Origin: Psychrobacter raelei
Lineage (GTDB): Bacteria; Pseudomonadota; Gammaproteobacteria; Pseudomonadales; Moraxellaceae
Length of the DNA stretch: 64,000 nucleotides
NCBI RefSeq assembly: GCF_022631235.3
Contig: NZ_CP093310.2
Location: 1,240,001-1,304,000 of the forward strand
Reading direction: 5' to 3'
Shown here: in pieces, positions 1 through 64,000 of the stretch
Numbering within the stretch: position 1 is the stretch's first letter
Layout of the letters: each line of letters begins with the position of its first letter
Translations under genes and position numbers: made by a program
Notes under the pieces: generated by a model
The model's database searches: none
What the model was told of the DNA's origin: nothing
The model's input: only the letters and a program-made list of their open reading frames with translations

Positions 1-1363
<1,363 letters not shown>

Positions 1364-1583
1364 TTAGCTCAGTGGGTGAAAAACAAGAATAGGAAACGAC
1401 AAATTGTTAACACAATAAATAAAAAACGGCTGCCGCGATGGACAGCAAAACTCAGACCAAACAGCAAAAACGTAAATCAAATACCGCTTCTGATCAGCGT
1501 GGTTTGCAATTATAGCAATTAATGACGCTAAGTGACCTTTTAAGTCTAATAAAGTCTAAAAAAGCAAAGTCTAAAAAATGGCG

Positions 1584-1814
1584 CTATACTGAAGCAGCAG
1601 CATCAAATATAGCACTAATAAATGCATACCATAAGAATGAAGTGACTATGAGATAAGCCACAGTCACAGCACATAAGAAAATAATTTTATTCTTCGAATA
1701 GTCGGGCTTAGAATTGTCAGAGGACTCACTAGTAAGTGCAATCAGCCCTAGCAAAATCGAAAGCCAAACAACAACTAATAGTAATAGAATAAACATAGCA
1801 CTCCATATAAGCAT
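1584..1814 (-). CDS. Small two-helix membrane protein, unknown function
   Basis: This 76-residue reading frame is not recognised. It shows two strongly hydrophobic segments, about residues 5-27 (MFILLLLVVVWLSILLGLI) and 44-68, separated by a short polar loop rich in Ser, Asp and Lys. That is the layout of a small inner-membrane protein with a cytoplasmic or periplasmic hairpin. It lies 46 bp downstream of mnmA on the same strand and may be cotranscribed with it. The ribosome-binding site is weak. Hydrophobic composition and location in an otherwise empty gap favour a real gene, but no function can be given. Confidence 0.5.
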   Translation of the reverse strand: MLIWSAMFILLLLVVVWLSILLGLIALTSESSDNSKPDYSKNKIIFLCAVTVAYLIVTSFLWYAFISAIFDAAASV

Positions 1815-1860
1815 GATTTCTTTTATATCAAGGAGTGACTAAATGACTTATCTCACTTAA

Positions 1861-3069
<1,209 letters not shown>

Positions 3070-3113
3070 CTATGCTAAAATTTGGGCTAAATTATAACAC
3101 TGATAGGCTGATA

Positions 3114-3629
3114 ATGATAAGAATTGGACAAGGTATTGATGTACACGCGTTTTATGACAAAAAGCTGGACGCACAAAGCGCCAAAAGTGAGCCCAATCAA
3201 TTTGTTACCCTAGCGGGTGTGAAGATTGAGCACAGCCACAGTCTGCTGGCTCACTCTGATGGCGATGTGGTATTGCATGCACTTGCCGATGCGCTTTTGG
3301 GCGCTTTAGCACTGGGAGATATCGGTCAGCATTTCCCAGATACTGATGATGCCAATTCAGGACTAGACTCACGCGTGCTGCTGCGCCATGTTTATGATTT
3401 GATTCTCCAAAAAGGCTACAGCTTAGTCAATGCCGATATTACGGTCATGTGTGAGCGTCCTAAGCTTGCCAAACACAATATGGCGATGCGCCTTAATATC
3501 GCTCAAGACTTACAGACTCACGTTGATAATATTAGTGTTAAAGCCACCACTACTGAGAAGTTAGGTTTTACGGGTCGTCAAGAGGGTATTATGGCCAGTG
3601 CTGTGGTGTTATTAACAAAGCAGGTGTAA
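3114..3629 (+). CDS. ispF: 2-C-methyl-D-erythritol 2,4-cyclodiphosphate synthase
   Basis: IspF closes CDP-ME 2-phosphate to MEcPP in the non-mevalonate isoprenoid pathway. It is a zinc-dependent homotrimer. The chosen ATG gives [13 protein letters not shown], the exact family N-terminus, and a 171-residue product. An in-frame upstream start at 3072 would add 14 unrelated residues. Zinc ligands D-x-H (IDVH) and the His of LAHSDGDV are present, as is the signature [15 protein letters not shown] short insertion (about 17 residues, Lys/Ser/Gln-rich) sits after the first strand compared with E. coli. It diverges from mnmA. Confidence 0.95.
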
Positions 3630-3865
3630 GCTGATTTTTTAGCAAAAGCTAAATTGAGATGACAGATAAGATGCATTTTCGTTGTATTTTTTGTTACTAT
3701 CCCCATAAATACTATAATTACCTATGAATGATATTTTTAGCCGCTACACCGGTTAGACGCCAGGCTATTGACGCCTAGCTGACTCGGTACTAGCATTCAC
3801 CAATTTGTTAAACTGTAGCTTTAAAACTGTAGTTGGCAACCTTGTCTCACCATTAAGGAATTGAT

Positions 3866-4201
3866 ATGACAGACCAAGCCCAAGACATCGAAACGTTAAT
3901 TCGTAACCAGATTAAAGAAAACCCAGTGCTACTTTATATGAAAGGTACGCCGCAGTTTCCGCAGTGTGGTTTTTCTGCTAAAGCCATTGAAGTATTAACT
4001 CAAATTGGTCGTCCATTTGCATTTGTTAATATTTTAGAAAACCCTGAAATTCGTGCCACTTTGCCAAAAATTGCCAACTGGCCGACTTTCCCACAGCTTT
4101 GGATCAATGGAGAGCTTATGGGTGGATCTGATATTATTCTAGAGATGTATCAATCAGGCGAGCTTAAGCCTTTAGTAGAAGAGCACAGCCCAGCTAACTA
4201 A
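3866..4201 (+). CDS. grxD: Monothiol CGFS glutaredoxin
   Basis: Grx4-type glutaredoxins bind a [2Fe-2S] cluster with glutathione as bridging homodimers and pass clusters on, with BolA proteins as partners. The 111-residue protein has the CGFS active site with Cys34, the GSH-contacting KGTP motif at about residues 26-29, WPTFPQLW with the cis-proline, and GGSDI near the C-terminus. Length equals the family norm. The start ATG is preceded by AAGGAATTG (Shine-Dalgarno AAGGA). The gene stands alone and ends in a clear rho-independent terminator. Confidence 0.96.
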   Translation: MTDQAQDIETLIRNQIKENPVLLYMKGTPQFPQCGFSAKAIEVLTQIGRPFAFVNILENPEIRATLPKIANWPTFPQLWINGELMGGSDIILEMYQSGELKPLVEEHSPAN

Positions 4202-4242
4202 TCGTTTAGCAGCGGTTGATTAAAATAAGTTAGTATCAAAGG

Positions 4243-4269
4243 CCCCGGAATGATTCTGGGGTTTTTTTT
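4243..4269 (+). terminator. Terminator after grxD
   Basis: CCCCGGAA pairs with TTCTGGGG around a 3-nt loop, with one G-T pair, and is followed by eight T residues. It lies 41 bp after the grxD stop codon. Confidence 0.85.
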
Positions 4270-4366
4270 GGTCAAGAATTTAAGAAGTAAAGCGATTTGA
4301 ATAACAGGCAAGCTGTTATGTTTTTGTATATGTGCCCTTTAGAAGTGAGCACTCATCACCATATAG

Positions 4367-4411
4367 ACAACAAGCAACCTAAACAACAAGCAACCTAAAC
4401 AACAAGCAACC
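4367..4411. repeat. 16-bp tandem repeat, about 2.8 copies
   Basis: The unit AAACAACAAGCAACCT repeats at 4367-4380 (partial), 4381-4396 and 4397-4411 without internal mismatch. It is non-coding. The perfect copies suggest recent slippage; there is no spacer, so this is not a CRISPR. Confidence 0.85.
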
Positions 4412-4592
4412 ACAATAAACGATAAACATATTTAGTGAGCCCTAACCCATATAGGCTGCTTTAGCTTAAATCTCGCTTAGCAATGCTTTATAAATTAGCT
4501 TTTATAACAGCGACGAAACACAGGCAAGATGTCAGCTGAGATCAAGTGGGGTAACCTGTGGGACAAATACGGGCTTAATTAGGAAAATGACT

Positions 4593-5078
4593 ATGACAGA
4601 TGATAAATTACTGCAAAAAAGACAGCATTTAGAAGCGCAATCAGAGAAAATTATGGCGATTGCCAAAGAGCCGCATTCTTCGTTGAAGTGTATCCACCTA
4701 TTAAGCGTGGCAGGCGGCGCGACCAGCGAGACTTATAGCGCCATTGAGCAGCGTATCGTCACTGATGATGATATCTCAGGCGCCTATCACCTTGCTTTAA
4801 TGGCACAATCTACCCCAGACTTACCCGTAGATGCGCGTCAGCTTATTGAGATGGTGGTGACCAAAGGCGACAATGCGCAATTAATCTCCTTATTAAAGAA
4901 TTTACCGGTACCGCCAGTTGAGGTGATTAAGCAGCGTCTTATCGACAGTGGCGATGAAAACGCCATTGCGCAGATGACCGCTTATCTTGAGGCCAATCCA
5001 GAAGGGGTGGGTAGCCAAGGTATGTTAGGCAGTGGCCAAAAAGAGCGTATCGTGCCGTTAAGCCCCTCGCAAAGCTAA
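4593..5078 (+). CDS. Conserved-looking hypothetical protein
   Basis: The product of about 161 residues is not recognised. It looks soluble and helical: no membrane segment or signal peptide, a Lys/Gln-rich N-terminus (KLLQKRQHLEAQSEKIM), a middle with alternating hydrophobic helices, and a Gly/Ser/Pro-rich tail (EGVGSQGMLGSGQKE). I take the second ATG of ATGACTATG, because AGGA then lies 8 nt upstream; the first ATG at 4587 would be only about 2 nt from it. The gene is monocistronic, has its own terminator and faces the convergent creC gene. Confidence 0.7.
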   Translation: MTDDKLLQKRQHLEAQSEKIMAIAKEPHSSLKCIHLLSVAGGATSETYSAIEQRIVTDDDISGAYHLALMAQSTPDLPVDARQLIEMVVTKGDNAQLISLLKNLPVPPVEVIKQRLIDSGDENAIAQMTAYLEANPEGVGSQGMLGSGQKERIVPLSPSQS

Positions 5079-5107
5079 CTTTGTAAGAATTGCTAACCAC
5101 CTAAAGA

Positions 5108-5138
5108 CCCCATAACAGATGTTTTGGGGCCTTTTTTT
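5108..5138 (+). terminator. Terminator between the unknown gene and creC
   Basis: CCCCATAAC pairs with GTTTTGGGG around AGAT, with one mismatch, followed by CC and seven T. It serves the plus-strand unknown gene. Confidence 0.85.
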
Positions 5139-5172
5139 ATTTAAAAATCAGTACACTGCGCCAAGACAATAT

Positions 5173-7059
5173 CTAAGTGGTTGTCGTCTCGCTGCCACTG
5201 CGCTCATTACCAGACACACGGGTTAGGGGTAAATATAAAATTAACTCGACGCCGGTGAACTGAATCGGTGTGGTGGGGCTATCACGGTTAATATCCGTAT
5301 CCTCTAAGATAGCCTCTAGATTATGGACGCTGACATTACCGCCGTGACGCTCGATGACTTGTTTGACTAAGGTTAAGCCAAGTCCGGTGCCTTTTTTGCC
5401 TTGAGTGGGGCTGGCATTACCGAGGCTACTTACACCGGCTGCACCTTGCGACGAGATGGGAGCAGCTTGCGGCTTTGAATACTGATGCGAGAGGCTAAAA
5501 TAGCGATCAAACACCTTACTTAGCGCATAGTCAGGAATAAGATTGCCATCATTGATGACCGACAGCTTAATATAATCAGTTTTTTGGATGGTCTGAGAGG
5601 TGAGGGTGATAGTGACCTGATTGTGAGCAAAATATAGAGCGTTATCGAGCACATTTTGCAACGCTTGCGTGAGCCAAAATTCATCCGCTAAGATGCTGTT
5701 GTTATCCGCTTGTGGCAGTTGGCATTGATAATTGATTTGCAGGCTTTGGTATTGACGCTGCATCTCATAACCGGACACCAAAGTCTTAATTAACCCATCT
5801 AGATTAATACGCTGCATGGCCAAACGAAAGGTCGGCTGCTCAATTTTGGCCAACAGCAGCAAACGATCAATTAATGACTGTAGCTTGATGCTTTGCTCGG
5901 TAATGGTTTGGCTCAACATCAGTCTGTCTTCACCGTCCAAATCCGTCTCTTCAAGCAGCTCACCGCTGGCACGAATGGCGGTCAGCGGACTTTTTAGCTC
6001 GTGGGTAAGGGTATGCACATAGTCAGTGACATAAGCACGGTTTTCGAGACGATGCTTCATGCTCTCGATGGTATCACTTAATTCATTGAGCTCATGCCCT
6101 AGATAAAAATAAGGCTTTTTGGTGTCTTGCGCCAATGACTGCGTATAACGGGTTACCAGTAAAGTGCTTTGTCTTAGCCACCAAGCAATTAGACCCGCCA
6201 TCAATAAGGTGACGATACTGATGATAAGCGAGGCGGTTAGCATGCGCTGGCGAGTGGCATTAAGATAGGGCAAGACGGTGGAGGTGGGTTTGCCGATACT
6301 GACAACACCAATGATTTGCTGTGGGTCGCTGGAGCTGTATATGGGCTGGGCGACATACATGACTGACGAGCTTGAGTCTTCAGGATTAGTGCGTGTGGTT
6401 CGGGCACCGTATTTGCCTTGCAAGGTCAAATTGACATCGTTCCAGCTTGAGTAATCTTGGCCCTCAGCGTTGGCCTCAGGCATTATGTCATTGCCATCCT
6501 TGGGTAAGGAGTCGTAGATAACAATGCCTTCGTTATTGGTGATGTACACCCGAAAGCTGCTGTGTGTCTTTTCGTGATACCAAGTACCAAAAGGTGCAGA
6601 AGCTGGGCGCGCTGGATCGATGGTTGTATTGTCTGCACTAGATGGGGGTTGGGTCGCTTGCTCCTTGGTGGGCAAAGTGGGTGCCAAAAACGCATTATCG
6701 AGCATCGACTGATAGTGTCTATCATAAATCTCACCGGACTCCACCGCTGACTGCAAGCTTGCTGCCAGCAGCTTTGAGGTGTCCACTAAGGTATCCTCGA
6801 TAACTTGTTGGGTGATGGGGCGCACGTAGTTAAACAACTGATTGAACACCACTATGCCTGAGATAATCACGATAACCCCAACCGCTATCCATATTCTAAA
6901 AAATAAGCTTAAGTTGAGGATTTTTTTTGGTTTTTTGTCTTGAATCACAGGCGGAGTCTCTTTGCCAGTGGGGTGAAGTTTGGCGTACCAGTTCGCAGAG
7001 CCGGCTTTATTAAGCGCTTGTTTTGTCGCTTCGCTCAGCTCATTATCCTCATCACTCAT
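5173..7059 (-). CDS. creC: CreC-type sensor histidine kinase
   Basis: CreC is the membrane sensor that phosphorylates CreB in response to carbon and fermentation state. The 628-residue protein has a first membrane helix at about residues 50-72 and a periplasmic sensor part with the typical stretches VEDTLVDTSKLLA-like, SSWNDVNLTLQGKYGARTT and SSVMYVAQPI. A second helix lies near 275-295, followed by a HAMP-like linker. The H-box is THELKSPLTAI (His about 351), and the ATPase has an N-box (NVLDNAL) and GTGLGLTLV. It is about 150 residues longer than E. coli CreC: there is an extra cytoplasmic N-terminus, a Ser/Thr/Pro-rich periplasmic insertion and a Gln/Ser-rich insert before the G-box. Its ATG overlaps the creB stop by 4 bp (ATGA), so translation is coupled. 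Confidence 0.9.
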   Translation of the reverse strand: MSDEDNELSEATKQALNKAGSANWYAKLHPTGKETPPVIQDKKPKKILNLSLFFRIWIAVGVIVIISGIVVFNQLFNYVRPITQQVIEDTLVDTSKLLAASLQSAVESGEIYDRHYQSMLDNAFLAPTLPTKEQATQPPSSADNTTIDPARPASAPFGTWYHEKTHSSFRVYITNNEGIVIYDSLPKDGNDIMPEANAEGQDYSSWNDVNLTLQGKYGARTTRTNPEDSSSSVMYVAQPIYSSSDPQQIIGVVSIGKPTSTVLPYLNATRQRMLTASLIISIVTLLMAGLIAWWLRQSTLLVTRYTQSLAQDTKKPYFYLGHELNELSDTIESMKHRLENRAYVTDYVHTLTHELKSPLTAIRASGELLEETDLDGEDRLMLSQTITEQSIKLQSLIDRLLLLAKIEQPTFRLAMQRINLDGLIKTLVSGYEMQRQYQSLQINYQCQLPQADNNSILADEFWLTQALQNVLDNALYFAHNQVTITLTSQTIQKTDYIKLSVINDGNLIPDYALSKVFDRYFSLSHQYSKPQAAPISSQGAAGVSSLGNASPTQGKKGTGLGLTLVKQVIERHGGNVSVHNLEAILEDTDINRDSPTTPIQFTGVELILYLPLTRVSGNERSGSETTTT

Positions 7060-7856
7060 GAACTACAAAGCCCATAGCCAAGACCCCGGTGGGTATGGAT
7101 AATCTCCAAATCCTCACGCTCACTAATTTGTGCCAATTGCTTACGTATAGATTTAACGTGGCTATCAATGGTGCGCGCTAATCTGTGATCGGGATAATCA
7201 CTAATCGCGTTTAAGAGCTGTTCACGGCTAAAGACACGCTCCGGATTGGCCAACAATGCCAACAATAATTTGCGCTCAGTATTGCTCAGCTCAAGCTTGT
7301 GGTCATTCCAGTACAAGGTATAGGTAAGCGGCTCGTAACGCCAAATACCTGAATCTAACTCAAACAGTTGTGGCGTGGTGTCCTCAGCGCTGCTGATGTG
7401 CGTCTCGATGCTGGTAGCGGACAACTGCTCGCGGCGCCAAATGGCTTTGAGACGTGCCACCAACTCTCTGGGGCTAAAGGGCTTAGGGCAATAATCATCA
7501 CCGCCCATCTCTAAGCCCAAAATTCTATCCACCTCGTCGCTGCGGGCGGTCAAAAATACAATAGGCAACTGCTTTAGTATCCCAATGCCCTCGCTGTGAC
7601 GAATGTCTTGACATAAACTTAAGCCATCACCATCAGGCAGACCCACATCCAGCACAATGCCAGAAAGTGGCTGCTGCTGATCGTTGAAATGCTTTAGGGT
7701 AGGGATGACACTACTGGCATTGTCCAGCCAAGTCACTTGCCAGCCTTCGCGCTTAAACGTCACTCGAAGCGACGTGGCGATGGCAGGATCATCTTCGACG
7801 ATCAGAATATGAGGGGCAGGAGATTGGCTTGCAGCGAAATTAGATAATGCCGTCAT
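7056..7856 (-). CDS. creB: CreB-type OmpR-family response regulator
   Basis: DNA-binding partner of CreC. The receiver domain begins ILIVEDDPAIATSL, with the phosphoacceptor Asp at about residue 68 (IVLDVGLPDGDG), the conserved Thr in FLTARS and Lys in YCPKPF. The OmpR-type winged helix follows, with LSNTERKLLLALLANPERVFSREQLL and HVKSIRKQL. The frame is open to 7931, but the ATG at 7856 (MTALSNFAAS) is preferred: it leaves a short lead before the receiver and avoids an unrelated hydrophobic extension. creB is upstream of creC and overlaps it by ATGA, so the two form one operon. The usual creA and creD partners are not in this window. Confidence 0.88.
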   Translation of the reverse strand: MTALSNFAASQSPAPHILIVEDDPAIATSLRVTFKREGWQVTWLDNASSVIPTLKHFNDQQQPLSGIVLDVGLPDGDGLSLCQDIRHSEGIGILKQLPIVFLTARSDEVDRILGLEMGGDDYCPKPFSPRELVARLKAIWRREQLSATSIETHISSAEDTTPQLFELDSGIWRYEPLTYTLYWNDHKLELSNTERKLLLALLANPERVFSREQLLNAISDYPDHRLARTIDSHVKSIRKQLAQISEREDLEIIHTHRGLGYGLCSS

Positions 7857-8157
7857 GAAAAATACCAGATAATGAAGCGAAGAGGGGCGAAAGCAAATTA
7901 ACAGGCCTAATCCTAGCATAGCTGATGCCAAAATAGATGTGTTTCAGATGAGCAGACTATGAAAAATTAATGAATGTCAGTATCGTCAAATGAGTTCAGA
8001 GTCAATAGCAGCAATTTGAACTGGCATGTAAAAACGCCTACCCGCTGGGTGTGTTAAAATTACTAAGAAGTTTGTTAAATAGGTAACGTCGCGCAAGTTA
8101 TTGACGGTGTGACGATACCCAGCGCTGATAACTCATAAAAATACGATAAGGATAATT
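7857..8157. other. Divergent promoter region creB / esterase
   Basis: This 301-bp gap separates the divergent creB and esterase genes and must hold both promoters. The esterase ATG has AAGGATAATT just upstream. I saw no convincing direct repeats of the Cre-tag type (TTCAC pairs) and no additional gene. Confidence 0.5.
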
Positions 8158-8823
8158 ATGACCCACTATTTAGATTGTGTTGTTGTAGAGCATAACCCAG
8201 CCAATAAAGACATTGATTGTGCTGTGATTTGGCTACATGGCTTAGGGGCCAGTGGCCACGATTTTGAGCCTGTGGTGCCCGAGCTTGGCCTACGCAGCGA
8301 TCTGGCGGTGCGCTTTGTATTCCCGCATGCGCCCAATATTCCAGTGACCATCAATGGCGGCATGGTGATGCCAGCTTGGTATGATATTTTAGAGATGAGC
8401 TTAGAGCGTAAAGTGGATGTGGCACAAATTGAGAAGTCTGCTGCAGCCATTCATGATTTAATTAATCGTGAGGTTGAGCGCGGTGTGCCTCATCAGAACA
8501 TTGTGATTGCCGGCTTCTCTCAAGGCGGGGCGGTGGCCTATCAAGTGGCTTTGACCCAGCCTGCACCACTAGCAGGTCTATTGGCACTATCTACGTATTT
8601 GGCCATAGACGATGCAGCAAGCTTTATCCAAAACAAACAGCTGCCGATTAAGATTGATCATGGGACTCAAGATCCGGTAGTTCCTATTATTTTGGGTCAA
8701 CGTGCCACAGACAGTCTAACGGCAGCTGGCTATGACGTAGATTTTTCGGCCTACCCCATGGCGCATCAGGTCTGCTTACCACAGCTTCAAGCCATTGGTC
8801 AGTGGCTAAACAACGTACTGTAA
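8158..8823 (+). CDS. Carboxylesterase / lysophospholipase-like alpha/beta hydrolase
   Basis: A 221-residue member of the phospholipase/carboxylesterase (acyl-protein-thioesterase-like) family, which hydrolyses short acyl esters in the cytosol. The oxyanion-side motif is VIWLHGLGASGHDFEP, the nucleophile is Ser121 in AGFSQGGAVAY, the acid is the Asp of HGTQDPVVP, and the base is the His in PMAHQVC. There is no signal peptide. Length matches the bacterial EstB-like group. It is 24 bp upstream of the lipase gene on the same strand, so the three genes esterase-lipase-foldase may be one transcription unit. Natural substrate is unknown. Confidence 0.9.
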   Translation: MTHYLDCVVVEHNPANKDIDCAVIWLHGLGASGHDFEPVVPELGLRSDLAVRFVFPHAPNIPVTINGGMVMPAWYDILEMSLERKVDVAQIEKSAAAIHDLINREVERGVPHQNIVIAGFSQGGAVAYQVALTQPAPLAGLLALSTYLAIDDAASFIQNKQLPIKIDHGTQDPVVPIILGQRATDSLTAAGYDVDFSAYPMAHQVCLPQLQAIGQWLNNVL

Positions 8824-8847
8824 CCTCAGCCAATACAGGGATGTTTG

Positions 8848-9942
8848 ATGAGTGTATTAACCCAAGTTAATAAAAGCACGGCAGCTCAATCTAAAAAATA
8901 CGCAGTGGCTGCAGCTATGCTACTGGCAATGAGCCTTTTAGGGCTGGCTAACCGCGCTGCTGCGGCTGAGTATTACAACTGCTCTAATCCCACGGGCTGT
9001 CAGCTGATAAAGAGTATTGAGCCAGAGGACAACCTGACCGCCACACAGTATCCTGTGGTATTGGCACATGGCTTGGGCGGTTTTAATAGCTTATTTGGTA
9101 TCATTAATTACTTCAATGGCATTCCCGAGGCATTAATAGCAGGCGGTAGCGAGGTGTATGTCACCAAGACCTCGGCCATTCACGATGCTGAGTTTCGGGG
9201 TGAACAATTGCTACAGCAAGTACAAACCATCACCGCTGTTACCGGCAAACAAAAAGTGAATCTAGTGGGGCACAGCCTAGGCGGCATAGACATTCGCTAT
9301 GTGGCTGCAGTAGCGCCAGAGTCTGTGGCTTCAGTGACTGCAGTCGCCAGCCCTGAACAGGGCTCAAAAATGGCCGATTGGCTATTAAATCTGGTGACCA
9401 ACAGCAGTGCCAAAAGTGGCTACGCGCCAGGTGAATACAATCTGCGGAGTCGGGCTTTAATTAACTTTCACAATGCTTTGGGACGCTTTTTAGATTACGG
9501 CTCAGGTATCAATCGCAAACAACTACAGCAGCAAGACGGGGTGCGTGCGGTTACCGGTTTGACCACAGACTATATGGCACACTACTACAATCGAAAATAC
9601 CCTGCGGCCATGCCGAGTGAATACTGTGGTCAGCCGCCGGATAATTTCGTGGTTAATGATATTCCCTATTATTCCTTCTCAGGGGTGGGCACCATCACCA
9701 ATGGTCTAGATCCGAGTGATTATCTGCTGTCGCTTACCGCATTGAGCTTTGGTAAAGATGATGCCAATGATGGGCTGGTATCGGCCTGCTCTAGCCGGAT
9801 AGGCTATGTGATTCGAGATGATTATAAAATGAACCATTTAGACTCAGTCAATCAGATGTTTGGTCTGGTGGCTTGGGGTGAAGTAGATCCGATTTCGGTA
9901 TATCGCGCCCAAATCAATCGATTAAAAAATAATGGCTTATAA
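8848..9942 (+). CDS. lipA: Secreted triacylglycerol lipase (family I)
   Basis: Extracellular lipase hydrolysing triacylglycerols. The 364-residue precursor has a Sec-type signal peptide (AVAAAMLLAMSLLGLANRAAAA, cleavage near residue 40 before EYYNCSNP). The oxyanion motif is PVVLAHGLGGF, the nucleophile is Ser143 in VGHSLGGIDIRY, and the Asp of DGLVSACSSR/DYKMNHLD-type C-terminal motifs completes the triad with the His of MNHLDSVNQM. A TTG one codon earlier is in frame, but the ATG at 8848 has an AGGG 7 nt upstream. Cysteines in YNCSNPTGC, EYCGQ and SACSS suggest disulfides formed in the periplasm. The foldase gene follows 60 bp later, as usual for type-II-secreted subfamily I.1/I.2 lipases. 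Confidence 0.92.
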   Translation: MSVLTQVNKSTAAQSKKYAVAAAMLLAMSLLGLANRAAAAEYYNCSNPTGCQLIKSIEPEDNLTATQYPVVLAHGLGGFNSLFGIINYFNGIPEALIAGGSEVYVTKTSAIHDAEFRGEQLLQQVQTITAVTGKQKVNLVGHSLGGIDIRYVAAVAPESVASVTAVASPEQGSKMADWLLNLVTNSSAKSGYAPGEYNLRSRALINFHNALGRFLDYGSGINRKQLQQQDGVRAVTGLTTDYMAHYYNRKYPAAMPSEYCGQPPDNFVVNDIPYYSFSGVGTITNGLDPSDYLLSLTALSFGKDDANDGLVSACSSRIGYVIRDDYKMNHLDSVNQMFGLVAWGEVDPISVYRAQINRLKNNGL

Positions 9943-10002
9943 AAATCAAACTGCTCCCGCTGTGTCTACCAAGTGCGACCCAATAAGTGGTAAAACCAAG
10001 CT

Positions 10003-11124
10003 ATGAAAAATAAATCATGGATTAAAACGGTGCTTATTGTGCTTATTTTGGCCTGTGTGATAGGCGCTATTATCTTCTTAATACCAAGATTTAATACGTC
10101 TGATAAGCCGGCAGATACGGCAGCGACCCCCTCTAAGCGCTCCTCTTTAAACCATACTTTGCCAGTTCAGGCTGACAGTGAGGAGCAGATAATAGATTTG
10201 CCTTATCCTGAGGACCACTTTGTCACCGGTGTTGAGCGGCTGCCTAAGTCGCTACAAGGCACACAAGTCGATGGTGAGATTATTGTCACAAAAGAGGGGC
10301 AACTGGTAGCTACGCCGGGCCTACGTCGCCTTTTTGATTATTTTTTGTCAGCGCTTGGAGAGGAGGACAGTGCCACCATCGATGCTCGTGTTGAGGCATA
10401 TATTAGCAGTCGTACGCCGCAGCCAGCCGCTGATGCTGCCATAGATACTTACTATCAATACCAGCAGTACCTTAAGCAGGTGGCGGCACTTGAGAGTCGC
10501 TTGACCAATCAGCAACAAGCAGCTAAAACATTGGAGGCGATGCAGGCAGGTGAGGTGGATCTTGCGCGTATTAAGCAGCAGCGACAACAGGTGCAAGCTT
10601 TGCGTCAGCAGATATTGGGCAAACCAGTTGCTCAGGCATTTTTTGCCGCCGATGATCAGGTGCAAGATTATAATATGGCCATGTTACAAATTGCCCAAGA
10701 TAAGTCTTTGAGTATCGCTCAAAAGCAGCAAGCTCAGCAGGCCTATATTCAAAAACTACCTGAGTCAGCGACCAAGCAGCAACTACAGCAGCAAAAGCAG
10801 ATTGAACAGCTTATTAAGCAGACGCAGCAGATGAAGCAGCAAGGTGCCTCAGAGAAGCAAATATTTGAGATGCGCGCGAAGCTTGTGGGACCTCAAGCAG
10901 CTCAGCGTTTGGGTGCATTGGATAAAAAAAATCAAGACTTTGACCACAGATTTACTCAGTATCAGCAGCGCAAGCAGCAGATTTTGGCTACCAACAGCAG
11001 TGATAACAATAAACAGCAGCAAATTACTCAGCTTGAGCAGCAGCTATTTAGTGAGACAGAACAAAAGCGCTTAGTCGGCTATGAGGCTTACCGAGCATAC
11101 CTTGATGACGGTCAACAGCCCTAG
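10003..11124 (+). CDS. lifO: Lipase-specific foldase (lipase chaperone)
   Basis: Lif proteins sit in the inner membrane and fold the lipase in the periplasm before type II secretion. The 373-residue protein has a short cytoplasmic lysine start, one membrane helix (about residues 9-29, VLIVLILACVIGAIIFLIP), a variable Ser/Pro/Thr linker, and then the family signature RRLFDYFLSALGEED, which is needed for lipase activation. The rest is the expected long helical arm, very Gln-rich (QQLQQQKQIEQLIKQTQQMKQQ-like). The CAG/CAA-dense region produces long shadow frames on the other strand. Pairing with the lipase just upstream makes the function secure. Confidence 0.93.
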   Translation: MKNKSWIKTVLIVLILACVIGAIIFLIPRFNTSDKPADTAATPSKRSSLNHTLPVQADSEEQIIDLPYPEDHFVTGVERLPKSLQGTQVDGEIIVTKEGQLVATPGLRRLFDYFLSALGEEDSATIDARVEAYISSRTPQPAADAAIDTYYQYQQYLKQVAALESRLTNQQQAAKTLEAMQAGEVDLARIKQQRQQVQALRQQILGKPVAQAFFAADDQVQDYNMAMLQIAQDKSLSIAQKQQAQQAYIQKLPESATKQQLQQQKQIEQLIKQTQQMKQQGASEKQIFEMRAKLVGPQAAQRLGALDKKNQDFDHRFTQYQQRKQQILATNSSDNNKQQQITQLEQQLFSETEQKRLVGYEAYRAYLDDGQQP

Positions 11125-11150
11125 CTTACTAAGCGGCTTAACAATATTAA

Positions 11151-11204
11151 TCTAAAAGGACAGTAGTGCTCTAAAAGGACAGTAGCTCTCTAAAAAGGCG
11201 TGTT
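11151..11204. repeat. 19-bp tandem repeat downstream of lifO
   Basis: TCTAAAAGGACAGTAG(T/C)(G/T)C occurs at 11151-11169 and 11170-11188. A shortened third copy starting near 11189 runs into the stop codon of the convergent gene. No T-run terminator is seen for lifO. Confidence 0.6.
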
Positions 11205-11624
11205 GTCTTTAGGCACAATTTGCCAAAAGATTAAGCTTAACAGTACGACGATCAATAAGATAACCAGCAGGCGTTTGGCCCAATAAGGCAACAGCGGCTT
11301 TTTATATCCCAAGTGTTGTAGATGGTTGTCTAATCCTGAGTTTAGCGCTTGCAGCTTAGGATTGTCTTTGATTTTTTGATTGGCAGCAGTATTGAGCTGG
11401 CTGGTGGTTTTTGAGACGGCCATCGGCTGTTTTTTGTTTTGTTTGGCACTAATGGCGGCCACATTTTTGTCTTGTTGCTGCTTGAGCTTTTGTTCATGCT
11501 CATCAATGATAACCTTGGCTTCACCCATGCCAATGCCTTGCTCTTCGGACAGCGTTTTTATGGCCATAACCAAGTTGTTTTTTTCAATCATTTGGGCGAT
11601 GTGTTTGGGAAGTTTGGTAGACAT
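11190..11624 (-). CDS. Tail-anchored protein with an L7/L12-C-terminal-like motif
   Basis: The 144-residue product combines an N-terminal helical stretch with a basic, Gln/Lys-rich linker and a C-terminal membrane helix (about residues 117-139, LLVILLIVVLLSLIFW). The N-terminal stretch, NNLVMAIKTLSEEQGIGMGEAKVIIDEHE, resembles the helix-turn of ribosomal protein L7/L12 C-terminal domain (AIK.LR..TGLGLKEAK). No signal peptide is present, so it should be anchored by its tail with the bulk in the cytosol. The function is unknown; ribosome or translation-factor contact is only a guess from the motif. It is convergent with lifO and upstream of ppa on the same strand, with a terminator between. Confidence 0.7.
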   Translation of the reverse strand: MSTKLPKHIAQMIEKNNLVMAIKTLSEEQGIGMGEAKVIIDEHEQKLKQQQDKNVAAISAKQNKKQPMAVSKTTSQLNTAANQKIKDNPKLQALNSGLDNHLQHLGYKKPLLPYWAKRLLVILLIVVLLSLIFWQIVPKDNTPF

Positions 11625-11671
11625 AGTCAGTTCTCAAGGCATAATAAGGGCTTTTAGCACAGATAGTAACA

Positions 11672-11708
11672 AAAAAAGCACTCTAACTTAAGGTTAAAGT
11701 GCTTTTTT
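11672..11708. terminator. Bidirectional-looking terminator
   Basis: AAAAAAGCACT pairs perfectly with AGTGCTTTTTT around a 15-nt loop. It lies 40 bp beyond the 3' end of ppa's coding strand, so it ends ppa, and it sits upstream of the L7/L12-like gene. Confidence 0.8.
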
Positions 11709-11748
11709 ATATTCTATTTGCCAGTGTTATAACAGGCTTAATAGCAGA

Positions 11749-12279
11749 TTATTTGTCTTTCCAGCGCTGAATGGCTTCTTTGATAACTTCTTTGGCTTCA
11801 GCCACATCGCCCCAAGATTCTACAACGGTAGTGCCTGCTTTTTTCAAATCTTTGTAGTGGCTAAAGTGGAACTCTAACTGCTCAATAAGACGTTTTGGTA
11901 GGTCTTCTAAGCTGTTGTAAGCGTTGCCGTTGTTACGGTCATCGGCAGGCACAACAACGATTTTGTCGTCTACTTCATCGTCATCAACAAACTTCATCAC
12001 ACCGATAACTTTGGCTTTTAAAAAGATACCTGTGGTTAGTGGCTGTTCAGTGATGATTAGTGCATCAAGCTCATCACCGTCTTCATCTAAAGTTTGTGGG
12101 ATAAAACCATAGTTGCATGGCTTAGCAAAAATAGCTGGCTCAACACGGTCAAGCTCGAATACAGCCAATTCACGGTTCCATTCGATTTTGTGGTTGCTAC
12201 CGGTTGGGATTTCAACAACAACGTTAATTTCGCCGCCGTCAACATCGCCTGCATCTAAAATCACGTTAAAATCTGCCAT
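11749..12279 (-). CDS. ppa: Inorganic pyrophosphatase, family I
   Basis: Hydrolyses pyrophosphate to two phosphates, pulling biosynthetic reactions forward. It is a cytosolic, Mg-dependent hexamer. From the ATG at 12279 the product is 176 residues, the same as E. coli. The frame is open to 12312, but this ATG has GGAGAAG ideally placed. Active-site features: EIPTGSNHKIEW, YGFIPQTLDEDGDELDALI with the D-x-D-x-x-D metal-binding motif, DDDEVDDKI, and the C-terminal FHFSHYKDLK. It is monocistronic and followed by a strong terminator. Confidence 0.96.
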   Translation of the reverse strand: MADFNVILDAGDVDGGEINVVVEIPTGSNHKIEWNRELAVFELDRVEPAIFAKPCNYGFIPQTLDEDGDELDALIITEQPLTTGIFLKAKVIGVMKFVDDDEVDDKIVVVPADDRNNGNAYNSLEDLPKRLIEQLEFHFSHYKDLKKAGTTVVESWGDVAEAKEVIKEAIQRWKDK

Positions 12280-12633
12280 GTTCTTCTCCAAGATAGGCTC
12301 TAAAAAGAGCATTGATTTGTCATAGTTTTAAAAGTCATGCTGATTATAACAACTTTTACTTGATTGCCAAGTTATGACAATATTCCAAATAAACATTTGT
12401 CAGCGCAAGGTTTGTTATTTTAACACTTTTTGGTGGGCGAATAGATCAGGTTATGCACTGGTAAAACAGCGTGTGGCTTATAAATAAGACGGTCAGCTAG
12501 ATAGTACAGTAGAATGCAGTGGTCCAAAACAACAAAAGCCCACTAAAAAAGTGAGCTTTTATCGGTTTACCAGTATTTACCAATATATGATATGGATATG
12601 GCAGACCTCAAGACAATACAAAACTAAAAAAGT
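12280..12633. other. Intergenic region ppa / entericidin-like gene
   Basis: This 354-bp gap contains the ppa promoter region and, at 12534-12560, a hairpin suited to end transcription of the upstream small lipoprotein gene. No other gene was seen. Confidence 0.5.
12534..12560 (-). terminator. Probable terminator of the small lipoprotein gene
   Basis: AAAAGC-CAC pairs with GTG-GCTTTT around TAAAAAA, with one mismatch. The minus-strand 3' side ends in a short T-run. It lies 74 bp downstream of the entericidin-like stop codon. Confidence 0.55.
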
Positions 12634-12774
12634 TTAGATTTTATTTTCAACTTTGTCAGCAGTTTTAGTAACGCCTTCACCGGCTTTAGATACGTCTTGG
12701 CCTAGGCCTTTGAAAGTGTTACAACCAGATAGTACAACTAGAGCAGTTAAAGAGGCAAATGCTAACTTTTTCAT
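12634..12774 (-). CDS. Entericidin-type small lipoprotein
   Basis: A 46-residue gene. It has a lysine start and hydrophobic core (MKKLAFASLTALVVLSGC) with the lipobox LSGC, so Cys18 should be lipidated and the mature peptide exported to the envelope. The mature part is NTFKGLGQDVSKAGEGVTKT followed by ADKVENKI, matching the entericidin A/B pattern (CNT..G.G.D....G..I...A). In enterics, entericidin B is a bacteriolytic toxin-like lipoprotein and A its antidote. Here a single copy is present, so a general stress lipoprotein role is as likely. A GGA lies upstream (revcomp AAGGACTTATTATG). Confidence 0.88.
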   Translation of the reverse strand: MKKLAFASLTALVVLSGCNTFKGLGQDVSKAGEGVTKTADKVENKI

Positions 12775-13145
12775 AATAAGTCCTTAAAAGTTGAAAAAAT
12801 AAATAATATAAATTCATCACTGTGTGCTAAGGATAGGTGTCTTCTGGATTAACTAGGTTAACCATCGAGTAGCGCTAACTATAAGTTAACACCAAATACT
12901 ACGATAAAATACCTAACACTAGATGATCAGATAATAAAAACCTAGGTTTTACAGACATTTGTCGACTGAGAAAACGTTAAGTTTTAGAAACACAGCAGTT
13001 ATCCTTAATTACATAATATATCAATTAGTCCAATAGCAACAACAGAGAAATGTGTGAAATTTATCTAAAACTGTCATAGAATTGTAAATTTCGATACACA
13101 GACGGACTATTTGTTTTTACTTCGTCTCATTTAAGGCAACATTTT
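12775..13145. other. Divergent promoter region, entericidin-like / trmL
   Basis: A 371-bp AT-rich gap that must contain both promoters. The perfect palindrome AAAACCTAGGTTTT sits at 12937-12950, roughly midway, and AACTAGGTTAACC lies near 12848; either could bind a regulator. No further coding potential was seen. Confidence 0.5.
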
Positions 13146-13688
13146 ATGACCATTCACATTGTGCTTGTGCACCCAAAAATTCCTAACAATACCGGCAGCG
13201 CCATCCGTTTGTGTGCCAATACCGGAGCTCAGCTGCACTTGGTTGAGCCATTAGGGTTTGATTTAGACGATAAGAAGCTACGCCGTGCAGGGCTTGATTA
13301 TCATGAATACGCAGCCATGCAAGTGCACAAAAACTGGCAAGTGGCGAAAGAGGCGCTACAAGCAGCAGGCTGTCATAAGATGGTGGCATTGACCACTAAG
13401 CTGAGTCATCCGTTTTATGAGTATGATTTTGGCGATAGCAATGCGGCTGAGCATGAGAGTATTGCTTTGGTATTTGGTTCAGAGACGGCAGGCTTAGCTG
13501 ATGACATCCGAGCAGACATTGGGGAGAGCAACTGGCTGCGTTTGCCCATGTTACCAGACTCTCGCAGCCTAAATCTGGCCAATAGTATCAGCATCTGCTT
13601 ATATGAAGTATGGCGTCAAAAAGGCTTTTATGGCGATGAAGGGCGAAGCACCGGATATACCGAGCTGACCCCTTATGATCCTAAATAA
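13146..13688 (+). CDS. trmL: tRNA (cytidine/uridine-34 2'-O)-methyltransferase
   Basis: TrmL is a minimal SPOUT (trefoil-knot) enzyme that 2'-O-methylates position 34 of the tRNA-Leu CAA and UAA isoacceptors using SAM. The 180-residue sequence opens with IHIVLVHPKIPNNTGSAIRLCANTGAQLHLVEPLGF-type motif 1, then LRRAGLDYHEY. The SAM-binding knot motifs are LVFGSETAGL and LRLPMLPDSRSLNLANSISICLYEVWRQ. It is slightly longer than E. coli TrmL (157) through a C-terminal tail. It is convergent with tusE, with only 10 bp between the stops. Confidence 0.95.
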   Translation: MTIHIVLVHPKIPNNTGSAIRLCANTGAQLHLVEPLGFDLDDKKLRRAGLDYHEYAAMQVHKNWQVAKEALQAAGCHKMVALTTKLSHPFYEYDFGDSNAAEHESIALVFGSETAGLADDIRADIGESNWLRLPMLPDSRSLNLANSISICLYEVWRQKGFYGDEGRSTGYTELTPYDPK

Positions 13689-13698
13689 CCGGCAAGCA

Positions 13699-14085
13699 TT
13701 ATAAGCAATTGGGCGGCTTGGGTAGCCCTGCGATGCGATTGACATGGCGGGCAACCAAACCGGTATTAAATAACTGCTGCAGTAATTGATTGCTGATATT
13801 GTGCTCAGGCAAGGTTTTCATCAGATACTTAATTAAGGGGCGGGTGGTCGGCGGGTGGTTAAACTGAGTGTGAAAGTCTCGCACCTGCTGCAAAATCTGA
13901 TAATGCTGCTCGGTCAATTTTACGGATAGCGTATCTGCTAGCTGCTGCGCAATCTGAGGGGTCCACTGGGTATGGTCAAGCAAATGCCCCTCTTCATCAA
14001 GACCCAGATAGGCTAGGTCCTCTGAGGTGACAGCAGCAGTCTGTGAAGCGGGGCTGGTAGAAGATGAATTCATGGCTTGACTCAT
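13699..14085 (-). CDS. tusE: TusE/DsrC-like sulfur carrier
   Basis: TusE accepts persulfide sulfur from the TusBCD complex and delivers it to MnmA for wobble-uridine thiolation. The C-terminus GLPKPPNCL has the conserved penultimate cysteine (Cys127) on the flexible arm. Upstream are the DsrC-fold motifs HTQWTPQIAQQLA and RPLIKYLM. At 128 residues it exceeds the E. coli form (109) by an N-terminal Ser/Thr/Ala-rich extension. It is last in the minus-strand operon tusD-C-B-E. Confidence 0.93.
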   Translation of the reverse strand: MSQAMNSSSTSPASQTAAVTSEDLAYLGLDEEGHLLDHTQWTPQIAQQLADTLSVKLTEQHYQILQQVRDFHTQFNHPPTTRPLIKYLMKTLPEHNISNQLLQQLFNTGLVARHVNRIAGLPKPPNCL

Positions 14086-14180
14086 AATTTAACGGCTTAA
14101 GGGAATACAAATTATGGGATAGATTGTCTTATGAGATAGAATAAATCGTCTTACGGGATAGAATAGATCGTCGCATCCCA

Positions 14181-14528
14181 CTAACTGAGTGAATTTAACG
14201 TTACCACGCGATCTACCTCTTGGGTTAATGCCACCCACTGCGCATCACTAATGACGTGTACTTTACTCACATCCAAATTGACCCGTGCGGTCTCATTAAG
14301 ATGAGCCAAATCATCGGCCAGCACATAGAGCGCATGGATGTTTTCAATACGATATTCAGACTCATCATCACCGTTTAGCTCATTGATATACACTTGCAGC
14401 CAAGGCAGATAACCTGAAGTTTCAGCCAATAATAATAGACTGTCACCGGCGTGCCATAAGGGAGCCAGCTCTTTGACGGTGGCTTTAAGGGTATTCATTG
14501 GGGCCTGTAATTGAAACAAAGTGGACAT
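14181..14528 (-). CDS. tusB: TusB/DsrH-like sulfur relay subunit
   Basis: The 115-residue product fits TusB: start MSTLFQLQAP, then a DSLLLLAETSGY helix and the segment IHALYVLADDLA...V..DVSKVHVISDAQWVALT near the C-terminus, as in DsrH proteins. It is part of the TusBCD heterohexamer that takes sulfur from TusA. Identification rests mostly on position between tusC and tusE, since TusB is the least conserved member. The spacing to its neighbours is about 44 bp upstream and 95 bp downstream, all on one strand. Confidence 0.85.
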   Translation of the reverse strand: MSTLFQLQAPMNTLKATVKELAPLWHAGDSLLLLAETSGYLPWLQVYINELNGDDESEYRIENIHALYVLADDLAHLNETARVNLDVSKVHVISDAQWVALTQEVDRVVTLNSLS

Positions 14529-14572
14529 GGTTTGGCTCTTATAATTTGGGAAAACACTGATGCGGATACAGG

Positions 14573-14896
14573 TTAAAAAGATAGAATCTGCTGAAAATTA
14601 TTGGCGTCAAAATCTTCTGGAATGAAGTCGACTTGCTGCGCAACATCACCAGGCAACATGCCAAAGATCCAACTGCTAAACACATCGTCAGGTAGCCAAG
14701 CGGGCGCAATATCATACAAATCTAGTGATTTAATCATGCCATGTAAGCGGCTCTCAGGCTGCATTAATAAGCCAAACACAGAGCTGCTTAGCATCAATTG
14801 TACGTCTTGTCCGAAGCTTGCTAGAGTTAGGGCTAGGGCGCACCCTTCATAAGTAGCGGTTTCGGTGGCGGTGGTTAAACGAATAAGTAATGACAC
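14573..14896 (-). CDS. tusC: TusC/DsrF-like sulfur relay subunit
   Basis: A 107-residue DsrE/F-fold protein of the TusBCD complex. Typical traits are an opening beta strand, then YEGCALALTLASFGQDVQLML and VFGLLMQPESRLHGMIKSLDLYDI. These match the TusC pattern (a helix-strand pair followed by K.L.LYDI). It lies between tusD (24 bp upstream) and tusB in the minus-strand operon. Confidence 0.88.
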   Translation of the reverse strand: MSLLIRLTTATETATYEGCALALTLASFGQDVQLMLSSSVFGLLMQPESRLHGMIKSLDLYDIAPAWLPDDVFSSWIFGMLPGDVAQQVDFIPEDFDANNFQQILSF

Positions 14897-14920
14897 AGAA
14901 CTTCCTTTTTTAATCTATCT

Positions 14921-15331
14921 TTAAAAACGAATGACCTTGGTGGCTAAGGCCATTTGCTCAGCCAGCTCCCCAAGTCCCACCAGCTCAAACCCAGCTGCTA
15001 AGTTATTGGTCTGTAGTCTGTGACGCGCAGCATTGTCCTCATCGGTTACGCCGCGGGTTAAGGCGGTACTCACACACACGGGTAATCTTTGCTGGTACGC
15101 GGCGCTAAACTGGCTCCAAAGCTGGGTTAAATCGGCTCTATCTGCACTCTGCCAACGTAGCGCATTGGCCGTATTGGCTGCATCTGCATAAAAGAAAATG
15201 GACAACTTAGCAGGCGACACAGTATCCGCTTCTTGAGTATGCTGCATAAAGGCTTTGGCATAACGATAAGCATGCCACGCAAGCGGCTGGCTTGGGTCGG
15301 CGGTAATCAGTAATAACGTCGTTGTCGTCAT
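14921..15331 (-). CDS. tusD: TusD/DsrE-like sulfur relay subunit
   Basis: TusD is the subunit of TusBCD that carries the reactive cysteine. In this 136-residue protein that cysteine is Cys86 in LPVCVSTALTRGV, which aligns with the active Cys of E. coli TusD (NICVAAALRRGV). The rest follows the family closely: FFYADAANTANAL and NLAAGFELVGLGELAEQ. The N-terminus lacks the E. coli MRFAIVV start but keeps an equivalent hydrophobic strand. It is first gene of the tusDCBE operon; the GT4 gene diverges from it. Confidence 0.93.
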   Translation of the reverse strand: MTTTTLLLITADPSQPLAWHAYRYAKAFMQHTQEADTVSPAKLSIFFYADAANTANALRWQSADRADLTQLWSQFSAAYQQRLPVCVSTALTRGVTDEDNAARHRLQTNNLAAGFELVGLGELAEQMALATKVIRF

Positions 15332-15431
15332 AAAAGTATCAGCTTGTACAATAAAAAAGGGCGCATTTGGCGTTAATTATACATGATTTGAGCATGTTAT
15401 AAGGATGCAAAGCCAACAAATAAGCTGCATA

Positions 15432-15454
15432 ACTAGGTTAAGCTAAAACCTAGT
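15432..15454. repeat. Inverted repeat in the tusD / GT4 divergent region
   Basis: ACTAGGTT and AACCTAGT form perfect 8-bp arms around a 7-nt loop, about 100 bp from each flanking gene. There is no T-run, so an operator is more likely than a terminator. Confidence 0.45.
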
Positions 15455-15557
15455 CTGTCATTAAACTGTGATTTTACCGCCATAAAAGTGTCAACTATTT
15501 GTTTTACAGTAAGGCTATAGTCCCAAATTAGCAATCTAGTAGCAATCAGGAGGCCAC

Positions 15558-16898
15558 ATGCTAAATCATAACATGGACACCCGAGCAGCACCCCTTGTCG
15601 CTGACTATGGCTTTGATAGCTTATTGGCCAATTTAGCTTTAACTTTTGATAAGCAATATACTTTGACGGACGTCACTGCTTATTCAAAGCCACTACACAT
15701 CTTACTGGTGACCGAGACTTGGACACCAGATATCAATGGTGTGGCGATGAGTTTGGGACGTTTAATGCAGCAAATCTCTCTACAAGGTCATCAGGTGAGC
15801 CTCATCCGGCCCAAACCCAAATCAAGTTCAGTCGATATGCCCATTCAAGGTCTTACCACCCAAAACCTAGGGGAACAAAGCCGCAGTTTGGTGCTTAGCC
15901 ATGATGTGCAGGTAAAAGGCATGGCGATACCTAAATATACTAATTTACAATTTGGGTTGCCGGTATATTTCACCATAAAAAAACAGCTCAAACGCATTGC
16001 TCCTGATGTGGTACATATTGCCACCGAAGGGCCTCTAGGATGGGCGGCGCTCATGGCTGCAAAGTCGCTTAATATTCCTGTTACCACCGGCTATCATACT
16101 CAGTTTCATGACTTTAGCCGGCACTTTGGACTTGGCCTATTGGCAGGGCCCATCATGGCCTACTTTAAATGGTTTCATAATGCCTCAAAAGCCACTTGTG
16201 TGCCGAGTAAAAAGACGCTGCATGACTTACAAAATCTAGGATTTAAGCGGCTGGTGGAAGTAGGTCGCGGCGTAGATTTAAAGTGGTTTAACCCCAAGCA
16301 TCGCAGTGACGCACTTAGAGCACAGTGGGGGGCGCACACTCATCACACGGTACTGATTATGGTGAGCCGTTTGTCGCCTGAAAAGCAGATAGACTGGGTA
16401 ATAGATGCGTTTAAGGCGCTACAGCAGCAACAGCTACATCGAGCGGTTAAGTTGATAATAGTGGGAGATGGGCCAGATAGAGATCGACTACAGGCAATGG
16501 CGGCCAACAACAAAGAGGATATTATCTTTGCGGGCACGCAAACTGGGCAGGCTTTGGCTGGGCATTATGCCAGCGCCGATGCCTTTGTGTTTGCAAGCCA
16601 AGTTGAAACCTTTGGTAATGTGGTGGTAGAGGCGATGGCCAGTGGCCTGCCGGTGTATGCCTTTAATGATGCAGCCGCTGGTATGCTGGTCACCCCCGAT
16701 AGTGGCCGGCTTGTGACGTTAGGTGATAAAGTAGGGTTTATTACTGCCATCTCGCAGCTGCCAAAAATGCAGTGTTTAAAAGAGCAGGGAAGTCATGCGC
16801 GAAAGAGTGTGGCTCAGTGCTCTTGGCAGCGCCCCACTGAGAAAATGCTGACCATGTTTTATCAAGCCTTGGCACCGAAGGCGACTATAAATAGTTAG
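15558..16898 (+). CDS. GT4-family glycosyltransferase, MgtA-like
   Basis: A GT-B fold glycosyltransferase of 446 residues, probably transferring mannose or glucose from a nucleotide sugar to a lipid or glycan. The acceptor domain has LHILLVTETWTPDINGVAMSLGRL and VTTGYHTQFHDFSRHFG. The donor domain has VGRGVDLKWFNP, MVSRLSPEKQIDWVIDAF and the nucleotide-binding VETFGNVVVEAMASGLP (E-x7-E). This pattern is closest to MgtA-type alpha-mannosyl/glucosyltransferases of glycolipid synthesis. About 45 extra residues precede the first strand, but the start has a perfect AGGAGG and is kept. A PAP2 phosphatase gene follows 175 bp downstream. Confidence 0.85.
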   Translation: MLNHNMDTRAAPLVADYGFDSLLANLALTFDKQYTLTDVTAYSKPLHILLVTETWTPDINGVAMSLGRLMQQISLQGHQVSLIRPKPKSSSVDMPIQGLTTQNLGEQSRSLVLSHDVQVKGMAIPKYTNLQFGLPVYFTIKKQLKRIAPDVVHIATEGPLGWAALMAAKSLNIPVTTGYHTQFHDFSRHFGLGLLAGPIMAYFKWFHNASKATCVPSKKTLHDLQNLGFKRLVEVGRGVDLKWFNPKHRSDALRAQWGAHTHHTVLIMVSRLSPEKQIDWVIDAFKALQQQQLHRAVKLIIVGDGPDRDRLQAMAANNKEDIIFAGTQTGQALAGHYASADAFVFASQVETFGNVVVEAMASGLPVYAFNDAAAGMLVTPDSGRLVTLGDKVGFITAISQLPKMQCLKEQGSHARKSVAQCSWQRPTEKMLTMFYQALAPKATINS

Positions 16899-17073
16899 AT
16901 TAAAACAGTTAGACTAGACTATAGGCGCTTATGGCTGGTAAAACGAGATGTACACACAGAGTGATGAAATAGATGAGTATTTTTTACAAAATAAAGTAAA
17001 CTCAATAACTTAAAATATGATAATTAGTTTTTATACTTTTTTAATGCGCCATAACCTAATAAGGGGATAAGCG

Positions 17074-17724
17074 GTGAAATCTAACCAAGCAAAGCCTTCT
17101 TTGGTGCGCCAACTGCCGCCAAACATTGCGCCGAGTCCTGTGTTCACCTTATGTTCACGCAGTCCAGCACTGGCCGTTTATGTCAATCAGCTTATATCAT
17201 GGGACACCACAGTGTGTATCCATATCAACCGCTATTCTACCAATTATGCTGTGGCCATCGTCTTTAAATCTATTAGCAGATTAGGAGATGGGTGGTTTTG
17301 GTATGCGATGATGCTGGCGGCTTTGGTTGTTTATGGTCAACAGGCTTTTTTGCCGATTATAACCACTTTACTCATTAGCCTGATTGGGCTTGCGGTATAT
17401 AAAGTATTAAAAATAAAAACGGTACGCCCCAGACCCTATCAAGTACATCAGGTGATAGTGCTCGGTGAGCGGCCATTAGATGTGTTTAGCTTTCCCTCAG
17501 GACACACCTTACAAGCGGTGCTGTTTAGCGCAACTTTAGGCAGTTATTTTCCTCAGCTGCTGCCTGTCATGATGCTTTTTGCATTATTGGTGGCCTTATC
17601 GCGTATGGTGCTTGGCCTGCATTATCCTACCGATGTGCTGATTGGCGGTGCCATAGGCTATAGCTTATCTTTATGGGCACCTGATATGCAAAAGATGGTG
17701 GAGCACAGCCTGCTACTGCTGTAA
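17074..17724 (+). CDS. PAP2-family membrane phosphatase
   Basis: Integral-membrane phosphatase of the PAP2 superfamily, which dephosphorylates lipid phosphates such as phosphatidate or undecaprenyl pyrophosphate. All three motifs are present: KIKTVRPRP (KX6RP), FPSGHT (PSGH), and SRMVLGLHYPTDV (SRX5HX3D). At least four hydrophobic segments are visible in the 216 residues, with active-site loops facing the periplasm in the usual topology. The start is GTG at 17074, preceded by AAGGGG. Substrate cannot be told; recycling of the undecaprenyl carrier is one candidate. Confidence 0.88.
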   Translation: MKSNQAKPSLVRQLPPNIAPSPVFTLCSRSPALAVYVNQLISWDTTVCIHINRYSTNYAVAIVFKSISRLGDGWFWYAMMLAALVVYGQQAFLPIITTLLISLIGLAVYKVLKIKTVRPRPYQVHQVIVLGERPLDVFSFPSGHTLQAVLFSATLGSYFPQLLPVMMLFALLVALSRMVLGLHYPTDVLIGGAIGYSLSLWAPDMQKMVEHSLLLL

Positions 17725-17892
17725 GTAACCTTTGCTGTAAGTAACCTTTTATCTTACGCTGAAATGAGGCTATTAGATATGAGAATTTTTGCTATAAGGA
17801 TATAAAAATTTAACACGAACAGTTATCTTCTAACCGCTTTTTATGTGGTAGGCTAATAGCACACTAGCACTTTTAAGGAGCCGTGCCCTATC

Positions 17893-20754
17893 ATGCCCTC
17901 TGACCGTAGCCTCATTGACCAATTAACTCAAAACGTCCTTTCACTAAGCGCCCAGCACATAACCCAAGAGCACATTCAAGCACTTAAGATGGCCAGTCCT
18001 TTTGCTTATCAAATCTGGAAAAACAAGCCGGCTATTTGCCAAAACTTTTTGACCAGTTATCCTTTAGGTGAGCTGCTGACTCGCCAGCAAATCTGTGATT
18101 TGATTGATGATTACACCTTAGACGATGGGTTAGAGGGCGAGCTTAAGCGGGCCGATGAAGCCGGCGTCATGAAAGGTCTGCGCCGCTTGCGTGAGCTATT
18201 GATGCTGCGCTGGATTTGGCAGGACGCTTTGGGTCTCATTGCGCTTGAACAGCTGACCGGTGAGCTATCAGATTTTGCGGATAATTGTCTGATATTCGTT
18301 AAAGAGTATGTTTGGGAGCAATTGGTTGCGCGCTATGGCCGGCCCACATATATTGATGAAAAAGGGCAGCGTCAGTTCGATGACATGGCCATCTTTGCCA
18401 TGGGTAAGCTTGGGGCGCAAGAGCTGAATCTATCTAGTGATATCGACTTAATCTTCGTACACCGTGCCCGCGGTGAAACCGATGGTGATAAATCCAAAGG
18501 CACCAAAAGTATAGATAATAAGCGCTTTATGATTCGCTTGGGTCAAAGCATTATTAAGATCTTAGATACTTGCACGGCAGAAGGCTTCGTGTTTCGAGTC
18601 GATATGCGCCTACGCCCTTGGGGTGAGGGCAGTGACTTGGCCATTCACTTATCGGCTTTAGAGAAGTACTTTGCTGCTCATGGCCGCGCATGGGAGCGGT
18701 TTGCGTGGCTAAAAGCGCGGGTGATTAATGAGGTTGACGATAGGTTTAATAGTCAATTAGAGAGCATCATTAAGCCGTTTGTGTTTCGCTATTATGTCGA
18801 TTACAGTGCCTTTGCTGCACTGCGTGAAATGAAGTCTTTAATTCAAAATCAAGTGGCGCAGCGAGAGGACTTAGACAATGTTAAGCTCGGTGCCGGCGGC
18901 ATTCGAGACATAGAGTTTGTGGTACAGGCTTTCCAATTAATATATGGCGGTCGTCACAGTCAGCTTGAGGTCAAGTCCTGCCTCAAAGCGATGCAGGCTT
19001 TAAACGAATTTGATTTCATCGATGATGATACTTACCGCAACCTAGAGGCCGCTTATCGTTTTTTTCGCCGCGTTGAGCATGGTATTCAGGCCATTCATGA
19101 CCAGCAAACTCAAAAGCTGCCGCACAATCCAGAATGCCAGCACAATTTGGCGCTCACCTTAGGCTTTGATAATTGGGATGCTTTTTTACAGCGTCTAAAT
19201 GAGCATCGCCGCAATGTGCATCTCCCCTTTGATCGTATGGTGACTGAGCGCCAGACGCCTACCAATACCGCTGTTGCCTCCAGTGATGAGCTGCAAAGCT
19301 TAGATGAGGTGCTTAACGGGGATAACAAGGCCAAGCTTGAGCAGTTTTGGTCAAGCAAAATGGTGGCCAATCTATCTGAGGAGGCCAAACAGCGATTAGA
19401 TGCCGCTTATCCTGTATTGGTGCATGCGTTACTAATTCATGAAGCCAAGCAGGGCTTAGCCAATGTGGCATTACCCAGACTTATCGACTTATTAGAGGCC
19501 ATCTGTCGCCGCTCTATATATCTAGTGATGCTCGCTGAAAACCCAGATGCCACAGTTAATCTGATTCCCATGCTCTCGGCAAGCCCTTGGATTGCTGGCG
19601 AGTTGACCCGCTATCCGGTATTGCTTGATTCATTCTTACAGCAGCGCTACCGCCACCTGCCGGACAAAGAGGAGCTTGCCAATATCCTGCGTCAGCGCCT
19701 TTTGCGCGTTGAGCCTAATGATGAGGAGATGCTACTAAACGTGCTTAGATTGTTCAAAAACAATCAGGTGCTGGCTGTAGCCGCCAGTGATGTGCTGGCT
19801 GAACGCCCGATTATGAAGGTGTCTGACTCCTTGACTTATATTGCTGAGGTGGTGCTTGAATTTACCTTAGAGCGTGCCTTCTCAGAGCTGGTCAAGCGTC
19901 ATGGCTATCCGATCAATATGCAAGGCGAGTCAGTAACCGAAGCGCACAACGGCTTTGCGATTATTGGTTATGGCAAGCTTGGTGGGATAGAGATGTCGTA
20001 TACCTCAGATCTTGATTTGGTATTTATTCACCAGATTAATGAGCAAGCAATGACCACAGGGCTTAAACCGGTTAGCGGCATGAAGTTTACCGCGCGTTTG
20101 GCCCAGAAGCTGATGACCTATCTCAATACCCAAACCCGAGATGGGCGTGCTTATGAGATTGACATGCGACTGCGACCTTCGGGTAATGCTGGCATGATGG
20201 TAGTCTCAAGCCGCTCCTTTGAGCGCTATCAATTAGAAAAAGCTTGGGTCTGGGAGCATCAAGCCTTAGTACGGGCGCGCGCCATTTGTGGTGACAGTCG
20301 AGTGATACAGGCCTTTAATCATACTCGCAAACAGGTTCTCACGCGCAAATGTGATATTGCCGACTTAAAACAGCACGTGATTGAAATGCGCGGCAAAATG
20401 AAAGACCATTTGGGCAGCAATCCCTTAGCTCAGCAGCAAGGTGAGTTTCATTTAAAACAAGATGCAGGCGGTATTGTCGATATTGAGTTTATGGCGCAAT
20501 ATGGCGTATTGGCCCATGCCCATGACCACCCAGAGCTGGCGCAGTGGAGCGATAATGTCAGAATTTTTGAAAGCTTAGCGGCCGCTGGAGTGTGGGATGC
20601 TGAGACCTGTGAGGGACTTACTAAAGCCTATCTTCTACTGCGCGCCGCGATGCATCAGCTGGCGCTTGCTAACGAATCGGTGGTGGTAGATGCAGCGGTC
20701 TGGAATGAGACACGCGAGTATGTCATCTCTAAATGGAATGAGATAGTGGTGTAG
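17893..20754 (+). CDS. glnE: Bifunctional glutamine synthetase adenylyltransferase/removase
   Basis: GlnE adenylylates glutamine synthetase when nitrogen is plentiful and removes AMP by phosphorolysis when it is scarce, under PII control. The 953-residue protein (E. coli 946) holds two nucleotidyltransferase domains. The N-terminal de-adenylylase has AMGKLGAQELNLSSDIDL (about residues 170-190). The C-terminal adenylylase has GYGKLGGIEMSYTSDLDL (about residues 695-715). Each carries the G-x-x-D-x-D-type metal motif, and each is followed by an R-L-R-P box and a GGI(R/V)DIEF motif. It is monocistronic, with AAGGAG before the ATG. Confidence 0.96.
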   Translation: MPSDRSLIDQLTQNVLSLSAQHITQEHIQALKMASPFAYQIWKNKPAICQNFLTSYPLGELLTRQQICDLIDDYTLDDGLEGELKRADEAGVMKGLRRLRELLMLRWIWQDALGLIALEQLTGELSDFADNCLIFVKEYVWEQLVARYGRPTYIDEKGQRQFDDMAIFAMGKLGAQELNLSSDIDLIFVHRARGETDGDKSKGTKSIDNKRFMIRLGQSIIKILDTCTAEGFVFRVDMRLRPWGEGSDLAIHLSALEKYFAAHGRAWERFAWLKARVINEVDDRFNSQLESIIKPFVFRYYVDYSAFAALREMKSLIQNQVAQREDLDNVKLGAGGIRDIEFVVQAFQLIYGGRHSQLEVKSCLKAMQALNEFDFIDDDTYRNLEAAYRFFRRVEHGIQAIHDQQTQKLPHNPECQHNLALTLGFDNWDAFLQRLNEHRRNVHLPFDRMVTERQTPTNTAVASSDELQSLDEVLNGDNKAKLEQFWSSKMVANLSEEAKQRLDAAYPVLVHALLIHEAKQGLANVALPRLIDLLEAICRRSIYLVMLAENPDATVNLIPMLSASPWIAGELTRYPVLLDSFLQQRYRHLPDKEELANILRQRLLRVEPNDEEMLLNVLRLFKNNQVLAVAASDVLAERPIMKVSDSLTYIAEVVLEFTLERAFSELVKRHGYPINMQGESVTEAHNGFAIIGYGKLGGIEMSYTSDLDLVFIHQINEQAMTTGLKPVSGMKFTARLAQKLMTYLNTQTRDGRAYEIDMRLRPSGNAGMMVVSSRSFERYQLEKAWVWEHQALVRARAICGDSRVIQAFNHTRKQVLTRKCDIADLKQHVIEMRGKMKDHLGSNPLAQQQGEFHLKQDAGGIVDIEFMAQYGVLAHAHDHPELAQWSDNVRIFESLAAAGVWDAETCEGLTKAYLLLRAAMHQLALANESVVVDAAVWNETREYVISKWNEIVV

Positions 20755-20924
20755 CCTAGGACTCAATATAACCAAATCAAATGCGCTACAAAACTAAAAA
20801 TTGATAGTCAATTTAGGCCGCAGTGATATACTAAAATGATTGACCTCTCCTAAATATGCTGTTTATTATAAGGGGAGATCATGCAGGCTCGATTGACGAT
20901 TATTGGCGTAAAGGGAACAATATT

Positions 20925-21854
20925 ATGAGTATGGCAACAACGGAAGGCAAGCTTTGGCTAAACGGTGAAATGGTCAATCAGCCTGATGCCAAAGTGCATG
21001 TGTTAACGCACAGTTTGCATTATGGTATGGCAGTATTTGAAGGGGTGCGTGCTTATCAAACAGAAGATGGCCGTACTGCAATCTTTAGATTAGAAGATCA
21101 CACCGATCGCCTAATGGGCTCTGCCAAAATCTTTCAATTAAATGTCCCCTTTGATAAAGCCACTTTGAATCAAGCCCAAAAAGAGGTCGTTAAACAAAAT
21201 GGCTTTGAGTCGGCCTATATTCGTCCGCTTATCTGGGTGGGCGCTGAAAAACTAGGACTCTCCTCACGAGATAATAGTATCAATGCCATGGTTGCCGCTT
21301 GGAAATGGGGCGCTTATTTGGGTGAGGAGGGCATCCAAAAAGGAATCCGGGTTAAAACCTCATCCTACACCCACCATATGACCAACGTCACCATGTGTAA
21401 GGCCAAAGCAGCGAGCAACTATCCAGTGTCTATTATGGCCAACCAAGAGGTGACTCGCAACGGCTATGACGAAGCCATCTTGATGGACTCTCAAGGCTAT
21501 GTGTGCCAAGGTTCAGGCGAAAACTTATTTATGGTAAAAAATGGCGAGCTACATACGCCAGATTTGGCAGGTGGGGCATTAGATGGGATTACCCGCCGTA
21601 CGATGATTCAGTTCGCTGAGGATTTAGGCATTAAAGTGGTCGAACGCCGTATTACTCGCGATGAGTTTTATTTAGCCGATGAGGTGTTTATGACCGGTAC
21701 TGCCGCTGAAGTGACGCCCATCCGTGAATACGATGATCGCACCATTGGTAATGGCGGACGCGGTGACATCACACAGAAGCTGCAGAGCTTATATTTTGAT
21801 GTGGTACATGGCCGCAATGAGCAGTACATGGATTGGCTGAGCTTTGTTGATTAA
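20925..21854 (+). CDS. ilvE: Branched-chain amino acid aminotransferase
   Basis: PLP-dependent transaminase for the last step of valine, leucine and isoleucine synthesis. From the ATG at 20925 the protein has 309 residues, the usual IlvE size; the open frame begins at 20856, but the extra 23 residues are unlike the family. The fold-type IV signatures are THSLHYGMAVFEGVRAY, the PLP lysine in TMCKAKAASNYP, and YVCQGSGENLFMVKNG and the late DEVFMTGTAAEVTPI. AAGGGA sits 9 nt upstream. It is followed by a strong terminator, then the glycan locus. Confidence 0.95.
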   Translation: MSMATTEGKLWLNGEMVNQPDAKVHVLTHSLHYGMAVFEGVRAYQTEDGRTAIFRLEDHTDRLMGSAKIFQLNVPFDKATLNQAQKEVVKQNGFESAYIRPLIWVGAEKLGLSSRDNSINAMVAAWKWGAYLGEEGIQKGIRVKTSSYTHHMTNVTMCKAKAASNYPVSIMANQEVTRNGYDEAILMDSQGYVCQGSGENLFMVKNGELHTPDLAGGALDGITRRTMIQFAEDLGIKVVERRITRDEFYLADEVFMTGTAAEVTPIREYDDRTIGNGGRGDITQKLQSLYFDVVHGRNEQYMDWLSFVD

Positions 21855-21910
21855 TTAAGCGGTATAGCTGTTATGCTCTAAGCCCTTATTTTAGGGATGG
21901 CTTAAATATA

Positions 21911-21940
21911 AAAAAATCCGGACATGATGTTCGGATTTTT
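21911..21940 (+). terminator. Terminator after ilvE
   Basis: AAAAAATCCG pairs with CGGATTTTT around GACATGATGTT, and six or more T follow. It separates ilvE from galE. Confidence 0.85.
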
Positions 21941-22030
21941 TATATTTAAAATTAGTATATTAGATATGTAAGGTATAATTACTATAATTTTTTAAATATA
22001 GCTGCACAGAATAATATAAGAGTCAAAAAT

Positions 22031-23008
22031 ATGCTATTAATTACCGGTGGTCTTGGTTATATTGGCAGTCACTTTACTGTGATTGCTTTGCAGTCAGGTT
22101 ACGAGGTTATGGTACTGGATAATCTTTCAAACAGCCATGCCGGTGTGAAAGATAAAGTCGAGCAGATTACACAGAAAGAATTACATTTTATTGAAGGGGA
22201 TATCAGAGATGAGGGTTTACTTGATAGTATCTTTAAGCGGTTTACTATTGAAGCAGTAGTTCACTTTGCTGGTCTAAAAGCAGTGGCTGAGTCGGTTGCT
22301 AAGCCGATATTGTATTATGATAACAATGTCTCTGGAAGTTTGAATCTACTCAAAGCTATGCAGAACAATAAAGTTAATAAAATTATTTTCTCTTCCTCTG
22401 CTACGGTCTATGGGGAGCCTAAATATTTACCCTATGATGAGCGGCATCCTACCAATCCGATTAACCCCTATGGCTATACTAAGCTGCATGTAGAGCATGT
22501 TTTACGTGATGTATGTGCTAGCAATGAGGCTTTTTCAGCAATAACCCTGCGCTACTTCAATCCAATTGGCGCTCACCCGTCAGGATTGATTGGTGAGAAT
22601 CCAAAAGATATTCCAAATAACTTAATGCCATATATAATTAAGGTAGCTAATTCTGAGCTGCCTTATTTGCAAGTATTTGGTGATGACTACGAGACAAGAG
22701 ATGGTACTGGTGAGCGAGATTATATTAATGTGATGGATTTAGTGGAAGGACATTTGGCTGCCATCGAGTATTTAGCAAATACTGGATTTCATGTTTTTAA
22801 TTTAGGGACAGGTATGGGTACTACGGTACTTGAGCTGGTAAGTGCCTTTGAAGCTGCTAATGACATTTTGATAGAGAGAAAGATAAAGCCTAGACGAAAA
22901 GGGGATTTAGCTAAGTTTTGGGCAAAAGTAGATTTGGCTAAAAAGGAGTTAAACTGGGAAGCTAAAACCTCTTTGTTGGAAAGTTGTCAGTTGATTCGGC
23001 AGTTCTAA
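22031..23008 (+). CDS. galE: UDP-glucose 4-epimerase with a shortened C-terminus
   Basis: GalE interconverts UDP-glucose and UDP-galactose via an NAD-bound keto intermediate, supplying galactose for surface glycans. The Rossmann motif is TGGLGYIGSH (residues 5-14), the catalytic residues are SSSATVYG and the Y-x-x-x-K in YGYTKLHVEHV. The substrate segment LRYFNPIGAH and RDGTGERDYINV are intact. The protein is 325 residues rather than about 338: after KKELNWEAKTSLLESCQ the family tail (D.W.WQ..NP.GY) is replaced by LIRQF and a stop. Another frame at that point reads DSAVLTV, so a small indel in the last codons is likely. It may still fold. It stands at the left edge of the glycan locus, convergent with the split epimerase. 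Confidence 0.9.
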   Translation: MLLITGGLGYIGSHFTVIALQSGYEVMVLDNLSNSHAGVKDKVEQITQKELHFIEGDIRDEGLLDSIFKRFTIEAVVHFAGLKAVAESVAKPILYYDNNVSGSLNLLKAMQNNKVNKIIFSSSATVYGEPKYLPYDERHPTNPINPYGYTKLHVEHVLRDVCASNEAFSAITLRYFNPIGAHPSGLIGENPKDIPNNLMPYIIKVANSELPYLQVFGDDYETRDGTGERDYINVMDLVEGHLAAIEYLANTGFHVFNLGTGMGTTVLELVSAFEAANDILIERKIKPRRKGDLAKFWAKVDLAKKELNWEAKTSLLESCQLIRQF

Positions 23009-24030
23009 CGGTTTAAATAACAATAGAAGATATAAATGAAAATATTGTTTTCTTATCGATAAAAGAGCCTATCACCATGCTGTGGCTGGCTCTTTTAAAT
23101 ATGTGGAATAAATAAGTTATTTTTTAAAATAACCACGATACCAATTAGCGAAGTGTTTGATACCCTCAGCCAACTCTGTATTGGGGGTAAAGCCGGTTAA
23201 TTGGGTTAATGAGCTGGAGTCTGCGTAAGTCGAAGCCACATCACCAGGCTGCATATCCATCATAATCTTCTGTGCTTCTGTGCCAAATTCTGCCTCTAAT
23301 GTACGAATAAACGCCATCAAGTTTACCGGTGAGTTATTGCCAATATTATAGAGGCGATAAGGGGCAGAAGAGGTTTCTGGACTCGGATGTCGGGGGTCAA
23401 AGGTTGGTGCACCCACATCTTTGCTACCGGCCGGAGTATCTAAAATCGCCAAAATACCCTCGGCAATATCACCAACATAGGTAAAGTCGCGGCTCATATC
23501 ACCATGGTTGAATACTTTGATAGGGCGGTTATTAGAGATGGCATCAGCGAACAACATCGGCGCCATATCAGGGCGTCCCCAAGGACCATAAACGGTGAAA
23601 AATCTTAAACCAGTACAACGAATACCAAACAGATGCGCATAAGTGTGTGCCATCATCTCATTCGATTTTTTAGTAGCAGCGTATAATGAGACAGGATGAT
23701 CGGTATGATCGGATGTTTTAAATGGCTGAGATTGGTTAAGTCCATATACAGATGAGCTTGATGCAAAGCATAAGTTATCTACTTTTTGTTGGCGGCAGCC
23801 TTCTAGAATATTCAAAAACCCTACAATATTGGCTTCAACATATTGATGTGGATTCTCTAACGAGTAACGTACACCTGCCTGAGCCGCCAAATGACAGACA
23901 GCATCGAATTGATGCGTTTGAAATAATGACGCCATCGCCTCACGGTCTGCGATATCAATTTTGATAAATTCAAAATGCTTATTTTTAGTAGAATAAGTAG
24001 TATTGGTATCCGGCTCGTTAGGTAAAGTAA

Positions 24031-25153
24031 TACCAATTCTAAAAAATAACACTCAAATCGCACCACTCCCGCTGAGTGATAGACCTAATTAAGTTAGTCT
24101 CATTACACAATGCATTCCAAGCGTCACATGCCGCATCGACAATCACATCATAACTCTCAAAACAGCGATTAGATAACCAATGCTGTTTAAGGTACTGCCA
24201 TACCTGTTCAGCAGGGTTAAGTTCAGGTGAGTAGGGAGGCAATTTAAGCATGGTCACATTATCTTTATCCAAGCTTGGTTGGTGCCATAGCGCCCCATCC
24301 ATAACCACCACGGCATGCCGACCTTCAGGAACAGCTTTACTAATTTCCTCCATATGCAATCCCATGGCTTGCTTATTCACATAAGGTAGAACAAGTCCAA
24401 CACTCTCACCTGTCGCCGGATTAAAGGCACCAAACAGATAAGTCGATTCAAACTGCTGTTGCCTGACTATTCGAGGTCTTTGTCCTTTATAGTGCCAAAC
24501 CCTTGTGATAGAACCTTGTTGTCCAATACGTGTTTCATCCTGAAACCATATATCAACTTGCTTGATATCAACACCATCAGGTAGAACTTGCTTTACCTGC
24601 TCAAGGAAGTTTTTTTATATGCCTCCATAACTTTAGGATCTGCCTTAGGATGCTGACTACGCGCAGATATCCAGCTCATACCAATACGTTTCATGAGAGG
24701 GTAGATCGCTTTAGGGGTATAGTTGGCGTTAAATTGCTCCTTGGCGATTTGTGCGATGTCTTTTGCGGTGAGCCTACCACCACCTCTTTGCTGCTGAGCT
24801 TCTACTATCGCTTGTTTGAATGGTTCTATGTCTTTTTCTGCTAAAAGACTCTTTCTGCCTCTGCCAGCTGCGTCATAGACACTAGTGATACCATGCAACC
24901 AGTATTTCCTTCTTATGGTATAGACGCTTCTAGGGTTATAGCCAAAGTTCTCTGCGACGGTCGCTATAGGATGACCTTGACTCAGTTGATGCAGCATGAG
25001 TAGTCTGATTCGCGCTCTGGCCTTGCCTTCTGTTTTAGACAATTGCAGAAAATCGTGGTCTGTGAGTTTATGATTTCTAGGGGTCTTTTTCGGCATATGA
25101 TTCTATTATGTTGTTGAGTTGGTTGTATTGTACCTTATTTCTTAGAATTGGTA
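24031..25153 (-). mobile_element. IS630-family insertion sequence, 1123 bp
   Basis: The element has terminal inverted repeats of 20 bp with 18 matches: TACCAATTCTAAAAAATAAC at the left and TACCAATTCTAAGAAATAAG read inward from the right. It is flanked by TAA on both sides (24028-24030 and 25154-25156), compatible with the TA duplication of IS630/Tc1-mariner elements plus one chance base. Its single gene, on the minus strand, is a DDE transposase in two overlapping frames. It lies inside a nucleotide-sugar epimerase gene, and precise removal restores that gene's frame. Confidence 0.92.
24039..25096 (-). CDS. IS630-family DDE transposase in two frames (orfAB)
   Basis: orfA (25096-24593, 167 residues) carries helix-turn-helix segments ([38 protein letters not shown]) and a linker. 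In orfB the catalytic triad is complete: Asp in WFQDETRIG, Asp in VVMDGALWH and Glu in [13 protein letters not shown]. orfA ends shortly after a run of seven A at about 24611-24617 (coding strand TATAAAAAAAC). Stepping back one base there continues as [10 protein letters not shown] straight into orfB, which is open to 24039. The A-run is suitable for programmed -1 frameshifting or transcript slippage, as known in several IS630 members; a simple inactivating indel is the alternative. The stop codon lies inside the left inverted repeat. Confidence 0.85.
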
Positions 25154-25376
25154 TAACCCCAAGCTGTTTTAATCTGGCATGCTTTAATGAGACGTCATAG
25201 TAATCATTAAGGTTGTCGATACCGACAACCTGTTCACCACGTTCAAGTAGTTTCTGGCAGACATGAAAGCCGATAAATCCTGCTGCGCCCGTTACTAGTA
25301 TTTTCATGCACTTGTTTCCACTAATTTTTATTTGATTTTGAAACTTGAGCTAGTTGCTGTTTTAAAATTTCAGGTA

Positions 25377-26402
25377 TCAAGTATTTTGTAATAAAAACTC
25401 ATAATATGAACCAGGTTTAAAATCTTTAACATAGGACATTTTATGAATGCTCGACTGAGAGATAATTTTCTGATAATCAGCTTCATTATAAGGAGTATGA
25501 AGAGCTGCCACTAACAAGTGTGGTTTAGTGTCATCAACTATAGGACATTGGTGTGGAGCAAGTTTGTCTTTTATTAGTGTATCAAACAAAATCTGGAAGA
25601 AAAAATAATGAGGTATATATTCTTGGGTTTGCCAGAAGTTTAATATTAAGTCGAGACAAGTATGAATAACCGGATCATTTTTTTTGGCAAAAATAATACT
25701 ATTTAACAGGTTTACCTTATGAGAGCTTTCCCAGCTAAAGTAATAACTATTAAACTTATGCCATTGTTGTTTGTTTTCTGCATCAGCCGCACGTTGATAC
25801 ATAAAAAATCCATTATCTTGTAAGACATTAGGCAAAGAGTCTGTCAAATAAATAGTCGCATCCAACCACACACCACCGTAGACATCAAGCAGAGCAAGAC
25901 GCAGCAAGTCTGCAAAGAAAGCAGGTCTAAATCCAGGATAGGTTTTTTTATGCCAAACAAAATCAGGCAAGTCTAGGTATTCATGGATATTGCTATCATC
26001 AAGTCTAATCACTTTATAGTCGGCAGCATGTTTGTCTACCGACTTAAAATAGAGCTGCACTGAGGGAGGCAGCTGATTATCAGAAACACCTTGCCCCCAA
26101 TATTGCCAAATGATTTTTTCATTTTGAAATTCTTTTTTAGGCTTTAATGAGAACTTTTGGAGCTGACCACTATAGTAACGCTTAATGAACTCTGCCCAGC
26201 ACTTCGCTACTTGATTTTGCTGCTCAAGATCAGCTTCTTTTTCAAAAGCTTTACGTTTATTGTGTGGTGTTGTTAGATTGTAGAAGTAACGGTAAGGTTT
26301 TTTCTTCTTTTCTTTAAGCTGCTTGTAAGTCTCACTGTCTGAAAAGAAGTGAGGAGATATACTGTTTGGCTCGAAACTTGAGTTTTCTGCGACGTTTGGC
26401 AT
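25377..26402 (-). CDS. Capsular-polysaccharide-synthesis-type glycosyltransferase
   Basis: The protein matches the Caps_synth family of GT-A-like sugar transferases. It has KIIWQYWGQGVSDNQLPPSV, then RPAFFADLLRLALLDVYGGVWLDATIYLTDSLP, in which LRLALLDVYGG and the D-x-[TA] of WLDAT form the nucleotide-sugar/metal site. The frame is open up to 26573, but the upstream gene ends at 26332. The ATG at 26402 (MPNVAENSSF) is the most sensible start and still overlaps that gene by 71 bp. About 80 N-terminal residues are polar and Lys-rich, with no homology I recognise. Sugar specificity is unknown. AT-rich codon use differs from the flanking core genes. Confidence 0.8.
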   Translation of the reverse strand: MPNVAENSSFEPNSISPHFFSDSETYKQLKEKKKKPYRYFYNLTTPHNKRKAFEKEADLEQQNQVAKCWAEFIKRYYSGQLQKFSLKPKKEFQNEKIIWQYWGQGVSDNQLPPSVQLYFKSVDKHAADYKVIRLDDSNIHEYLDLPDFVWHKKTYPGFRPAFFADLLRLALLDVYGGVWLDATIYLTDSLPNVLQDNGFFMYQRAADAENKQQWHKFNSYYFSWESSHKVNLLNSIIFAKKNDPVIHTCLDLILNFWQTQEYIPHYFFFQILFDTLIKDKLAPHQCPIVDDTKPHLLVAALHTPYNEADYQKIISQSSIHKMSYVKDFKPGSYYEFLLQNT

Positions 26403-27216
26403 TCTTTTTATTCCATTCAGCTTCAGTGATTTTTTTATCAGTCTCATTTCTAAGGTAGGCATGCCCACCAAAACGATAATGTGACTTGTCAGAGAACATA
26501 AGCTTAGACGTTTTTTTCCAGTATTCACGCTCGCCACGTGTGAAATACGGAGGTAAAATTTTAATGTCTTCACGCCCTAAGGCAAACTTATTAAGATGGC
26601 TCTCATCATGCCAAAGAGCAATAATATCCTGTTTTAAATCAGACTGGGTGTTATTGTATAAAGTATGGCATAGATCCAAGAAAGCCTCACTTTTGCCACC
26701 ATTTAGAGCACCTGTGAAATAATACTTACCTTCACCATACGCAATATAGGCTGTTGATTTCGGATTGCGATCATATGTGTATTTTTCTCTATTACGATGG
26801 AACATATGCGGTTGCAGACATAGTGTTAAGTTTTCATGTGAGCCCAACGGAAGTAGGTCGTACTGCGTAATAGTTGATAAAAACTCTGTATTGGCATTAA
26901 AGAAAAAGACAAAGTCATGTTGTTTAATGATATTTTCAGCATCCAAGAAGAATCTAAAGCGCATTAAGGTACAAAATGGCCATTCCATTGCTTCCTTTTT
27001 AAGCGCAATTACTTGGTCACTTTGTGTTTTAAATGAGTCAATCAGATCATCGCTATCGGTAAATAGGATATAGTGCTTGTCGCAATCAGGAAGCAAATAC
27101 TTTTCTGCCGATTTATAAAAATGATCCCAAAAAATAGTATAGCGACCGGTTGCAATGTACAGTATGGCAACCGAGTGTTTAGAGTTATTCGATAAAATGG
27201 AGTGTGTTGGGCTCAT
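26332..27216 (-). CDS. Family GT6 glycosyltransferase (blood-group A/B transferase-like)
   Basis: This 294-residue enzyme belongs to family GT6, the retaining alpha-1,3-Gal/GalNAc transferases that include the human ABO enzymes. Matching stretches are HYILFTDSDD, the RNPKSTAYIAYGEGKYYFTGALNGG block (the vertebrate version being R.PQSQAYIP..EGDFYY.GG..GG), and LWHDESHLNKFAL at about 202-212. The metal-binding D-x-D of animal enzymes is N-A-N here (residues 107-109, FFFNANTEF), the N-x-N form typical of bacterial GT6 enzymes. There is no transmembrane anchor. I use ATG 27216; a TTG 7 codons earlier is in frame. Predicted role: adding alpha-Gal or alpha-GalNAc to LOS or capsule. Confidence 0.88.
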   Translation of the reverse strand: MSPTHSILSNNSKHSVAILYIATGRYTIFWDHFYKSAEKYLLPDCDKHYILFTDSDDLIDSFKTQSDQVIALKKEAMEWPFCTLMRFRFFLDAENIIKQHDFVFFFNANTEFLSTITQYDLLPLGSHENLTLCLQPHMFHRNREKYTYDRNPKSTAYIAYGEGKYYFTGALNGGKSEAFLDLCHTLYNNTQSDLKQDIIALWHDESHLNKFALGREDIKILPPYFTRGEREYWKKTSKLMFSDKSHYRFGGHAYLRNETDKKITEAEWNKKNAKRRRKLKFRAKQYISSLLFRQ

Positions 27217-27277
27217 ATTGGACTCGGTAAATTTCAATAGAACTTGCTGATCAATTTAATAGATAGTTAAGATAATA

Positions 27278-28042
27278 TTATTTAAAAGGCACTTCTTTAG
27301 CAAAAAGTGTCTTTTTAGCTTGAGTGAGCAGTCGGCTAGCTTCCTTATTAACTTTGGCGAGTCCTTTTTTCTTCTCTGCTCTCATACGGTCCTTACGCTC
27401 TTTTAGTAGGGCACTAGGCAAAGAAGGATTGTTTTTGTGCAAAATCATCTCTTGAATACACAAAGCGGGAACCAGTTGTTGTATAGGCTCAGAGCCTTGG
27501 CGAATAAAGTTGTCAAACATCATGATATCTAAAGGCACTAAAACCTGGCTTTTTATGTAATCTAAATAAATTATAGCCCCTTTTTTAGATAAGATATAAC
27601 CAGCAGTCCCTAGGTTCTTACCTTTTAGCTGGGTGACGTGACGCTTATTAGCTAGGACCTCATACGTTTTGCTGCCCAAATAAGTTTTTTTAGCGAAAGC
27701 TTCGATTTTTATGATATGCCAATCAGGATGAATCCAATCTGTGCTATTGAGTAGATTTCCCGCATCTTCCCCCAAATAAACATCGTCTTCGAAGATGGCG
27801 ACATAATCAAGCTGCTCTGCAATGATTTTCTCCCATACTGCAACATGGCTCATCATACATGCCAGCTCAGTAGGGGTTAAATCTGAGGTATCCTCTAAGT
27901 TTAGACTCTTAGCGTATTGAGCTGCTTGCTCAGGTCTTAGAGCGTCAAAAAACTCATAGCTAAGCTGATGTTTACCAAATTCATTTTCGATGTGTTGACG
28001 TCTTTTATTGGCAGAATCTAAGCTAATAATAATATTCTTCAT
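27278..28042 (-). CDS. GT25-family LOS glycosyltransferase
   Basis: Family GT25 (LgtB/LpsA type) transferase, usually adding galactose to lipooligosaccharide at the inner face of the inner membrane. The sequence starts MKNIIISLDSANKRRQHIEN, with the typical R-R/K..H motif. It then has ALRPEQ, LTPTELACMMSHVAVWEKI and the acidic YVAIFEDDVYLG, followed by GTAGYILSKKGA. ATG 28042 matches the family N-terminus; the frame continues to a GTG at 28066. It is about 254 residues. A second GT25 gene follows upstream. The C-terminus is very basic (KERKDRMRAEKKKGLAKVN), suiting membrane association. Confidence 0.88.
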   Translation of the reverse strand: MKNIIISLDSANKRRQHIENEFGKHQLSYEFFDALRPEQAAQYAKSLNLEDTSDLTPTELACMMSHVAVWEKIIAEQLDYVAIFEDDVYLGEDAGNLLNSTDWIHPDWHIIKIEAFAKKTYLGSKTYEVLANKRHVTQLKGKNLGTAGYILSKKGAIIYLDYIKSQVLVPLDIMMFDNFIRQGSEPIQQLVPALCIQEMILHKNNPSLPSALLKERKDRMRAEKKKGLAKVNKEASRLLTQAKKTLFAKEVPFK

Positions 28043-28109
28043 AACTGTTTTATCCATATAAAGCACTGGTATTTGGGCTAAACCAGATTTTGAGTAGTTT
28101 TTAATACAG

Positions 28110-28874
28110 TTATTTATTCAAATAAAGATGCTTAACAGCCGCCGCTTTGTCTTGTAGCATTCTTTTTTGTTTTTTGAGATTATAGCTGCCATCTCGGCCT
28201 TCTTTATCTTTACGCTGAATATTTTGACTGGACTGAGTGCCTAAAATATCACTATCGATCCCCATAGGGCTAATCACGGCGGGCCAAACACCTAGACCTT
28301 TGCCATTTTGACTGAGCCATCTTTGAAAGAAAATATCGACTGGCATCGTAATGGGCTTGCCATGCTTAATAAATTCTTCGGCGCCTTTACGTGACCAAAT
28401 CAGCCCAAGACCCCTAATAGGAAAATAATAGGCGTGCCAAAGCGTATGTTCATTGATGGTTGTGATATCTTTGGCCAGTTTCTTTTTTTTGGCAGCAATA
28501 TTGACCAAATACCAGTCAAGCTCTGGATGCGCATACAAATACGATACGGCCTCTTTGACTACCGGCGCAAATGCACTGGACATCTTCATATCATCTTCTA
28601 AAACTATCAGCATATCCGCATCGGTCTCAAGAAACTTCTGGGCGCACTGATAGTGACTCAGATAACAGCCGATTTCTGAGTTTAAAAGGCTGCGGCCTAA
28701 GTTACTGCGCGTTTGTTCGTCATCATAATCGACAAACTCAGACAATGATTTACCACGCCCATCATACGCTGATATTCTTTCAAAGTCCCAGTTCTGCTGC
28801 TGTAGCTGCTCGGTAGAGCGCTCGAGTCGTTTGTCACTGCCATCTAAGTTGATTAAGTAAGTTAATACTTTCAT
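28110..28874 (-). CDS. GT25-family LOS glycosyltransferase
   Basis: A second GT25 enzyme of 254 residues. It opens MKVLTYLINLDGSDKRLERS, with ISAYDGRG, LLNSEIGCYLSHYQCAQKFL and the acidic MLIVLEDDMKM, then LGLIWSRKGAEEFIKHG. Those elements correspond one by one to its neighbour, though the two are well diverged, so they probably attach successive sugars. The C-terminus is also basic. It lies 67 bp upstream of the other GT25 gene and 30 bp downstream of the Stealth-type gene, all on the minus strand, consistent with a single operon. Confidence 0.88.
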   Translation of the reverse strand: MKVLTYLINLDGSDKRLERSTEQLQQQNWDFERISAYDGRGKSLSEFVDYDDEQTRSNLGRSLLNSEIGCYLSHYQCAQKFLETDADMLIVLEDDMKMSSAFAPVVKEAVSYLYAHPELDWYLVNIAAKKKKLAKDITTINEHTLWHAYYFPIRGLGLIWSRKGAEEFIKHGKPITMPVDIFFQRWLSQNGKGLGVWPAVISPMGIDSDILGTQSSQNIQRKDKEGRDGSYNLKKQKRMLQDKAAAVKHLYLNK

Positions 28875-28904
28875 AAGAGGTATCTTGTCCTTAGTGTGTG
28901 ATAG

Positions 28905-29915
28905 TCAGCCTTGCGCAGTCAATAGTGACTGCGGCAGGTAGGACTGAAGCTTGGTAAACATGGCCTCAGTAACTTGAGCGAATTCTTTAGCGGGCAGTTG
29001 ATCCATACTTTGTATGCAGCCATATTTGATATTAGAATCTTGCAAACCTTTAATAAACTGCTGCACACTGCGTTCATCTTTTAGATAATTGATGTCAATA
29101 TCAGGCTTTAAGATGACCTGATTTTGCTTGATTTTCAAGTGATTCATCAATGATATGGGATTAAACTGCTCCACATCACGAAATTTATACTCGATTTGTT
29201 TAGCCAGTAGCGTAGGCTTGCTTAATAAGAAATTTCGCAAAATATTTTTATCAACAATATGCGGATAATGATGTATTTCAAAAAACTTGCTCATCCCCGC
29301 CAGTTGTGCCCCCAGCATTTGAGCAATAGTATGCTTAGGCTGCACCGGCTTACCCACTAGCTTTTGTAATGTCTTGCGGTAATCAAGCTTAGCCTTCAGT
29401 GGCAGGCTGCTACGCCAGTGGCCATACACTACCATCTTATTATCAGTCAAAAAATCTTCAATCTGGGCTGGTTGATTAAAAAAGAAGTCATCATTTAAGT
29501 AGATAAAATAATCAGACAGACCTGGTATATTGCACAGCATGGTCTCAATCGAGCGGGTATTAAAGGTTGGCAGATACTGCTCGTAGCCTGCGAAGATTTG
29601 CTTGTGGTCAATAATGCGAATTTTGTCTTGGGTACAGACACCTTGTGCCGCAAACTCTTCGATAAATTTAGGCTGCTGCTCATCAGAGACGATATAGATA
29701 TAGCGACAAAAGGGCACGTATTTTAAAATAGAGGCCACGTTAAAATAGATTTCATTGTTACTGGCAAAGCGAGTGGCACTAATCGCATCAGAGGCCACTT
29801 GAGTGGTTTTTTGATACGACTGGCGCTTTTGCTTGAGCTTCGGGTCATCACCGTCCACCCAGGCGATAACTAAGTCTATTTCAGATGGGGATTGTAGGCT
29901 CACAAGGGCTCTCAC
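28905..29915 (-). CDS. Stealth-family sugar-phosphate transferase
   Basis: Stealth proteins transfer hexose-1-phosphate from a nucleotide sugar to build phosphodiester-linked capsule or LOS chains, and are related to GlcNAc-1-phosphotransferase. The conserved regions appear in order: CR1 IDLVIAWVDGDDPKLKQKR (about 14-32); CR2 RFASNNEIYFNVASILKYVP then YIYIVSDEQQPKF; CR3 LPTFNTRSIETMLCNIPGLS with YFIYLNDDFFF; and CR4-like HYPHIVDKNILRNF. The first codon is GTG (29915), with another GTG four codons on, and no strong ribosome site at either. It is 336 residues, within family range. It implies phosphodiester linkages in the cell's surface glycan. Confidence 0.85.
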   Translation of the reverse strand: MRALVSLQSPSEIDLVIAWVDGDDPKLKQKRQSYQKTTQVASDAISATRFASNNEIYFNVASILKYVPFCRYIYIVSDEQQPKFIEEFAAQGVCTQDKIRIIDHKQIFAGYEQYLPTFNTRSIETMLCNIPGLSDYFIYLNDDFFFNQPAQIEDFLTDNKMVVYGHWRSSLPLKAKLDYRKTLQKLVGKPVQPKHTIAQMLGAQLAGMSKFFEIHHYPHIVDKNILRNFLLSKPTLLAKQIEYKFRDVEQFNPISLMNHLKIKQNQVILKPDIDINYLKDERSVQQFIKGLQDSNIKYGCIQSMDQLPAKEFAQVTEAMFTKLQSYLPQSLLTAQG

Positions 29916-29981
29916 TATGTCATGGTAATATAAGTATCTGGGTAGATAGCTCTTTAGTTATCTGCTACCGAGTCGATGTTT

Positions 29982-30770
29982 TTATTTCCAGTAATCCTTA
30001 AGCCAAGGGCTTGGCTTCACATGGCGATACCATTTACCGCCACCACCTTTAATCGCATCAGGCGGATTAATCTCACCATGAAAGATAATAATTTTAGCGT
30101 TATCAGGTAAGCTTGGCGCTTTAATAAAACTCATAGCAGGAGAGGGCATACATTGGTATTTAAAGCTTACGCACCAAGTTTTATCCCAGTACTCTAAGTG
30201 GTGATGCTTACGCAAATAATTAGATAAATAAGCCTGCTCATGACGTACCTCTTTGCTTATCTTGGCAAAGTTTTTCTCGAAGTAACTGAGCAGATTGGGA
30301 TAGGTGTTTTGACCAATTTTAAAGCGGTACACTGAGCTGTTGCCCACCATGCGCCAAGGCTTTTTCCAGTCACGGATGATGACCACGCTGTCATCAAACT
30401 TGGCTTCGTATTCAAAAAAAGCATCGATATTATCAACAATAACAATATCAATATCCAAAAATAGCGCAGTACCTTTTAAGTCATATAATTCAGGCTTAAA
30501 GGTGGTTAGCTTCTTCCAGCCACGTTCAGGCAGGCCCTCAGGTAGATTGAGCTCAGGAATAGGGTAGCAGCGCACATTGGGGTCAATACCCGTCTCATCA
30601 TCGGTAAGGCATACCATCTGAAAATCTAATGTCAGATGACGCTTGACCATATTGTATAGACGGTTGACATACTCAGGGCCATATTTGGTGCCCCATTTCA
30701 TACAGATCACATAGCGGGCCTCACTATTTGAAGAAGGCGTAAGGCGTGAGTCAGATTGGGTAGTTGTCAT
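29982..30770 (-). CDS. Probable DxD glycosyltransferase of the glycan locus
   Basis: The 262-residue protein looks like a GT-A fold transferase. The start YVICMKWGTKYGPEYVNRLY is followed by FQMVCLTDDETGID and the metal-binding ALFLDIDIVIVDNIDAFF. Then come WKKPWRMVGNSSVYRF and a C-terminal HGEINPPDAI, a His-Gly pair like those contacting the donor in GT8-type enzymes. I cannot assign a known activity. It lies between the lpxL-like gene and the Stealth gene on the same strand, so a surface glycan role is inferred from place. Confidence 0.75.
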   Translation of the reverse strand: MTTTQSDSRLTPSSNSEARYVICMKWGTKYGPEYVNRLYNMVKRHLTLDFQMVCLTDDETGIDPNVRCYPIPELNLPEGLPERGWKKLTTFKPELYDLKGTALFLDIDIVIVDNIDAFFEYEAKFDDSVVIIRDWKKPWRMVGNSSVYRFKIGQNTYPNLLSYFEKNFAKISKEVRHEQAYLSNYLRKHHHLEYWDKTWCVSFKYQCMPSPAMSFIKAPSLPDNAKIIIFHGEINPPDAIKGGGGKWYRHVKPSPWLKDYWK

Positions 30771-30815
30771 GAGTTACTCGGGCCAAATAGGTGGGTTTAG
30801 GAGTCAGTAAAATGC

Positions 30816-31823
30816 TTATTTGTCTAATGAGCGCTCTAATGTGCGAGCGGGTGAATCCTCTAATGCTTCATTTTGCTGAGCATTTTGGGTCAATAACTTA
30901 GGTTTAACATAAGCGCCAATAAACTGCTTTAGCTGATCCGTACTGGCTTTGTAAGGATTGTTGATTAAGGGAATTTGTTTGAAGCGTCGATAGCTCCACA
31001 TATAGTGATCAGGGAAGCGCTTGATCATGTCCTCCATCGCTTTGTTTAAAGCGCTGGTAGCAACTACAATGTCCTTATCAAATAGCTTAGGGTCATCTAA
31101 GGCGAAGCAGTGGACATCAAAGCCGCTTTTTAAGGGTGAGTCATTGTCACTGCGTACACAGACCAGTCCTACCAATGAGCACTTGGTCTTGCTGGCAAGC
31201 TTGGGTGCAAGCGTACTGGTTAATGTTTCAATACCAAAAAATGGTGCTTGAACACCGCCTGAGGGCTGAGGCACATGGTCGGGGAGGATGATACTAAAGC
31301 CGCCAGATTTTAAGGTCTTAAAAATGGCCTTTATACCAGAGGCGTCAGTGGGGACCATCTGTGAGTTAAGGCGTTGGCGGCCTTGCAGAATAAAGTCATT
31401 TTGAAGTCGGTTTTTGACCGGTTTATATAAGATAGTAGGTGAGCCAAATTGATTCAGCCAGGCATTCATAATCTCCCACGTACCCAAATGCGGGACAATG
31501 GCAAGCATCCCCTTAGGATCTTTTAAGGCAGCCTCAAGTATCTGCAGATTATATACTTTATTGACTTGGTTGATGCTCCAAGCAGGCGGCATCGCCCAGC
31601 TTTTCACTGATTCAACCGTGCTTAAGAGTTGATTGCGAATAATTTGTTCTGAAAGTTGCTCACGAGCTTCATGGTCAAGCTCAGGTGTTGCCAATTGCAG
31701 ATTGATATCAATGCTGCGTTTGATCGAGGTGTTAGGAATTTTATTCACGATGGGAGTGACGAAAAGTGCCACTGCCCGCATAGCGGACAATGGCACAAAT
31801 TTGACGGCATTTAATGGGTTCAT
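30816..31823 (-). CDS. LpxL/HtrB-family acyltransferase
   Basis: A lysophospholipid-acyltransferase-fold enzyme of the LpxL/LpxM class, which adds secondary acyl chains to lipid A at the inner membrane. The catalytic H-x4-E is in IVPHLGTWEIMNAW, followed by PTILYKPVKN and LPDHVPQPSGGVQAPFFG, and late YMWSYRRFK. The N-terminal hydrophobic stretch near MRAVALFVTPIV would anchor it. I start at ATG 31823; a TTG five codons earlier is in frame. About 335 residues. Location beside LOS transferases supports a lipid A role, but which LpxL paralogue it is cannot be told. Confidence 0.85.
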   Translation of the reverse strand: MNPLNAVKFVPLSAMRAVALFVTPIVNKIPNTSIKRSIDINLQLATPELDHEAREQLSEQIIRNQLLSTVESVKSWAMPPAWSINQVNKVYNLQILEAALKDPKGMLAIVPHLGTWEIMNAWLNQFGSPTILYKPVKNRLQNDFILQGRQRLNSQMVPTDASGIKAIFKTLKSGGFSIILPDHVPQPSGGVQAPFFGIETLTSTLAPKLASKTKCSLVGLVCVRSDNDSPLKSGFDVHCFALDDPKLFDKDIVVATSALNKAMEDMIKRFPDHYMWSYRRFKQIPLINNPYKASTDQLKQFIGAYVKPKLLTQNAQQNEALEDSPARTLERSLDK

Positions 31824-31930
31824 AGACTTAACTCGCAATAAGGGGTAATTATCTAAGCTATTGAATAACCACCGCTTTGCCAGCTAAGTGTGCTGCTGGT
31901 GGGGGCTAGCCCCACAAGCGGTTAGCTAAA

Positions 31931-33736
31931 TTACTCTTTGTTTTCAGCTTGCGCTTTTTCGCGCACACGAATGCCCAGCTCACGCAGCTGACGGCTGTCG
32001 ACTTCTGCAGGGGCCTGAGTTAATGGGCAGTCTGCAGTTTTGGTTTTCGGGAATGCAATCACGTCACGAATAGAGCTTGCGCCCACCATAAGCATAATCA
32101 GACGGTCCAAACCGAAGGCTAAGCCGCCATGCGGAGGCGCACCGAATTTTAAAGCGTCTAGTAAGAAGCTAAACTTCTCGTTGGCCTCTTCTTCTGAGAT
32201 ACCTAAGGCATCAAATACTGCACGCTGCATCTCAACTGTGTTAATACGTAAGCTACCACCGCCAATCTCAGTACCGTTTAGTACCATATCATAGGCGATA
32301 GATAGGGCTGTTTCTGGGTTGTTTTTTAGCTCTTCAACTGAGCCTTTTGGCATGGTGAAGGGGTGGTGCATTGAGGTCCACTTACCATCATCGGTCTCCT
32401 CGAACATTGGGAAGTCGACGACCCATAGCGGGGCCCACTCACAAGTTTCGATGTTCATATCTAGACCGATTTTGACACGTAGCGCACCCATAGCATCATT
32501 CACAATCTTGGCTTTATCTGCACCAAAGAAAATGATGTCGCCATCTTGTGCGCCTGTGCGCTCAATTAAGCTTACCAACACCTCATCGCTCATGTTTTTG
32601 ATGATAGGCGATTGTAGGCCAGACTCTTTGTCGACACCATTGTTGATGTTGCTGGCATCGTTAACTTTGATATATGCCAGACCACGCGCCCCATAGATGC
32701 CGACGTATTTGGTGTATTCATCGATTTGCTTACGGGTTAGTGAGCCACCATTTGGCACACGTAAGGCGGCCACACGACCTTTAGGATCGTTAGCAGGGCC
32801 TGCAAACACTTTAAAATCAACCGACTGCATCAAGTCTGCGACGTCGATTAGTTTTAATGGGATACGTAAATCAGGCTTATCAGAGGCATAGTCACGCATG
32901 GCTTCAGCGTAGGTCATACGTGGGAACTTACCTAAGTCCACATCTAGCATGGTCTTAAATAGGTTTTGGATCAAGCCTTCGTTGATGTCCATGATGTCTT
33001 CTTCAGACAAGAAAGACGTCTCGATATCCACCTGAGTGAATTCTGGCTGACGGTCGGCACGTAAGTCTTCATCACGGAAACACTTGGCGATTTGATAATA
33101 ACGATCAAAGCCTGCCACCATTAATAACTGTTTGAACAGCTGTGGCGACTGAGGCAAAGCAAAGAAGTTACCTGGACGGGTACGTGATGGCACAAGATAG
33201 TCACGTGCACCCTCTGGTGTGGCACGAGTCAAAATTGGGGTTTCAACGTCTAAGAAACCTTGGTCATCTAAATAACGACGGATGGTAGAGGTGGCTTTGG
33301 CACGAAATACCATACGCTCTTGCATCTCTGGACGACGCATGTCTAAATAGCGGTATTTTAGGCGCAAATCTTCTGATACAGAGATATTCTCGTCATTTAA
33401 TGGAAATGGCGGTGTTTCAGATTTGGCCAATACGACAATTTCTTTGGCCAACAGCTCAACGTTACCACTGGTCATATTCGCGTTTTCGGTACCTTCATAG
33501 CGCTTGCGCACACGACCTGTAATCTTTAATACATACTCAGAACGTGCAGCATCAGCGGTTGCAAAAGCTTCTGGCGTATCGGGGTCAACGACAACCTGCA
33601 AGATACCCGCGCGATCACGCATATCTAAAAAGATAACCCCACCATGGTCACGGCGACGATGAATCCAGCCTGTTATAGTGATGGTTTGCTCTAGTAACGC
33701 TTCGGTTACGGCCCCACAATACTCGGTACGCATCAT
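31931..33736 (-). CDS. aspS: Aspartyl-tRNA synthetase
   Basis: Class II synthetase charging tRNA-Asp, bacterial type with a GAD insertion domain. The 601-residue sequence has an N-terminal OB-fold anticodon-binding domain ([22 protein letters not shown]), motif 1 ([23 protein letters not shown]), motif 2 ([20 protein letters not shown]) and motif 3 ([14 protein letters not shown]). Start is MMRTEYCG; two adjacent ATGs are possible, and the first has GGA 6 nt upstream. It marks the return to core genome at the right of the glycan locus. A tRNA-Asp gene lies about 9.4 kb away. Confidence 0.97.
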
Positions 33737-33978
33737 AAATTGTCCACTACCTATCAGTTATCAAAAAAGAATTCTTATAAATTCAAGAAGGTTCTGTCAA
33801 AGAATTTTTATCAAACGCACATTATGCCTAATCTTGCGTGTTGATACAACCAAACACCCTTGAAATTATTGAAATGCAAACGCATATTAATAACAATATG
33901 ATAAAAAATTATTTGTGCTAGAGCGTTATTATATCCCATCTAGTTTTCGATATGTTTTATACCCTTAAAGGAATATTT

Positions 33979-34977
33979 ATGTTGTTTTATCCGGCCAAAA
34001 ACCCAGTTGAGTTAAAAGTAGTTCATTTAAATAAAAGTCAAAACGAGCGTCGCAAGCATCTTATTGAAGCGACAGGGGACAAAAATGCGGTAAAACAATT
34101 CCAAAAAGCACTGGCCAAAAAAGCCAAGCAAAAACTAAAAGATAAGTCTAAAGCGAAAGCCAAGCAAAAGCGTGTATTTGTGCTTGATTTTGATGGTGAT
34201 ATTAAAGCCAGTGCTGTTAAGCACTTGCGCGAGGAGATTAGCACCATCATCAGCGGCGCCAATAAGGGTGATGAGGTGGTCATTCGTCTAGAGTCAGGCG
34301 GCGGCATGGTACATAGCTATGGCTTGGCCGCAGCTCAATTGGTGCGCCTCAAAGACGCCGGCTTAACGCTCACCATTGCCGTGGATAAAATCGCTGCCAG
34401 CGGGGGTTACATGATGGCCTGTGTGGCAGATAAAATTTTAGCAGCCCCGTTTGCCGTTATCGGCTCAATTGGTGTGGTCTCACAAATGCCAAACTTTAAT
34501 AAATGGCTAAAAAAACACGATATCGATTATGAAATGTTTACCGCAGGTGAGTACAAGCGTACGGTGACTGTTTTTGGTGAGAATGATGATGACGATCGTG
34601 CCAAATACACTGAGGAGCTAGAGCAAACACATAAGCTATTTAAGCACTTTGTGACCACCTATCGCCCGCAGCTGGACTTAACCAAAGTGGCCAATGGCGA
34701 TCACTGGTATGGTGAGGATGCGCTGCATTTAAACCTGGTCGATGAGCTGACGACCTCGGATGCATATTTGCTAAAGCAAATGGATGAGCATCAAGTGTAT
34801 GCCATTTTATCACGCCAAAAACCCACTTTGGCTGAGAAGTTGGGTTTTGCTAACGCCGCTCATTCGGCGGTATCAGGCTTGGTAAGCACCGCAACCAAGT
34901 CAGCGTTGACTGTGCTGGGTAATAAATTGCCTGAGGTCATGAGCAAGATTGAGCAAGACAAGCGTTTAAAGTTTTAA
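33979..34977 (+). CDS. sohB: SohB-type S49 peptidase without the usual membrane anchor
   Basis: SohB/SppA-like serine protease. The Ser-Lys dyad is visible: Ser141 in IAASGGYMMACVADK and Lys193 in AGEYKRTVTVFGEN. Around it are LDFDGDIKASAVKHLREEI, RLESGGGMVHSYGLAAAQL and SIGVVSQMPNFN, nearly as in E. coli SohB. The E. coli protein begins with a long membrane helix; this one (MLFYPAKNPVELKVVHLNKS) has only a short start and then a lysine-rich coil, so it should be soluble or peripheral. ATG 33979 is preferred because AAAGGAAT lies in front; an ATG nine codons earlier is in frame. A perfect-palindrome terminator follows. Confidence 0.9.
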   Translation: MLFYPAKNPVELKVVHLNKSQNERRKHLIEATGDKNAVKQFQKALAKKAKQKLKDKSKAKAKQKRVFVLDFDGDIKASAVKHLREEISTIISGANKGDEVVIRLESGGGMVHSYGLAAAQLVRLKDAGLTLTIAVDKIAASGGYMMACVADKILAAPFAVIGSIGVVSQMPNFNKWLKKHDIDYEMFTAGEYKRTVTVFGENDDDDRAKYTEELEQTHKLFKHFVTTYRPQLDLTKVANGDHWYGEDALHLNLVDELTTSDAYLLKQMDEHQVYAILSRQKPTLAEKLGFANAAHSAVSGLVSTATKSALTVLGNKLPEVMSKIEQDKRLKF

Positions 34978-35011
34978 TGGTTGGATAAACTATCAGCTAC
35001 TTGATGTGAAG

Positions 35012-35039
35012 AAAAAGCGACCTTAAGGTCGCTTTTTTT
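35012..35039 (+). terminator. Terminator after sohB
   Basis: AAAAAGCGACCT and AGGTCGCTTTTTTT form a perfect inverted repeat with a short TA centre. It stands 34 bp past the sohB stop and could work in both directions. Confidence 0.88.
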
Positions 35040-35147
35040 GATGGATTTATCTTGCAATAAGCTGAATGATAAGGATTGAGTTTAATCAGCAAAAACCAAT
35101 CGTTAAGACCAGTAATCAAAGATAAATTAACCAAGGATAGGTGTTCA

Positions 35148-36185
35148 ATGGATAAGCATTTGACGTTTAATAAGACACTTTTAGTCAAGATGGGTTTGGC
35201 GGGTGTGCTGGCAACCTCTGCGGCAGCACTTGTCATCGGCCGCATCTGGAAGCCAGATTTGCAGGTCTCTAAGCTTAAGCATTGGGAGCTGCCGACCAGC
35301 TTTTATGTCGATGTAGAAGGATTACAGGTGCATGTGACCAAGTCTGAGACATCTGATAACTTAGCGGCTACTAATAACTGTGAAGCGCAAAGCGGCGCTG
35401 AAACTTTGTTACTAATCCATGGCACTTCAGCCAGCTTGCATACTTGGGATGGCTGGACTGAGGCGCTTAAAGAACAATATTGCGTGGTACGCTTAGACTT
35501 GCCAGCCTTTGGGTTAACAGGCCCTTATGCTGATGATACCAAGCCCTATAGCTTAGATAATTATGTTGATACTGTCATTAAAGTGATGGATAAGCTTGAT
35601 ATCAAGCGAACGACCATTGCCGGTAATTCGCTTGGCGGCGGCATTGCTTGGCTAACTGCTTTAATGCACCCTGAGCGGATTGACCGCTTGATATTGGTTG
35701 ATGCATCGGGCTTTAAATTTACCCCCAAACGCATGCCCATTGGCTTTAAACTGGCACAGTCTCCTGTATTAGATGGTCTTACTGAGCATGTACTCCCCAA
35801 AAGCATGGTGCGCAGTAGTGTGCAGAGTGTTTATGCAGATAAATCCAAGGTAAGCGATGACTTAGTGAACCGTTATTATGAGCTCAGCCGCCGTGCAGGC
35901 AATCGTAAAGCCTTGACCAGACGCATGCGCGAGGGGTTATATCAAGATGAAGTCAAGCGCTTGGGTGAGATTACGCAGCCCACACTGATTATCTGGGGCG
36001 CACAAGATGAATTAATTCCTATTGAAAGCGCTTATAAATTTAAGGCTGCCATACCCAATAGCCAATTGGTGGTATTTGATCACCTAGGTCATGTGCCGCA
36101 AGAAGAAGACCCGAAAGCCACAGTGGCTGTGGTGAAGCAGTTCTTGCGAGACACCAAATCTGATTATACTAAGTCGTTTAACTAA
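35148..36185 (+). CDS. Membrane-anchored alpha/beta hydrolase
   Basis: A hydrolase of 345 residues with a hydrophobic N-terminal segment (about residues 9-28, LLVKMGLAGVLATSAAALVI) that should anchor it in the inner membrane. The catalytic set is complete: oxyanion LLIHGTSASLHTWDGW, nucleophile Ser161 in AGNSLGGGIAW, acid Asp in WGAQDELIP, and base His in DHLGHVPQEEDP. The ATG at 35148 has AGGTG 6 nt upstream; the frame runs back to 35076 but starts there lack a ribosome site. Substrate unknown. The DUF1543 gene follows 35 bp later and may be cotranscribed. Confidence 0.85.
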   Translation: MDKHLTFNKTLLVKMGLAGVLATSAAALVIGRIWKPDLQVSKLKHWELPTSFYVDVEGLQVHVTKSETSDNLAATNNCEAQSGAETLLLIHGTSASLHTWDGWTEALKEQYCVVRLDLPAFGLTGPYADDTKPYSLDNYVDTVIKVMDKLDIKRTTIAGNSLGGGIAWLTALMHPERIDRLILVDASGFKFTPKRMPIGFKLAQSPVLDGLTEHVLPKSMVRSSVQSVYADKSKVSDDLVNRYYELSRRAGNRKALTRRMREGLYQDEVKRLGEITQPTLIIWGAQDELIPIESAYKFKAAIPNSQLVVFDHLGHVPQEEDPKATVAVVKQFLRDTKSDYTKSFN

Positions 36186-36220
36186 ATAAATCATCCAGTA
36201 TTGAGTCAAAGGGGCAGAGT

Positions 36221-36874
36221 ATGACGACACTGTTTATGGTGCAGCTCGGCGCCACGCCAAAGGGTCGGCTGATTGAACAGCACGACATGTTCTTTGGGGT
36301 AGCAGATAAGGTAGGCGATTTGATAGATGCGATAAATGCCCACTGGCCTGCCGTCAAGAACAAATGGCATATCGACTCTTATCGTAGCGTCACTACGGTT
36401 ATTAACCCTGATGGCAGTGCTTATCATATTGAGTGGCAGGACGATAATACTGCAGCGAAAGGCAATATAAACTCGTCAATTAAGAGTAACCAGAGCACAG
36501 ATAACGCTTCCGACTTAAAACTGTTTTTTATTAATTTGGGTGGCTATCAAGAGGGCAGTATCGAAGAGTTTCATTACAAAATGCTGGTGGTTGCACCCAC
36601 TCAAGCTACAGCAATGAAAGCGGCCGCCACGACCGAGTTTTATAAGCATTACAGCTATAATGACGACGATGTTCCCTTCAATGCCGCCTCACACATTGAT
36701 AATAAACATCAGGTGGATGTCGATGATATCTATGATGTTGATGGTCTGCTAAGTGTTGGTCGACTGGCTATCACGCCTATACCTGTTGGTTCTATTGACT
36801 TTGATGAGGCTGTAGAGGATAAAAATTATGTCGGCTACCTCAGTCTCAAGACGCTTAAAAGTTTGGCGTTGTGA
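36221..36874 (+). CDS. DUF1543 protein, two related halves
   Basis: The first half (about residues 1-65) is a typical DUF1543 domain: FMVQLGATPKGRLIEQHDMFFGV, then INAHWPAVKNKWHIDSYRSV. A second, weaker copy starts near residue 103 (FFINLGGYQEGSIEEFHYKMLVV) and ends with HQVDVDDIYDVDG, which mirrors the HIDSYRSV part. The protein is soluble and acidic. No biochemical function is known to me. GGGGCAGAGT precedes the ATG. The next gene, hrpA, begins about 300 bp later. Confidence 0.8.
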   Translation: MTTLFMVQLGATPKGRLIEQHDMFFGVADKVGDLIDAINAHWPAVKNKWHIDSYRSVTTVINPDGSAYHIEWQDDNTAAKGNINSSIKSNQSTDNASDLKLFFINLGGYQEGSIEEFHYKMLVVAPTQATAMKAAATTEFYKHYSYNDDDVPFNAASHIDNKHQVDVDDIYDVDGLLSVGRLAITPIPVGSIDFDEAVEDKNYVGYLSLKTLKSLAL

Positions 36875-37177
36875 GTTTGGCATTATAAGTTAATTTCTCG
36901 TAATCAAGGGCAACTCAAAAATAACCGCTCAGCAGTGTTATAATAAACCCTTGATTGTGCGGCCATTACCCCTCATAAAACCCCCATGCCCTTTGAAATG
37001 ATGGCATGAGAAATATAAAACGTCTTAGCGTCTAAAGTAGGGGTTCAAGCGGCCATACCCGCGCCCACGTCTGTTTATTTTACCCCGTACTGTTCTACCT
37101 TTTTATACTATAGATAGTTGTGTCACTGCAATGCTTTGCTGACCCCAAAACTCAAGCCGATAAAGCCAAAAAAACTT
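36875..37177. other. Intergenic region upstream of hrpA
   Basis: This 303-bp gap contains a perfect 9-bp inverted repeat, AATCAAGGG (36902-36910) and CCCTTGATT (36948-36956), with a 37-nt spacer. No T-run follows. The rest should include the hrpA promoter. The open frame reaches back to a TTG at 37118, which I do not accept as the start. Confidence 0.5.
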
Positions 37178-40100
37178 ATGACTAAAGACACGAATAGCAC
37201 TGCCTCCTCTAATCCTCAAGAGCCCTCGTTAATGCAGGCGCATCAACATAATGCGTCTGTGGTAGAGGATGGCTCAAACGATAAGATAAGCTCTAAATTG
37301 GCTGTTTTTGAATCGATGAAGGAGCTGCCGGTACTGGCCAAAGACCGTCATTTTCTAAGCCGCTTGCAGCGTGAATTATCACGTCCGCCAAAAAACGCAG
37401 ACCCTAAAGTATTGGCAGACAAGCAAGCTAAGTTTGAGCAAATAAAGCAGCGCTCACAGCACGTGGTACAACAGCGTATTGATAGCATTCCTCATAATTT
37501 GCCGCAGCTGCTTAATGATGAGCTGCCAGTCAGTAAGCGCAGCACCGATATTATTCAGGCCATCACCGACCATCAAGTGATTATTGTGGCCGGTGAGACC
37601 GGCTCAGGTAAGACCACTCAGCTGCCGAAGCTTGCGATGCTGGCAGGCCGAGGTATTACGGGTCAGATTGGCCATACTCAGCCCAGACGACTGGCGGCGC
37701 GCAGTGTGGCCAACCGAATTGCTGAAGAGCTGGGTGAGCCACTTGGGGAAACCGTTAGCTTTAAGATTCGGTTTAATGAGCAAGGCAGCGCCCAATCCGT
37801 GGTCAAATTAATGACCGATGGTATCTTGCTGGCCGAGCTGGGTCATGATCGCTTTTTAACCCGTTATGACACAATTATTATCGATGAGGCGCATGAACGC
37901 AGCCTAAATATCGATTTTATTATGGGCTATTTAAAACAGCTGCTGCCTAAGCGTCCAGATTTGAAGGTGATTATTACCTCAGCCACCTTGGATACCGGAC
38001 GTTTTAGTGAGTATTTTGCTCAGTATGACCCTGTTAAAAAGCGTATGGTGCCGGCGCCTGTTATTGATGTCGAGGGCCGAGGCTATCCAGTTGAAGTGCG
38101 CTATCGTCCGCTGACAGATACCCCAGTGAGCAGCTCAGATGACGACAGTTATGATGACTTTGAGGATAATCTGCCACGTGCGGTGGTGGCGGCGGTAGAG
38201 GAGTGCTTTGAAGATGCGATTGCTAAAGGGCATCCTGAGCATGCCGATATTCTGATATTTGCCGCAACCGAAGCAGAGATTCGTGAGATGCAAGAGGTGC
38301 TGGTGCAACATGGGCCGCGCCATACTGAAGTGCTGCCATTATTTGCGCGCCAGACTTACGCTGAGCAGCAGCGTATCTTTCAGCCCTCAGGTCGCGGCAG
38401 ACGCATTGTTATTGCCACCAACGTGGCAGAGACCGCGCTGACTGTCCCGGGTATCCGCTATGTTATTGACTTAGGTTTTGCGCGTATCTCGCGGTATTCG
38501 TATCGCTCACGGGTACAAAGACTGCCTATTGAGGCCATCTCACAAGCGGCGGCCAACCAGCGTAAAGGGCGCTGTGGTCGTGTGGCGCCTGGGGTATGTA
38601 TCCGCCTATATTCAGAAGAAGACTTCGCCAGTCGCCCTGAGTTTACTGAGCCTGAGATTCTGCGTACCAACTTAGCATCGGTGATTTTACAGATGGCAAG
38701 CTTGCGTCTGGGCACAGTAGAGAGCTTTGATTTTATCGAGCCACCTGATAGCCGCTTGGTCAAAGATGGCCGAAAGCTGCTCGATGAGCTCGGTGCACTG
38801 ACGCCAAAAAATAGCGACAGTAAAAAACCTGTGGCTAAGCAAACACTCAATGATGTTAAGCTGACCCGTATTGGTCAAAAAATGGCACGCATGCCGATTG
38901 ACCCAAGGCTTGCCCGTATGCTGGTCGCTGGTAGTGACTTTGATTGTATGCTTGAGATGCTTATCATTGTGGCTGCACTTGCGGTGCAAGATCCCAGAGA
39001 GCGTCCAGCCGAGAAGCGGGCTCAGGCTGATCAAAAACATGCTATTTTTCGTCAAGAAGACTCTGATTTTCTATTTTATCTAAGCCTATGGAACGCTCTA
39101 TATGGCGGCGGTAGTAATAAGCTAAGCAGCAGTCAGCGCAAATCCTTTGCCAAAAAGCATTATCTAAGCTTCCCGCGTCTGCGTGAATGGGAGAAGACCT
39201 ACCGCCAGCTTGAGCAAATGGTGACTGACCTAAAGCTGCTCACAGACTCTGGCACAGAGCATAAAGACAAGCCCCACACGCAAAATGACGCTGCTAAGGG
39301 CCAGCGTCATGCCAATCAGGCAGTAACAGTGGCCAAAAGCGTGGCCACGGACCTAATTGTTGATAATGCCAGTGATAACAAAGTCAATGAAGCGCAGCGT
39401 GCGGTGAAATATGCCAACCTGCATCGTGCGTTACTAACCGGCTTACTGTCTGTTATTGCGCATAAGACAGATCAGCGTGGTGAGTATCTGGCTGCACGTC
39501 AACAAAAAGCCAAAATATTCCCAGCCAGTACCGTGTTTAAGCAAGTACCTGCTTGGGTCATGGCATTCGAGATAGTCGAAACCTCGCAAGTGTTTATGCG
39601 CACCGTGGCAAAAATTGAGCCAGAATGGATTATCTCTGCCGGGGGCAATCTGCTTAAATACCATTACTTCGAGCCGCATTGGTCGAAGAAAACTGGTCGC
39701 GTGCGTGCTTATGCTCAGATCAGCTTATTTGGTCTGATTGTGGTCGCTAAGCAATTGACAAATTATGAGCAGATTAACCTAGAGGAGTCACGAGAAATAT
39801 TCATTCGCGATGGTCTTGTGACTGGTAATCTGGGCCGTCAAGCGCCTTTCTTGCAGCACAATATGGACAAAATTGCAGATGTTGAGCGTATAGAAGAAAA
39901 GCTGCGTCGCCGTGATTTGTTAGTGGATGAAGAGGACTTATATCAATTCTACGAGCGCAAAATCCCGGAACACATCGCCAGCCGTAAAGCCTTTGAAGAC
40001 TGGCGTGCTGATGTTGAAAAAGAAGACCCAAAATTCTTGTTCTTTACCGATGAGGATGTGCTGAAAGAGACGGCACCGACCACAGGCGAGTTCCCAGAGG

Positions 40101-41494
40101 TTTGGCAATTGGGTGATTTAAAGCTGCCTCTTAAATACGTGTTCGATCCGGCCTCTGAAGATGATGGGGTGACCATTAGAGTACCGCTTGCTGCCTTACC
40201 GCAGCTAGATGCCATTGAACTGTTATGGGGGGTACCAGGCTGGCGTTATGAGCTGGTACTGCAATTGCTCAAATCCTTGCCCAAAGAGATTCGCCGCAAG
40301 ATTGTGCCCATTCCCAATACCGCAGACAGCTTATATGACGAGCTTGAAAAAAATCACCAGCAAGGTTTATTAAACCAGCTGTGCCAGGCTTTGCAGCGCC
40401 GCGGTGTGCTTGAGGTAAAACCAGAGGACTTTAATCCAAGCGCTATCGACCGTTACCTGCAGCCACAAATTTGTGTGGTTGATGACAAAAAGCGGGTCAT
40501 TGAAAAAGGGCGTGATCTTAAAGCCTTGCAGCAACGTCATGCCAGCAAGACCAGTCAAGCGTTAAGCAGCAGCCAAGATACGCAAGGGGTACATACCAGC
40601 TTTCCTGGGCACTTTAGATTTAGCAAAAACCGTCATAGTGCCGGTATTGTGATGAAAGAGTTTTCTGCACTGGTGGCTGATGAGGCTGGCGAGGCGGTGA
40701 CCATTCATCAATTTACCGATGTGACAGCAGCGCTAAAAGCGCATCGCAAAGGGGTATTGACCCTTATCCGCAGCAAACTCGGTGCCAAGCAAAAGCAGCT
40801 TACCAGTCAGATTGATAAGACCTTTAAGCTGGCCTTTGCGCCTTTAGGCGATATGGAGAAATTAAAGACCATCGTGGTAGACGCCACGCTTGACGCTACC
40901 TTAGAAGCGTACGCACCAAGCTTTCAAGATCATGACGAAGCGCTGCCTGATAATGCTGATAAAGTTGCTGAGAAATTGGCCAATCAGTTGCCGCTAGATG
41001 ACACAGAGTTTGAAAAAACATCTGAAAAGGTATTGGCCAATTTCTTATTAGAAGGCCAAAAAGTGCTAAGACTGCTGCGAGATGTCTATGCGCGATGGCA
41101 GCGTATCCGCCGCAGCTTACTGATGCTTGATCGTGACGTGTTTGGTGAATCGATAGATGATATCGAGGATCAGCTTGATGATTTGCATTTGTCAGACTTT
41201 GTGTATCGTATGGCGTATGAGGATTGGCAGCAATATCCGCGTTATCTTGAAGCATTAGAGATACGCATTGAGCGCTTAGAGCATAATCTTGATGGCGATC
41301 TGGACGCGGTGTATGAGCTTGATGTCCATATGGAGCGTTTGGCGGGGCGTGCAGATGACGAGACCATTAGTGACTACCGCTGGCTGGTTGAGGAGTTTCG
41401 TATTCAGCTGTTTGCGCAGCCGATGAAAACCCGTCAATCGGTGTCACAAAAGCGGCTTAATAAAATGTGGGAACAGGTCAATGCTCGGCGGTAA
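37178..41494 (+). CDS. hrpA: DEAH-box ATP-dependent RNA helicase HrpA
   Basis: HrpA is a large DEAH/RHA helicase acting on mRNA and stalled ribosomes. From ATG 37178 the protein is about 1438 residues, somewhat longer than E. coli HrpA (1300). Walker A GETGSGKTTQLPK lies near residue 138 and the DEAH box IIIDEAHERSLN near 234, with SATLD, RGRRIVIATNVAETALTVPGI and the arginine finger QRKGRCGR following. The winged-helix, ratchet and OB-fold regions and the C-terminal DUF3418 tail (LDAIELLWGVPGWRYEL onward) complete it. A Ser/Asp-rich linker and a His/Lys/Asp-rich loop near residue 700 are extra. The start is uncertain because the ribosome site is weak. Confidence 0.93.
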   Translation: MTKDTNSTASSNPQEPSLMQAHQHNASVVEDGSNDKISSKLAVFESMKELPVLAKDRHFLSRLQRELSRPPKNADPKVLADKQAKFEQIKQRSQHVVQQRIDSIPHNLPQLLNDELPVSKRSTDIIQAITDHQVIIVAGETGSGKTTQLPKLAMLAGRGITGQIGHTQPRRLAARSVANRIAEELGEPLGETVSFKIRFNEQGSAQSVVKLMTDGILLAELGHDRFLTRYDTIIIDEAHERSLNIDFIMGYLKQLLPKRPDLKVIITSATLDTGRFSEYFAQYDPVKKRMVPAPVIDVEGRGYPVEVRYRPLTDTPVSSSDDDSYDDFEDNLPRAVVAAVEECFEDAIAKGHPEHADILIFAATEAEIREMQEVLVQHGPRHTEVLPLFARQTYAEQQRIFQPSGRGRRIVIATNVAETALTVPGIRYVIDLGFARISRYSYRSRVQRLPIEAISQAAANQRKGRCGRVAPGVCIRLYSEEDFASRPEFTEPEILRTNLASVILQMASLRLGTVESFDFIEPPDSRLVKDGRKLLDELGALTPKNSDSKKPVAKQTLNDVKLTRIGQKMARMPIDPRLARMLVAGSDFDCMLEMLIIVAALAVQDPRERPAEKRAQADQKHAIFRQEDSDFLFYLSLWNALYGGGSNKLSSSQRKSFAKKHYLSFPRLREWEKTYRQLEQMVTDLKLLTDSGTEHKDKPHTQNDAAKGQRHANQAVTVAKSVATDLIVDNASDNKVNEAQRAVKYANLHRALLTGLLSVIAHKTDQRGEYLAARQQKAKIFPASTVFKQVPAWVMAFEIVETSQVFMRTVAKIEPEWIISAGGNLLKYHYFEPHWSKKTGRVRAYAQISLFGLIVVAKQLTNYEQINLEESREIFIRDGLVTGNLGRQAPFLQHNMDKIADVERIEEKLRRRDLLVDEEDLYQFYERKIPEHIASRKAFEDWRADVEKEDPKFLFFTDEDVLKETAPTTGEFPEVWQLGDLKLPLKYVFDPASEDDGVTIRVPLAALPQLDAIELLWGVPGWRYELVLQLLKSLPKEIRRKIVPIPNTADSLYDELEKNHQQGLLNQLCQALQRRGVLEVKPEDFNPSAIDRYLQPQICVVDDKKRVIEKGRDLKALQQRHASKTSQALSSSQDTQGVHTSFPGHFRFSKNRHSAGIVMKEFSALVADEAGEAVTIHQFTDVTAALKAHRKGVLTLIRSKLGAKQKQLTSQIDKTFKLAFAPLGDMEKLKTIVVDATLDATLEAYAPSFQDHDEALPDNADKVAEKLANQLPLDDTEFEKTSEKVLANFLLEGQKVLRLLRDVYARWQRIRRSLLMLDRDVFGESIDDIEDQLDDLHLSDFVYRMAYEDWQQYPRYLEALEIRIERLEHNLDGDLDAVYELDVHMERLAGRADDETISDYRWLVEEFRIQLFAQPMKTRQSVSQKRLNKMWEQVNARR

Positions 41495-41725
41495 ATGTTA
41501 AAAAACCAAGAGACTTGCCTTATGTTGCCTGCTGTATTTAACGGCCATATCGGCTTTCTTCAACAGCCAGGCGGCGCTACAGCATTATTTAAACCAGGTC
41601 CTATTGAGTCTAAAAGAGCCACAGATAAACAGGCCTGGTTTAAAGCGCTGTATGTGTTGATACGTAAAAACGTTTACCGTTTTGGCCGCTTTTTATTGAG
41701 TGCTTAAATAAAGAGCGACAAGATA

Positions 41726-42484
41726 TTATACCGCTTGCGTCTCTTCAAGGCGCTTGGCTATTTTGTGTTCATCATCACTGCTGTCGATTTTCCAGTAGCT
41801 TGAGATATACATTCTGCAAGGGGTAACGGGGCTTTCATGCTTAAAGTAATGTCGTAGCGCGCGCATGCTATTGAATTCGCAGGCAGCCCAGACTTCAGGC
41901 AGTCCTGCCGGCCAAGTCAGTGATTTTACTTTATCCAATAAAGGCGCCTTATCAGCGCTGGCATGCGGTACGATTATCCAATGTATCTCAATGTTTTTAG
42001 GTTTGGCCAGGTTTTGGATGTCTTGCTCGCTAAGTACTTCAATGACCGCATGGCCTGTGGCATCTTGTGGCATCTGCGCCAAATTTGCTGTGATGGCTGG
42101 TAGGGCAGTCATATCACCGACTAATAGGTACCAGTCAGCGCCAGGGCTGACAAGCTTAGTGGGACCTGGGCCTGCTACTAAGATGTCGTCGCCGACTTTT
42201 ACGTTTTTGACCCATTTTAAGGCCGGACCCTCCACGCCATTATCGGTAGTTTCATGAAGCACAAAATCCACATCAATCTCAGTAGGACGCTGATTGATAA
42301 TGGTATAAGAGCGCTTGGCTACCTGATGGTTCTGGGTATCGGGGAAGATGAATTTTAGATAAGCGCTTTCTTGCTGCGCAGGAAGAGTCTGCATGTCTGT
42401 GCCCCCCAAGGTGAGGCGGCGCATATTAGGAGTGATGTCTTCAATGTTTAGGACAGTTAAGGTTCTAGGAGCAGCTCTTGCCAT
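41726..42484 (-). CDS. Siderophore-interacting ferric reductase (SIP/ViuB family)
   Basis: FAD-containing reductase that releases iron from ferric siderophores in the cytosol using NAD(P)H. The FAD motif is KRSYTIINQRPTEIDVDFVLH (R-x-Y-T), then GPALKWVKNVKVGDDILVAGPGPTKL. The C-terminal NAD-binding half has WYLLVGDMTALPAITANL and VWAACEFNSMRALRHYF, followed by CRMYISSYWKIDSSDDEHK, the family end motif (Y-x-x-x-Y-W). At 252 residues it is the normal length. GAGGAAA precedes the ATG. A near-ideal Fur operator sits 27 bp upstream, so it should be derepressed in low iron. No siderophore genes are nearby. Confidence 0.9.
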   Translation of the reverse strand: MARAAPRTLTVLNIEDITPNMRRLTLGGTDMQTLPAQQESAYLKFIFPDTQNHQVAKRSYTIINQRPTEIDVDFVLHETTDNGVEGPALKWVKNVKVGDDILVAGPGPTKLVSPGADWYLLVGDMTALPAITANLAQMPQDATGHAVIEVLSEQDIQNLAKPKNIEIHWIIVPHASADKAPLLDKVKSLTWPAGLPEVWAACEFNSMRALRHYFKHESPVTPCRMYISSYWKIDSSDDEHKIAKRLEETQAV

Positions 42485-42510
42485 AAATTATTTCCTCTTA
42501 GTCTTTGCAA

Positions 42511-42543
42511 TATATTAAATGATAATCGTTATCATTTAATATA
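42511..42543 (-). promoter_or_regulatory. Fur-box operator, 33-bp perfect inverted repeat
   Basis: Two perfect 15-bp arms, TATATTAAATGATAA and TTATCATTTAATATA, surround TCG. The core AATGATAATCGTTATCATT follows the Fur consensus of three NATWAT units. It lies 27-59 bp upstream of the siderophore-interacting reductase, overlapping the likely promoter. Confidence 0.88.
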
Positions 42544-42630
42544 TATAGGGCTGATTGCGAATAATTCAAGCTTCTTTTAATAAGGCGAATAAAGAGGCTA
42601 AGAGCCAGACTCAATGAATGACTTATACTC

Positions 42631-42665
42631 ATAAACACAGCGGTATCTAGACCCACTGTGTTTAT
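42631..42665. repeat. Long inverted repeat
   Basis: ATAAACACAG (42631-42640) and CTGTGTTTAT (42656-42665) are perfect 10-bp arms. Inside them GG/CC pair beyond one mismatch, around a loop of TATCTAGA type. There is no T-run on either strand, so it is not an ordinary terminator. Confidence 0.7.
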
Positions 42666-42814
42666 AACAGAGATAGATTACAGGTTTTTAGTCTATGGTT
42701 ACGCTGACCCCTGCCGTCAAATCCGTATAGTTAAACTTGGGAGATTTTAATTAGCCAGCTTAACGATAAGGGCAAATTTGGGATCAGTTAGCATAACCAA
42801 TTTTTAACAACCTT

Positions 42815-42857
42815 GGTCACAAAGTGGTCACCATTTGGTCACCGAGTATCTAGTCAC
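42815..42857. repeat. Helically phased GGTCAC direct repeats
   Basis: GGTCAC begins at 42815, 42826 and 42837, exactly 11 bp apart, and AGTCAC follows at 42852. The 11-bp period equals about one DNA turn, as in sites for proteins that bind side by side. Confidence 0.7.
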
Positions 42858-43027
42858 CGTAGTTTAACTTAATTAACTATTAGAATAGATTAATGATTTT
42901 TCACTACTTGAATATCTAATAACGGAAATTAAGAATGACTAGGAATAATTTTAACTCTAGAATTAAAATCTTATAAAGCCCTTATTAATCAAAACCTTGA
43001 GAAGGGGTGACTAAAACCATCACCCAC

Positions 43028-43058
43028 AAAAAAACCTCAAGTATTTCTACTTGAGGTT
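43028..43058 (-). terminator. Terminator of the tRNA-Val/tRNA-Asp transcript
   Basis: AACCTCAAGTA and TACTTGAGGTT are perfect 11-bp arms around TTTC. Read on the minus strand, the hairpin is followed by a run of T (plus-strand A at 43028-43034). It lies 45 bp downstream of tRNA-Asp. Confidence 0.85.
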
Positions 43059-43102
43059 GAAACTGTGCGCTTAATTAAATAAGTAAGCTAAGTTTTAAAA
43101 TA

Positions 43103-43179
43103 TGGCGCAGCGGACGGGACTCGAACCCGCGACCCCCGGCGTGACAGGCCGGTATTCTAACCAACTGAACTACCGCTGC
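43103..43179 (-). tRNA. tRNA-Asp (anticodon GTC)
   Basis: The 77-nt minus-strand cloverleaf starts GCAGCGGTAGTTCAGTTGGT and ends in an encoded CCA. The anticodon stem CCGGC(C) surrounds CTGTCAC with anticodon GTC, and the T-arm is GCGGGTTCGAGTCCCGT. Acceptor GCAGCGG pairs with CCGCTGC. It lies 56 bp downstream of tRNA-Val on the same strand. Confidence 0.97.
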
Positions 43180-43235
43180 TTAGGTCGCTTTAGAATGTTT
43201 AGCCACTTTCTAAAAAAGTGGTACTCTATAAAGAG

Positions 43236-43311
43236 TGGTGGGTGATGACGGATTCGAACCGCCGACATTCTGCGTGTAAGGCAGACGCTCTACCAACTGA
43301 GCTAATCACCC
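43236..43311 (-). tRNA. tRNA-Val (anticodon TAC)
   Basis: The 76-nt minus-strand cloverleaf starts GGGTGATTAGCTCAGTTGGT. Acceptor GGGTGAT pairs with ATCACCC, then discriminator A and encoded CCA. The anticodon loop CTTACAC sits between CTGC and GCAG, so the anticodon is TAC. The T-arm is CGGCGGTTCGAATCCGTC. A small hairpin (CCACTT / AAGTGG, 43203-43221) in the spacer before tRNA-Asp may be a processing site. Confidence 0.96.
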
Positions 43312-43522
43312 TGAATGTAGGAGCGTATTATATACATATATCAATATGTGTCAAATTTTTTCTGCAAAAAAGTGGAGAAAATTCAAAATTTTGATTTTAG
43401 GGGGCTAAATAAGGGGATTTATCCTGGTTTGGGGCAGATATGGTAAACTACGCGGTAATTAAATACTGTATCTCATGATGACACATGCAAAACCATAACT
43501 GTAAATAAAATAAGAGACGCCC

Positions 43523-44716
43523 ATGAATAATGCAAATAATCCGACCCGCGTGGTCATTGACCTCGATGGTAGCTTAGATGAATTGGACGATGATGACATC
43601 ACGTTGCCGGATTTGGCTGAGCCGCAAGACATACCTATTATCGAGACCCCTCGTGTGGTGCAGGCCGCCGCAGACACAAAACCTAACTCCGTCTCCTCGA
43701 CATCTACCACTGCCAGCTCAGTAACCTCAACGCCAGAGCTAGTCGCTCAGACGCTGACACAAAGTGAGCAGCAAAAAGAGGACAAAAAGCGTGGCGGTTG
43801 GTTCTCACGTATGAAGTCTGGACTCTCTAAGTCGCGTAAGAATCTGGCTGAAGGCGTTGCTAATATCCTAATTGGTGGCAAAGAGATTGATGATGAGCTA
43901 CTTGAGGAGGTTGAAGATCAGCTGTTAGTAGCCGATATTGGTGTCGAAGCGACAGACAAAATTATCAAAAGTTTAACCGAGCAGACCGCCCGCGGTGATT
44001 TGATTTATTCGCATTCTTTATATAAAGCCTTACAAAAAGAGCTGGTTGAGATTCTTGAGCCAAAAGTGGCCCCGCTGATCATTGATACCAGTAAAAAGCC
44101 CTTTGTAATTTTAATGGTAGGGGTGAATGGGGTGGGTAAAACCACAACCATCGGTAAGCTTGCTAAGCGCTTACAAGCTGAAGGCAAGTCGGTGATGTTG
44201 GCAGCTGGTGATACTTTCCGTGCGGCAGCGACAGAGCAGCTACAAGTATGGGGTGAGCGTAATAATATTCCTGTGATTGCCCAAGGGCATGGCGCTGATA
44301 GTGCATCGGTCGTATTCGATGCCATGCAATCTGCCAAAGCCAAAAATATCGATGTGCTAATCGCCGATACAGCTGGCCGCCTGCAAAACAAAACTCACCT
44401 GATGGCTGAGCTTGAAAAAGTAGTTCGCATCATGCGCAAATCTGATCCCACGGCGCCGCACGAGGGCATGATTGTATTAGATGCTGGTACTGGCCAAAAC
44501 GCCATCAATCAGGTCAAAATCTTTAACGATGCGGTGCCCCTAACCGGCATTACCATCACCAAACTTGACGGCACAGCCAAAGGTGGTGTGGTATTTAACA
44601 TTGCCAATACCACAGATATTCCGATTCGCTATATCGGGGTGGGTGAGTCTATTGATGACTTACGTGCCTTTAGTCCGAAGCAGTTTGTGGCTGCATTGTT
44701 TGAAACCGATGAATAA
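43523..44716 (+). CDS. ftsY: Signal recognition particle receptor FtsY
   Basis: FtsY docks SRP-ribosome complexes at the membrane and is an SRP-type GTPase. The 397-residue protein has an acidic, Ser/Thr-rich A domain (about residues 1-80) and then the NG domain: WFSRMKSGLSKSRKNLAEG at the N start, P-loop GVNGVGKTTTIGKLA near 199-213, DTFRAAATEQLQ, DTAGRLQNK and TKLDGTAKGG, with the closing GVGESIDDLRAF. Length is shorter than E. coli (497) because the acidic domain is short, as is common. It is followed by a terminator and the ogt gene. Confidence 0.97.
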   Translation: MNNANNPTRVVIDLDGSLDELDDDDITLPDLAEPQDIPIIETPRVVQAAADTKPNSVSSTSTTASSVTSTPELVAQTLTQSEQQKEDKKRGGWFSRMKSGLSKSRKNLAEGVANILIGGKEIDDELLEEVEDQLLVADIGVEATDKIIKSLTEQTARGDLIYSHSLYKALQKELVEILEPKVAPLIIDTSKKPFVILMVGVNGVGKTTTIGKLAKRLQAEGKSVMLAAGDTFRAAATEQLQVWGERNNIPVIAQGHGADSASVVFDAMQSAKAKNIDVLIADTAGRLQNKTHLMAELEKVVRIMRKSDPTAPHEGMIVLDAGTGQNAINQVKIFNDAVPLTGITITKLDGTAKGGVVFNIANTTDIPIRYIGVGESIDDLRAFSPKQFVAALFETDE

Positions 44717-44754
44717 TAGGCTTGTGTCTATCTCAAAAAGTAACCTTTACTCTT

Positions 44755-44786
44755 AAAAAAATGGCATCATAAGGTGCCATTTTTTT
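44755..44786 (+). terminator. Terminator after ftsY
   Basis: AAAAAAATGGCA pairs with TGCCATTTTTTT around TCATAAGG. It also shows that the GTG at 44774, inside the hairpin, cannot be the true start of the next gene. Confidence 0.85.
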
Positions 44787-44815
44787 GTTTGAGACCTGTT
44801 TTGAGGCCTGTGATT

Positions 44816-45379
44816 ATGATTGTAACTACCACCTCTTTTGCCCAGCATAGCTTACTGCTTATTGCTTCAGATATACCCTCTGCAGAGCCCAAATTGGTCA
44901 GCTTAGATTGGCTAGCCAAGGGTCAACAGTGGTCTGACTCAAAGTCACTGGCACCGCTAAAAAAGCGTCATCGACTAGTGGATGATGATTTTCAGTTTAT
45001 TGACGAAAATAGCCTAAGCAAAGATAACCCAATTGAGTTACTGCTCATAACCACCATCACCCAATTACAGCAGTATCTAAAAGGTGAGCGCCAACAGTTT
45101 GATATTGCACTAGACTGGTCGTTGGGTACGCCATTTCAGCAAAATGTCTGGCGGGCGTTGCAACAAATTGCTTATGGAGACACTATAAGCTATGCACAAT
45201 TGGCGCAAAATATAAACAAACCCACCGCCTACCGAGCGGTGGCCAATGCCAATGGCAAAAACCCCTTTAGTATTATCATTCCCTGTCATAGAGTAGTGGC
45301 CAGTGATGGTGGCTTGGGCGGCTATACTGGTGGGCTTGATAAAAAACGCCTGTTACTACAACTAGAAACGCTCAGCTAA
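44816..45379 (+). CDS. ogt: Methylated-DNA-protein cysteine methyltransferase (Ogt type)
   Basis: Suicide repair enzyme moving alkyl groups from O6-alkylguanine or O4-alkylthymine to its own cysteine. The active site is Cys157 in IIIPCHRVVASDG. The preceding helix-turn-helix and arginine finger are TPFQQNVWRALQQIAYGDTISYAQLA and AYRAVANANGKNP. Length is 187 residues from ATG 44816, which has GAGG 8 nt ahead. The N-terminal half is divergent, as is usual. The 3' end overlaps the convergent regulator gene by 8 bp. Confidence 0.93.
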   Translation: MIVTTTSFAQHSLLLIASDIPSAEPKLVSLDWLAKGQQWSDSKSLAPLKKRHRLVDDDFQFIDENSLSKDNPIELLLITTITQLQQYLKGERQQFDIALDWSLGTPFQQNVWRALQQIAYGDTISYAQLAQNINKPTAYRAVANANGKNPFSIIIPCHRVVASDGGLGGYTGGLDKKRLLLQLETLS

Positions 45380-46370
45380 CAGTGCGAGCAAATTTATTTT
45401 GATACGCTTTTGGGGTTAGGTGCGTGGCACGCTTAAACAAACGGCTAAATGAGGATAAATCATGATAGCCCACTTGATAGGCGAGTGACTTGATGCTCAC
45501 ATCGGCCGACTCTAATAGGCGTTTTGCCTGCTCAATACGTACCGCTTGAATATACTCTATCGGCCGCATAGACAGGCAGGATTGGAAGCGGCGGTTTAAG
45601 GTGCGCGGTGTGATATTGACCCGCTTGGCCAAGTCGCTGACTTGCAGCGGCTCGGCAAAATTTTGTTCGATATACGCTTGAATTTGGGTCACCACTGGGT
45701 CTGAGTGTGGCGTATGCAAGGTGACATTGGTGTAACTGTCCTGATGACCGGTTTTTTTGTCAATTACTTGAGTCTTGGCCACTTGCGCTGAGATTTCACG
45801 CCCACAATAGCGCTCTATTAACAATAGCGCTAAATCATAAAACGCACTGCCGCCTGCGGCGCAAAATATATTATCTGACTGAGTGACGAAGTGCTGTTGT
45901 TGCAGGTTCACATTGGGAAAATCTTGCTTAAATTTATTGGCATAGCCCCAGTGAGTAGTCGCCGCTCTTCCCTCCAATAGACCAGCTTTTGCCAATAAAA
46001 AGGCGCCACTACAGTTGCTGGCTATATCGGTACCAGTGTTGGCAAGGCGCTGCAGCTCAGTTAGCAGCTCAGTGCTGTGTGCCAATACCTTATCAATAGA
46101 GTCGCCAATAGTGGGAATAAGCAGCAAATCACAGTGTTCAATCTCTTTGATATCACAGTGCGCTTGGATAATTAAACGATTGCTACAGCGAATATCGGCC
46201 TTTTGTAAACTGGCAATCTGTACGTTAAATTTAGGCTGTATGTCTTGATCCAAAAAACGCTGCCAACTGACACCGGTAAAAGAGAACAAATCTAGAGCAC
46301 CCGTCAGGGCGCTGCCCAGCACCCCATCAAATCCTACGATAACGACTTTAAATGGTGCCCTGTCACTCAT
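45372..46370 (-). CDS. GlxA-type AraC-family transcriptional regulator
   Basis: A 332-residue regulator with an N-terminal DJ-1/PfpI-like domain (about 8-180: VVIVGFDGVLGSALTGALDLF, with the nucleophile-elbow cysteine in ASNCSGAFLLAKAGLLEGRAATTHW). The C-terminal AraC domain has two helix-turn-helices: LQVSDLAKRVNITPRTLNRRF and SIKSLAYQVGYHDLSSFSRLF. The elbow Cys suggests ligand sensing, but enzyme activity is not usual in this class. It is divergent from the acyl-CoA dehydrogenase operon, with 157 bp between the starts, so it likely controls that operon. The inducer is unknown. Confidence 0.88.
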   Translation of the reverse strand: MSDRAPFKVVIVGFDGVLGSALTGALDLFSFTGVSWQRFLDQDIQPKFNVQIASLQKADIRCSNRLIIQAHCDIKEIEHCDLLLIPTIGDSIDKVLAHSTELLTELQRLANTGTDIASNCSGAFLLAKAGLLEGRAATTHWGYANKFKQDFPNVNLQQQHFVTQSDNIFCAAGGSAFYDLALLLIERYCGREISAQVAKTQVIDKKTGHQDSYTNVTLHTPHSDPVVTQIQAYIEQNFAEPLQVSDLAKRVNITPRTLNRRFQSCLSMRPIEYIQAVRIEQAKRLLESADVSIKSLAYQVGYHDLSSFSRLFKRATHLTPKAYQNKFARTVS

Positions 46371-46527
46371 GAAGACTCCTTAGTTTGCGGCGTAATACGG
46401 TAATCAATTGGGCAGGTTAACCCTAATAGATGTCAGTTACCACCTTAATTATGTCATAAATGACAATGTGGTAAGGCATAAAAATGAACTAATATTGAAC
46501 CACTGATGATTGTTAAGAGAGAACAGC

Positions 46528-48333
46528 ATGGACGCACAGAGCTTAATTAATGAGTTTGAGTTACCCTTTCAGCTTTACGATGTACTAAATACCGAGCAAT
46601 TATGTCAGCACCCTAAATTCGCTGAACATTCACGTGATACCTTCGATGCCACCATCGATACCGCCAAAAAAATAGCCACCGATCTCTTCTTACCGCATAA
46701 CACAGTCGCTGATAAAAACGAGCCACAGTTCGATGGCAAAAAGGTAACGATGCTCAATGACGTAAAAGTAGCCTTTGATGCTTATCGCCATTCTGGCTTT
46801 ATCGCCGGCCGCTATGATTTTGATCAAGGCGGTATGCAGTTACCTGAGACGGTGATGACGGCGGTGGCCGGTTACTTTATGGCAGCCAATCCATCGACCA
46901 CTGCTTATCCATTTTTGACCACTGCAGCGATTAATGTGTTGATGCACTTTGCCAATGATGAGGTAAAACAAGCCTTTGTACCACGCATGCTCAGCGGTGA
47001 TTTTACCGGTACTATGGCTTTGACTGAACCGCATGCCGGATCTTCTCTTGCCGATATCAGAACCACCGCCACACCCCATTATGACGGCACTTATCGTATC
47101 CGTGGTAGCAAGATTTATATCTCAGGCGGAGATCATGAGTTAGCTGAAAACATTGTGCATTTGGTGTTGGCCAAAGTGCCAGGCGGTCCTGCTGGCGTGA
47201 AGGGCATATCGCTATTTGCGGTACCAAAATACCGCTTGGATGCTAATGGCAAACCTGCTGAGCGTAACGATGTACATTTGGCCGGTCTAATTCATAAGCT
47301 GGGCTACCGCGGCACCACGTCAACGGCGCTTAGCTTTGGCGATGCCAATGACTGTGTTGGCTATCTGATTGGCGAGGTGCATTTTGGCCTACGCTATATG
47401 TTTAAGATGATGAATGAGGCACGCATTGCAGTAGGCTTTGGCGCAGCTATGATTGGCTATCGTGGCTATCAGTATTCGCTGGCCTATGCCAAAGACCGTT
47501 TGCAAGGACGAGTGGCCCCACATCTTAAGCCTGATGATCCTGCGGCGGCCATCATCGAGCATGGCGATGTCAAGCGTATGCTATTGGCACAAAAGGCCTA
47601 TAGCGAAGGCGGCATGGCTTTGTGTCTGTATGGCTCAAATCTCATTGATCGTATCAATACCTGCGATGATGACACACAAAAACAAGCCTTGTCTGAACTG
47701 CTGGATTTATTAACCCCTGTCTTAAAAGCTTGGCCTTCAGAATATGGCCCCAAAGCCAATGATTTAGGTATTCAGGTATTGGGCGGCGCAGGCTACACCC
47801 GAGAGTATCAAGCAGAGCAGTTTTGGCGTGATAATCGTTTAAACCCCATTCACGAGGGCACCAATGGCATACAAGCCTTGGACTTAACTTTCCGCAAATT
47901 ATGGCAAAATCAAGGGCTTGGATTACAGGTATTGCAGCAAGAAATCGCTCGAGACTTGATTGCCATTTCGACGTCGCAAACCGCGAAGCTTGCTAACAAA
48001 TTGCAGATCTATATCGAACAGCTACAGCCGCTGCTACAGCATGTGGGTCAAACCCTAAGCACACCAAAAGCTGCCACCTTGAGTGCCAATGCACAAGCTT
48101 TAATGACGGTATTTGCCACTATTGTTATGAGTTGGATTTGGATTCGCCAAGCCAGCAAGGCCGAGCAGCAATTAGCACTCACTGAAGATGGCGCTAAGCA
48201 AAACTTTTATCGTGGCAAAATTCAAGCAGCAAAATACTTCATCGATTGGGAGCTGCCGCTCATCCAGCGTGATATTGAGCTGCTGACCACGGACAATGCG
48301 GTGTGCCACAGCATGCAGCCTGAGTGGTTCTAA
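46528..48333 (+). CDS. Acyl-CoA dehydrogenase, DmdC-like long form
   Basis: FAD enzyme that introduces a 2,3-double bond into an acyl-CoA. At 601 residues it is of the long form with a C-terminal extension, like DmdC (3-methylmercaptopropionyl-CoA dehydrogenase) and related enzymes. Motifs are GTMALTEPHAGSSLADIRTTA (FAD/substrate), GISLFAVPKYR, MMNEARIAVGFGAAMIGYRGY and the late VLGGAGYTREYQAEQFWRDNRLNPIHEGTNGIQALDL, where IHEGTNGIQ holds the catalytic-base segment. ATG 46528 has AAGAGAG ahead; an in-frame TTG at 46510 is rejected. Substrate unknown. Two SDR genes follow, consistent with stepwise beta-oxidation. Confidence 0.9.
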   Translation: MDAQSLINEFELPFQLYDVLNTEQLCQHPKFAEHSRDTFDATIDTAKKIATDLFLPHNTVADKNEPQFDGKKVTMLNDVKVAFDAYRHSGFIAGRYDFDQGGMQLPETVMTAVAGYFMAANPSTTAYPFLTTAAINVLMHFANDEVKQAFVPRMLSGDFTGTMALTEPHAGSSLADIRTTATPHYDGTYRIRGSKIYISGGDHELAENIVHLVLAKVPGGPAGVKGISLFAVPKYRLDANGKPAERNDVHLAGLIHKLGYRGTTSTALSFGDANDCVGYLIGEVHFGLRYMFKMMNEARIAVGFGAAMIGYRGYQYSLAYAKDRLQGRVAPHLKPDDPAAAIIEHGDVKRMLLAQKAYSEGGMALCLYGSNLIDRINTCDDDTQKQALSELLDLLTPVLKAWPSEYGPKANDLGIQVLGGAGYTREYQAEQFWRDNRLNPIHEGTNGIQALDLTFRKLWQNQGLGLQVLQQEIARDLIAISTSQTAKLANKLQIYIEQLQPLLQHVGQTLSTPKAATLSANAQALMTVFATIVMSWIWIRQASKAEQQLALTEDGAKQNFYRGKIQAAKYFIDWELPLIQRDIELLTTDNAVCHSMQPEWF

Positions 48334-48377
48334 CGGATCTAATTTAACATAAAAACCTAACTAAGCTGAGTATCAAA

Positions 48378-49160
48378 ATGGAATTTGAACCCAACAAAAC
48401 TGTCGCCAACGTCCTCAACAAACGCATCTTAATCACAGGCGGTGCTTCCGGTATTGGCGCGGCCAGTGCAAAGCTATTGGCCAGTCGCGGCGCTAAGATA
48501 ATCATTGCTGATTTGGCTGAAGACTTAGGCCATGCTTTAGCACAGCAAGCTTGGGCGTCAGATCACACGATAAGCTTTATGAAAGTAGATGTCACTCAAG
48601 CTGCTGAGGTTAACGCATTATTTGCTTATGCCGTAGAGCAGCTGGGAGGCCTTGATGTGGTGATCAATAATGCTGGGGTCGATCATCCGCCAGCGCCGCT
48701 ACACCAGTTAACGGAAGATGACTTTGATCGTTGTATGACGGTGAATGTCAAAGGGGTTTGGCACTGTATGCGCGCGGCCATTGCTTGCTTGAGTCCTCAT
48801 GGCGGTGGTCACGTTATTAATGTGGCCTCTATTGCTGGTCTACGCTCAGCCCCCATGCTGTCAGCTTATAGCGCCTCAAAGCATGCAGTGATTGGACTGA
48901 CTAAGTCTGCTGCTATTGAGTATGCCCGTGCCAATATAAGGTTTAATGCCGTCTGCCCAAGCTTTATTGATACCCCTATGGTGCGCAACAGCATGCTTAA
49001 TATGAATGAAAAGCAGCAGCACGCTTTACTCAACGCCAGTCCGATGCGCCGACTGGGCAAAGTTGAAGAAGTTGCCAGTGCGATTGCTTGGCTGGCCAGT
49101 GATGAAAGCAGCTTTATGAATGGTCACAGCTTAACTTTAGATGGGGGTATGTTGGCATAA
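48378..49160 (+). CDS. Short-chain dehydrogenase/reductase
   Basis: Classical SDR of 260 residues, NAD(P)-dependent. The cofactor loop is TGGASGIG near residue 21. It has NNAG in VVINNAGVDHP, the catalytic Ser in NVASIAG, and Tyr/Lys in YSASKHAVIGL. The C-terminus ends SLTLDGGMLA. An Asp after strand 2 (IIIADLAEDLG) favours NAD over NADP. Gene spacing of 44 bp to the dehydrogenase and 53 bp to the next SDR implies one operon, so a hydroxyacyl-CoA or alcohol dehydrogenase step is likely. Confidence 0.9.
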   Translation: MEFEPNKTVANVLNKRILITGGASGIGAASAKLLASRGAKIIIADLAEDLGHALAQQAWASDHTISFMKVDVTQAAEVNALFAYAVEQLGGLDVVINNAGVDHPPAPLHQLTEDDFDRCMTVNVKGVWHCMRAAIACLSPHGGGHVINVASIAGLRSAPMLSAYSASKHAVIGLTKSAAIEYARANIRFNAVCPSFIDTPMVRNSMLNMNEKQQHALLNASPMRRLGKVEEVASAIAWLASDESSFMNGHSLTLDGGMLA

Positions 49161-49213
49161 TAAAGCCGCATCTTGCCTGTGACCTGTATTTATCTACTAA
49201 AAAGGAATTTTTT

Positions 49214-49975
49214 ATGAAAGACTTATTTGATTTAACTGGAAAAGTAGCACTGGTCACCGGAGCCAGCCGCGGGATAGGAGAGGCCATTGCTCGCTTATTG
49301 GCAAATTATGGTGCCGAGGTAATTGTATCGAGCCGTAAGCTTGAAGCCTGCCAAGCAGTCGCGGATAGTATCGTTAAGGACGGCGGCAAGGCCAGCGCTT
49401 ATGCGTGTCATGTGGGAGATATGTCTCAGATTGATGCGATATTTGAGTATATTAGAGACACGTTTGGTCGCATAGATATTTTGGTCAACAATGCTGCAGC
49501 CAATCCTTATTATGGTCATATTCTAGATACTGACTTGTTGGCCTTTAATAAAACCTTAGAGGTAAATATCCAAGGCTACTTCTTTATGTCGACGGCAGCT
49601 GGCAAGATGATGCGCGAGCAAGGGAGCGGGGTAATCTTAAATACCGCTTCAGTAAACGGCGTTACTCCAGGGGATAAACAAGGCATTTACTCTATTACCA
49701 AAGCGGCGGTCATAAGCATGACCAAAGCCTTTGCTAAAGAATGTGGGCCGCTCAATATTCGAGTGAATGCTTTGCTGCCAGGCTTGACTGATACCAAGTT
49801 TGCCTCAGCACTGACCAGCAATGATAAGGTGCTTAATATGGCGCTGGCTATGATTCCGCTTAAGCGTGTGGCACAGCCAGAGGAAATGGCTGGCACGGTG
49901 CTATATTTGGTCTCTGATGCGTCAAGTTATACCACAGGCGCTTGTATCAATGTCGATGGTGGACTGCTCGCTTAA
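49214..49975 (+). CDS. Short-chain dehydrogenase/reductase
   Basis: A second classical SDR of 253 residues. The glycine loop is TGASRGIGEAIA. The usual NNAG is NNAAANP here, seen in several oxidoreductase subgroups. The catalytic Ser sits in LNTASVNG, Tyr/Lys in YSITKAAVISM, and the end is INVDGGLLA. A Ser-Arg pair after strand 2 (IVSSRKLEA) suggests NADP use, unlike its neighbour. AAAGGAATT precedes the ATG. Last gene of the operon; a strong terminator follows. Confidence 0.9.
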   Translation: MKDLFDLTGKVALVTGASRGIGEAIARLLANYGAEVIVSSRKLEACQAVADSIVKDGGKASAYACHVGDMSQIDAIFEYIRDTFGRIDILVNNAAANPYYGHILDTDLLAFNKTLEVNIQGYFFMSTAAGKMMREQGSGVILNTASVNGVTPGDKQGIYSITKAAVISMTKAFAKECGPLNIRVNALLPGLTDTKFASALTSNDKVLNMALAMIPLKRVAQPEEMAGTVLYLVSDASSYTTGACINVDGGLLA

Positions 49976-50000
49976 GCCTATTTAAGGCCCCGCTGTTTGT

Positions 50001-50033
50001 AACCCTCATGAGATGCCCATGAGGGTTTTTTTA
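50001..50033 (+). terminator. Terminator of the acyl-CoA dehydrogenase operon
   Basis: AACCCTCATG pairs perfectly with CATGAGGGTT around AGATGCC, followed by seven T. It lies 25 bp after the second SDR gene. Confidence 0.9.
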
Positions 50034-50182
50034 TTAAAAAGTCTAGTGTTTATTTTCGTGTTTACTTAAATGCACAGTCTCACAACATTTTATCATTAAA
50101 TAAAATGTGGATTTTCATTAGGATAGATAAGAGCTCAGTTTAACCAAGACTTTCCCAAACTTACTTGCCAGCGGACGCCAGC

Positions 50183-50944
50183 ATGACTACTTTATCGCTT
50201 ACGATTAATAATAATCTCTATCACTTCGAGGACCTTGACCCTCGCACCACCTTACTTGACTTATGTCGTCATCACCTACAAATCACCGGACCCAAAAAAG
50301 GCTGTGACCACGGGCAGTGCGGGGCTTGCACCATACTCATTAATGGTCAGCGCATTAACAGCTGCTTAACCTTAGCGGTGATGCACGAGGGCGATGAGAT
50401 TACCACCATTGAAGGTATTGGTCTGCCAGAGACGCTCTCTGATTTGCAGCAAGCTTTTAAAGAGCATGATGCCTTTCAGTGTGGCTATTGTACGCCCGGT
50501 CAAATTTGCTCGGCCACAGCGCTGATTGAGGAAGTCAAACAAAACTGGCCAAGCTATGTCACTGAAGATCTAAAAAATCCGGATGGCGCTTTAATCCAAG
50601 AAGTTGCAGAGCGTATGAGTGGTAATATTTGTCGCTGCTCAGCGTATCCTAATATCATTAATGCCATCTCTGAGGTATTACAAAAGGAGTTACAAAAACA
50701 GGTCAATCAGAGCAAATCAGTGGCGCATCCATCGAGCTTAGATAACCTAGATAACTTACATAACTTAGATAGCTCATTAGACAGTTCAGGCAACCCAAGC
50801 AATAAGCCGGCAGTCTTGGCAGCAGTGAGCGGTATATGGTCGCCACCGCCAAGCCAGTCTCAAGTCCATAAAGACCAAGCCCATAAAGACAATGCCAATA
50901 AAAGCACCAACAATCAGTCGCAAGCTGTAGGAGACAACTCATGA
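50183..50944 (+). CDS. paoA: Molybdenum hydroxylase 2Fe-2S subunit (PaoA-like)
   Basis: Iron-sulfur subunit of a xanthine-oxidase-family aldehyde oxidoreductase. The plant-type ferredoxin cluster ligands are in GCDHGQCGACTILINGQ with a later NSC, and the second cluster's in FQCGYCTPGQICS and GNICRCSAYPN. Unlike E. coli PaoA, which has a Tat signal, this one starts MTTLSLTINNNLYHFED, and an in-frame stop lies upstream, so no signal can be present. Residues 180-254 form an unusual low-complexity tail (LDNLDNLHNLDSSLDSS, then KDQAHKDNANKSTNNQ). The stop overlaps the next start as ATGA. I reject the TTG at 50165 as start. Confidence 0.9.
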   Translation: MTTLSLTINNNLYHFEDLDPRTTLLDLCRHHLQITGPKKGCDHGQCGACTILINGQRINSCLTLAVMHEGDEITTIEGIGLPETLSDLQQAFKEHDAFQCGYCTPGQICSATALIEEVKQNWPSYVTEDLKNPDGALIQEVAERMSGNICRCSAYPNIINAISEVLQKELQKQVNQSKSVAHPSSLDNLDNLHNLDSSLDSSGNPSNKPAVLAAVSGIWSPPPSQSQVHKDQAHKDNANKSTNNQSQAVGDNS

Positions 50945-51933
50945 AACGTTTTGACTATGTCCGTGCCAGTGAGTTGACGCCTGCCTGCAAAGCGGCCAGT
51001 GTCGAGGGGGCAGCCTTTATCGGCGGTGGTACCAATTTGCTGGATTTAATGAAGTTTGAAATTGAAACCCCGATTAAGCTGGTGGACATCACTCAGCTTG
51101 AATTAAAGCAAGTAGAGCCGACCGTAGCGGGCGGATTACGCATCGGTGCGCTGGTGACCAATAGTGATTTGGCAGCGCATCCCAGCGTTATTGAAAATTA
51201 TCCAGTGCTGTCACGGGCAATATTGGCCGGTGCAACGGGGCAATTACGTAATAAAGCAACCACAGGGGGTAACTTCTTACAGCGTACCCGCTGCTATTAC
51301 TTCTATCAGCCTGATAGTCCGTGTAATAAGCGCAATCCAGGCAGTGGTTGCCCTTCCATTAACGGGGAGAATCGCTCCCTTGCTATCTTGGGTACCAGTG
51401 AGCACTGTATCGCCCAGCACCCCTCTGACATGGCGGTCGCAATGAGGCTGCTTGATGCAACTTTAGAAACCCAAAAGGCCGATGGCAGCACACGTCAGAT
51501 AGCGATTAAAGATTTTTATCAGTTGCCCAAAGACACGCCGCATATTGAAACCGTGCTAGAGGCAGGAGAGATGATTACTCATATTATTCTACCGCCGCAG
51601 ACAGCAGGGATGCACACCTACGATAAGATACGTGATAGAGCCTCGTATGCCTTTGCTTTGGTATCCTGCGCGGCTGTTATTGATGCTGATGAGACAGGCA
51701 CTTTGACTACCGTACGTTTGGCCTTTGGTGGTATTGGTACTCAGCCTTGGCGTAATGAGGCGGTTGAGGATGCCTTAGTCGGTACTAAGGGCGGTATCCC
51801 AGACATTGTTCATGCGGCGAATATCTTATTAGAGCAGGCTCAAGGATGGGGGCAAAATGATTTTAAGATCACTTTGACTCGCCGCTTATTAAAACAAATC
51901 ATTCAGCGCGCGCTTGCCGCTAAGGACGCATAA
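50941..51933 (+). CDS. paoB: Molybdenum hydroxylase FAD subunit (PaoB-like)
   Basis: FAD-binding medium subunit of 330 residues. It opens MKRFDYVRASELTPACKAAS; the flavin loop is AAFIGGGTNLLDLMKF. PaoB-type features follow: ATGQLRNKATTGGNFLQRTRCYYF, and CNKRNPGSGCPSINGENRSLAILG, whose cysteines resemble the extra [4Fe-4S] site of E. coli PaoB. The C-terminal CODH-type domain (ASYAFALVSCAAVI) is normal. It overlaps paoA by 4 bp and leads into paoC after 2 bp, a tightly coupled operon. Confidence 0.92.
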   Translation: MKRFDYVRASELTPACKAASVEGAAFIGGGTNLLDLMKFEIETPIKLVDITQLELKQVEPTVAGGLRIGALVTNSDLAAHPSVIENYPVLSRAILAGATGQLRNKATTGGNFLQRTRCYYFYQPDSPCNKRNPGSGCPSINGENRSLAILGTSEHCIAQHPSDMAVAMRLLDATLETQKADGSTRQIAIKDFYQLPKDTPHIETVLEAGEMITHIILPPQTAGMHTYDKIRDRASYAFALVSCAAVIDADETGTLTTVRLAFGGIGTQPWRNEAVEDALVGTKGGIPDIVHAANILLEQAQGWGQNDFKITLTRRLLKQIIQRALAAKDA

Positions 51934-51935
51934 TC

Positions 51936-54377
51936 ATGGCTTTATTTAATTCAAACGCGACCAAAAAGATGGTAATGAATGAGCCGGTCGAGACGTTATT
52001 TGATAAAACCTCAAGCCAACTGGTCGGTAAGTCTGTCACTCGGGTGGATGGTGCCTTAAAGGTAAGCGGGCAGGCAACATATGCTGCTGAATACCACCGT
52101 GACGGTCAAGTCTATGGGGTCTTAGTAGGGGCGACCATTGCCAAAGGTAAAGTAAAAAAGATTGATACAGAGTCCGTCACTGATATTCCTGGTGTGATTA
52201 AAGTGGTGACAGATGCTCAGCATTTTTTGCGCAATTCGCAGCAGGGCGGTGAGTTAGAGGCACCAACACAAGGTGCAGTAGAGATTGCTTATCATGGTCA
52301 GCCCATTGCTGTCGTGGTTGGTGAGACCTTTGAGGCGGCGACGGAGGGGGCTAAAGCACTGCTGGTTCATTATGAAGATGAGACGGATAATGCGGCATTG
52401 GATTTTGATAAGGCTTTAGCAGACGCGCATGAAGTCGATGAAGATGCAGGCTCAGATAATAATGCCGAGCAGGGTAATCCTGAGCAAGGACTAAAGTCGG
52501 CTGCGGTGACATTAGATCGTACTTATACCACGCCCAGCCAAAGCAACTCGCCGATGGAGCCGCATTCTACCTTGGCTTATTGGGAGGAAGATAAGTTAAC
52601 CCTTTATGCCTCTAATCAGATGGTGGCCTTTAGTAAAAAACAAATCGCAGACGCTCTGGATTTAGATGATGATCAGGTGCATCTGATTTCACGCTTTGTG
52701 GGTGGCGGCTTTGGTAGCAAGCTTGGCATCTCCCCTGAGATTATTGCCGCTGCCGTAGCAGCCAAGCAAGTAGAGCGTCCTGTGCTTATTATGATGACCC
52801 GCCCGCAAGTGATGGAGGCGACGGTACGCCGCTCGAACACGCAGCAGCGTATTGCAATCGGCTGTGATGAAAACGGAATGATTGATACACTGATTCACGA
52901 TACGATTTCAAGTAACTTGCCCGGTGAAGGCTTCTTTGAGCCAGCCGGATTATCGACTCATTTTTTATATCGCGGTGAAAACCGCAGAGTCCATTACAAA
53001 AAGACAGACATGAACTGGACGCTAGCAGGCTCTATGCGCGCGCCAGGTGAGGCTGTGGGTCAGATTGCACTAGAGTGTGCGATGGATGAGCTGGCCTGTC
53101 AGCTTAATATAGATCCTATTGAGCTGCGTCGCCGTAATGAGCCCGAAAAAGACCCGTCACAAGACATTCCTTTTTCCACCCGTCAGTTGCTGGCGTGTAT
53201 GGAGCAAGGGGCTAAAGCCTTTGGTTGGGAGGACAAACACAGTCCCGAGCCGGCCAGTCGTCAACAAGGGGATTGGTGGATTGGCACAGGGATGGCAGTG
53301 GCTTCTCGAGGGAACAGCCTATTACCCGCCGAAGCACGGGCCACCTTACAGCTTGATCCGGCCAAGACATTTGGGGTCAAAGCAGTGATTGAGTCAGATA
53401 TGACCGATATTGGTACCGGCTCGTATACGGTATTCTCCCAAGTGGCCGCTGATTTGTTAGGACTGCCCATCGATCATATTGAGATGACATTGGGCGACAG
53501 TGCTTTGCCGGCCTCATCTGGCTCAGGTGGTAGCTTTGGGGCGGCCAGTGCAGGCAGTAGTATTTATTTAGCCTGTGCCAAGCTGCGGGAGCAAATCGCT
53601 GAAAAGGTCGGACTACATGCCGATACCATACAGCTTACGCAAGGTCAAGTACAACAGCAGGGTGAACATCAAGCAAGTTTACTACAGTCTGGCATTGAAA
53701 CCGGAAAAGCGGCTCTGCAAAGTGCAGCGGATGCGGTGCTTAAGTCCGTCGATACGGCGGCACAAAAAGCGGGTTTGGATAGCGATTTGGGCAGTGATAA
53801 AAACAATTCTGCTGACTATTTTAGCGATAGCAACAGCCATGCGTTGGCAGATATTATCGCAAGCTATGAGGATCAAAAACTTAGTGCCAAAGGACAGATT
53901 GCCCCAGGCAAAAATGGTAAAACACACCGTCAAGCCTGTTTTGGCGCTAACTTCGCTGAGGTAGCTGTACACCGCTATACCGGCGAGATTCGAGTGAAGA
54001 ATATGACCGGTGCCTTTACAGCCGGACGTATCTTAAACCACAAGCTGGCGACCTCACAGTGCTATGGGGGTATGGTGTTTGGCATTGGTTCGGCACTGAT
54101 GGAGGAGGTCATCCACGACAAGCATGATGGCCGCTTATGCAATCATGATTTGGCAGAATATCATCTGCCAGTCAATGCCGATGTGCCACAGCTTGAGGTT
54201 ATTTTAGTCGAAGAAGATGACCCATATACCAATCCAATGCACATCAAAGGCATAGGTGAGACGGCCATCTCTGGCGCAGCGGCGGCCATCGCTAATGCGG
54301 TCTATAACGCGGTTGGGGTACGTATTTATGACTTTCCGATTACGCTAGATAAGCTGATTGATCACTTACCTGACTAA
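51936..54377 (+). CDS. paoC: Molybdenum hydroxylase Mo-cofactor subunit (PaoC-like)
   Basis: Catalytic large subunit, binding the molybdopterin cofactor and oxidising an aldehyde or N-heterocycle. Motifs: VGKSVTRVDGALKVSGQATYAAEY at the start, RFVGGGFGSKLG, NSPMEPHSTLAYWE, SMRAPGEAVGQIALECAMDELA, and the C-terminal KGIGETAISGAAAAIANAV containing the catalytic Glu in GIGE. At 813 residues it exceeds E. coli PaoC (732). The excess is mainly a polar insert near residues 575-650 (TGKAALQSAADAVLKSVDT, then SDLGSDKNNSADYFSDSNSH). No signal peptide. Substrate unknown. Confidence 0.92.
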   Translation: MALFNSNATKKMVMNEPVETLFDKTSSQLVGKSVTRVDGALKVSGQATYAAEYHRDGQVYGVLVGATIAKGKVKKIDTESVTDIPGVIKVVTDAQHFLRNSQQGGELEAPTQGAVEIAYHGQPIAVVVGETFEAATEGAKALLVHYEDETDNAALDFDKALADAHEVDEDAGSDNNAEQGNPEQGLKSAAVTLDRTYTTPSQSNSPMEPHSTLAYWEEDKLTLYASNQMVAFSKKQIADALDLDDDQVHLISRFVGGGFGSKLGISPEIIAAAVAAKQVERPVLIMMTRPQVMEATVRRSNTQQRIAIGCDENGMIDTLIHDTISSNLPGEGFFEPAGLSTHFLYRGENRRVHYKKTDMNWTLAGSMRAPGEAVGQIALECAMDELACQLNIDPIELRRRNEPEKDPSQDIPFSTRQLLACMEQGAKAFGWEDKHSPEPASRQQGDWWIGTGMAVASRGNSLLPAEARATLQLDPAKTFGVKAVIESDMTDIGTGSYTVFSQVAADLLGLPIDHIEMTLGDSALPASSGSGGSFGAASAGSSIYLACAKLREQIAEKVGLHADTIQLTQGQVQQQGEHQASLLQSGIETGKAALQSAADAVLKSVDTAAQKAGLDSDLGSDKNNSADYFSDSNSHALADIIASYEDQKLSAKGQIAPGKNGKTHRQACFGANFAEVAVHRYTGEIRVKNMTGAFTAGRILNHKLATSQCYGGMVFGIGSALMEEVIHDKHDGRLCNHDLAEYHLPVNADVPQLEVILVEEDDPYTNPMHIKGIGETAISGAAAAIANAVYNAVGVRIYDFPITLDKLIDHLPD

Positions 54378-54394
54378 CAGCAAAAGGTACCCTT

Positions 54395-55714
54395 ATGAGC
54401 AATCAGATATCTGATATTCTGCAGCTGGCCGATCAGGCCATCGCCACTGATACAGAGGCGGTGCTTGCAACAGTCGTACACATTGAAGGCTCTGCTTACC
54501 GTAAGCCTGGTGCCATGATGCTTATCTGCGCTGATGGTCAGTCGGTGGGTATGATAAGTGGCGGCTGCTTAGAGCCGCATATCATAAAAAAGGCGTTATG
54601 GCTGACCCGAAATGGCCCGGTGGTACAGGTCTATCAAACGGGTGAGGATTTGCCCGAGGAGGGTGCTGCAAAGACGCAGGCTGTCGATGATATTGAGTTT
54701 AGTATTCAAACAGAGCTTAACTTTGGTCTGGGCTGTAATGGGCGGGTACATGTGCTGTTTGAGCGCCTAGATACTGCCAAAGCGTATCTTAAGATGATTA
54801 AACAGGTTCGACAGACCCAGCAGCCGGTGACAATGGCGACGTTAATCCGCTCACAAGAGGCGAACCACCCAGTGGGCTTACACGTTCAGTTAGCGTCAGA
54901 TCCTAATTTAGTACAAGTCGCTTCTGTTAACAACATTTCCGCTGATTGTGATGAGCTAATTAATCAAGCCATCCAAAGCTTATCGGCCAAATATGTGTCA
55001 GCCAAACATACAGCCAAGCACATAGGGTCTGGCCTAACACAAAAACCAACCGATTTTGCCACTATTACCAGTATGGCTCAGCAAGATATCACTCAGCCGT
55101 TACAGACTCAGTGGCTGGTTCAGCAGCTGCAACCGCAAAAGCGGCTGCTTATCTGCGGCGCTGGCAATGATGTGCAGCCGCTGGTGCGCTTAGCCAAAAT
55201 GCAGGATTGGCACGTCACTGTGATTGACAGTCGCTCTCACTATGCTACTCGTTCACGCTTTATGGAAGCTGACCAAGTCCAGTGTGTGCCGCTTGAGGAT
55301 ACCCAGACCTTATTGGCACTGAGCCAAAATGCAGCGGTGGCAGTGATGTCGCACAGCCTTACTCAAGATAGAGCACGGCTGCAAGTGCTGCTTGCCAATC
55401 CGCCTTTATATTTAGGACAGCTGGGCCCCAAATACCGTACTGAGCGCCTAATCGATGAGATTAAGCAAGCGTATCAGGGCGATGTTAATGGCTTAGAGCA
55501 AGGTATCAGTCAGTTGTATTATCCCATCGGCTATAAGCTGGGTGGTGATGGGCCTGAGGCGTTGGCGCTAGGAGTTATGGCGCAAATCAGTGCAGTGATG
55601 CATGGCAAAGAAAACACACTCAGTGCGTCTATAAATGCAAAGGAGATGAAGCAGGCGTCTCAGCCGAAGACAGCGTCAGATAGACGGTATAAAGACAGAT
55701 GGGCCGCTCAGTGA
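54395..55714 (+). CDS. XdhC/PaoD-type Mo-cofactor insertion chaperone
   Basis: Chaperone that binds the molybdenum cofactor, helps its sulfuration and loads it into the PaoC-like subunit. The XdhC_CoxI N-terminal domain has TVVHIEGSAYRKPGAMMLI and GMISGGCLEPHI, followed by FGLGCNGRVHVLFE. The Rossmann C-domain is RLLICGAGNDVQPLVRLAK then VIDSR, with LGPKYRTERL and the end GDGPEALALGVMAQI. It is 439 residues, longer than usual because of a His/Lys/Thr-rich middle loop and an end tail. 17 bp after paoC; function well supported by context. Confidence 0.9.
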   Translation: MSNQISDILQLADQAIATDTEAVLATVVHIEGSAYRKPGAMMLICADGQSVGMISGGCLEPHIIKKALWLTRNGPVVQVYQTGEDLPEEGAAKTQAVDDIEFSIQTELNFGLGCNGRVHVLFERLDTAKAYLKMIKQVRQTQQPVTMATLIRSQEANHPVGLHVQLASDPNLVQVASVNNISADCDELINQAIQSLSAKYVSAKHTAKHIGSGLTQKPTDFATITSMAQQDITQPLQTQWLVQQLQPQKRLLICGAGNDVQPLVRLAKMQDWHVTVIDSRSHYATRSRFMEADQVQCVPLEDTQTLLALSQNAAVAVMSHSLTQDRARLQVLLANPPLYLGQLGPKYRTERLIDEIKQAYQGDVNGLEQGISQLYYPIGYKLGGDGPEALALGVMAQISAVMHGKENTLSASINAKEMKQASQPKTASDRRYKDRWAAQ

Positions 55715-55747
55715 TAAGGGTGGTTTTAATCAAATGAGTGTTTCTAA

Positions 55748-56575
55748 ATGAGTATTTCTAGCTTATCCAAACTATCCGAATTATCTACTGTTTCTGTATC
55801 GCCACAAGCGCCACCTGAGCATGCGGTTATCCTGTTGGCCAGTGGGTTAAGCAAGCGCTTGGGCCAGCCAAAGCAGCTACTTACAATAGACGCACAGCCA
55901 CTGCTTGAGGTGATGACCCAACGTGCATTGGTTACCTCTCCCAAAGCGGTTATGCTGGTCGTACCCGAGTCTCATAGCATTATCCACCCCTTGGCCAAAA
56001 AATTGGCTGCTCAGCACGATGTGCTCACCCCAGTGTTCAACTCATGTCCAGAGCAGGGCATGGCTTATAGTTTAAATTTGGGCATTGATGCGCTTAATAA
56101 AAAAGTAGCACAGGGACTGAGCGTAAAAAGAGTGGTTATCATGGGGGTTGATCAGATATTACTGGATACGCCGCATTTGCATCAGCTGCTGGTCAGCCAT
56201 CAGCAAGCTATTCAAGCCGTTCACGCTATTGGCGATAATCCGGTTGATAACAACAGTCCAGCGATGAACAAGAATTTAGCAGATAGCAAGGTTGTCGCCA
56301 GTGGCTATGGCCGCTCTTATAAAGACTTACCTGAATTATCATCCAATAAGGCAGCCAAGCCTAATACAAATATTGCCGGTCTTCCTATTACCATTGATTA
56401 CGAGCGATTAACCCAGTGGCAGCCAACACTCACAGGTGATAAAGGGCTGCGTGATTTAATTAGAAGTTTGGATGATAAGCAGCTTCATGTGATTGATAAC
56501 ATAAAGCTTAGCTTGGATATAGACACACCTGAGCAGCTAAGCTTTGCGCAGCAACAAGGCTGGCTAGATTGTTAA
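55748..56575 (+). CDS. mocA: MobA/MocA-like molybdenum cofactor cytidylyltransferase
   Basis: NTP transferase converting Mo-MPT to the MCD form (cytidine dinucleotide) that PaoABC-type enzymes need. The nucleotide loop ILLASGLSKRLGQPKQLL (L-A-x-G-x-S-x-R-x-G-x-x-K) is near residues 29-46. Then come VVIMGVDQILLDTPHL with the metal Asp and GDKGLRDLI near the end. MocA and MobA differ in details I cannot settle here; the operon position decides for MocA. 275 residues with a Ser-rich start and a variable Asn/Lys-rich middle loop. No terminator was seen before the MITE-like element. Confidence 0.88.
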   Translation: MSISSLSKLSELSTVSVSPQAPPEHAVILLASGLSKRLGQPKQLLTIDAQPLLEVMTQRALVTSPKAVMLVVPESHSIIHPLAKKLAAQHDVLTPVFNSCPEQGMAYSLNLGIDALNKKVAQGLSVKRVVIMGVDQILLDTPHLHQLLVSHQQAIQAVHAIGDNPVDNNSPAMNKNLADSKVVASGYGRSYKDLPELSSNKAAKPNTNIAGLPITIDYERLTQWQPTLTGDKGLRDLIRSLDDKQLHVIDNIKLSLDIDTPEQLSFAQQQGWLDC

Positions 56576-56876
56576 AATGGCTAATACCTTTTCTAAAAAA
56601 CAACTTCTAAAAAACAACCTACCATTGTTGATTTTTAGATTTGGTATAACAATCGCTTATGATAAATACGCTGGCAGCAGTCTGCTTCATAACAGTAAAT
56701 AACAGCAAAGCGTGAAGTGTAAGCCTTTCGTATTACTGACAACGTAGGTGGACAACGTATACTAGAGATTAAGGACACAAGGTCTTGTGGTTGCGGTTAG
56801 ACAGAATATAAGAGTGACTCAAGTCTTGTTTTATATTTTATGATGTGACATATGAGTTGATTGTCTGGGAGGTATC
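56576..56876. other. Intergenic region with MITE-like element, before the P450 gene
   Basis: This 301-bp gap contains the 62-bp element described separately, immediately after mocA, and the likely promoter of the P450 gene. No further open frame was seen. Confidence 0.5.
56585..56646. mobile_element. 62-bp MITE-like element with IS630-type ends
   Basis: The ends TACCTTTTCTAAAAAACAAC and (read inward from the right) TACCAAATCTAAAAATCAAC match at 16 of 20 bases. Both resemble the IS630 ends at 24031 and 25153 (TACCAATTCTAAAAAATAAC). TAA flanks both sides (56582-56584, 56647-56649), as around the IS. Inside is a second copy of TTCTAAAAAACAAC. It has no coding capacity, so it would need an IS630 transposase in trans. 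The stem could also act as a weak terminator for the paoABC operon. Confidence 0.7.
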
Positions 56877-58040
56877 ATGTTTGGCGATTCTAAAATTAAA
56901 GCGTTATATGCAGAAGATGACCAGCGAAGCCTGACAGATAAGCGGCGGCAGCAGCACGATATTATAAAAAACGAGGCCGGTGAGTGGGTACTGTTACGCC
57001 ATGCTGATGTGAAAGCAGCGGCGCTTGATGATGATGCTTTCTCTAGTCATGTCTCGCGGTTTTTACAAATCCCGAATGGCTTAGACGGCGCAGAGCATGA
57101 TCAGTACAGAGCACTGATTAATCGCTATCTTAGTCAAGAGGCCATTACCCCTTATGTGCCGCTTTTTCAGCAAGTAGCCACAGAGCTGGTTAGCGAACTA
57201 CCAAAAGGAGAGGTTATTAACGCGGTTACGGATATAGGAACTGTCTTTGCAGTACGTGCTCAGTGTCAATGGCTAGGCTGGCCTGCAGAGGTTGAGCCTA
57301 TCTTAGTACAATGGGTCAATGACAACCACCAAGCCAGCCGTTTAAAAGACCATGCCAAGCTTGCGGCAGTGGCACAGGATTTTAATGAAATTATTCGCTC
57401 GGTTATCGCCCCATTTCGGGATACATACTCTGCTGCTGCTAGCCATAACAAAGCAAATCAAGACAGCATAACAGCGCAGCTATGCCGTGAGCAAATAAAG
57501 GGACGCCCGCTTAACGAGGCGGAAATCGTGTCTATTTTGCGCAACTGGACAGGGGGTGATTTGGGGTCTATGGCATTATGTGTGGGCGTAGTGGTGGCTT
57601 ATCTTGCCCATCATCCTAAGCAGCTACAGCACTGTGCCAATGCCTCTGATGCAGAGCTTGAGGCCATTATTGATGAGATACTGCGTCTTGATAATCCTTT
57701 CCCCTCAAACCGTAGGATAACCAAGTGTCCGGTGACTCTAGGCGAGCATCAATTGCCTAAAGGGGCTAAGGTGCATTTAGACTGGATTTCAGCAAACCGC
57801 GATGAGGCTGTATTTGGTAAAGATATCTTTGATCCAGTCAGACATGCAGCGGATAATCTGGTCTATGGTATTGGCTGGCATGTGTGCCCAGGGCGATTAT
57901 TGGCTACTTGGCAGCTTAGAATCCTTATCCGAGCACTGCTTGCGCATGTCGAGGCGATCACGCCAGCACCGAATGAGTTATTTGAACGGCAGCTGCCTCC
58001 GTTAGGTGGGTATAGTCGTGTGCCTGTTGTTTTAAGTTAA
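56877..58040 (+). CDS. Cytochrome P450
   Basis: A soluble bacterial P450 of 387 residues. The heme cysteine is Cys337 in LVYGIGWHVCPGRLLA, with the K-helix E-x-x-R in IIDEILRLDNPFPSNRR. The I-helix, usually (A/G)G-x-(D/E)T, reads NWTGGDLGSMAL here, with Ser in place of the conserved Thr region. GGGAGG is well placed before the ATG. There is no ferredoxin or reductase gene alongside, so partner proteins must come from elsewhere. Substrate unknown. It follows the molybdenum-enzyme operon, 301 bp away, as a separate unit with its own terminator. Confidence 0.9.
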   Translation: MFGDSKIKALYAEDDQRSLTDKRRQQHDIIKNEAGEWVLLRHADVKAAALDDDAFSSHVSRFLQIPNGLDGAEHDQYRALINRYLSQEAITPYVPLFQQVATELVSELPKGEVINAVTDIGTVFAVRAQCQWLGWPAEVEPILVQWVNDNHQASRLKDHAKLAAVAQDFNEIIRSVIAPFRDTYSAAASHNKANQDSITAQLCREQIKGRPLNEAEIVSILRNWTGGDLGSMALCVGVVVAYLAHHPKQLQHCANASDAELEAIIDEILRLDNPFPSNRRITKCPVTLGEHQLPKGAKVHLDWISANRDEAVFGKDIFDPVRHAADNLVYGIGWHVCPGRLLATWQLRILIRALLAHVEAITPAPNELFERQLPPLGGYSRVPVVLS

Positions 58041-58080
58041 TATTGTTATCTATTTTGGCTATACTTTACATCGTAAGACT

Positions 58081-58119
58081 AAAAAAGCAGCCCCTATTGA
58101 CATAGTGGCTGCTTTTTTT
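58081..58119. terminator. Terminator after the P450 gene
   Basis: AAAAAAGCAGCC pairs with GGCTGCTTTTTTT around a 14-nt loop. It may also serve the convergent yebC gene. Confidence 0.85.
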
Positions 58120-58179
58120 ATGCTATTGTTGATAACGCTATGATTGTTAGTAGTGATAATATTTAAAGCGACTAACCAC

Positions 58180-58926
58180 CTAGCCTAACTGCGCTAATAC
58201 CTCATCAGTGAAGTCGACGTTGGTATGCACATCTTGTACATCGTCTAAATCTTCTAGCATATCGATCATTTTCATCACTTTTTCGGCATCATCGATATTA
58301 TCGATAAGCGCGGTGGTCGAAGGCGACATGGTAACCTCAGCATTGCTCGACTCATAGCCGGCTGCATCTAACGCATCTTTTACCGCACCAAAAGTGTCAG
58401 GCTCAGTGATGACAAGTAAGCTTTCGCCATCATTTTCGATATCGACAGCACCAGCATCTAACGCCACTAACATAATCTCATCTTCAAGTGAGACATCATC
58501 AAAAATGATTTCACCGCGTTTGGTGAATAGATAAGCCACCGAGCCTGCGGTGCCTAGGTTGCCGCTAAACTTGGTAAAGGCGTGACGCACTTCACTGACG
58601 GTACGGTTTACGTTGTCAGTCATGGTCTCAACCAAGACAGCCACACCGCCCACACCATAGCCTTCGTAGGTCAGCTCGTCCATTTCGCCGCCGTCAGAGT
58701 TACCGGCACCGCGCTCGATGGCACGCTTGATGGTGTCTTTGGTCATGTTGGCCGATAGAGCTTTTTCGACTGCAGCACGTAGGCGAGGGTTAGATTCTGG
58801 GTCAGGGTCACCTTGTTTGGTCGCTGAAACCAGCTCACGAATGATTTTGGTGAAGATTTTGCCGCGCTTGGCATCCTCTTTGGCCTTTTTGTGCTTAATA
58901 TTTGCCCATTTAGAATGACCTGCCAT
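58180..58926 (-). CDS. yebC: YebC/PmpR-family regulator (TACO1-like)
   Basis: A 248-residue DUF28 protein, from the ATG at 58926 that gives the classic start [20 protein letters not shown]. Recent work on this family ties it to translation of difficult (e.g. proline-rich) stretches; older work calls it a transcriptional regulator. Motifs [33 protein letters not shown] and [14 protein letters not shown] are conserved. The frame runs on to 59004, but those extra residues are not family-like. A good AAGGATAACC precedes the ATG. Monocistronic. Confidence 0.95.
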
Positions 58927-59375
58927 AATATGGTTATCCTTATCAATTACGTTAAACAAATCAAGGGTATTATCCGCTTGGAGTGTATAAAAAAGACCTA
59001 GCACCCTCGGCAGCTGTAATAATAGGCCAGCTGCGGACGCACTATGTGGCCATGAAAGTATGAGTGTTGACTTGAATTTTTTACTGATTGCGCCGATAGC
59101 AACACGGCGATAAATAAGAGGGGCTTGATGACCTGAGCAGTTAGGGAAATGGCCTTGTACTTTGAGTCTAACAAGCCTCTAAAAGAGCTAGATTATAGCA
59201 GAAATTTGGGTTTGGCAGGATAGCTTATTTTTTGGCGCTAAAGCGGTTTTCATTGAGTTTAGGGTGTTAAGCCAGATAAAAAAGGATGTGCTAAAAACAA
59301 AGTTTGTCTAATAGGTAACATTGCCGATGTAATAACGTATAATGGGCCACTCTTATAGATTAGTTACCCGTATTT
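58927..59375. other. Intergenic region yebC / potassium channel
   Basis: 449 bp without a convincing gene. It should hold the divergent promoters of yebC and the channel gene. TATAAT at 59338-59343 lies about 33 bp from the channel ATG and is a possible -10 element, but I found no well-spaced -35 box. CGGCAGCTG...CAGCTGCGG near 59010-59035 forms a small inverted repeat. Confidence 0.5.
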
Positions 59376-60206
59376 ATGAAAAAACTCTCCTCAAATACGC
59401 TAAATCATCTACGCGATCGCATTCATATTATCATTGAAGGCACAGATACGCCTTTAGGTAAGCTGTTTGATATCGTATTATTGATAGCCATTGCCGCTAG
59501 TGTGGCCGTGGTGATGTTAGACAGTGTGCTGTATTTGCGCCTGCAATTTGGTACAGTATTCTTTTATGCAGAATGGTTTTTTACCATTTTATTCACCATA
59601 GAATATTTGCTGCGCCTGTTTTCGGCACCCAACCGGGTACGTTATGTATTTAGCTTCTTTGGGGTGGTGGATTTATTGTCTGTATTGCCCAGTTATTTAA
59701 GCTTAATATTTGGTGGTGTTCAGTACTTAATTGTGGTGCGCATCCTACGTATTCTACGTGTGTTCCGAGTGTTAAAGCTCAAATCTTATATGCAGCAAGC
59801 GGGGTTTTTGGCCGCAGCCCTACGCACCAGTCAACAAAAAATCACCGTGTTCTTCTTGTCCTTGGTGCTGTTGGTTATGATTTTCGGCTCGGTCATCTAT
59901 GTGGTCGAGGGGCCAGAAAATGGCTTTACCAGTATTCCGGTATCTATCTACTGGGCGACGGTAACTTTGACCACGGTGGGCTATGGCGATATGTCACCTA
60001 AGACCCCTTTAGGTCAGTTTATTGCAACCATGGTGATGATGACCGGTTACTCCATTATTGCGGTGCCGACCGGTATCTTTACCTCTGAGCTTGCTAAGAG
60101 CATGCGCCCGCAGCTACATCCAGTCACTTGCCCTAACTGTGGTAAGTTTGGTCACGCCGCCGGTGCTCAGTTTTGTGACCGCTGTGGTCATGACCTGCAC
60201 ATCTAG
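59376..60206 (+). CDS. Voltage-gated-type potassium channel with C-terminal zinc ribbon
   Basis: A Kv-like 6TM channel of 276 residues. The S4 segment VRILRILRVFRVLKL has arginine every third residue, as in voltage sensors. The pore loop is TVTLTTVGYGDMSP with the TVGYGD filter near residues 200-205, and S6 runs to about residue 235. The C-terminus carries a zinc ribbon: CPNCGKFGHAAGAQFCDRCG, two C-x-x-C pairs, in place of the usual regulatory domain. There is no RCK domain. The channel should sit in the inner membrane as a tetramer with the ribbon in the cytosol. Promoter and terminator are not clear. Confidence 0.9.
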   Translation: MKKLSSNTLNHLRDRIHIIIEGTDTPLGKLFDIVLLIAIAASVAVVMLDSVLYLRLQFGTVFFYAEWFFTILFTIEYLLRLFSAPNRVRYVFSFFGVVDLLSVLPSYLSLIFGGVQYLIVVRILRILRVFRVLKLKSYMQQAGFLAAALRTSQQKITVFFLSLVLLVMIFGSVIYVVEGPENGFTSIPVSIYWATVTLTTVGYGDMSPKTPLGQFIATMVMMTGYSIIAVPTGIFTSELAKSMRPQLHPVTCPNCGKFGHAAGAQFCDRCGHDLHI

Positions 60207-60331
60207 TTTTGCCTTATAAGTGCCGATTTTATCTATAATATAGCGGCACTTTGCTCATGTTACAGACGCATTAAGTTATAAATTTTACGACCTAATGCCT
60301 GACCTTCTTTTGTTAATAGACTCAAAATCCT

Positions 60332-61630
60332 ATGTCAAATTTATTGAAAAAATCCTTCAATGTTGTCAATCGTGTCCGTCACACTGCCAGTGTGGCCGGC
60401 TTATCTGCATTGCGTGTGGCCAAAGGTGAGCGTCCAGATGCGGTCATGCTGCGTGAGACGTTCGAGCAGCTTGGCACCACTTATATAAAAATTGGTCAGT
60501 TTATCGCCAGCACGCCCTCCTTGTTTCCGCGTGACTATGTGATTGCCTTTCAAGGCTGCTTAGACCAGACCACGCCGCTGCCGTATCAGTATATTGAAGG
60601 GGTATTAAAGCAAGAGCTGTTAACAGACCATCACAGCTTAGATGAGTTGTTTTTGCATATCGATGAGGCGCCGCTAGCGTCTGCTAGTATCGCCCAAGTG
60701 CACGCGGCAACGCTGCGTGATGGCCGTGATGTGGTGCTAAAAGTCCAAAAGCCGGATGTCGATGTGATCATGCAGACCGATCTTGGGGTGCTGCATGGGG
60801 TGACCAAGATTATGGAGCGCTTAATGCCGCAAATGCGTTTTGCCAGTATCTCGCCGATTATCGATGAGATTCGCACCCGTATGTTGGCTGAGACCGACTT
60901 TATCGCTGAAGCGTCTAATATCCGTGATTTTCAGCAGTTTTTACAGATGACGGGCAATCAAAAGGTGGTGGCGCCTGAAGTGGTGGATGAGCTGACCACC
61001 AAAAAAGTGCTGACCATGAGCCGCTTGCATGGCATCTCTATGGTTGATGAGGTGGCGATGCGCCAATATAGCGCAGATCCTGCGCAAGTGATGGCCGATA
61101 CGCTCAACACTTGGTTTGCAAGCCTAATGATGTGCAACAGCTTCCACGCTGACCTGCACGCTGGCAACTTAATGCTGCTTAAAGATGGGCGTATTGGCTT
61201 TATTGATTTTGGTATTGTCGGTAAGCTAAAGCCTGAAAGCTGGCAAGCGTGTATGGGTATGATGCAAGCGCTACAGGACAATGATTATGTGACCATGGCC
61301 GGCTGTATGATTGATATGGGCATGACTCATGATCGTGAGCAAGTCGATCAGGCACAGCTGGCCGGTGATTTGGCAAAAATGATTACCCGCATTATGGCAG
61401 AGGATAAAACCTATACCAGCGGCAAGCCTTTTAATACCAAAGAGCAGGCCGATGAGCTAAACAAAATGATGCTAGAGATTGTTGAAGTCGGCAAACGCCA
61501 TGGTATTCATTTCCCGCGCGACTTTGCGCTGCTGACCAAGCAAATGCTGTATTTTGACCGCTTTATGCGTACGCTTGCACCCGACATGGATATGTTTAAT
61601 GATGCCCGCGTCAGCTTGCTGGGCAGATAA
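60332..61630 (+). CDS. ABC1/UbiB-family atypical kinase
   Basis: AarF/UbiB-type kinase-like ATPase, 432 residues, a family tied to ubiquinone synthesis and lipid transport. Motifs in order: the KxGQ signature LGTTYIKIGQFIASTPSLFP, the Ala-rich loop PLASASIAQVHAATL in place of the P-loop, lysine in VVLKVQKP, and DLHAGNLMLLKDGRIGFIDFG as catalytic and metal motif. Unlike UbiB it lacks the two C-terminal membrane helices, so it may be a paralogue rather than UbiB itself. It is 126 bp past the channel gene. Confidence 0.88.
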   Translation: MSNLLKKSFNVVNRVRHTASVAGLSALRVAKGERPDAVMLRETFEQLGTTYIKIGQFIASTPSLFPRDYVIAFQGCLDQTTPLPYQYIEGVLKQELLTDHHSLDELFLHIDEAPLASASIAQVHAATLRDGRDVVLKVQKPDVDVIMQTDLGVLHGVTKIMERLMPQMRFASISPIIDEIRTRMLAETDFIAEASNIRDFQQFLQMTGNQKVVAPEVVDELTTKKVLTMSRLHGISMVDEVAMRQYSADPAQVMADTLNTWFASLMMCNSFHADLHAGNLMLLKDGRIGFIDFGIVGKLKPESWQACMGMMQALQDNDYVTMAGCMIDMGMTHDREQVDQAQLAGDLAKMITRIMAEDKTYTSGKPFNTKEQADELNKMMLEIVEVGKRHGIHFPRDFALLTKQMLYFDRFMRTLAPDMDMFNDARVSLLGR

Positions 61631-61770
61631 TGGGCAGATAAATAGTGAAAAAGGGCGCCGCGTTAGGGTAGGGCAAATAAGTAGAGGACTGTATACGCGC
61701 CCGATGGATAATCTTTTGATTAGTAATATACGTTTTTGATTTGGTACACACTTAACTGTAAGTAGTGCTT

Positions 61771-62445
61771 ATGATAACTAGGTTACCTCTTTGGATTTTG
61801 ATTGGTGGGGCAGTGCTGGCTTTTAGTGCCGGCTGCATCAATATTATTGCGCTTAGCGGCTTTACCAATTTATCGGTGTCGCATGTGACCGGCAACGTCA
61901 GTTATTTTTCGGCAGCGTTGGCGCAGATGAATTTTTCGCGGGTGCTGTTCGTGGGGGCATCGCTGCTGTCATTCTTGTCAGGCTCGATTTTAAGCGGCTA
62001 CCTGATTGGCCAGCACTCGTTAAAGCTTGGCCGCCGTTATGGCATTGCCTTATTCACCGAAGCTGGCTTATTGTTTTGCAGCTTTTTATTGTTTTTTCAC
62101 CATGATTATTTCGGTCAGCTGCTGGCGGCTATGGCTTGCGGGCTACAGAATGCCATGGTAGCCACCTACAGTGGGGCGGTTATTCGCACCACGCATTTGA
62201 CCGGTCTGACCTCAGACATGGGGGCCGCTATTGGTAACTGGTTGGCGGGTCGACCGATTAGCAAGCTAACTTTGGGCTTCCAGGCCATCATCTGGTACAG
62301 CTTCTGTGGCGGCGGTGTGGTAGGGGCTTATGGGTTTTTTAAATTGGGCTATAGCGCCATGCTTATTCCGGTTGGCATTGTGTTTATGGCAGCCGTCTTC
62401 TATCAAGTGGCCTCAAGTCGTCTGCCTGAAAAGCGCGAAACATAA
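61771..62445 (+). CDS. DUF1275 (YoaK-like) membrane protein
   Basis: Integral-membrane protein with six or so hydrophobic segments. DUF1275 signatures: GCINIIALSGFTNLSVSHVTGNVSYFS at the start and MACGLQNAMVATYSGAVIRTTHLTGLTSDMGAAIG in the middle. Function unknown. I use ATG 61771; a GTG two codons earlier (61765) is in frame. About 224 residues, family size. It is 140 bp past the kinase gene, and a near-perfect terminator follows. Confidence 0.88.
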   Translation: MITRLPLWILIGGAVLAFSAGCINIIALSGFTNLSVSHVTGNVSYFSAALAQMNFSRVLFVGASLLSFLSGSILSGYLIGQHSLKLGRRYGIALFTEAGLLFCSFLLFFHHDYFGQLLAAMACGLQNAMVATYSGAVIRTTHLTGLTSDMGAAIGNWLAGRPISKLTLGFQAIIWYSFCGGGVVGAYGFFKLGYSAMLIPVGIVFMAAVFYQVASSRLPEKRET

Positions 62446-62472
62446 CTCAATTAGACCCAAAGCTTAGTCAAT

Positions 62473-62506
62473 AAAAAACCGCTCAAATGGCTTTGAGCGG
62501 TTTTTT
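62473..62506. terminator. Bidirectional terminator
   Basis: AAAAAACCGCTCAAA pairs perfectly with TTTGAGCGGTTTTTT around TGGC. It sits between the convergent DUF1275 and leuE genes and suits both. Confidence 0.93.
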
Positions 62507-62531
62507 ATTGACTAATTTTTAGCTTCGCGCT

Positions 62532-63188
62532 TTACATCAATTGCGCCTGCCACAGCTTAATAGCAAAGCCGATAAATAACAGACCTACAGCGCTCATGCT
62601 AGAGACAATCAGCCAAGGATGTTGGCTGAATTTTTTAGCCAGTTTTTGACCAGAAAATGCCAAAACAGTTAAATAAGTGAAGCTGATGCACTGTAATATG
62701 ATGGCCAATACCAAAAAAGACAGCAGTGGATGCGGATAAGCAGGGTCTACGAACTGCACAAAAAACGATAAGAAAAATAAAATGGCTTTGGGGTTGGTGA
62801 GGCTTAGCAACATGGCGCGATAAAAGAAATTTTGATTGGGGTTTGGCACCGCAAGCTTGGGCTTTGCATCCGCCAAAAGCGCACGCTGCTTAAAGGTATG
62901 ATAAGCACCGATTAACAGCTTGATACCAAGATACATAAGATACAGGCCGCCGATCAGCTTTATGCCATTAAACAAAGAGGGGTACAGCTTAAGTAGCCCG
63001 CCTGCGCCAAATATGGTAACTAAGATAAGTATCCCATCACCCACAAAAATACCAGCTATGGCTTGATAGCCTTTACGCACGCCATGGGCAGCCGCGACGG
63101 CCAGACAATATAGACTGTTGGGGCCGGGTAGTAAAATAATCGCAATGGTGCCAATGATATAGGCGGTAAGATCTGTTATCCCAAACAT
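62532..63188 (-). CDS. leuE: LysE/RhtB-family exporter, LeuE-like
   Basis: Six-helix amino acid exporter of 218 residues. RhtB-family marks: ILLPGPNSLYCLAVAAAHGVRKGY, then GIFVGDGILILVTIFGAG, YLMYLGIKLLIGAY and LLSLTNPKAILFFLSFFVQFVDP. It is most like LeuE, which exports leucine and other hydrophobic amino acids. AAGGAG stands before the ATG. An Lrp/AsnC regulator lies 114 bp upstream in the same direction; LeuE of E. coli is under Lrp control, so regulation by this neighbour is likely. Confidence 0.88.
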   Translation of the reverse strand: MFGITDLTAYIIGTIAIILLPGPNSLYCLAVAAAHGVRKGYQAIAGIFVGDGILILVTIFGAGGLLKLYPSLFNGIKLIGGLYLMYLGIKLLIGAYHTFKQRALLADAKPKLAVPNPNQNFFYRAMLLSLTNPKAILFFLSFFVQFVDPAYPHPLLSFLVLAIILQCISFTYLTVLAFSGQKLAKKFSQHPWLIVSSMSAVGLLFIGFAIKLWQAQLM

Positions 63189-63302
63189 AAAGGCTCCTTT
63201 GGCCTATATTGTAAACGCACTATTATAGTGAATTTTTTGGCCGCTGCGTAAGCCTTTATAGTTTAAATCAAGCCGCGTTTTTTTGCGTTATTATTAACCG
63301 AG

Positions 63303-63791
63303 CTATCTAATGATGCCGCGATTAAATACCTCACGCAGCTCAAAGCTGGTATGCACTTGACTGACGCCCTCTAGGCGGTTTAAGCGGTGCAATAAAAACT
63401 CCTCATAATGCGCCATATCACGCACCACCACCTTTAATAAATAATCTTCAGTGCGGCCGGTGACAATGCTGCAGCTGACCACCTCATCGAAGCTTTGGAT
63501 TTTAGCTTCAAACTCAGCAAAGCGCTCAGCAGTATGTCGGTCCATACTCACCGCAATAAAAATAGCCAGGCTATAACCAAGCTTCTGCGGATCCACCAAA
63601 GTATGGTAACCGGTGATAACACCCGCTTCCTCTAAACGCTTAATCCTTCTGGCGCAAGGGGTAGCCGATAAATGCACCGCTTCAGCAATATCGGTAATAC
63701 TCATGCGGGCATCTTGTTGTAGTAGGGTTAAAATCTGCCGATCAATGGCGTCAATATCGATGGCTGGGGAAATATTTGAGAATGAGCTCAT
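63303..63791 (-). CDS. Lrp/AsnC-family transcriptional regulator
   Basis: Feast/famine regulator of 162 residues. The N-terminal winged helix-turn-helix reads IDRQILTLLQQDARMSITDIAEAVHLSATPCARRIKRLEEAGVITGYHTLVD-type. The C-terminal RAM effector-binding domain is LAIFIAVSMDRHTAERFAEFE then VVSCSIVTGRTEDYLLKVVV. These regulators form octamers and sense amino acids such as leucine. It is likely to control the leuE-like exporter next to it and itself. An 8-bp inverted repeat lies 30 bp upstream of the start. Confidence 0.92.
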   Translation of the reverse strand: MSSFSNISPAIDIDAIDRQILTLLQQDARMSITDIAEAVHLSATPCARRIKRLEEAGVITGYHTLVDPQKLGYSLAIFIAVSMDRHTAERFAEFEAKIQSFDEVVSCSIVTGRTEDYLLKVVVRDMAHYEEFLLHRLNRLEGVSQVHTSFELREVFNRGIIR

Positions 63792-63820
63792 AGCGGTTTA
63801 TCCGGAGTAATATGATGCTT

Positions 63821-63839
63821 ATTAGTGATTTTCACTAAT
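63821..63839. promoter_or_regulatory. Inverted repeat upstream of the Lrp/AsnC gene
   Basis: ATTAGTGA and TCACTAAT are perfect 8-bp arms around TTT, 30-48 bp upstream of the regulator start. Position and symmetry suit an autoregulatory operator. Confidence 0.5.
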
Positions 63840-64000
63840 TTATGATAAATAAAAAACATAATACGCTAATTTTAATTAAAAATCGGGTTAATTTTGTGGG
63901 ATTATTTTCACCCCGCTTTGATATGATAGTCAGTATGGCGTCATAGTTAAATAAACCGTATCGATAAATAAATAGTATCAATAAGCAGCTGGCGAAAGTA

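Follow-up and report, generated by a model that had tools for sequence, protein, structure and literature searches.

We report a GT6 glycosyltransferase gene of Psychrobacter raelei whose product is probably a retaining, metal-independent enzyme that would add a terminal alpha-1,3-Gal (less likely GalNAc) to an unfucosylated beta-Gal of the LOS outer core; the beta-Gal would be made by a GT25 enzyme (GT25a) encoded directly upstream, and the GT6 gene would form a movable pair with an overlapping Caps_synth gene. It lies in a stretch of 64,000 nucleotides (contig NZ_CP093310.2, positions 1,240,001 to 1,304,000), here called the window, from whose first letter its features are counted. A preliminary description of the window had proposed a blood-group-A/B-like GT6 transferase in a LOS locus. 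We infer the activity, donor, acceptor, linkage and expression of the enzyme from its sequence and surroundings.

Gene and protein family

The GT6 open reading frame occupies positions 26332..27216 of the minus strand, with its ATG at 27216 and the end of its stop codon at 26332, and encodes 294 aa; it was identified by profile and PDB matches, and its motifs were placed by alignment. The protein scored 107.8 bits against the Pfam profile PF03414 (cut-off 25), and its top PDB match was BoGT6a (4ayj; E 3.2e-47); the best 60 of 72 PDB matches also include chains of ABO and alpha-1,3-galactosyltransferase, with E values from 4.6e-23 to 1e-20. The profile check suggested in the preliminary description therefore places the protein inside GT6, and its membership is borne out far beyond chance. 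Against the NCBIfam profile NF041524 (Gltr_6 subfamily) the protein aligned over the full profile length (2-226 of 226) and scored 244.3, missing the cut-off of 250 by 6 bits. The predicted fold is the GT6 variant of GT-A, and the profile search found one GT6 match only in the whole genome.

Both sequence blocks quoted in the preliminary description, DRNPKSTAYIAYGEGKYYF and WHDESHLNK, are present, and the alignment confirmed that N107-A-N109 stands at the position of the ABO D-V-D motif. The mammalian ABO and alpha-1,3-galactosyltransferase enzymes thus have DxD where the window protein has NxN, which is NAN or NGN in 16/16 Moraxellaceae GT6 proteins. The catalytic E205 (in WHDE) and K244, equivalent to E192 and K231 of BoGT6a, are invariant among 32 sequences. 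BoGT6a of Bacteroides ovatus (PDB 4ayj, 4cj8) differs in its acceptor loop (HPGFYN; Q135-P-H-M-F-H140 in the window protein) and donor triad (AGG; T168-G169-A170), whereas the window protein has an extra basic C-terminal tail and its genome has no GT11 match.

The locus

Upstream of the GT6 gene and on the same minus strand lie aspS (31931..33736), which forms one locus border, a lipid A acyltransferase gene (30816..31838; PF03279, by profile and gene order) at the aspS-side border of the OC-type locus, a conserved gene (29982..30770), a gene for a Stealth-type protein (28905..29915; Stealth_CR1, CR2) and two GT25 glycosyltransferase genes, GT25b (28110..28874) and GT25a (27278..28066), the last three assigned by profile match. 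The protein encoded at 29982..30770 is 77-78% identical in nine other GT6-bearing Psychrobacter and had no match in the Pfam or NCBIfam profiles; a role in the LOS core is only guessed. Downstream of the GT6 gene follow the Caps_synth / Gly_transf_sug glycosyltransferase gene (25377..26402, minus strand; PF05704 and PF04488 by profile), whose frame, if the ATG at 26402 is its start, shares about 70 nt with the GT6 3' end, then an epimerase gene broken by an insertion element, and beyond it, on the plus strand, galE (22031..23008; TIGR01179, 392.7 bits, cut-off 262.3), the likely source of UDP-Gal, and an ilvE-like aminotransferase gene (20856..21854) at the opposite border. The two border genes were named from conserved order, and we take them to be aspS and ilvE. 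The placement in a LOS locus holds, with both GT25 genes and the Stealth-type, Caps_synth, lipid A acyltransferase and aspS genes all on one strand.

The insertion element (24027-25157), presumably IS630-like, has 23-nt inverted ends (24027-24049 and 25135-25157) and HTH domains recognized by profile; the gene that it splits encodes an NAD-dependent epimerase and lies where the LOS locus ends, with its remainder on both flanks. Such damage next door could mean that the GT6 gene is itself decaying and has lost its function, a reading that we consider very improbable, as the GT6 frame is intact, every compared active-site residue is kept, and relatives share both the start and the overlapping neighbour. 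An Rfam scan of 20000-36000 gave nothing over the gathering score; promoter-like sites were not commoner than in shuffled sequences, and terminator-like sites were rarer. Many other Psychrobacter carry a YrbL-family (PF10707) gene at the distal locus end (e.g., L019:11016-11648, L146:10557-11183); none was seen among the open reading frames of the window at the corresponding place.

Glycosyltransferase genes between ilvE and aspS mark the locus as OC-type, and in 14 of the 15 relatives with an intact GT6 that were compared (9 Psychrobacter, 6 Acinetobacter) both border genes are present, the examined stretch of the 15th ending short of aspS. Elsewhere in the same genome there is a capsule-type locus (C1:320000-340000), where TviB scored over the cut-off, TviC-like under it, and where we recognized by eye what we take to be flippase and export genes. 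Such a locus, together with Stealth and Caps_synth domains that are named after capsule proteins, might suggest that the GT6 enzyme serves capsule or another glycan rather than LOS. We regard this as quite improbable in view of the colinearity of the GT6 gene with the lipid A acyltransferase and GT25 genes in the ilvE-aspS interval and of the listing of the same two domains for A. baumannii OC genes (PMC10327509, in part). The OC genes of that species are likewise located between ilvE and aspS (PMC4172580, in part), and its OC loci resemble the P. raelei locus in this position and in their GT25, Stealth-type and Caps_synth genes; they differ in that a table of 57 OC genes, which gives at most two families per protein, is without PF03414 in the cited part of PMC10327509. 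The Stealth-type protein of the window is similar in domains to the Stealth_CR1/CR2 protein GtrOC7, which the same partial source material lists for Acinetobacter OC loci. For the OC loci of A. variabilis, the portion consulted of PMC12904642 does not use the term GT6. Searches of the open-licence literature listed no paper that deals with GT6 in the OC loci of Psychrobacter or Acinetobacter. A Psychrobacter GT6 is reportedly included in a JBC minireview of 2010 by Brew and co-workers; GT6 in this genus has thus probably been listed elsewhere and is not claimed here as new, the new part being the picture of Moraxellaceae GT6 as an OC-locus subfamily.

In Psychrobacter arcticus 273-4, of the same genus, the LOS core contains beta-Gal, linked to O-4 of beta-Glc, but O-3 of this Gal bears alpha-Rha (PMC4515632, in part). 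The GT6 enzyme would use this same O-3 position; its occupation by rhamnose in P. arcticus is a point against the main reading. A genome that we take to be P. arcticus (G005) has GT25a and rml-type genes and no GT6. In the P. raelei locus, the candidate maker of the beta-Gal acceptor is GT25a, encoded directly upstream; the GT6 enzyme would then cap the beta-Gal with alpha-1,3-Gal, so that the chain might terminate in, for example, Gal-alpha-1,3-Gal-beta-1,4-Glc, and the Caps_synth enzyme may lengthen this chain or add a branch to it. The GT6 and overlapping Caps_synth genes would act as a movable pair within the variable part of a Moraxellaceae OC-type locus.

The acceptor

The acceptor loop reads QPHxFH in all 16 intact Moraxellaceae GT6 proteins, compared with HPGFY in BoGT6a and HPSFY in ABO. 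Among 23 other bacterial GT6 proteins the Q column holds His in 21, Phe in one and Ser in one, and the H column never holds His. The window protein, with QPH, thus lacks the H-P-G/S loop of the BoGT6a and ABO type. Its Gln at the position of ABO His233 recalls Gln247 of alpha-1,3-GalT, and the bulky residue after it recalls Trp249; a literature search for the acceptor residues of alpha-1,3-GalT found no fitting paper.

The fucosyltransferase family GT11 was found in 0/16 Moraxellaceae genomes with GT6 and in 19/23 other GT6 genomes (Fisher p 1.5e-7, uncorrected for kinship), in a search that carried a positive control. Of 30 non-Moraxellaceae loci, the survey covered 23; the others were L067, L069, which shares its genome with L053, and L047, L049, L058, L072 and L073, whose frames are broken or were badly extracted. 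On the GT6 locus stretch itself, GT11 was present in 14/23 of the non-Moraxellaceae, a count that excludes the coordinates of L046, L051 (one of two) and L054, which belong to other contigs and have stop-filled frames. The genome of P. raelei gave no sign that the cell itself makes a fucosylated acceptor, as an H-antigen-dependent A/B synthase would need: genome-wide, there was no GT11 match (positive-controlled search), no GT10 match (search without a positive control) and no gmd over the cut-off (57 vs 415 bits). The earlier remark that no fucosyltransferase is seen nearby now extends to the whole genome for both GT11 and GT10.

The absence of GT11 from all 16 genomes and the distinct QPHxFH loop point to an unfucosylated beta-Gal as the most likely acceptor of the Moraxellaceae GT6 enzymes, a subfamily that, on the simplest reading, has lost its need for a fucosylated acceptor, although lineage rather than enzyme specificity could be the cause of the GT11 contrast. 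A true blood-group A/B synthase acting on a fucosylated (H-type) acceptor would suit the family and the GT11 genes that stand beside GT6 in 14/23 other bacterial loci, in one case fused to it; given the loop that differs in 16/16 Moraxellaceae proteins and a genome with neither GT11 nor GT10 matches nor gmd over the cut-off, it is extremely improbable here. Of the label "blood-group-A/B-like", the family part stands; the product is probably not an A or B antigen but nearer to alpha-Gal or linear B, since both the acceptor loop and the lack of a fucose pathway speak for unfucosylated beta-Gal.

The fusion is found in a Planctomycetota MAG (L065:9992-11626), where a single protein matches GT6 (122.9 bits) and then GT11 (140.3 bits), apparently joining in one chain the two transferases of a blood-group-like cap. 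In Synechococcus phage ACG-2014f (L145:1-2223) an annotated GT11 lies two genes ahead of the annotated GT6, which has D-A-D in place of N-x-N.

The donor

The positions of ABO 266-268 are T-G-A in the window protein, and Ala at ABO 268 is the Gal-type state. The mapping is gapless and was confirmed by the BoGT6a columns (A-G-G) and the ABO columns (M-G-A). The 16 Moraxellaceae proteins comprise 12 with TGA, three with AGG (all in other Psychrobacter) and one with MGG, while TGA occurs in 0/23 other bacterial GT6 proteins; AGG is the state of BoGT6a. Among mammalian enzymes, AlaGlyGly and LeuGlyGly are A-specific, MetGlyAla is B-specific, GlyGlyAla enzymes use GalNAc or both donors, and ThrGlyAla is absent from the cited part of the source (PMC6351642). 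On these specificities, UDP-Gal is the better guess for the donor of the window enzyme, although the GlyGlyAla enzymes mean that Ala at ABO 268 does not prove Gal.

The same enzyme might instead use UDP-GalNAc and cap the LOS with alpha-1,3-GalNAc, in the manner of the A or Forssman antigens. BoGT6a, the closest characterized enzyme, uses UDP-GalNAc (PMC3961637, in part), GlyGlyAla at the same positions can give GalNAc or mixed specificity in mammalian enzymes (PMC6351642, in part), and a TviC/WbpP-like epimerase encoded elsewhere in the genome could supply UDP-GalNAc. With galE at the locus border as well, both donors may exist in the cell; the TGA triad, which differs from AGG of BoGT6a, and the position of galE argue for Gal, and we hold a GalNAc donor to be rather unlikely. 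With Gal as the preferred donor of the window enzyme, the AGG strains may add GalNAc, so that TGA and AGG in Psychrobacter represent a possible A/B-like polymorphism. A wider, tentative picture, which we would put forward only as a conjecture, is an ABO-like polymorphism on Moraxellaceae LOS: natural alleles of one outer-core gene would add alpha-Gal (TGA) or alpha-GalNAc (AGG) to unfucosylated beta-Gal, and recombination between strains would exchange the catalytic core within fixed gene ends, switching the terminal sugar and leaving the rest of the locus unchanged.

Distribution and exchange

GT6 scored over the cut-off in 10/105 Psychrobacter genomes and in 16/348 Moraxellaceae genomes (2/16 genera), in agreement with the patchiness stated earlier. 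A GT6 remnant in Psychrobacter G078 (19.4 bits, below the cut-off; six stops; no ilvE or aspS on the stretch) was not counted. The Caps_synth gene is at least 59% identical in exactly the 10 GT6-bearing genomes of the 105; for the other full-length matches the identity is 41-45%, and for short pieces it goes up to 58%, over 38 residues. The GT6 and Caps_synth frames overlap in 9/9 other GT6-bearing Psychrobacter (101 or 140 nt, with mechanically assigned starts) and in 3/6 Acinetobacter. GT25a matches occur in 47/105 Psychrobacter genomes, several of them without GT6, so that the GT6/Caps_synth pair resembles an optional module at the end of a chain that GT25 makes more widely. In G020, which has no GT6, GT25a is split into two adjacent open frames (L156:9025-9797).

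Psychrobacter UBA3480 and JCM 18900 are 99% identical in the glnE and ilvE proteins and only 75% in GT6. At the DNA level, their GT6 genes are 67% identical in codons 41-205, compared with 95% before and 90% after, and third positions range from 0.30 to 0.70 across most of the core; this divergence exceeds what protein selection alone would be expected to give and agrees with an imported, divergent core. In GT6 the AGG clade is 63-64% identical to the TGA clade (93% in glnE, 96% in ilvE), no closer than either is to the far more distant window protein (66-67%). Topology conflict was rejected as support for the mosaic, since trees of the core and the ends do not conflict, UBA3480 and JCM 18900 grouping in both without starred support; the mosaic claim therefore rests on the identity step and the saturated third positions. 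In Psychrobacter sp. Pi2-1 and JCM 18900 (L019, L020) the GT6 DNA is identical and the other locus genes are a few percent apart.

On a housekeeping tree of 27 rows, in which the GT6-free Psychrobacter had been picked for GT25a (a biased sample) and seven rows hold one third of the columns, GT6 presence needs at least six changes, four of them forced by well-supported branches. The GT6 tree, whose bootstrap is unsettled and from which rows L025, L047, L049, L058, L067, L072, L073 and L078 were left out, places the Psychrobacter sequences together (100/99) within a Moraxellaceae clade that includes Acinetobacter (100/99). The closest non-Moraxellaceae GT6 found has 48.9% identity across 74% of the query. 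Since the Psychrobacter sequences fall inside the family clade, exchange appears to run within Moraxellaceae, with no sign of a recent far donor. Transfer, which had been suggested as likely, is thus upheld as exchange between strains, by the identity step and the mosaic core, and not as import from afar. The AT-rich codons that had been read as its sign carry no weight for an import of GT6 alone, because the GC3 of GT6 (0.37) is matched by that of four neighbours (0.33-0.37), the outer flanking genes having 0.47-0.52. The closest outside match (L144:5609-6439, MT838506.1) is on a 7.7-kb contig of human faecal origin that is labelled 'Bacteriophage sp.' and carries no annotation, and GT6-like matches were present in 71 phage records.

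Implications

The likely function is better defined than at first reading, as the capping of unfucosylated LOS galactose with alpha-1,3-Gal(NAc) by a distinct Moraxellaceae subfamily. If this is true, the enzymes would offer metal-free synthesis of linear B or alpha-Gal type glycans, the bacteria might be an environmental source of the alpha-Gal that elicits anti-Gal antibody in humans, and the alleles would form a natural series outside vertebrates for examining how two or three residues set donor choice. The majority of the bacterial GT6 examined accompany a fucosyltransferase, as expected of blood-group-like caps; the Moraxellaceae set suggests a second use of the family, in which alpha-Gal or alpha-GalNAc caps would be placed directly on LOS galactose.
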